The position numbers and the translations under genes are program-made. From the NCBI GenBank assembly GCA_017456685.1, contig JAFTIV010000198.1, forward strand, positions 1 to 21,003: a DNA stretch of 21,003 bases. The letters run 5' to 3'. The stretch's first letter is position 1, and each line of letters begins with the position of its first letter. The notes under the pieces are model-generated. The model saw nothing but the letters and a program-made list of their open reading frames with translations, was not told where the DNA came from and did no database searches. The DNA comes from Clostridia bacterium (GTDB taxonomy: Bacteria > Bacillota > Clostridia > Oscillospirales > CAG-272). Of this stretch, positions 1-21,003 are shown piece after piece.

Positions 1-750
1 ACATCTTATTATTCAACCGTTGAGGAAAAGGCGTATATTTACCCTATCCCCTACGAGCTTTATGAAAGGTATAAGATACGCCGTTACGGCTTCCACGGCA
101 CCTCGCACAGATTTGTGTGTGGCAAGGTAATGGATATTCTTGGCAAGAGTGACGCAAAGGTAATCACCTGTCACCTTGGAAATGGCTCGTCAATCACGGC
201 AAGCATCGGCGGTAAGGCGGTTGACACCTCAATGGGCTTCACCCCTCAGGAGGGCGTTCCTATGGGAACGAGAAGTGGCTCGATAGACCCAACCGTTGTA
301 ACCTATATAATGAAAAAGGAAGGACTTTCTCCCGACGAGGCAGAAAAGCTTCTTAATTCAAGCTCGGGACTTCTTGGAGTGTCTGGTGTTTCAAGCGACT
401 GTAGAGATGTGCTTGAGGCGCAGAACGCAGGAAACAAGCGCGCAGGGCTTGCAATGGACATTCTTGTTCACTACATTAAAAAGATAATAGGCTCTTATAT
501 AGCCGAGATGAACGGAGTAGATGCGCTTGTATTTACCGCGGGCATCGGTGAAAACGACGGAATTGTAAGAGATTTAATCTGCCGAGATTTATCTTATCTT
601 GGAATTGAAATTGACAATGATATCAACCTCAGCCTTAAAAGAGGCGAGCAGGGCGAAATCACAAAGGCGGGTGCAAGGGTTAGAACCTTTGCAATCCCAA
701 CAAACGAGGAGTATATGATTGCCCTCGACACATATGATTTAGTAAAATAA
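1..750 (+). CDS. ackA: Acetate/propionate kinase, C-terminal 249 residues (5' end outside window)
   Basis: The frame is open from base 1, so the gene starts upstream; family members are about 400 residues. The second acetate-kinase signature (YGFHGTSHRFV) lies near bases 85-117, followed by HLGNGSS, the MGTRSGSIDP loop, FTAGIGEN and the closing TNEEYMIA motif, all expected of the ASKHA acetate/propionate kinase fold. The enzyme transfers phosphate from acyl-phosphate to ADP. Thirty-seven bases separate it from the aldolase, so it appears to be the first visible gene of the microcompartment operon. There, by inference, it works like PduW and converts the propionyl-phosphate made by PduL into propionate and ATP. 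Acetate versus propionate preference cannot be read from the sequence. No targeting helix is visible in the part seen, so it is probably cytosolic. Confidence 0.95.
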   Translation, partial: TSYYSTVEEKAYIYPIPYELYERYKIRRYGFHGTSHRFVCGKVMDILGKSDAKVITCHLGNGSSITASIGGKAVDTSMGFTPQEGVPMGTRSGSIDPTVVTYIMKKEGLSPDEAEKLLNSSSGLLGVSGVSSDCRDVLEAQNAGNKRAGLAMDILVHYIKKIIGSYIAEMNGVDALVFTAGIGENDGIVRDLICRDLSYLGIEIDNDINLSLKRGEQGEITKAGARVRTFAIPTNEEYMIALDTYDLVK

Positions 751-787
751 AAAATAAAAATATATAAACTGAAAGGAAAAAAAGAAA

Positions 788-1537
788 ATGAAATCAGCTT
801 ACGAAATTAAAAAGGAAATCTGTGAGGTTGGCCACGCGCTTTATCATCTTGGCTTTGTTGCTGCAAACGACGGTAACATCTCTGTTAAGGTTAGCGAAAA
901 CGAGTACTACTGTACTCCTACAGGCGTATCAAAGGGAGCACTTACCCCTGATATGATTATCAAGGTTGACAAGAACGGAAACAAGATTGAGGGTAAGCTT
1001 AACCCCTCGTCGGAGATCAAAATGCACATGCGTGTATATCAAAAGCGTCCTGATGTTGGCGCAGTAGTTCACGCACATCCACCGATTGCAACTGCATTTA
1101 CAATTGCAGGCATCGACCTTGACCAGTACATTCTTCCAGAGGCAGTTCTTACAATAGGCGAGGTTCCTACCTGCGCTTACGGAACTCCATCTACTATGGA
1201 AATTCCTGACTCACTTGAGCCATACATCGAAAATCACGACGCATTCCTTCTCCAAAACCACGGTGCTCTTACAGTAGGCTTCAACCTTCAAAAGGCTATG
1301 TTCGTTATGGAAGAGGTTGAGTTCAATGCAAAGATTTGTAAGTACGCAATGGAGCTTGGTGCAGTTCACGAAATTCCTAACGACCAGCTCAAGAAGCTTA
1401 TGGACCTTAGAAAGAAGATGAACCTCCCTGGTCGTCACCCTGGTATTGATTACGGAGAGCCAGAGTGCAAGGGCGGAGCAAACGAGGAGCTCGTTGCTGA
1501 GATAACACGCAGAGTAATTGCTGCTCTTGGAAAGTAA
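788..1537 (+). CDS. Class II (zinc) aldolase, fuculose/rhamnulose-phosphate aldolase type, with C-terminal encapsulation peptide
   Basis: A 249-residue class II aldolase/adducin-family protein. The family cleaves L-fuculose-1-phosphate or L-rhamnulose-1-phosphate to DHAP and lactaldehyde. The visible zinc site is H95 and H97 (VVHAHPP) with H158 (QNHGA); E76 in the PSSE motif is the expected catalytic acid. The fold should end near residue 215. After it come a Gly/Pro-rich linker (about 216-230) and an amphipathic helix, ANEELVAEITRRVIAALGK, that looks like a microcompartment encapsulation peptide. The start follows AAAGGAAA. Its place beside the aldehyde dehydrogenase suggests that lactaldehyde is made inside or at the shell, as proposed for C. 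phytofermentans. Fucose versus rhamnose specificity cannot be told. Confidence 0.9.
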   Translation: MKSAYEIKKEICEVGHALYHLGFVAANDGNISVKVSENEYYCTPTGVSKGALTPDMIIKVDKNGNKIEGKLNPSSEIKMHMRVYQKRPDVGAVVHAHPPIATAFTIAGIDLDQYILPEAVLTIGEVPTCAYGTPSTMEIPDSLEPYIENHDAFLLQNHGALTVGFNLQKAMFVMEEVEFNAKICKYAMELGAVHEIPNDQLKKLMDLRKKMNLPGRHPGIDYGEPECKGGANEELVAEITRRVIAALGK

Positions 1538-1575
1538 TTTTCTCTTAAGGCTATAAGGCAAAAAGGAGATTTATT

Positions 1576-3033
1576 ATGGCTATAAATTGGACAGATGTGC
1601 AAATTGAGCAAATCGTAGCCTCGGTTATGAGTCAGCTCAAGGGCGAATCTCCTGCTATAAAGGACGAATATAACGGCGCAGGCTACAATGGCAAAAAATA
1701 TATCGGTGTTTTTGAGGATATGAAGGATGCCATTGATGCCGCTGAGTCAGGCTACAAGGCTATTCGCGCAATGTCTCTTGAGGAAAGAGAGAAAATCATT
1801 GCAGTAATTCGCGAGCTTTGTCGCAAGGAAGCCCCGACAATGGCGCGCCTCGGCGTTGACGAAACCAAAATGGGAAGAGTTGACCATAAGACTGCAAAGC
1901 ATATGCTTGTTGCAGATAAGACCCCTGGCACGGCAGATATTGTCGCACAGGTAAAGACGGGCGATTATGGACTTACTCTTACCGAAATGGCTCCCTTTGG
2001 AGTAGTAGGAAGCATAACCCCAAGCACAAACCCCTCTGAAACTGTTATTTGTAACAGTATAGGAATGATAGCTGCGGGCAACGGAGTTGTATTTAACCCT
2101 CACCCAAATGCTATTGCAACCTCTAACTATGCAATCGACCTTGTCAATCGCGCAAGCGCTATGGCAGGCGGACCAAGAGTTCTTGTTTCATCTGTTGTGA
2201 AGCCTACTCTTGATAGCGCAAATGTTATGTATAAGGACCCGAGAATTAAGCTTCTTGTTTGCACAGGCGGACCTGGTGTTGTTAAGAGCGTTCTCTCCAG
2301 CGGAAAGAAGGCAATCGGTGCGGGTGCGGGAAATCCCCCTGTTATCGTTGACGATACTGCCGACATAAGAAAGGCAGGCAAGGACATAATTGATGGCTGT
2401 ACCTTTGATAACAACCTTCCGTGCATAGCGGAAAAGGAGGTATTTGCCTTTGCAAGCATAGCTGATGAGCTTATTGATGCTATGAGAGCAAATGGCGCAT
2501 ACCTTATCAGCAGAAGCGACGCAGACACCCTTGCCCGCGTAGTTCTCGTTGAAAAAACAAATCCTAAGACAGGCATAAGCTCCAAAATTGTCAACCGCGA
2601 TTGCGTTGGTAGAGATGCTAAGGTATTGCTTGAGAAAATCGGCATATCCGTTGGCGACGAGGTTAGATGCATAATCTGCGAGACCGACTTCGAGCACGAT
2701 TTCGTTCAGCACGAGCTTATGATGCCTATTCTTCCTATAGTAAGAGTTAAAGATATTGACCAAGCCATCGACCTTGCCGTAAGGGCAGAGCACGGCAACC
2801 GTCATACAGCGCATATGCACTCTAAAAACATTGACAATCTAACAAGATTTGCAAGAGCCGTTGAGACTACTATTTTCGTAAAGAACGCTCCGTCCTATGC
2901 AGGTATAGGCTTTGGCGGAGAGGGACACACCACCTTTACAATAGCAGGACCTACAGGAGAGGGCATTACAAGCGCTAAAAGCTTTACAAGGCTTCGCCGT
3001 TGCGTTTTAGCGGAGAGCTTTAGAATAATTTAA
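1576..3033 (+). CDS. pduP: CoA-acylating propionaldehyde dehydrogenase with N-terminal encapsulation peptide
   Basis: A 485-residue aldehyde dehydrogenase of the PduP/EutE class, which oxidises propionaldehyde with NAD+ and CoA to propionyl-CoA in the microcompartment lumen. Residues 5-22 (WTDVQIEQIVASVMSQLK) form an amphipathic helix typical of encapsulation peptides. A linker to about residue 40 leads into the catalytic fold. The catalytic cysteine is C283 in FDNNLPCIAEKEV, a strong hallmark of the acylating BMC family; the NAD-fold stretch FGVVGSITPSTNP is also clear. AAAAGGAG lies just before the ATG. It is followed by a 60-base spacer containing a hairpin, then the alcohol dehydrogenase, which would regenerate its NAD+. 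Confidence 0.95.
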   Translation: MAINWTDVQIEQIVASVMSQLKGESPAIKDEYNGAGYNGKKYIGVFEDMKDAIDAAESGYKAIRAMSLEEREKIIAVIRELCRKEAPTMARLGVDETKMGRVDHKTAKHMLVADKTPGTADIVAQVKTGDYGLTLTEMAPFGVVGSITPSTNPSETVICNSIGMIAAGNGVVFNPHPNAIATSNYAIDLVNRASAMAGGPRVLVSSVVKPTLDSANVMYKDPRIKLLVCTGGPGVVKSVLSSGKKAIGAGAGNPPVIVDDTADIRKAGKDIIDGCTFDNNLPCIAEKEVFAFASIADELIDAMRANGAYLISRSDADTLARVVLVEKTNPKTGISSKIVNRDCVGRDAKVLLEKIGISVGDEVRCIICETDFEHDFVQHELMMPILPIVRVKDIDQAIDLAVRAEHGNRHTAHMHSKNIDNLTRFARAVETTIFVKNAPSYAGIGFGGEGHTTFTIAGPTGEGITSAKSFTRLRRCVLAESFRII

Positions 3034-3052
3034 AACATTAAGATATTATGTG

Positions 3053-3076
3053 CCGAAAAGCGCGTGCGCTTTTGGG
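3053..3076 (+). other. Intercistronic RNA hairpin between aldehyde and alcohol dehydrogenase genes
   Basis: CCGAAAAGCGC (3053-3063) faces GCGCTTTTGGG (3066-3076). Ten of eleven positions can pair, with one G-G mismatch; the two-base gap means the innermost pair probably opens. No T-run follows, so it is not a classical terminator. It lies 17 bases before the ATG of the alcohol dehydrogenase. It closely resembles, in sequence and layout, the hairpin at 5601-5632. An RNA processing or stabilising role is inference. Confidence 0.6.
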
Positions 3077-3093
3077 CTAAGGAAGGAAAAGAA

Positions 3094-4293
3094 ATGAACA
3101 TTTCATCATCACAGGTAGAGAGCATTGTTCGTAAAATTCTTGGCGAGGTTTCCTCGACTAAGGGTGCGTCCTGCGCGTGCGTTCCAAAGACCGCTAAGGT
3201 TGCAACTCTCACCGCCCCTAAGAAAATCGAGGTTAAGGAGTATGCAATTCCAACCGTCGGTGACAACGATATTCTCGTTAAGGTAGAGGGCTGTGGCGTT
3301 TGTGGAACTGATGTTCACGAGTGGAAGGGCGACCCCTTTGGAATAATTCCTGTAACTCTTGGACACGAGGGAACAGGCGAGATTATTGCTCTTGGTAAAA
3401 ACATAAAGGCTGATACCGCTGGAAACCCCATAAAGGTTGGCGATAAAATCGTTACCTCTGTTATCAGCTGTGGCGAATGCTTTGTTTGCCGTAATAAGCC
3501 CGCAAATACCAACCTTTGCGACAAGCAGGGCGTATTTGGACTTATTCCTCACAACGACGCAAATCCCCTTACAGGCTGGTTTGCTTCACATCTTCTTATA
3601 AGCGGAAAGGGCTCTACCTATTTTGTGGTAAACGACCTTGACCTTAAGGAGAGAATGCTTCTTGAGCTTGCTTGTGTTTGTGTACACGCACTCAAGAGAG
3701 CTAACACCACAGGTCTTATCAACTTCAACTCCAAGGTTCTCGTTCAAGGACTTGGTCCTGTAGGTCTTGTTATGATAAGCGTGCTAAGAGCCGCAGGTGT
3801 AAACCATATCATAGCTATCGACGGCACACCAAGAAGACTTGAAATGGCAAAGAGGCTTGGCGCAAAGACAGTTATCAGCTTCAAGGAGGTTACCTCACTT
3901 GAGGACAGAGTTAATCTTGTTAAAAGCGTTGCAAACGGTGTAGGTGTTGACTTTGCGTTCCAGTGCACAGGCGCACCTATGGCAGCGAAGGACATTTATG
4001 AGTACATTCGTCGCGGTGGCGGAATGTGTGAGATGGGCTTCTTCGTAAACAACGGAGAATACACAGTTAACCCACACTTCGCTATGTGTAACAAGGAAAT
4101 CAGCATTGTTGGCTCTTGGGACTACAGCGCAGACGATTACCCAACAACTATGGCATTCCTTCGTCAGGCAAGAGAGATGAATATTCCTATTAAGGAGCTT
4201 ATAACTCACACATTCCCTCTTGATAAGCTTAACGAGGCTATGGAGGTTAATGTATCACAGCAGGGAATTAAAATCTGCTATGTTGCTGAATAA
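3094..4293 (+). CDS. Zinc-dependent medium-chain alcohol dehydrogenase with N-terminal encapsulation peptide
   Basis: I start it at the ATG at 3094, behind AAGGAAGG; a GTG thirty bases upstream gives an open extension but lies inside the hairpin and has no binding site. The product has 399 residues. Residues 1-20 (MNISSSQVESIVRKILGEVS) form an encapsulation-type helix, followed by a linker. The medium-chain dehydrogenase fold then shows catalytic-zinc residues C70 (GVCGTD) and H91 (GHEGTG), structural-zinc cysteines C126, C129, C132 and C142, and a Rossmann motif GLGPVG. By context it reduces propionaldehyde to propanol to recycle NADH, or lactaldehyde to 1,2-propanediol; sequence does not decide. 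Many BMCs use an unrelated iron-dependent PduQ for this job. Confidence 0.9.
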   Translation: MNISSSQVESIVRKILGEVSSTKGASCACVPKTAKVATLTAPKKIEVKEYAIPTVGDNDILVKVEGCGVCGTDVHEWKGDPFGIIPVTLGHEGTGEIIALGKNIKADTAGNPIKVGDKIVTSVISCGECFVCRNKPANTNLCDKQGVFGLIPHNDANPLTGWFASHLLISGKGSTYFVVNDLDLKERMLLELACVCVHALKRANTTGLINFNSKVLVQGLGPVGLVMISVLRAAGVNHIIAIDGTPRRLEMAKRLGAKTVISFKEVTSLEDRVNLVKSVANGVGVDFAFQCTGAPMAAKDIYEYIRRGGGMCEMGFFVNNGEYTVNPHFAMCNKEISIVGSWDYSADDYPTTMAFLRQAREMNIPIKELITHTFPLDKLNEAMEVNVSQQGIKICYVAE

Positions 4294-4304
4294 GGAGTTC
4301 GCTT

Positions 4305-4622
4305 ATGGCTCTTGGAATGATTGAGGTCTATGGCTTTGCTACTGCAATAGTAGTGGCAGATGCTATGGCTAAGGCAGCCGAGGTTCAAGTGGTTGCCATT
4401 GATAAAAACAAGCCCGCGGGTGGCGACTCAGCAAGAGTTCCTCTCGTTATGGCTATAAAGGTTGAGGGCTCTGCCTCTGCGGTCGAATCAGCGATTTTAG
4501 CAGGTAAGGCGGAGGCTGAAAAAAGAGATTTGTATATCACTCATAAGGTGATTGCAAGGCAGAGCGATGATATTGAGTGGTTTGCTCGTCTATCAGCGCT
4601 CGGCAAGGATAAATTAAGATAA
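4305..4622 (+). CDS. BMC-H hexameric shell protein with unusual pore loop
   Basis: A 105-residue single-domain BMC (pfam00936-type) protein starting MALGMIEVYG, with ADAMAKAA in the first helix and a conserved THKVIARQSDD region near the end. It lies 11 bases after the alcohol dehydrogenase. Where PduA-like proteins carry the short KIGSG pore loop, this one has a longer stretch (DKNKPAGGDSARVP, about residues 33-46), so its pore should differ. The C-terminal tail (about residues 89-105, FARLSALGKDKLR) is longer than in the other three BMC-H proteins here. By family knowledge it tiles the shell facets as a hexamer; what passes its pore is unknown. Confidence 0.92.
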   Translation: MALGMIEVYGFATAIVVADAMAKAAEVQVVAIDKNKPAGGDSARVPLVMAIKVEGSASAVESAILAGKAEAEKRDLYITHKVIARQSDDIEWFARLSALGKDKLR

Positions 4623-4655
4623 TAAAAAATTTTTAATAAGGAGATTAAAACAATG

Positions 4656-4928
4656 ATGGAAGCATTAGGAATGGTAGAAACAAGAGGTCTCGTAGCTGCA
4701 ATTGAGGCAGCAGATGCAATGGTAAAGGCTGCAAATGTAGTTCTTATCGGTAGCGAGAAAATCGGTAGCGGACTTGTAAGCGTAATGGTTCGTGGCGATG
4801 TTGGTGCAGTTAAGGCAGCCGTTGAGGCTGGTGGAGCTGCTGCTACCTCACTTGGCGAGGTTATCGCAACACATGTAATTCCAAGACCTCACGCAGATGT
4901 TGAGAAGCTTCTTCCTATTATTAAGTAA
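4656..4928 (+). CDS. pduA: BMC-H major shell protein, PduA/PduJ type (copy 1)
   Basis: A 90-residue BMC-H protein ([11 protein letters not shown]...), with the canonical KIGSGLVSV pore loop of PduA/PduJ and the terminal [15 protein letters not shown] segment. An ATG three bases upstream (4653) is better spaced from AAGGAG (4638-4643), so the protein may carry an extra Met; I chose 4656 because the near-identical copy at 5292 starts MEALG. The two copies differ at three of 90 residues. By analogy with Pdu this is likely the most abundant facet protein, passing small polar substrate while slowing aldehyde loss. Confidence 0.95.
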
Positions 4929-4945
4929 TTTAAGGAACTTATAAT

Positions 4946-5218
4946 ATGAAGGCAATAGCGTTACTTGAAGTGCAGGCTATGGTAGCTGCAATCACAGGAC
5001 TTGACGCTATGGTAAAGGCTGCCGATGTAAAGCTCATTCATGTGGAAAAGCGCCTTGGCGGTAGGCTGGTAACGGTCGTTGTCGAGGGCGAGGTTTCCGC
5101 CGTGAAGGCGGCGCTTGAAGCGGGCGCCGCCGCAGCGAGCGAGGTAGGAAATGTCAAGTGCTGCGAGGTTATAGCTCGCCCGCACCCCGATGTTATGAGA
5201 TTTTTAACAACGGGCTAA
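4946..5218 (+). CDS. BMC-H shell protein with Arg-containing pore loop
   Basis: A 90-residue BMC-H protein (MKAIALLEVQAM...), starting 8 bases after AAGGAA. Its fold pattern matches its neighbours (DAMVKAADV, the VKAALEAGAAAASEVG helix, VIARPHPDV), but the pore loop reads RLGGRLVTV instead of KIGSGLVSV. That places an arginine where the canonical pore serine region sits. The second half (about 5090-5180) uses many GTC, GCC, GCG and GGC codons, unlike the GTT/GTA/GCT-rich copies on each side. This may mean lower expression or a separate origin. It is probably a minor shell hexamer. Confidence 0.92.
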   Translation: MKAIALLEVQAMVAAITGLDAMVKAADVKLIHVEKRLGGRLVTVVVEGEVSAVKAALEAGAAAASEVGNVKCCEVIARPHPDVMRFLTTG

Positions 5219-5291
5219 AAACACTTTTAAAGCTTAGGCTTTGAAATACAAACAGGCAAAATAATAATAAATTTTTACAGGAGGAATTCAA

Positions 5292-5564
5292 ATGGAAGCA
5301 TTAGGAATGGTAGAGACCAGAGGTCTCGTAGCTGCTATTGAGGCTGCTGATGCTATGGTAAAGGCTGCAAATGTAGTTCTTGTTGGTAGCGAGAAAATCG
5401 GTAGCGGACTCGTAAGCGTAATGGTTCGTGGCGATGTTGGTGCCGTTAAGGCAGCAGTTGAGGCTGGAAGCGCTGCAGCTACCTCACTTGGCGAGGTTAT
5501 TGCAACTCACGTAATTCCAAGACCTCACGCAGATGTTGAAAAGCTTCTCCCATCTATTAAGTAA
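5292..5564 (+). CDS. pduA: BMC-H major shell protein, PduA/PduJ type (copy 2)
   Basis: A 90-residue BMC-H protein nearly identical to the product at 4656-4928. The three differences are I to V before GSEKIG, G to S in EAGSAAAT, and I to S near the C terminus (PSIK). The KIGSGL pore loop is intact. It has the best binding site of the shell genes (AGGAGG at 5280-5285) and a 73-base leader holding a small AAAGC/GCTTT hairpin. Duplicated PduA/PduJ-like genes are common in BMC loci and raise shell protein dose. Confidence 0.95.
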
Positions 5565-5600
5565 TTGCTATAAGGCGATAATAGAAGGCAGAAATTTTCA

Positions 5601-5672
5601 GTGCCCAAAGAGCGCTTATGCTCTTTGGGTACTGCAAAAGCGCTTAATATGGCATTGAGCTTTTTTGCAGTA
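5601..5672 (+). other. Two consecutive intercistronic hairpins between shell gene and pduL
   Basis: The first hairpin pairs CCCAAAGAGC (5604-5613) with GCTCTTTGGG (5620-5629), extendable to 13 pairs (5601-5632, one G-U). The second pairs TACTGCAAAAGC (5630-5641) with GCTTTTTTGCAGTA (5659-5672), with a two-T bulge. They share the bases 5630-5632, so their full-length forms compete. Neither is followed by a free T-run. The arrangement would suit transcript processing, 3' protection of the shell mRNA, or partial attenuation; these roles are inference. Confidence 0.6.
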
Positions 5673-5709
5673 CGAATTGACTTATTTATCATATGAAAGG
5701 GAAGAAAAA

Positions 5710-6369
5710 ATGGATATTTCAACAGAAAAAATAGCCGAAATGGTAAAGCGCGCAATTCTTGAAATGAATGGCGAGGCAGGAAAAGAGAGCACGGACAAGG
5801 GCGGAATTCCCATTGGTGTTTCAAACAGACATATACACCTGTCACAGGCAGACCTTGAGACCCTTTTCGGCAAGGGCTATGAGCTGACACCGATAAAGGA
5901 GCTTTCTCAGCCAGGACAGTATGCCTGCAAGGAGCTACTAACAATCATAGGTCCATCAATGAGACCGATAGAAAATGTAAGAGTTCTCGGTCCTGTGAGA
6001 AAAAGCTCTCAGGTTGAGATATCAGCAACGGACTCTTATGTTTTAAAGGTTAAGCCACCTGTAAGAGAGTCGGGAAATATAAAGGACTCCGCACCCATAA
6101 GAATTGTTGGTCCAAGGGGCGTTGTAGAGCTTAGCGAGGGCTGTATAATCGCAAACAGACATATTCATATGTCACCCGCGGATGCGCTTGAATTTGGAGT
6201 TAGCGACGGCGACTATGTAGATATTGATGTAAACGGCAAGCGCAGAACAAGATGGTTTGATGTTCAAATAAGAGTTCATAAGGATTTCCGCTTAGAGATG
6301 CATGTTGATACTGACGATGCAAACGCGGCAGGCATAGGAAACGGATTTATTGTAAATATCGTAAGGTGA
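5710..6369 (+). CDS. pduL: PduL phosphotransacylase with N-terminal encapsulation peptide
   Basis: I start it at the ATG at 5710, behind AAAGGGAAG, giving 219 residues; a TTG 45 bases upstream lies inside the hairpin region. The enzyme moves the acyl group of propionyl-CoA to phosphate, freeing CoA inside the shell. Residues 1-20 (MDISTEKIAEMVKRAILEMN) form an encapsulation-type helix, and a linker to about 32 follows. The two PduL repeats each carry a zinc-binding signature: R40-H41-I-H43 and R150-H151-I-H153; H198 in the EMHVDTD stretch is the third expected ligand. The stop is TGA, one of two TGA stops in this operon, which matters for reading the TGA in the glycyl radical gene. Confidence 0.95.
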   Translation: MDISTEKIAEMVKRAILEMNGEAGKESTDKGGIPIGVSNRHIHLSQADLETLFGKGYELTPIKELSQPGQYACKELLTIIGPSMRPIENVRVLGPVRKSSQVEISATDSYVLKVKPPVRESGNIKDSAPIRIVGPRGVVELSEGCIIANRHIHMSPADALEFGVSDGDYVDIDVNGKRRTRWFDVQIRVHKDFRLEMHVDTDDANAAGIGNGFIVNIVR

Positions 6370-6379
6370 GGTAATAAAA

Positions 6380-6628
6380 ATGTTAAAGGGAATTATTAGA
6401 GGAAACATAGTTTCCACAAGAAAGCAGGAATCATTAGTAGGCAGTAAGTTTATGGAGGTTCAGCTTATCAAAAATGGCAAGCTCGCAGATGAGTTTATAA
6501 TCGCGATTGACTCAGTTGGCGCGGGCATTGGTGAAACCGTTCTTATCACCACAGGAAGCTCAGCAAGGCTTGCACTTCACAACACAAGCAGTCCTGCTGA
6601 TGCAGTTATAGTAGGTATTGTTGACTAA
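6380..6628 (+). CDS. pduN: EutN/CcmL/PduN pentameric vertex protein (BMC-P)
   Basis: An 82-residue protein of the EutN/CcmL family, which forms pentamers that cap the shell vertices. Hallmarks are the opening GIIRGNIVSTRK strand, a central GKLADEFIIAIDSVGAGIGE segment, and VLITTGSSARLAL followed by DAVIVGIVD. It starts 10 bases after pduL. It is the only BMC-P gene in the window. Length is normal for the family. Confidence 0.95.
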   Translation: MLKGIIRGNIVSTRKQESLVGSKFMEVQLIKNGKLADEFIIAIDSVGAGIGETVLITTGSSARLALHNTSSPADAVIVGIVD

Positions 6629-6648
6629 TTTTTGAAAAGAGAGAAAAG

Positions 6649-7968
6649 ATGAAGACCCTGAAGACCTTAATGCAAAATTTCGGCATCGTAGGTGCCGGAG
6701 GAGCAGGGTTCCCCTCTTATGCTAAGCTTGCGGAGGGGGCGAACCTCCTCCTTATTAACGGCTCGGAATGTGAGCCACTTCTATACACAGACTACATAAT
6801 TTTGAAAAATGAGCTTAGCTTAGTTATATCTGGAATTTCGACAGTGCTTTCCCACACGGGCATAGCTAAGGCACAAATAGCCATCAAGGAGCACACAGCC
6901 AAAAGGCTTGGGCTTGAGGACAACGACAGGCTTGCAGAAAATATTTTTGTAAAAGCCTTGCCCGATGTTTATCCTATAGGCGACGAGATAAGCCTCATAT
7001 ACGAGGCAACGGGACGACTTGTAAAGCCAGGAAAGCTACCTATTACCGAGGGAGTTATAGTATATAATGTCGAAACAATGTACAATCTTGGAAGGGCGGT
7101 TAGATTTAACGAGCCCGTGACCAAAAAATGGCTGACGGTTGGCGGTGCGGTTGAAAGCCCCGTCGTAATAAAAGTGCCGATAGGCGCAAGAGTGGCTGAC
7201 ATATTTAAGGAGCTTGATATAAGGCTTGAGGACGGCTACACGGTGCTCGATGGCGGACCCTCTATGGGTAAGGTGATAAATCCATCAACCTATTCGGTAA
7301 CTAAGACCACAAAGGGAATACTAATTCTCCCTGATGACTCACAGGCAATTCTTTCAAAGAAAATGAACACAAAAATGGCGATAGCAAGGGCGGAAACCGC
7401 CTGCTGTCAATGCACAAGATGCACCGATATGTGTCCAAGAAATATGCTCGGCTACCCCTTAGAGCCCCATAAAATGGTAAGAACCGCAATGGGCGCGGTG
7501 GAGGCTATGCCGATGAGCGTGCTAAGTGCAACCCTTTGCTGTGGCTGTGGAATTTGTGAGAGTCTTGCGTGCAGTCAAGGCATATCGCCAAGGGCGGTTA
7601 TTGAAAATTACAAGGGACTGCTCGCCAAGGAAAGGCTTCGCTTTAATTTAGACGGTGAGTACAGCGTAAGACCCGAAAGAGAATACCGAATGGTTCCATA
7701 CGAAAAATGGATGAGCATGCTCGGTGTTACAAAATTTGACAAAATAGCAGAATTTGGCGGAGAAATAAATTCCTTTTCGAGAGTGGAAATCCCACTTTCC
7801 CAACACATAGGCGCACCAAGCGCTGTAGCGATAGCTGACGGAGCGATGGTTGGCGAGGGCGAGCTGATTGCAATGCCCGCCGACGGACTTTCCTTGCCAC
7901 AGCACGCATCAATATCGGGCAGAGCTACGCTTGGAATTAACAAAATAATTATTGATAAGGTAAGATAG
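6649..7968 (+). CDS. pduS: PduS-like iron-sulfur flavoprotein (RnfC/Nqo1-related)
   Basis: A 439-residue protein with an N-terminal Gly-rich nucleotide/flavin motif (GIVGAGGAGFPSYAKL, about residues 12-27) and INGSECEPLLYTD, both typical of RnfC/PduS. An SLBB-like segment lies near 160-200. Two 4Fe-4S motifs follow: C252, C255, C258, C262-P and C297 or C298, C300, C303, C308. In B12-dependent Pdu systems PduS is the cobalamin reductase. This locus uses a glycyl radical enzyme and no B12 gene is seen, so here it more likely moves electrons across the shell, for NADH reoxidation or to feed the activase; that role is inference. The gene is directly before its usual partner, PduT. Confidence 0.92.
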   Translation: MKTLKTLMQNFGIVGAGGAGFPSYAKLAEGANLLLINGSECEPLLYTDYIILKNELSLVISGISTVLSHTGIAKAQIAIKEHTAKRLGLEDNDRLAENIFVKALPDVYPIGDEISLIYEATGRLVKPGKLPITEGVIVYNVETMYNLGRAVRFNEPVTKKWLTVGGAVESPVVIKVPIGARVADIFKELDIRLEDGYTVLDGGPSMGKVINPSTYSVTKTTKGILILPDDSQAILSKKMNTKMAIARAETACCQCTRCTDMCPRNMLGYPLEPHKMVRTAMGAVEAMPMSVLSATLCCGCGICESLACSQGISPRAVIENYKGLLAKERLRFNLDGEYSVRPEREYRMVPYEKWMSMLGVTKFDKIAEFGGEINSFSRVEIPLSQHIGAPSAVAIADGAMVGEGELIAMPADGLSLPQHASISGRATLGINKIIIDKVR

Positions 7969-7972
7969 AAAA

Positions 7973-8518
7973 ATGTATAAGGCTATAGGCGTTATTGAAT
8001 TAAAAAGCATACCTAAGGGCGTTGAGGCGGCTGATGATGCGTTAAAGAGCGCAGGCATTGATATGGTGTCAGCGCACCCGTCCTGCCCTGGAAAGTACGA
8101 AATTATTCTTGCGGGTGCAATTGCTGATGTCAGCGTTGCGGTTGAGCATGTACTTAGCAAGTTTGATGGGTATGTTATAGATTCCTCAGTTATGGGAAGA
8201 ATTGACGAGCAGGTTATAAAAGCCCTCTTTGGCACACAGGAGGGTGAGCGCAAGGGCTCCTTGGGGCTTATTGAAACCTTCTCTGCGGCAAGCGCAATCA
8301 AGGCGGCAGATATCGCGGTTAAGACCGCAAGAGTGCAAATATACGACCTAAGAGTTTCACGAGGAATGGGCGGAAAGGGCGTAGTAATGATTACGGGTGA
8401 TGTAGGAGATGTCACCGCATCAATCGAGGCTGGCGCTAATTACGCAAAGAGCGTATCAACCCTTTCGTCGTTCACAGTAATTCCAGCTCCCCACGAGGAG
8501 CTTTGGAAGCGAATGTAA
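7973..8518 (+). CDS. pduT: PduT-like tandem-domain shell protein (BMC-T) with iron-sulfur cysteine
   Basis: A 181-residue protein with two BMC domains (about 1-92 and 93-181, the second starting GSLGLIETFSAAS), expected to form a trimer that mimics a hexamer. C38 in AHPSCPGKYE sits at the same number and motif as the cysteine that holds a central 4Fe-4S cluster in the pore of Salmonella PduT. It starts 4 bases after pduS. PduS and PduT are thought to form an electron conduit through the shell. Confidence 0.94.
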   Translation: MYKAIGVIELKSIPKGVEAADDALKSAGIDMVSAHPSCPGKYEIILAGAIADVSVAVEHVLSKFDGYVIDSSVMGRIDEQVIKALFGTQEGERKGSLGLIETFSAASAIKAADIAVKTARVQIYDLRVSRGMGGKGVVMITGDVGDVTASIEAGANYAKSVSTLSSFTVIPAPHEELWKRM

Positions 8519-8530
8519 GGAGATGTGGTT

Positions 8531-8563
8531 ATGGAAGGTATAAAATTCATAATCGAAAAATGA
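8531..8563 (+). other. Original start of the glycyl radical enzyme, closed by in-frame TGA after 10 codons
   Basis: AAGGAG (8517-8522, overlapping the pduT stop) lies 8 bases before an ATG at 8531. It opens MEGIKFIIEK and hits TGA at 8561-8563. The frame is exactly that of the glycyl radical enzyme. The codons after the TGA read SRIQGLIDNLYEKMPEIE, which fits the conserved N-terminus of diol-dehydratase-type glycyl radical enzymes. So the 10-codon ORF is most likely the true 5' end of that gene, broken by a point change or a sequencing error. Confidence 0.7.
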
Positions 8564-8602
8564 TCAAGAATACAAGGGCTCATAGATAATCTTTATGAAA
8601 AA

Positions 8603-11062
8603 ATGCCCGAGATTGAGTCGGCAAGAGGCAAGCTTGTAACCGAGAGCTACAAGCAGACAGAGGCGCTTCCTATAATTAGGCGCAGAAGCTCTGCCTTTGC
8701 TCATATTCTTAGAAATATACCGATTGTTATAAGAGATGGCGAGCTTGTTGTTGGAAGCGCTACAATAGCTCCTCGCGGATGTCAGGTTTTCCCCGAATAC
8801 TCATATGAGTGGCTACTTGGCGAGCTTGATACGGTTTCAACAAGACCCGCAGACCCATTTTATATAAGCGAAAAAACAAAGAGCGAGCTTCGCGAGATTT
8901 TCCCTTGGTGGAAGGGCAAGACCACAAGCGACCTTGCAAGGGCTAATATGGCGCCCGAGGCATACGAGGCGTTCACCGAGCATTCAATATTCACCCCAGG
9001 AAACTATTTCTACAACGGAATAGGACATGTGTGTGTGGATTACGGCAAGGTTATGAAAATCGGCTACAGAGGCATTATTGCCGAGGCAGAGGGCGCACTC
9101 TCGCGCCTTGAGGTGTCGGATGGCGATTATGCTTCAAGAAGCAATTTCCTTTACGCGGTAATAGAGAGCTGTGAGGCTGTAATAGAGTACGCACGCAGAT
9201 ATAGCGCGCTTGCACGCGATATGGCATCAAGGGAGACAAATCCCCAAAGAAAGCGCGAGCTTGAGATAATCTCACGCAACTGTGCAAGAGTTCCCGAATT
9301 TGGCGCAACAAGCTTCTATGAGGCTTGCCAGACCTTTTGGTTTATTCAGCTTCTTTTGCAGGTTGAGTCAAGCGGTCACTCTATCTCCCCCGGAAGATTT
9401 GACCAGTATATGTACCCATACTTCAAAAAGGACATCGACGAGGGAAAAATCACCTATGAGCAGGCGCAGGAGCTTCTTGACTGCCTGTGGGTAAAGCTCA
9501 ACGATATAAACAAGGTAAGAGATGCTGCATCAGCTGACGGCTTTGCGGGCTACGGAATGTTCCAAAACCTCATCGTCGGCGGACAGGACATTCACGGAAT
9601 GGATGCAACAAACGACCTTTCATATATGTGCCTTGAGGCATCTATGCATGTGCCTCTTCCTCAGCCATCTATCTCGATAAGAGTTTGGAATGGCTCACCC
9701 GAGCCCCTGCTTCTTAAGGCGGCAGCGCTTACAAGGCTTGGAACAGGCCTTCCTGCTTACTATAACGACGAGATTATTATTCCATCTATTATGGCAAGGG
9801 GACTTACCCTTGAGGACGCAAGAGATTATTGCATAATCGGCTGTGTTGAGCCTCAAAAGGCAGGAAAGACAGACGGCTGGCACGATGCGGCATTCTTCAA
9901 TATGTGCCGTCCTATGGAGCTTGCATTCTCAAACGGCTATGATAAGGGCAAGAAAATCGGTCCAGACACGGGCGATGTGGCTGATATGAGAAGCTTTGAG
10001 GAGTTTTACGAGGCATACAAGGCTCAGCAAAGCTATATGATAAAGCTTCTTGTAAACGCGAATAATGCAATAGATATGGCGCACGCGGTAAGGTGTCCGC
10101 TTCCGTTCCAGTCCTGTATGGTAGAGGATTGCATCGGCAGAGGAAAATCCCTGCAGGAGGGCGGAGCGATATATAACTTCACAGGTCCACAGGGCTTCGG
10201 TATTGCGAACAACACAGACGGACTTGTGGCTATAAAGAAGCTCGTATTCGAGGAAAAGAGATTTACTCTTGTAGAGCTTCGAGAGGCGCTAAAGGCTAAC
10301 TTTGGCTACGGAGTTAAGGGCGCATCTGCAGAGAAGCTCACTATCGAAATCGCAACCGAGCTTGCAAGACAGGGCTTAAATGTGACCGAGGACGCTATAC
10401 ATACAATTTACGACGAGGTAACAAATCAAACCTCTCTTAGCGAGGCACAAAGGACGAGATACAAGGAAATCAAGCGCCTTATTGAGGAGGAGGCTCCTAA
10501 GTACGGAAACGACATTTACGAGGTCGATATGTTCGCACGCGATGTTGCGAATTCCTACACAAGAGAGGTTGAAAAATACAAGAACGCGCGTGGCGGTATT
10601 TTCCAAGCAGGGCTTTATCCTGTGTCGGCAAATGTTCCTCTTGGCGCAAGCACAAGTGCAACCCCAGACGGACGACTTGCATATACACCGCTTGCAGATG
10701 GCATAGGTCCTGCATCGGGTAGAGATGTTAAGGGTCCAACCGCGACGGCAAACTCCGTTGCAAGGCTTGAGCAGGGTGTTGCCTCGAACGGAACCCTTCT
10801 TAACCAGAAGTTCCACCCCTCAGCCCTTGCGGGAATGGGCGGGCTTTCAAAGTTCGTTGCGCTCATTCGCTCGTATTTCGACCAAAAGGGAATGCATGTG
10901 CAGTTTAATGTTGTAACTAAGGAAACTCTAATAGACGCACAAAACAACCCCGAAAAATACAAGACCTTAGTAGTTAGAGTTGCGGGCTATAGCGCGCTAT
11001 TTACAACACTCTCTCGCTCACTACAGGACGATATTATCAACAGAACAGAGCAGGGCTGGTAA
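8603..11062 (+). CDS. Glycyl radical diol dehydratase (B12-independent 1,2-propanediol dehydratase); N-terminus interrupted
   Basis: The first ATG after the TGA, at 8603, gives 819 residues; counting from 8531 through the TGA gives 843 codons, nearer the usual family length. The enzyme removes water from 1,2-propanediol (or glycerol) by radical chemistry, giving propionaldehyde. The active-site thiyl cysteine is C414 in IIGCVEPQ, with the adjacent catalytic Glu; the glycyl radical loop is RVAGYSA with G795 (numbered from 8603). HSISPGRFDQYMYP, NFTGPQGFGIAN and the GLYPVSANVPLGA stretch are family-typical. No binding site precedes 8603, so translation from there is expected to be weak unless by reinitiation. 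No obvious encapsulation helix is seen. Diol rather than choline substrate is inferred from the PduP/aldolase context. Confidence 0.9.
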   Translation: MPEIESARGKLVTESYKQTEALPIIRRRSSAFAHILRNIPIVIRDGELVVGSATIAPRGCQVFPEYSYEWLLGELDTVSTRPADPFYISEKTKSELREIFPWWKGKTTSDLARANMAPEAYEAFTEHSIFTPGNYFYNGIGHVCVDYGKVMKIGYRGIIAEAEGALSRLEVSDGDYASRSNFLYAVIESCEAVIEYARRYSALARDMASRETNPQRKRELEIISRNCARVPEFGATSFYEACQTFWFIQLLLQVESSGHSISPGRFDQYMYPYFKKDIDEGKITYEQAQELLDCLWVKLNDINKVRDAASADGFAGYGMFQNLIVGGQDIHGMDATNDLSYMCLEASMHVPLPQPSISIRVWNGSPEPLLLKAAALTRLGTGLPAYYNDEIIIPSIMARGLTLEDARDYCIIGCVEPQKAGKTDGWHDAAFFNMCRPMELAFSNGYDKGKKIGPDTGDVADMRSFEEFYEAYKAQQSYMIKLLVNANNAIDMAHAVRCPLPFQSCMVEDCIGRGKSLQEGGAIYNFTGPQGFGIANNTDGLVAIKKLVFEEKRFTLVELREALKANFGYGVKGASAEKLTIEIATELARQGLNVTEDAIHTIYDEVTNQTSLSEAQRTRYKEIKRLIEEEAPKYGNDIYEVDMFARDVANSYTREVEKYKNARGGIFQAGLYPVSANVPLGASTSATPDGRLAYTPLADGIGPASGRDVKGPTATANSVARLEQGVASNGTLLNQKFHPSALAGMGGLSKFVALIRSYFDQKGMHVQFNVVTKETLIDAQNNPEKYKTLVVRVAGYSALFTTLSRSLQDDIINRTEQGW

Positions 11063-11201
11063 AAGGGGCTCTGCCAAACGCAAGATTGATTTTGACGGAA
11101 AATAACCTTGAAATACTGCGTTCTCGCAAGACGAATCGGTGCTAAAAACAGCGATGATGTGTCGCAAAAGCATAAATTTTTAACGAAAAGAGGTGATTAC
11201 A
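11063..11201 (+). other. Gene-free spacer between glycyl radical enzyme and activase
   Basis: This 139-base gap is long for this tight operon and is placed between two genes that act as a pair. It holds short inverted segments (AACGCA at about 11079 and TGCGTT at about 11117), a repeated CGCAAGA, and a weak GCGA/TCGC stem near 11152-11166. I found no convincing promoter or U-tract terminator. It ends in AGAGGTGAT, the activase ribosome binding site. Confidence 0.4.
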
Positions 11202-11984
11202 GTGCCACAGGACATAAAGGGCAGAATATTTAATATTCAACGCTTTTCAATTCACGACGGACCCGGAATAAGAACTATAGTTTTCTTTAAGGGGTGCTTT
11301 ATGAGATGCGCGTGGTGCTGTAATCCCGAATCCCAGAGCAGAGAAATTGAAACAATTATCGAAAGGGGCAAGCCGAAAACGGTTGGTCGCGATGTTAGCG
11401 TCGCTGACATTATGCCCGAAATCTTAGCCGATTTACCGTATTACCGCAGAAGCGGAGGGGGCGTAACGCTCTCTGGCGGAGAGGTGCTTTGTCAGGCTGA
11501 TTTTGCAAGAGAATTGCTTATTGCCTGCAAGCAGGCGGGGCTTCATACGGCAATTGAGTCAGCTTCCTCTGCTAAATTTGAGGAAATTGAAAAGCTACTT
11601 CCTTATCTTGACCTTTATCTTATGGACATAAAGCATATAGATAGCGCCAAGCACAAGGAATACACGGGCGTCTCAAACGAGAGAATTCTTGAAAACGCAA
11701 GAAAAATAGCCCAAAGCGGTGTTGAGCTTATAATAAGAACACCAGTAATCCCAGGCTTTAACGACACACCCGAGGAGATAAAAGCAATATCTCACTTTGC
11801 CAAGAGCCTAACAGGGGTAAGAGAGCATCATTTGCTACCCTACCACAGATTAGGTATGGACAAGTACGAGGGGCTTGGAAGAAATTATTCCCTAAAGGAG
11901 ATAGAGCCACCGAGCAAGGAGAGAATGGAGTATCTTTTATCAGTTGCCGAGACATCGGGGCTTATATGTAAAATAGGAGGCTAA
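11202..11984 (+). CDS. Glycyl radical enzyme activase (radical SAM), short form without ferredoxin insert
   Basis: I start at GTG 11202 because AGAGGTGAT ends four bases before it; a GTG at 11193 lies inside that binding site. The 260-residue product opens GRIFNIQRFSIHDGPGIRT, the classic activase N-terminus. The SAM-cluster motif is C32-x3-C36-x2-C39, and SGGGVTLSGGE contributes to SAM binding. Activases of many glycyl radical dehydratases carry an eight-iron ferredoxin domain after the CxxxCxxC motif. Here only about 45 residues separate it from GGGVTLSGGE, as in pyruvate formate-lyase activase, so that domain is absent. It installs the radical on the glycyl enzyme upstream. Its stop overlaps the binding site of the PduU-like gene. 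Confidence 0.93.
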   Translation: MPQDIKGRIFNIQRFSIHDGPGIRTIVFFKGCFMRCAWCCNPESQSREIETIIERGKPKTVGRDVSVADIMPEILADLPYYRRSGGGVTLSGGEVLCQADFARELLIACKQAGLHTAIESASSAKFEEIEKLLPYLDLYLMDIKHIDSAKHKEYTGVSNERILENARKIAQSGVELIIRTPVIPGFNDTPEEIKAISHFAKSLTGVREHHLLPYHRLGMDKYEGLGRNYSLKEIEPPSKERMEYLLSVAETSGLICKIGG

Positions 11985-11985
11985 A

Positions 11986-12345
11986 ATGGAGCTTAAGGAA
12001 AATATGAGAATAGTGCAGGAGCTTGTGCCTGGTAAGCAGATAACTCTTTGCCATATAATTGCAAATCCCGACGATGTGCTTTATACCAAGCTCGGTCTTG
12101 ACCCAAAGACCGACTACACAAGAAGCGCAATAGGCGTTTTGACGGTTTCCCCTGCGGAGAGTGCGGTAATTACTGCCGATATCGCAATAAAGGCATCGGG
12201 CGCGGACATAGGATTTGTTGATAGATTTACAGGAACTCTTATCATCACAGGAAGCGTATCAAGCGTGGAGTCGGCATTCTCTGCAATAAGAGAATACTTT
12301 ACAACCAAGCTCTCGTATGTTTGCTGTGATATAACCAGAACATAA
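11986..12345 (+). CDS. pduU: PduU/EutS-like circularly permuted BMC-H shell protein
   Basis: A 119-residue protein with the PduU hallmarks: N-terminal RIVQELVPGKQITLCHIIAN, then AIGVLTVSPAESAVITADIA, GFVDRFTGTLIITG and the final CDITRT. In PduU the permuted N-terminus forms a small beta-barrel over the pore. Binding site AGGAGG lies inside the end of the activase gene. Its TAA shares one base with the ATG of the GTPase gene (TAATG), so the two are probably translationally coupled. In Pdu systems PduU is paired with PduV, and the same order holds here. Confidence 0.95.
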   Translation: MELKENMRIVQELVPGKQITLCHIIANPDDVLYTKLGLDPKTDYTRSAIGVLTVSPAESAVITADIAIKASGADIGFVDRFTGTLIITGSVSSVESAFSAIREYFTTKLSYVCCDITRT

Positions 12346-12788
12346 TGAAAAAAATTATTCTTATAGGCAGAGTTGCGGCAGGCAAGACCACCCTAACTCA
12401 GGCGCTTAATGGTGAGAATATTCACTACTATAAAACGCAGTATATAAACTATCTCGACACGATAATAGATACCCCTGGCGAATATACGGAGCTGAGGCAA
12501 ACGAGTGGAGCGCTCGCGCTTTATGCGTACGAGGCAGATGTTGTCGGGCTTGTGCTTTCGGCAAACGAGCCATATTCGATTTTCTCCCCGTGTATTACAA
12601 GCCTTGTAAACAGAGAGGTTGTAGGAATTATAACAGGCATAGACAAGCCTGATGCTAATCCCGAAAGAGTTGAAAGATGGCTAAGGCTTGCGGGCTGTAA
12701 GAAAATATTCCCTGTCAGCGCCTACACGGGCGAGGGCGTAGATAAGCTTTTAGAATTTCTTGCCGACGAGGAGGACAAGATAGAATGA
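12345..12788 (+). CDS. eutP: PduV/EutP-like small GTPase
   Basis: A 147-residue P-loop GTPase. G1 is GRVAAGKT (8-15), G3 is DTPGEY (42-47), the G4 position reads TGIDK (97-101) instead of the usual (N/T)KxD, and G5 is SAYTGEG (125-131). The protein starts almost directly at the P-loop, so there is no targeting extension. EutP/PduV proteins are linked to microcompartment function; PduV was reported to associate with the outside of the Pdu compartment and with filament-like movement. The lysine lost from G4 could weaken guanine contact. It ends in ATGA shared with the ParA gene. Confidence 0.92.
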   Translation: MKKIILIGRVAAGKTTLTQALNGENIHYYKTQYINYLDTIIDTPGEYTELRQTSGALALYAYEADVVGLVLSANEPYSIFSPCITSLVNREVVGIITGIDKPDANPERVERWLRLAGCKKIFPVSAYTGEGVDKLLEFLADEEDKIE

Positions 12789-13576
12789 GCAGAACTCAAG
12801 TAATCGCATTTGCGAATAATAAGGGCGGAAGCGGAAAAACCACAAGCTGCTCTAATATAGGCTGTGCGCTCGCTATGATGGGCAAAAGGGTGCTTCTCAT
12901 AGACGGAGATATGCAGTTAAATTTGACCCTTTCCTTCTTTGACGAGGAAAAGGCGCTTGAATATGCGAGCAACGGAAAAAACATATATATGGCGATAAAG
13001 GAAGAAAAGGACCTTTCGGGCTTTGTTGTGCCAACCGATTACGAGGGGCTCGATATTATACCCTCAACCTCGCTTATGAGCGCTATCGAATTCGACCTTT
13101 TCCCAAAATGGCAAAGAGAATTCATACTAAGAAAGTGTCTTGAGCCCATAAGGGCGCGTGGCTATTACGATTACATATTGATAGACTCTCCGCCAACGCT
13201 TGGTGGCTGGGTGATGAATATTATGTGCTCCGCGGACTTTGTAGTAATCCCCGTTGAGGCAAGCCCTTGGGGACTCTTTGGACTTGCTAATATGTTTGAT
13301 TTCATAAATAAGGTAAAGGAAATTTCCCCTCGCCTTAGCATTATGGGAATTATGATAACAAAGGCTGACGAGAGAAAGAACTACTTTAAGGAAACCCTAA
13401 AGACTCTAAAGGAATCAGCAGAGGTAAGGGTTTTCGATAACTACATAAAGGTTGACAGCGCAATTGAATGGTCGCAGGACAACAGCAAGCCCGTTGTCGC
13501 CTACAAGAAATACTCAAGAAGCGCTATTGAATATCAATATTTAGCAAAGGAGATAGTAGAATATGCCAATAGGTAA
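12785..13576 (+). CDS. ParA/Soj/McdA-type P-loop ATPase
   Basis: A 263-residue ParA-family ATPase. The deviant Walker A motif KGGSGKTT (13-20) keeps the signature lysine K13; the A' motif is VLLIDGDMQLNLT (about 36-48); Walker B is YILIDSPP with D132; VIPVEASPWGLFGL follows as in ParA/Soj. There is no N-terminal helix-turn-helix extension, as in small chromosomal ParA and McdA proteins. ParA ATPases form ATP-dependent dimers on the nucleoid and move or space cargo with a partner that stimulates their ATPase. It overlaps the GTPase by four bases and the next gene by fourteen. Placement at the end of the operon argues that its cargo is the microcompartment rather than a plasmid or chromosome. 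Confidence 0.9.
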   Translation: MSRTQVIAFANNKGGSGKTTSCSNIGCALAMMGKRVLLIDGDMQLNLTLSFFDEEKALEYASNGKNIYMAIKEEKDLSGFVVPTDYEGLDIIPSTSLMSAIEFDLFPKWQREFILRKCLEPIRARGYYDYILIDSPPTLGGWVMNIMCSADFVVIPVEASPWGLFGLANMFDFINKVKEISPRLSIMGIMITKADERKNYFKETLKTLKESAEVRVFDNYIKVDSAIEWSQDNSKPVVAYKKYSRSAIEYQYLAKEIVEYANR

Positions 13577-13967
13577 GAACGCGATAAAAAGAATTACAAA
13601 TAATGGCTACTCAAGCGTAAAATCGTCAGCTCCCGATATGGAAAATAGCGAGATGGCCGAGAAAAAGGCAGAGGTAGCTGAGAAAAAAGCGCCTACCGCG
13701 AAAAAATCCACCGCGAAAGCTACAGCCTCGGCAGGAGCGCCAAGGGCGAGCACTCCAAAGGCAAGCACTCCAAAGGCAAGCGCGCCAAAAAAGCCATCGG
13801 CTAAAAAGGCGCCATCTGCACCCAAAAAGAGTATGGAGAGCGAGCCAGAGCTCTCACCCGTTAAGACCGCAAAAAAGGTTGTAAAAAAAGCGCCAGAGAA
13901 AGCAAAAGCGCAGGACAACGGCTGTATTAACATCGGCAGAGGCGAGCTACCCGTTCATCTTCTTTAA
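13563..13967 (+). CDS. Basic low-complexity protein, candidate ParA partner (McdB-like by context)
   Basis: I do not recognise a family. The 134-residue protein starts behind AAGGAG inside the ParA gene. Residues 1-27 (GKNAIKRITNNGYSS and SAPDMEN within) are ordinary in composition and basic. Residues about 28-118 are nearly all Lys, Ala, Pro, Ser, Thr and Glu, with EKKAEVAEKKA repeats and tandem ASTPK units, and should be disordered. The last 15 residues (CINIGRGELPVHLL) look again like a defined motif. Small disordered partners with a basic N-terminus downstream of ParA are typical of ATPase-stimulating adaptors, and McdB of carboxysomes is such a protein. A nucleic-acid-binding, histone-H1-like role is the main alternative. 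The function is inferred from position. Confidence 0.75.
   Translation: MPIGKNAIKRITNNGYSSVKSSAPDMENSEMAEKKAEVAEKKAPTAKKSTAKATASAGAPRASTPKASTPKASAPKKPSAKKAPSAPKKSMESEPELSPVKTAKKVVKKAPEKAKAQDNGCINIGRGELPVHLL
13739..13785 (+). repeat. 15-base tandem repeat inside the basic protein gene
   Basis: About three imperfect 15-base units of the form GCAAGCACTCCAAAG encode repeated ASTPK/ASAPK pentapeptides. Such repeats can change number by slippage in steps of five residues without breaking the frame. Confidence 0.65.
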
Positions 13968-13985
13968 GATAAATAGAATACAAGA

Positions 13986-14011
13986 AAAAGGACAGAGAAA
14001 TCTGTCCTTTT
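13986..14011 (+). terminator. Rho-independent terminator of the microcompartment operon
   Basis: A perfect 11-pair stem, AAAAGGACAGA (13986-13996) against TCTGTCCTTTT (14001-14011), with a GAAA tetraloop. The A and T ends would also allow it to work in reverse. It lies 18 bases after the stop of the last operon gene and just before the hydrolase promoter. Confidence 0.85.
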
Positions 14012-14014
14012 GCA

Positions 14015-14043
14015 TTGAAAACAAGAGATATGTGTGCTATAAT
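14015..14043 (+). promoter_or_regulatory. Sigma-A promoter of the SGNH hydrolase gene
   Basis: TTGAAA (14015-14020), a 17-base spacer, and TATAAT (14038-14043) with an extended TG at 14035-14036. It starts 4 bases after the terminator, so the hydrolase is a separate unit. Confidence 0.85.
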
Positions 14044-14075
14044 TTATTTATCAATTAAATTTTAAGGGGTAAATT

Positions 14076-14696
14076 ATGAGAATTTTATTTCAAGGCGATT
14101 CAATAACAGATGCGGGCAGAGATTGGAACAACGATGCACAGCTCGGTAGAGGCTATGCTCATCTTGTTTCGGCAGAGCTTGGCTTTAAGGAGCCAGCACA
14201 GCACACCTTTGTAAACAAGGGCATTAGTGGTAACAGAGTTGTTGACCTCTATGCGCGCATAAAGAGAGATATAATCAACTATAAGCCCGATGTGATGAGT
14301 ATTCTTATCGGTGTAAACGATGTATGGCACGAGCTTGGAGACAGCCCAAACGGCGTAGATGCCGACAAGTTCTTCAAGATTTATTCAATGCTTATAGAGG
14401 AAATCAAAGAAGCCCTACCCGAGGTTAAAATTATGATTTTAGAGCCATTTGTCTTAGAGGCAGGTGCAACCGAGGCTAACTGGGAATTCTTTAAGACCGA
14501 AACCGCAAAGCGCGCCGAAATGTCAAGAAAAATAGCAGAAAAGTACGCACTTCCCTTCATACCACTCCAAAAGGGCTTTGACAACCTTGCAAAGAAAGCA
14601 CCAAACGATTATTGGCTTGCAGACGGAGTTCATCCAACACCATCAGGGCATGAGTATATTAAAGAGGAGTGGCTTAAGGCGTATTTAGCGCTTTAA
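14076..14696 (+). CDS. SGNH/GDSL-family hydrolase (esterase)
   Basis: A 206-residue cytoplasmic protein without a signal peptide. The catalytic blocks are block I GDSITD with S9, block II KGISGNR with G52, block III IGVND with N81, and block V DGVHP with D183 and H186. These are the four SGNH residues plus the Asp of the triad. Family members remove acyl or acetyl groups from sugars, lipids or polysaccharides; a carbohydrate esterase would suit a plant-polymer degrader but the substrate cannot be read. Binding site AAGGGG precedes the ATG. The final codons (14679-14694) are repeated just after the stop. Confidence 0.9.
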   Translation: MRILFQGDSITDAGRDWNNDAQLGRGYAHLVSAELGFKEPAQHTFVNKGISGNRVVDLYARIKRDIINYKPDVMSILIGVNDVWHELGDSPNGVDADKFFKIYSMLIEEIKEALPEVKIMILEPFVLEAGATEANWEFFKTETAKRAEMSRKIAEKYALPFIPLQKGFDNLAKKAPNDYWLADGVHPTPSGHEYIKEEWLKAYLAL

Positions 14697-14713
14697 TGCG
14701 TATTTAGCGCTTT
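14679..14713 (+). repeat. 16-base direct repeat across the hydrolase stop codon
   Basis: GCGTATTTAGCGCTTT occurs at 14679-14694 and again at 14698-14713, period 19. The second copy supplies part of the left arm of the inverted-repeat element that starts at 14704. It may be a duplication made when the element formed or inserted. Confidence 0.75.
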
Positions 14714-14824
14714 TAGGCTTCATTATACTGCGTTGCTCCTCGCTGACGACCGTCGTCGTATGCCATATACGACTTAGTCCGCCCTCTGCGGTGCGCCTTG
14801 TCTAATATTGCCTAAAAGCGCTAA
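14704..14824. repeat. Structured intergenic element A with 15-base perfect inverted ends
   Basis: TTAGCGCTTTTAGGC (14704-14718) is the exact reverse complement of 14810-14824. Between them lies a hairpin, GTCGTAT/ATACGAC (14755-14773, five-base loop), and the string GTGCGCCTTGTCTAATATTG (14791-14810). A second element at 19034-19150 has the same layout with different ends. No ORF is inside. It resembles a MITE or dispersed structured repeat, type unknown. This and the next repeat make up most of the gene-free stretch 14697-15134. Confidence 0.65.
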
Positions 14825-15030
14825 GTGGCAAGCAAATGCGAAGTGTTGAGTGCGAAGTGAGGAATGGCGGGCAAGCCCCGCGGGCGAAAAGAACGAAAAC
14901 AGTGCCGTCGGCGCGTTTTCTACCTTTTCTCTTCATTCTTCTTTCTTCATTTTTCTCTCTTCGTTCGTAAAATACCGCGTGCGCCTTGTCTAACATTGCC
15001 TAAAAGCGCTAAGTGGCAAGCAAGTGCGAA
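14791..15030. repeat. 52-base direct repeat pair (14791-14842 and 14979-15030)
   Basis: The two 52-base copies start GTGCGCCTTGTCTAA and match at 50 positions (differences T/C and A/G). The first copy includes the right arm of element A; the second is an isolated right half without a left arm. The 136 bases between hold a GCGGG/CCCGC hairpin, a GAAAAC/GTTTTC inverted pair, and a pyrimidine-rich run (about 14919-14967). I see no gene there. Confidence 0.75.
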
Positions 15031-15049
15031 ATGAGAAATGTTATTTTTA

Positions 15050-15078
15050 TTGACAACCGCATTTTGCTATGCTATAAT
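15050..15078 (+). promoter_or_regulatory. Consensus sigma-A promoter of the secreted LRR protein gene
   Basis: A perfect TTGACA (15050-15055), 17-base spacer and perfect TATAAT (15073-15078), with an extended TG at 15070-15071. The predicted leader contains a CGCGGG/CCCGCG hairpin (15103-15122) right before AAGGAG (15124-15129). Strong constitutive transcription is expected. Confidence 0.92.
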
Positions 15079-15134
15079 ATACACACAAAATATTTTTATA
15101 TTCGCGGGAGATTTCGCCCGCGCAAGGAGAAATT

Positions 15135-16730
15135 ATGAAAAAGAGATTGACAATAGTTCTTTTGGCTCTTGCTCTTTTTGTGTGTGCCTTTGCGCTTTCT
15201 GTTAGCGCTAAGAGCGTATATCTTGAAGAGATTCCTGACGAGCTAAAGGCGCCAAGCGACACAGCTACACATTTTGTAGTGCTTGAGGATGAGGTGTACT
15301 TTGTAGGCTCGGGTGGCACAGTCAATGGGCTTAACACCGACAAGATTACCGCCGATTTGCAGACTGCAGGCATTGATACCTCAAAGATAGGCACAGAGTA
15401 TCTTACAAAGCTTATTATTCCATCAACCTTTGGCGGAAGCACAGTAACGGCTGTTGGCTTTAATGGTGCTTTTAAGGAAAACACTTATTTCTGGAACAAG
15501 GTTGGCTATATTAGGATGCCGGGCACGGTAGCCTCTGTTACCGATATGAACCAGGCAACACAAAAGCTAAGATATTTTGACTTTGGCGAAAACAGTCAGG
15601 TAACTGCTATTCCTTATTGCTTTATGAATTCATCTAAGCAGATGATGCTTATTGAGAACTTCCCAAGAAACCTAAACTCAATAGGAGAACAGGCATTTAA
15701 TCTCTGCTATGGTGCTTTTAGAGGAGAGCTTTATTTGAATGCGACCACAATAGGCGTTTCCGCATTTAACAACTCGCTTTCCTTTGTAACAAAGCTTATC
15801 TTGGGACCTAACACACAAAATATAGGAAGACAATCGCTCTGCGTGCGCTCCTCGGAAATTCCCGATTCATACGAGCCTGCTGACGGCAAGGTGTCAATTA
15901 CTGAGATTGTTTTTGAGTGCGATGTTTCAAAGGTTACCTTCGCTACTCAGGGCAACGATACGGGCTCATTCTATTTTACAGGAAACACTCGTTCACCCTA
16001 TGAGAAGCTTGAGACAATCGTGCTTGCTCACCCAGACAACGAAAGGGCATATGTTGACGGAGCAGTCTTTAACGACTTTACAGCTGATGGTGTGACAGTT
16101 TTGTTCAACGACAGCGATGGACTTGATGACTATGTAACAGTATATCACAGCTTTGACACAATTAAGGGCGTTTCGTACGAGAGCTTCCTTAGCGAGGGAA
16201 CAAAATCAATCGAATGCTCAAAATGTGGCGCGATAACAACGGAAAAGACCGCCCCTGTGTTCGAATTCCTTGGCTATTCATATAAGATAGATGCTATAAA
16301 CGGTGGCGGACTTGCGTGTGGCTACAAGGTTGACAAGGAAGCGCTTGAGGAGTTTAAGAGCTATAACGAGGGTACAATCAGCTTCGGTCTTATAATGTTC
16401 AATCCAAATAGCGATTCCGCAAAAAACGCAACTGCGATTTTTGCAAACGGCAAGCTCACAATTAACGAAAAAGCATTGCAGGTTGAAATTACAGATGTTA
16501 AGTATTCGACCATCAATGTGTTGATAAACGGCTTTGATGAGCAGAGTGCTGACTTGGAGCTCGTAATCGCGTTCTATTTAAATATAGCGGTTGGCGAGGG
16601 CGACAGCGTAGTTCACACAACAACCATTGAGCAGGGAACAACCACGAAAGATGGCACGAGTGTTGTCAAGGGCTACTATGAAAAAGACGTTAAGCTCGCA
16701 ACAATTACCTACAACACTGTAGCTCAATAA
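15135..16730 (+). CDS. Secreted BspA-like leucine-rich-repeat protein
   Basis: A 531-residue protein. Residues 1-25 form a signal peptide: KKR, a hydrophobic core, then SVSA before the predicted cut. Residues about 70-290 contain degenerate LRR_5/BspA-type repeats, seen as alternating strands with phrases such as SIGEQAFNLC, TIGVSAFNNS and NIGRQSL. A CSKCG motif near 356-360 leads into a C-terminal beta-rich region (FLGYSYKI onward) that I cannot assign. No LPXTG, SLH or transmembrane anchor is visible, so it may be free or loosely bound. BspA-like proteins are common in gut and oral anaerobes and are often tied to adhesion; the ligand here is unknown. Confidence 0.8.
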   Translation: MKKRLTIVLLALALFVCAFALSVSAKSVYLEEIPDELKAPSDTATHFVVLEDEVYFVGSGGTVNGLNTDKITADLQTAGIDTSKIGTEYLTKLIIPSTFGGSTVTAVGFNGAFKENTYFWNKVGYIRMPGTVASVTDMNQATQKLRYFDFGENSQVTAIPYCFMNSSKQMMLIENFPRNLNSIGEQAFNLCYGAFRGELYLNATTIGVSAFNNSLSFVTKLILGPNTQNIGRQSLCVRSSEIPDSYEPADGKVSITEIVFECDVSKVTFATQGNDTGSFYFTGNTRSPYEKLETIVLAHPDNERAYVDGAVFNDFTADGVTVLFNDSDGLDDYVTVYHSFDTIKGVSYESFLSEGTKSIECSKCGAITTEKTAPVFEFLGYSYKIDAINGGGLACGYKVDKEALEEFKSYNEGTISFGLIMFNPNSDSAKNATAIFANGKLTINEKALQVEITDVKYSTINVLINGFDEQSADLELVIAFYLNIAVGEGDSVVHTTTIEQGTTTKDGTSVVKGYYEKDVKLATITYNTVAQ

Positions 16731-16733
16731 ATC

Positions 16734-16763
16734 AAAAAGGACTTCGAAAGAAGTCCTTTTTTT
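16734..16763. terminator. Rho-independent terminator, probably bidirectional
   Basis: A 12-pair stem, AAAAAGGACTTC (16734-16745) against GAAGTCCTTTTT, with a GAAA loop and a T7 run ending at 16763. It serves the LRR gene; on the minus strand a T5 run follows, so it may also stop the ribbon-helix-helix gene. Confidence 0.88.
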
Positions 16764-16800
16764 ATGAAATTGTCTTGCTTGAAAGATAGGCGTAGCAAGC

Positions 16801-16989
16801 TTATTTTTGCTCCTTGGGCGGATAGGTGATAGCACCCTCTGCGCCCTCAAATTCCTTTATCGCTTGGCGAATGAGGAACAAAATTTCTCCGTTTGCAGAG
16901 CGTCCGTAATATTTTGAAATATAATGCAATTTGTAATGCAATTCGGGGTCTATTTCAATTCCAAGGTGCTTGTTGTTCTTGTTTCTCAT
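16801..16989 (-). CDS. Small ribbon-helix-helix (Arc/CopG-like) DNA-binding protein
   Basis: A 62-residue basic protein. The HLGIEIDPELHYKLHYISKYY stretch matches the strand and first helix of an Arc-type ribbon-helix-helix, and GRSANGEILFLIRQAIKEFE the second helix with the conserved GRS turn. GAGG lies six bases before the ATG. It is divergent from the SLOG-like gene, and the shared 116-base intergenic region holds matching palindromes, so it probably represses its own gene and perhaps the neighbour. It could be an orphan antitoxin-like regulator, but no toxin gene is adjacent. Confidence 0.8.
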   Translation of the reverse strand: MRNKNNKHLGIEIDPELHYKLHYISKYYGRSANGEILFLIRQAIKEFEGAEGAITYPPKEQK

Positions 16990-17008
16990 AGTAACCTCAA
17001 TTTAAAAA

Positions 17009-17075
17009 ATCTTAATTTAAGTACATTTTAAGATTATTTTGTGCTACAATGTTCTTAGTATACTTAAAATAAGTA
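17009..17075. promoter_or_regulatory. Paired palindromic operator candidates around an extended -10 promoter
   Basis: A perfect palindrome TACTTA-AAA-TAAGTA lies at 17061-17075. A degenerate copy ATCTTA-ATT-TAAGTA lies at 17009-17023, with its centre 52 bases away, about five helical turns. Between them TG-C-TACAAT (17042-17050) is a plausible extended -10 for the plus-strand SLOG-like gene; the -35 is poor. The dyads fit dimers of the adjacent ribbon-helix-helix protein. Confidence 0.5.
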
Positions 17076-17105
17076 CACCAAATTTAGAAAAAGAGGTTAA
17101 TAAAT

Positions 17106-17540
17106 ATGATTTGCACCTTTTTTGGGCACAGAGATGCGCCATTGAGCATAGAAAAAGAACTTGAAAAAATTATATTGAGCCTGATAAGCGAGGGTGTAGA
17201 CGAGTTCTTGGTTGGCAATAATGGAAGCTTTGACCTGCTGGTGCAGGGTGTTTTACGCAAGCTTTTCTTGAAAAGCGAAAAAATAAGGTATAGTGTAGTT
17301 ATTTCCTATTTAAACGAGCGTGTAGATGAGCGCTTTAAAGAGAAAGTGATATACCCAGAGGGGCTTGAGATGTCTCCCAAAAAAATAGCGATAATTAAGC
17401 GTAACGAGTGGATGCTGAAGCGTGCAAGTGTTGCAGTTGTGTATGTTAAATATACGCAAGGAAGCTCATATAAGCTGTTGCGAAAGGCAGAACGCTCAAG
17501 AATAAGAATTATAAATTTGGCAACAGAGCCTAAGCTGTAA
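17106..17540 (+). CDS. SLOG/DUF1273 (YpsA-like) family protein
   Basis: A 144-residue protein beginning MICTFFGHRDAP; the FFGHRD motif after the first strand, plus the FLVGNNGSFDLLV loop and the later VVYVKYTQGSSYK segment, fit the Rossmann-like SLOG fold that binds nucleotide-derived ligands. Binding site AAGAGG precedes the ATG. Relatives occur as single genes in many Bacillota and in some conflict systems, but no effector gene is adjacent here. The specific function is unknown. Confidence 0.75.
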   Translation: MICTFFGHRDAPLSIEKELEKIILSLISEGVDEFLVGNNGSFDLLVQGVLRKLFLKSEKIRYSVVISYLNERVDERFKEKVIYPEGLEMSPKKIAIIKRNEWMLKRASVAVVYVKYTQGSSYKLLRKAERSRIRIINLATEPKL

Positions 17541-17579
17541 TAAACTATATGATATATCGAAAAAGAAAGCGGGAAAGCA

Positions 17580-17607
17580 AAAAGCAAGCACATCTGTGCT
17601 TGCTTTT
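17580..17607. terminator. Bidirectional terminator between convergent genes
   Basis: A 13-base perfect inverted repeat, AAAAGCAAGCACA (17580-17592) against TGTGCTTGCTTTT (17595-17607), two-base gap so the top pair opens. It lies between the SLOG-like gene and the decarboxylase operon, with A and T ends that suit both directions. Confidence 0.85.
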
Positions 17608-17616
17608 AATTGTTTA

Positions 17617-19020
17617 TTAGTTTCCAAGGTCCTCGACGATGAGCTCGCGAACGGCTGGCTCAGCGGGTGGTGGGTTATCTCTAATTGCGAGGAACTTAGG
17701 AGCAACCTGTGGGAACATTGCGCAGGAGAGAACATCCTCGTCGCTCTTTACAATGTTAGCAAACTCTTGACGATACTTGTCAAGCTCAGGTGCGATAAGG
17801 TCGGCAGGACGGCAGGTGATTACCTCGTCGTCACCGATTGCCTTCCTTCTTACCTCCTCGTTTACCTTGCCTGGGAGCATACCATACTCGCCACGGAGAA
17901 GTCCCTTAGACTCCTTAGATACCATTTTGTATCTTTCGCCCATAAGAACATTAAGAACCGCCTGAGTACCAACGATTTGGCTTGTAGGAGTTACAAGTGG
18001 TGGGTAGCCGAAGTCCTCACGAACTCTTGGCACCTCTGCAAGCACCTCGTAGAGCTTGTCCTCTGCCTTAGCCTGCTTAAGCTGTGAAATAAGGTTAGAG
18101 AGCATTCCGCCGGGTACTTGATAAAGAAGAGTATTTGGGTCAACATTTAGAACCTTAGGGTCAAGCGAGCCTGCCTCCTTAAGCTTCGCAGCAACGCCAC
18201 GGAAGTGAGCAGCGATACCGCTTAGGTGATTAAGGTCGATGCCTGTGTCGTACTTTGTGCCCTGAAGGGTTGCAACCATAGCCTCGGTAGATGGCTGAGA
18301 TGTACCATTAGCAAGAGGAGAAAGGGCTGTGTCGATAATGTCAACGCCCGCCTCGATTGCCTTAAGATAGGTCATATCGCCAGTACCTGTGGTGTTATGG
18401 GTGTGAAGGTGGATAGGAACCTTAACCTTAGCCTTGAGCGCCTTAACGAGTGACTGAGCATCGTAAGGGAGAAGAAGGTTAGCCATATCCTTGATCCAGA
18501 TTGTATCAGCGCCCATTTCCTCGAGCTTGCACGCGAGGTCAACGAAGTATTCCTCGTTATGAACAGGGCTTATGGTGTAGGAAAGAGCTGCCTCAACATG
18601 ACCGCCAAATTTCTTTGTAGCCCTGATAGCAGTTTCCATATTTCTTACATCGTTAAGCGCATCGAAGATACGGATTACATCAATACCGTTCTTGATAGCC
18701 TTTTCGATAAATGCCTCGACAACATCGTCAGCATAGTGCTTGTAGCCGAGAAGGTTTTGTCCACGAAGGAGCATTTGAAGCTTGGTATTAGGCATAGCCT
18801 TCTTAAGAGCGCGAAGTCTTTCCCAAGGGTCCTCGTTGAGGAAGCGCATACAGGAATCGAAGGTCGCACCGCCCCAGCACTCAAGTGACCAGTAGCCAGC
18901 CTTGTCAAGTGCCTCGCAGGCAGGAAGCATATCCTCAAGCCTCATTCTCGTAGCCGCCTGTGATTGATGGGCGTCACGGAGAATTGTATCGGTTATAAAA
19001 ACTTTATTTTTTGTAGCCAT
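17617..19020 (-). CDS. oadA: Oxaloacetate decarboxylase alpha subunit (carboxyltransferase)
   Basis: A 467-residue biotin-dependent carboxyltransferase of the OadA/PycB family. Hallmarks are TDTILRDAHQSQAATRM (10-26), LECWGGATFD (46-55), the carbamylation-lysine motif IKDM with K177, and the metal-binding HLHTH (204-208). The conserved C-terminal PycA/PycB domain is present, but there is no biotinyl domain, which is on a separate gene at 20609-20956. It moves CO2 from oxaloacetate to biotin in the cytosol, and the beta subunit then uses decarboxylation to pump sodium out. GAGGG precedes the ATG. It is the last gene of the minus-strand operon, separated from oadB by 166 bases. A stand-alone pyruvate carboxylase role is less likely given oadB. 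Confidence 0.92.
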   Translation of the reverse strand: MATKNKVFITDTILRDAHQSQAATRMRLEDMLPACEALDKAGYWSLECWGGATFDSCMRFLNEDPWERLRALKKAMPNTKLQMLLRGQNLLGYKHYADDVVEAFIEKAIKNGIDVIRIFDALNDVRNMETAIRATKKFGGHVEAALSYTISPVHNEEYFVDLACKLEEMGADTIWIKDMANLLLPYDAQSLVKALKAKVKVPIHLHTHNTTGTGDMTYLKAIEAGVDIIDTALSPLANGTSQPSTEAMVATLQGTKYDTGIDLNHLSGIAAHFRGVAAKLKEAGSLDPKVLNVDPNTLLYQVPGGMLSNLISQLKQAKAEDKLYEVLAEVPRVREDFGYPPLVTPTSQIVGTQAVLNVLMGERYKMVSKESKGLLRGEYGMLPGKVNEEVRRKAIGDDEVITCRPADLIAPELDKYRQEFANIVKSDEDVLSCAMFPQVAPKFLAIRDNPPPAEPAVRELIVEDLGN

Positions 19021-19033
19021 AATTATCCCTCTT

Positions 19034-19150
19034 GAAAATTAATAAGCGGTGTTAATCGTCGCCATGTTTCACACGCGACCTCAATGTACAGAGAGTACAC
19101 CCTCGCCCGCGTTTTGCAGTGCGCCTAGCCTAACTTGCTTATTAATCTTC
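19034..19150. repeat. Structured intergenic element B between oadB and oadA
   Basis: GAAAATTAATAAGC (19034-19047) pairs with 19137-19150 at 13 of 14 positions. Inside lie a TGTAC/GTACA hairpin with a five-base loop (19085-19099) and GTGCGCCTAGCCTAACTTGC (19119-19138), which matches element A (14791-14811) except for a few bases. It is transcribed within the oad operon, so it may act as an RNA structure that lowers or stabilises downstream message. Confidence 0.6.
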
Positions 19151-19186
19151 AATTTAAATTAGTTTTGTGTTAATGAATTGTTAGTC

Positions 19187-20593
19187 TTAAGCCACGGTTT
19201 GGAGCAATGCGATGAGCACGCCTGCGGCAATACCTGAGCCGATAACTCCCGCAACATTTGGTCCCATTGCGTGCATAAGAAGGAAGTTTCCTGGGTCGTC
19301 CTCTTGTCCAACCTTTTGTGAAACTCTTGCAGCCATAGGAACTGCACTAACTCCAGCAGAGCCGATAAGTGGGTTGATTTTCTTTCCCTCGGGAAGGAAT
19401 ACATTCATAAGCTTTGCAATAAGCACGCCACTTGCAGTAGCAACACCGAATGCAACAACGCCCATTAGAATTATGATAAGTGTCTTTGGCGAGAGGAAGG
19501 TTGCCGCGGTTGCGGTTGCACCAACGCTGACACCAAGGAATACTGTTACGATATTCATAAGCTCGTTTTGAACGGTCTTAGATAGACGGTCGCAAACACC
19601 GCACTCCTTAAGAAGGTTACCAAACATAAGGCATCCTACGAGCATTGCAGCCGAAGGAACGATGAGGGCAACCACGATTGTTACCATAATTGGGAATATA
19701 ATCTTTTGCTTTCTTGAAACGGGGCGAAGCGCAGTCATTCTAATCATACGCTCCTTCTTAGTTGTAAGAAGCTTCATAATAGGTGGCTGAATTACGGGAA
19801 CGAGCGCCATATATGAGTACGCCGCAACCGCGATAGGACCGAGAAGACCTGGGGCGAGCTTTGATGTTGTATAAATTGCGGTAGGTCCGTCTGCACCACC
19901 GATAATACCGATTGATGCCGCCTCCTTGAGGGAGAAGGTGATTGCATCCCAGCCAGCAGCCTGACCGATAGCACTAATTCCCATAACGCCTGCAACGGTT
20001 GCAAAAATACCAACCTGAGCAGCAGCGCCGAGAATAAGGCTCTTTGGATTTGCAATTAGTGGACCGAAGTCAGTCATTGCGCCAACACCGATGAAGATAA
20101 GGCAAGGATAGATGCCGAGCTTAACTCCAAGGTAGAGAACATCGATAAGACCAACAGCTATTGATGTGCCCTCAAGACGAATAAGTGAGTTGAGAACAGG
20201 GAACTCTCCAACAACGCCTGTTGAGATTGCCTCCTTAAGAGCACCGAGGTCGGTGAAATAAAGAGCATTTTCGGCAGTTGAGCCAGGAGCCATAATATTG
20301 AGCTCTCTTGCGATTTGGAGAATTTTGTCAGCGCTAATCTTTGCACCGCCAAACAAATCCCATTGAATGTGTCCCGCTGCAAAGAGCTCCTCGTGGTAAG
20401 CCTCTGCGAAGGGAAGGTTAGTAAGAAGCATACCTATTGCGATAGGAAGAAGGAGTAGTGGCTCAAACTTCTTGCCAATAGCAAGGTAGCAAAGCACGCA
20501 GGCAATGGCTATCATAACGATGTTTTTCCAACCACCGTCACCGAAGAAGCCATAGACACCCGTCTGCTTCAAAAATTCGAGAATTCTTTCCAT
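19187..20593 (-). CDS. oadB: Sodium-pumping decarboxylase beta subunit
   Basis: A 468-residue multi-spanning membrane protein of the OadB/GcdB/MmdB family. The ion-channel motif GGADGPTAIY carries D235, matching the essential Asp of this family; IFIGVGAMTDFGPL, the PIMVTIVVALIVPSA helix and GVSAVPMAARVSQK near the end are also typical. The stretch of about residues 64-130 (containing WDLFGGAKISADK and LNIMAPGS) is longer than in the classic enzyme, shifting the key Asp by roughly 30 positions. It decarboxylates carboxybiotin and exports sodium ions. It follows the biotin carrier gene by 15 bases. Confidence 0.95.
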   Translation of the reverse strand: MERILEFLKQTGVYGFFGDGGWKNIVMIAIACVLCYLAIGKKFEPLLLLPIAIGMLLTNLPFAEAYHEELFAAGHIQWDLFGGAKISADKILQIARELNIMAPGSTAENALYFTDLGALKEAISTGVVGEFPVLNSLIRLEGTSIAVGLIDVLYLGVKLGIYPCLIFIGVGAMTDFGPLIANPKSLILGAAAQVGIFATVAGVMGISAIGQAAGWDAITFSLKEAASIGIIGGADGPTAIYTTSKLAPGLLGPIAVAAYSYMALVPVIQPPIMKLLTTKKERMIRMTALRPVSRKQKIIFPIMVTIVVALIVPSAAMLVGCLMFGNLLKECGVCDRLSKTVQNELMNIVTVFLGVSVGATATAATFLSPKTLIIILMGVVAFGVATASGVLIAKLMNVFLPEGKKINPLIGSAGVSAVPMAARVSQKVGQEDDPGNFLLMHAMGPNVAGVIGSGIAAGVLIALLQTVA

Positions 20594-20608
20594 TTATGTA
20601 GCCTCCGC

Positions 20609-20956
20609 TTATGCAAGAGAGCAAAGAGCTGTTCCTGTTTCTACAGAAGCACCAGCGGAAACGCTAACGCCTGCAACAGTTCCATCACATGGAGCCATAA
20701 TTTCGTTTTCCATCTTCATAGCCTCGAGAACGAAGAGAACATCGCCCTTCTTAACTGCTTGGCCGTTTGATACATTAACCTTAAGAATTGTACCAGGCAT
20801 AGGAGCGCTGATTGCTTGTCCGCCTGAAGGAGCGCTTGCAGGAGCTACAGCTACAGGAGCTGGAGCAGGTGCGCTTGCCTTGATATCTGCCTTATCTACT
20901 ACTTCGATTGTGATTTCGTAAACATTGCCGTTTACTGTTACCTTGTAAGCTTTCAT
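20609..20956 (-). CDS. Biotin carboxyl carrier subunit of the sodium-pump decarboxylase
   Basis: A 115-residue protein with a short N-terminal segment (1-25), a Pro/Ala linker (about 27-46) and a biotinyl-lipoyl domain (48-115). The biotin attachment site is K81 in EAMKMENEI. It carries CO2 between the alpha and beta subunits. AGAGGT precedes the ATG. The small gamma (OadG-like) subunit, if present, should lie beyond the right edge of the window. Similar carriers serve glutaconyl-CoA and methylmalonyl-CoA decarboxylases; the OadA-type alpha subunit here favours oxaloacetate. Confidence 0.93.
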   Translation of the reverse strand: MKAYKVTVNGNVYEITIEVVDKADIKASAPAPAPVAVAPASAPSGGQAISAPMPGTILKVNVSNGQAVKKGDVLFVLEAMKMENEIMAPCDGTVAGVSVSAGASVETGTALCSLA

Positions 20957-21003
20957 TTTTATTTACCTCTTTTTTAATAATTAACTAAGTTTTTTGAGTG
21001 ATA

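Follow-up and report, generated by a model that had tools for sequence, protein, structure and literature searches.

A ParA-type ATPase and a small, probably ParB-derived partner as a candidate positioning pair of a GRM5-type microcompartment in Clostridia

Why would an operon for a catabolic bacterial microcompartment (BMC) end in genes for a ParA-type ATPase and a small lysine-rich protein? The question is raised by the window, the whole stretch of 21,003 nucleotides analysed here, which is contig C186 of a partial clostridial genome (1.43 Mb, 63.7% complete). A sequence-only reading of this DNA had described an ATPase gene with an intact KGGSGKTT motif and a small gene overlapping it by 14 nt inside a BMC operon, and the open reading frames are as described. 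Bases 1-13967 likely form a single operon, running from an acetate kinase gene that is cut by the window edge through the small gene, which we call sml. The features are as follows.

1..750, + strand: acetate kinase, 5' end beyond the window
788..1537, + strand: class II aldolase, fuculose-phosphate aldolase type
1576..3033, + strand: aldehyde dehydrogenase
3064..4293, + strand: zinc alcohol dehydrogenase (lactaldehyde reductase in GRM5)
4305..5564, + strand: four BMC-H shell genes (4305-4622, 4653-4928, 4946-5218, 5292-5564; Pfam BMC)
5665..6369, + strand: PduL phosphotransacylase
6380..6628, + strand: BMC-P vertex protein (EutN/CcmL)
6649..7968, + strand: PduS-like flavin/FeS protein (Complex1_51K, RnfC_N)
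7973..8518, + strand: PduT-like tandem BMC shell protein (Pfam BMC, two stretches)
8603..11062, + strand: glycyl-radical enzyme (GRE), 1,2-propanediol dehydratase type by locus type (PFL-like, Gly_radical; TIGR01774)
11193..11984, + strand: glycyl-radical enzyme activase (TIGR02494)
11986..12345, + strand: PduU/EutS-type shell protein, candidate outer-surface docking partner (PDB sequence matches EutS/PduU)
12345..12788, + strand: PduV/EutP-like GTPase (Pfam PduV-EutP, 171.4 bits)
12785..13576, + strand: ParA-type ATPase, 263 aa, deviant Walker A KGGSGKTT (AAA_31, motifs, tree)
13563..13967, + strand: Sml, adaptor-like partner, 134 aa (homologue family, structure model, ends in common with ParB_N partners)
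13563..13576, + strand: parA/sml gene overlap, 14 nt
13986..14011, no strand assigned: hairpin, possible operon end

Judged by its gene content, the operon is of the GRM5 type, a glycyl-radical microcompartment for fuculose/rhamnulose phosphate and 1,2-propanediol. GRM5 has been described as a GRE with aldolase, lactaldehyde reductase, PduS and PduT (PMC6325248), and the GRE, its activase, fuculose-phosphate aldolase, lactaldehyde reductase, PduS and PduT are all present. The PduU/EutS-type protein matched EutS/PduU sequences of the PDB with E values from 3.1e-32 to 7.4e-26. The gene order at the operon end is pduU-pduV-parA-sml, and an ATGA overlap joins pduV and parA. The hairpin downstream of sml has a TTTT tail and was scored by the terminator scan on the minus strand only; as a plus-strand terminator it is plausible but weak. 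An Rfam scan of the window returned no RNA element at gathering score.

The ATPase matched the Pfam family AAA_31 with 175.7 bits (cut-off 27) and carries the motifs KGGSGKTT at residue 13, LLIDGDMQ at residue 37 and YILIDSPP at residue 130. With a deviant Walker A motif containing the signature lysine, a Walker A' and a Walker B motif, it is by sequence a protein of the ParA/MinD family, ParA branch. Its best match among PDB sequences was a ParA family protein (112.8 bits), compared with 49.4 bits for a chain named McdA; within this comparison, which took in only chains with solved structures, the window ParA is nearer in sequence to ParA/Soj than to McdA. The host has a separate Soj plus ParB on contig C151. 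A ParA with at least 60% identity was absent from the 1,096 plasmid and 49 phage records matching at E<=1e-20, and a plasmid or phage origin of the pair was rejected on this ground.

Sml is laid out as a predicted N-terminal helix (MPIGKNAIKRIT), a linker of Lys, Ala, Pro, Ser and Thr, and the C-terminal sequence GELPVHLL. Searches of Pfam, NCBIfam and PDB sequences gave no match, and assignment to a known family was rejected accordingly. Sml is not a chance open reading frame, because the protein collection contained 536 homologues at E<=0.1. Conservation was assessed on 159 unique sequences, derived from 42 window and locus sequences and the best 120 of the 536 proteins (162 in all). Invariant in 159 of 159 were I3, G4, K5, N6, R10, G15, S17, P24, D25, M26 and S29 and, counted from the C-terminus, P-5 and L-2. 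The set leans to close relatives, and the invariance of the N-terminus is overstated, because the loci were found by the words MPIGKNAI and APDMENS and the proteins were the best 120 of 536.

The C-terminus of Sml was not a selection criterion for the loci. It reads [LM]-P-x-[Y/H/W]-L-L in all but two of the 159 sequences, the exceptions being a terminal M in one protein and R at -6 in the other. Position -3 is occupied by Tyr in 102, His in 50 and Trp in 7 sequences; the window protein has His there, not Tyr, Trp or Phe. A Tyr, Phe or Trp lies within the last five residues of 109 of the 159 proteins, or of all 159 if His is counted. Between the ends, the sequence is variable and rich in Lys, Ala, Glu, Pro and Thr, with total lengths from 72 to 161 residues; across the family, the linker contains 24% Lys, 15% Ala and 10% Pro. 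AlphaFold2 predicted a helix at residues 5-12 (first-block pLDDT 79) and a middle of low confidence (mean pLDDT 59.3). The Uversky charge-hydropathy index, which alone does not prove disorder, placed 27 of 42 Sml proteins on the disordered side. Net charge ranged from 0 to +17 among 42 sequences, with +16 in the window. Counting the window, 39 of the 42 scored loci have a parA/sml overlap of 14 nt and the other three one of 26 nt; scoring covered 42 of 44 loci examined, two being without the IGKN letters used to locate the start.

A scan of a collection with one genome per species (84,980 species) yielded 43 Sml loci. All were in metagenome-assembled genomes assigned to Clostridia, Clostridiales or Oscillospiraceae, and for many of them deer, sheep, goat or 'Lapin' samples are named. 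A ParA was encoded directly upstream of Sml in every locus. Further upstream, 42 of the 43 loci had compartment-operon genes and 41 had shell genes; two loci (L031, L034) are truncated by contig ends. Two others, L039 and L040, look like an identical contig in two genomes.

The sequence-only reading had expected the pair to co-occur with glycyl-radical BMC loci, and this expectation was borne out nearly one-to-one in two genera. In the source genus, Sml was found in 13 of 29 genomes, and a BMC-type GRE (at least 89% identity) in those same 13. In a second genus, Sml and ParA occurred in the same 33 of 57 genomes, with GRE also in 33 of 57; the mismatches were G618, whose contig stops 1.7 kb past the GRE, and G652, in which the pair lies on a 4.7-kb contig. 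Fisher tests of pair against GRE gave p values of 1.5e-8 for the source genus and, for the second genus, 5e-16 minus these two genomes and 1e-13 with them, figures that are based on related genomes of one genus and hence on draws that are not independent.

Across the class, a GRE at E<=1e-250 was present in 49 of 391 sampled genomes, source genome included. We compared 48 of the 50 GRE matches outside the source genome, leaving out the partial matches of G552 and G569, and found no ParA or Sml match in any of these 48 loci. Shell genes were present in 35 of them and in none of the stretches of the other 13, and the firm comparison is with the 35. Most shell-bearing comparison loci had a rotated gene order (GRE-activase-PduU-PduV-aldolase and so on). 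Because the sampled GRE loci of the class do without it, the pair is, on present sequence data, a lineage-specific addition, neither a core part of GRM5 nor required for a GRM5 compartment. Distances of all operon gene pairs tested correlated (0.34-0.84; ParA-GRE 0.84, ParA-Sml ends 0.56), therefore pointing to co-inheritance rather than to a specific ParA-Sml tie. A class-level HMM search for Sml added two weak matches, G312 (E 0.0045) and G415 (E 0.005, internal stop), both treated as noise. In an order-level sample, Sml was found in 1 of 197 genomes, the source genome alone.

The 391 genomes of the class contained other close ParAs only in G300 and G471 (61% identity; next best listed 38%), both of family f77. 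Each of the two carries a GRM5 locus elsewhere in its genome, and the ParA subfamily occurred in 3 of 49 genomes with GRE versus 0 of 342 without (p 0.0019). All nine f77 genomes examined have this ParA, with 56-61% identity to that of the window. Its neighbourhood contained no BMC gene in any of the nine (about 20 kb in G300, G471 and G661; up to about 1.5 kb on each side in six), and a partial look at G661 (40 stretches, 0.45 of about 1.7 Mb) revealed no shell gene. A single weak PduV match in the 20-kb ParA stretch of G300 is taken for the large translation-factor GTPase there. Homologues mainly away from BMC loci had been named in advance as a sign against positioning of the microcompartment; that sign is present in part, in the f77 pairs, and absent for the pairs with Sml, 42 of 43 of which are in BMC context.

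In seven of the nine f77 genomes, a partner gene overlaps the downstream end of parA. The encoded proteins have 164-207 residues (375 in L154), begin with SIGK[SN]SI[NS]R after the start residue and end in [LM]Px[YF]LL. In G300 and G662, parA is not overlapped by a partner gene; for G300, none was found by end motifs and tblastn in the fetched stretches, which cover part of the genome. All seven partners contain a ParB_N domain (PF02195) above the Pfam cut-off and no other Pfam match, and the L154 partner combines ParB_N with a long Lys/Ala/Pro linker. The GERR motif of ParB appears as GHKR (GNRR in L154), and the aligned ParB region downstream of ParB_N is absent. The model of a relative, P0127 (built on 9 aligned sequences; mean pLDDT 71.5), has the ParB/Srx fold, with structural matches to ParB, Noc and PadC. 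Against plasmids, an f77-type partner gave only weak partial matches in 66 records, many of them to ParB-like genes, none covering 80% of the query.

In order to compare the ends, we wrote patterns from Sml (N-terminal M.IGK..[IL].R, C-terminal P.[YWHF]LL) and ran them on 2.15 Mb of relatives' DNA that had been fetched without them, comprising 39,608 possible starts and 6,700 open reading frames. Each pattern matched the same nine frames, representing seven distinct genes, every one a ParA-overlapping partner. The small protein, which had initially been credited with no recognisable family, is thus traceable through ends that it has in common with ParB_N-domain proteins adjoining related ParAs. 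It is not simply an undetected ParB, an option that was rejected after a profile of 16 ParBs gave no match to Sml (best E 0.9); Pfam, too, detects no ParB_N domain in it. From two short end motifs and gene position, Sml is best read as a ParB-derived adaptor minus the ParB core, rather than as a ParB. The IGKN/IGKS start of Sml and its relatives resembles the conserved LGKG/LGRG start of ParB. As in ParABS or Spo0J-Soj, the f77 partners have a ParB_N domain; unlike in ParABS, Sml is without it, and the f77 partners have no Pfam match past it. Known ParB-like adaptors include Noc and PadC, of which PadC engages ParA on a protein scaffold.

What could the C-terminus of Sml bind? We searched every open reading frame of at least 50 residues for the ending [LM]..[YWHF]LL. 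In the 43 BMC loci, 56 of 3,527 frames had it, namely 42 Sml and 14 PduV proteins, no others; the Sml of L042 ends in WLM and falls outside the pattern. In the 48 GRE loci without ParA, 3 of 3,542 frames matched, one of them a PduV (L073, LQEYLL, no extension), and stretches from f77 and elsewhere gave 11 of 5,407, nine of them partners. A PduV match was present in 42 loci; in the 14 PduV proteins with the tail, the WLL ending sits on an extension of 24-49 residues past the matched part. All 14 are in ParA loci and are related, and their tails may represent one gain. Seven further PduVs of ParA loci have at least 19 extra residues without a WLL tail, and the window PduV has no extension.

The match to the PduV tails suggests that the Sml tail docks on the compartment. 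In the Pdu system, coevolution, docking and two-hybrid data have assigned PduV a position on PduU, at the exterior of the shell (PMC4315436). EutP of Salmonella was observed evenly in the cytoplasm (PMC12487888), an argument against the PduV/EutP family as a whole being fixed to the shell. Because PduV has been placed outside on PduU and the genes follow the order pduU-pduV-parA-sml, our best guess for the tail target is the outer shell face, with PduU as first candidate.

Taking these observations together, we consider it probable that ParA and Sml are a positioning pair dedicated to this GRM5 microcompartment and that Sml descends from a ParB-like ParA partner. By analogy with the family, ParA-ATP dimers would coat the nucleoid. 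Sml would form a coat on the compartment, attached by the C-terminal [LM]Px[Y/W/H/F]LL tail and probably on the outer face, and the flexible Lys/Ala/Pro linker would hold out the IGKNAIKR N-terminal helix to ParA. Engagement of ParA by this helix would trigger hydrolysis of ATP and release, and the compartments would thereby follow gradients of ParA, become spaced and be shared at division. The ancestor of Sml would have had the same two ends around a ParB_N core, which would have been lost at the latest on entry of the pair into the BMC operon. ParA-driven positioning of the microcompartment, as proposed in the sequence-only reading, is thereby partly supported; its division of labour between an N-terminus for the ATPase and a C-terminus for the cargo agrees with conservation, the predicted N-terminal helix and the tails of some PduVs.

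Like McdAB, the pair joins a ParA-type ATPase to a small protein whose gene follows directly, and for 42 of 43 loci the setting is a BMC operon. A basic N-terminus is what partners of ParA/MinD ATPases rely on, and in McdB of H. neapolitanus residues 1-20 suffice as ATPase contact, with K7 being critical (PMC12204374). As a candidate counterpart of the basic N-terminal helix of McdAB, Sml has the predicted helix 5-12 with K5 and R10 in 159 of 159 sequences. A Trp at the C-terminus is required in McdB, and among the last five residues of McdB-like proteins from PDU and GRM loci there is a Tyr or Phe (PMC11321042). Sml would be comparable in kind on both counts; where McdB has an aromatic residue near its end, the Sml tail closes with LL and has one of His, Tyr or Trp at -3, in the window His. 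The window ParA is nearer to solved ParA/Soj than to solved McdA. McdB of S. elongatus is reported to have no identifiable similarity to known ParB proteins (PMC6328274), whereas Sml has both ends in common with ParB_N proteins. The cargo of the Sml pair would be a catabolic GRM5 compartment, unlike the carboxysome. The best reading is that ParA-Sml would work like McdAB; we do not file it as McdAB because the ParA is nearer to solved ParA/Soj and the relatives of Sml tie it to ParB.

The presence of ParA at BMC loci has been on record since 2014 (PMC4207490), and putative McdA/McdB-like pairs in non-carboxysome BMC operons (PDU, EUT, GRM) have already been published (PMC8262871, PMC11321042). 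The Sml family may be among those McdB-like proteins. In the parts of the literature searched, we found no report of a ParB-derived BMC adaptor, of the ParB_N relatives or of the PduV tail. For EutK of Salmonella, also a BMC protein, a ParB-like role has been suggested (PMC12487888). PduV/EutP has itself been suspected in BMC positioning (PMC8262871, PMC4207490); it is a GTPase without ParA, encoded in the same operon, with a Sml-type tail in 14 of 42 loci.

Could the pair instead space another cargo, such as a chromosomal site or another complex, and merely travel with the BMC operon? Action on DNA is usual for ParA-partner pairs, the f77 partner retains ParB_N, and the f77 pair has no adjoining BMC gene in nine of nine genomes. 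We nevertheless regard another cargo as unlikely. It fits poorly with the finding that, in two genera, the pair is present or absent almost one-to-one with the BMC-type GRE, with the recurrence of the Sml tail on PduV of the same operon, and with Pfam domains limited to ParB_N in the f77 partners and absent from Sml, so that neither has a recognised DNA-binding part. The host's own Soj and ParB and the lack of a ParA with at least 60% identity among the plasmid and phage matches also speak against it.

Two further explanations, each of which we hold to be very improbable, concern the linker and the tail. Sml might be a direct nucleoid tether or condenser, comparable to PhaF/PhaM and histone H1, whose basic linker binds DNA and whose tail binds the compartment, ParA being secondary. 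The linker composition and the net charge of the window protein fit this idea, but charge is not conserved across the family, the invariant residues are at both ends and not in the linker, and sml overlaps parA in all 42 scored loci; a pure DNA tether was rejected on the variable charge. The tail might also be an encapsulation signal, with Sml inside the compartment as assembly or core organiser and ParA only loading or dispersing it. Cargo-loading peptides are short C-terminal motifs following a disordered linker, an arrangement that Sml fits and with which the PduV tail is compatible. However, an interior Sml could not reach ParA, and PduV has been assigned to the outside of the shell in the Pdu system (PMC4315436).

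Positioning by ParA and Sml thus remains our preferred explanation, and the ParA tree (82 rows) bears on how it arose. The BMC and f77 ParAs (44 and 9) share a common ancestry, forming one clade with support 100/100. It is split from 29 other ParAs by a branch of 2.47 changes, for which the program warns of long branches meeting. The BMC group has support 85/100, and the f77 ParAs of L118 and L149 adjoin it at 83/98. The order from f77 to BMC depends on this node and on rooting by the distant ParAs; with moderate confidence, the simplest order has the ParB_N-bearing partner outside the operon first and the ParB-less Sml in the operon later.

We give an even chance to the reading that a DNA-partition ParB became an organelle adaptor in visible steps. 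The DNA-binding half would have been lost and the C-terminal LPx[YFW]LL tail gained while ParB_N was still there (f77). The Lys/Ala/Pro linker would have followed (L154). In the window type, ParB_N would then have been lost and the ParA pair transferred to the GRM5 operon. Finally, the neighbouring PduV GTPase would have obtained the same docking tail, by copying or convergent gain. The [LM]xx[Y/W/H/F]LL carboxy-terminus might under this reading be a portable address for the outer surface of the microcompartment, a suggestion that we see as equally balanced between right and wrong. If so, it would provide a six-residue handle to place proteins on catabolic microcompartments. Through the related genes, a plausible route can be traced from ParB to an organelle adaptor that retains both functional ends, suggesting how such organelles acquired a spacing system of their own; active spacing would be extended to the B12-independent fucose/rhamnose organelle of gut Clostridia. 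Two BMC loci beyond the 159-sequence set, L043 and L047, encode Sml proteins that start with MSIGKSSIKR and MPIGKSSIKR, near the f77 form.

Downstream of the BMC operon, the window contains further genes. A good promoter-like site (14015-14043) lies directly 5' of a gene for a GDSL-type lipase, and the next gene encodes a 531-aa protein. Further on, domain matches identified a carboxylase-domain protein, an OAD_beta protein and a biotin carrier, all encoded on the minus strand, and these form a Na+-pumping decarboxylase set. The set, which adjoins the propanediol compartment genes, is plausibly tied to propionate metabolism.

14076-14696, GDSL-type lipase
15135-16730, 531-aa protein, BspA-type LRR match slightly below the cut-off
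17617-19020, minus strand, carboxylase-domain protein (PYC_OADA and HMGL-like)
19187-20593, minus strand, OAD_beta
20609-20956, minus strand, biotin carrier

Among the comparison loci without ParA, L072, L076-L080, L097-L100 and L103 carry GRE-activase pairs, with the GRE 61-67% identical to the BMC enzyme. Few or no shell-gene matches were detected within the stretches examined of these loci, which may encode BMC-free propanediol dehydratases or be differently arranged.

The 146-aa ParB_N protein P0131, a more distant member, starts with MSIGKSSLAR and ends with MPAWLL, placing a Trp at position -3.

The window's own genome encodes a Soj-ParB pair on contig C151 (L002). A second ParA, followed downstream by a 104-aa partner, was found on contig C114 (L003), and the two perhaps belong to a mobile element.

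In genome G633, two BMC loci (L114 and L115) each contain GRE, ParA and Sml, providing a natural test of the specificity of the ParA-Sml pair. At two further ParA-Sml loci, an additional gene is located between pduV and parA (L024:881-1486 and L026:752-1351); its product is about 200 aa long and has an N-terminus resembling that of a lipoprotein.
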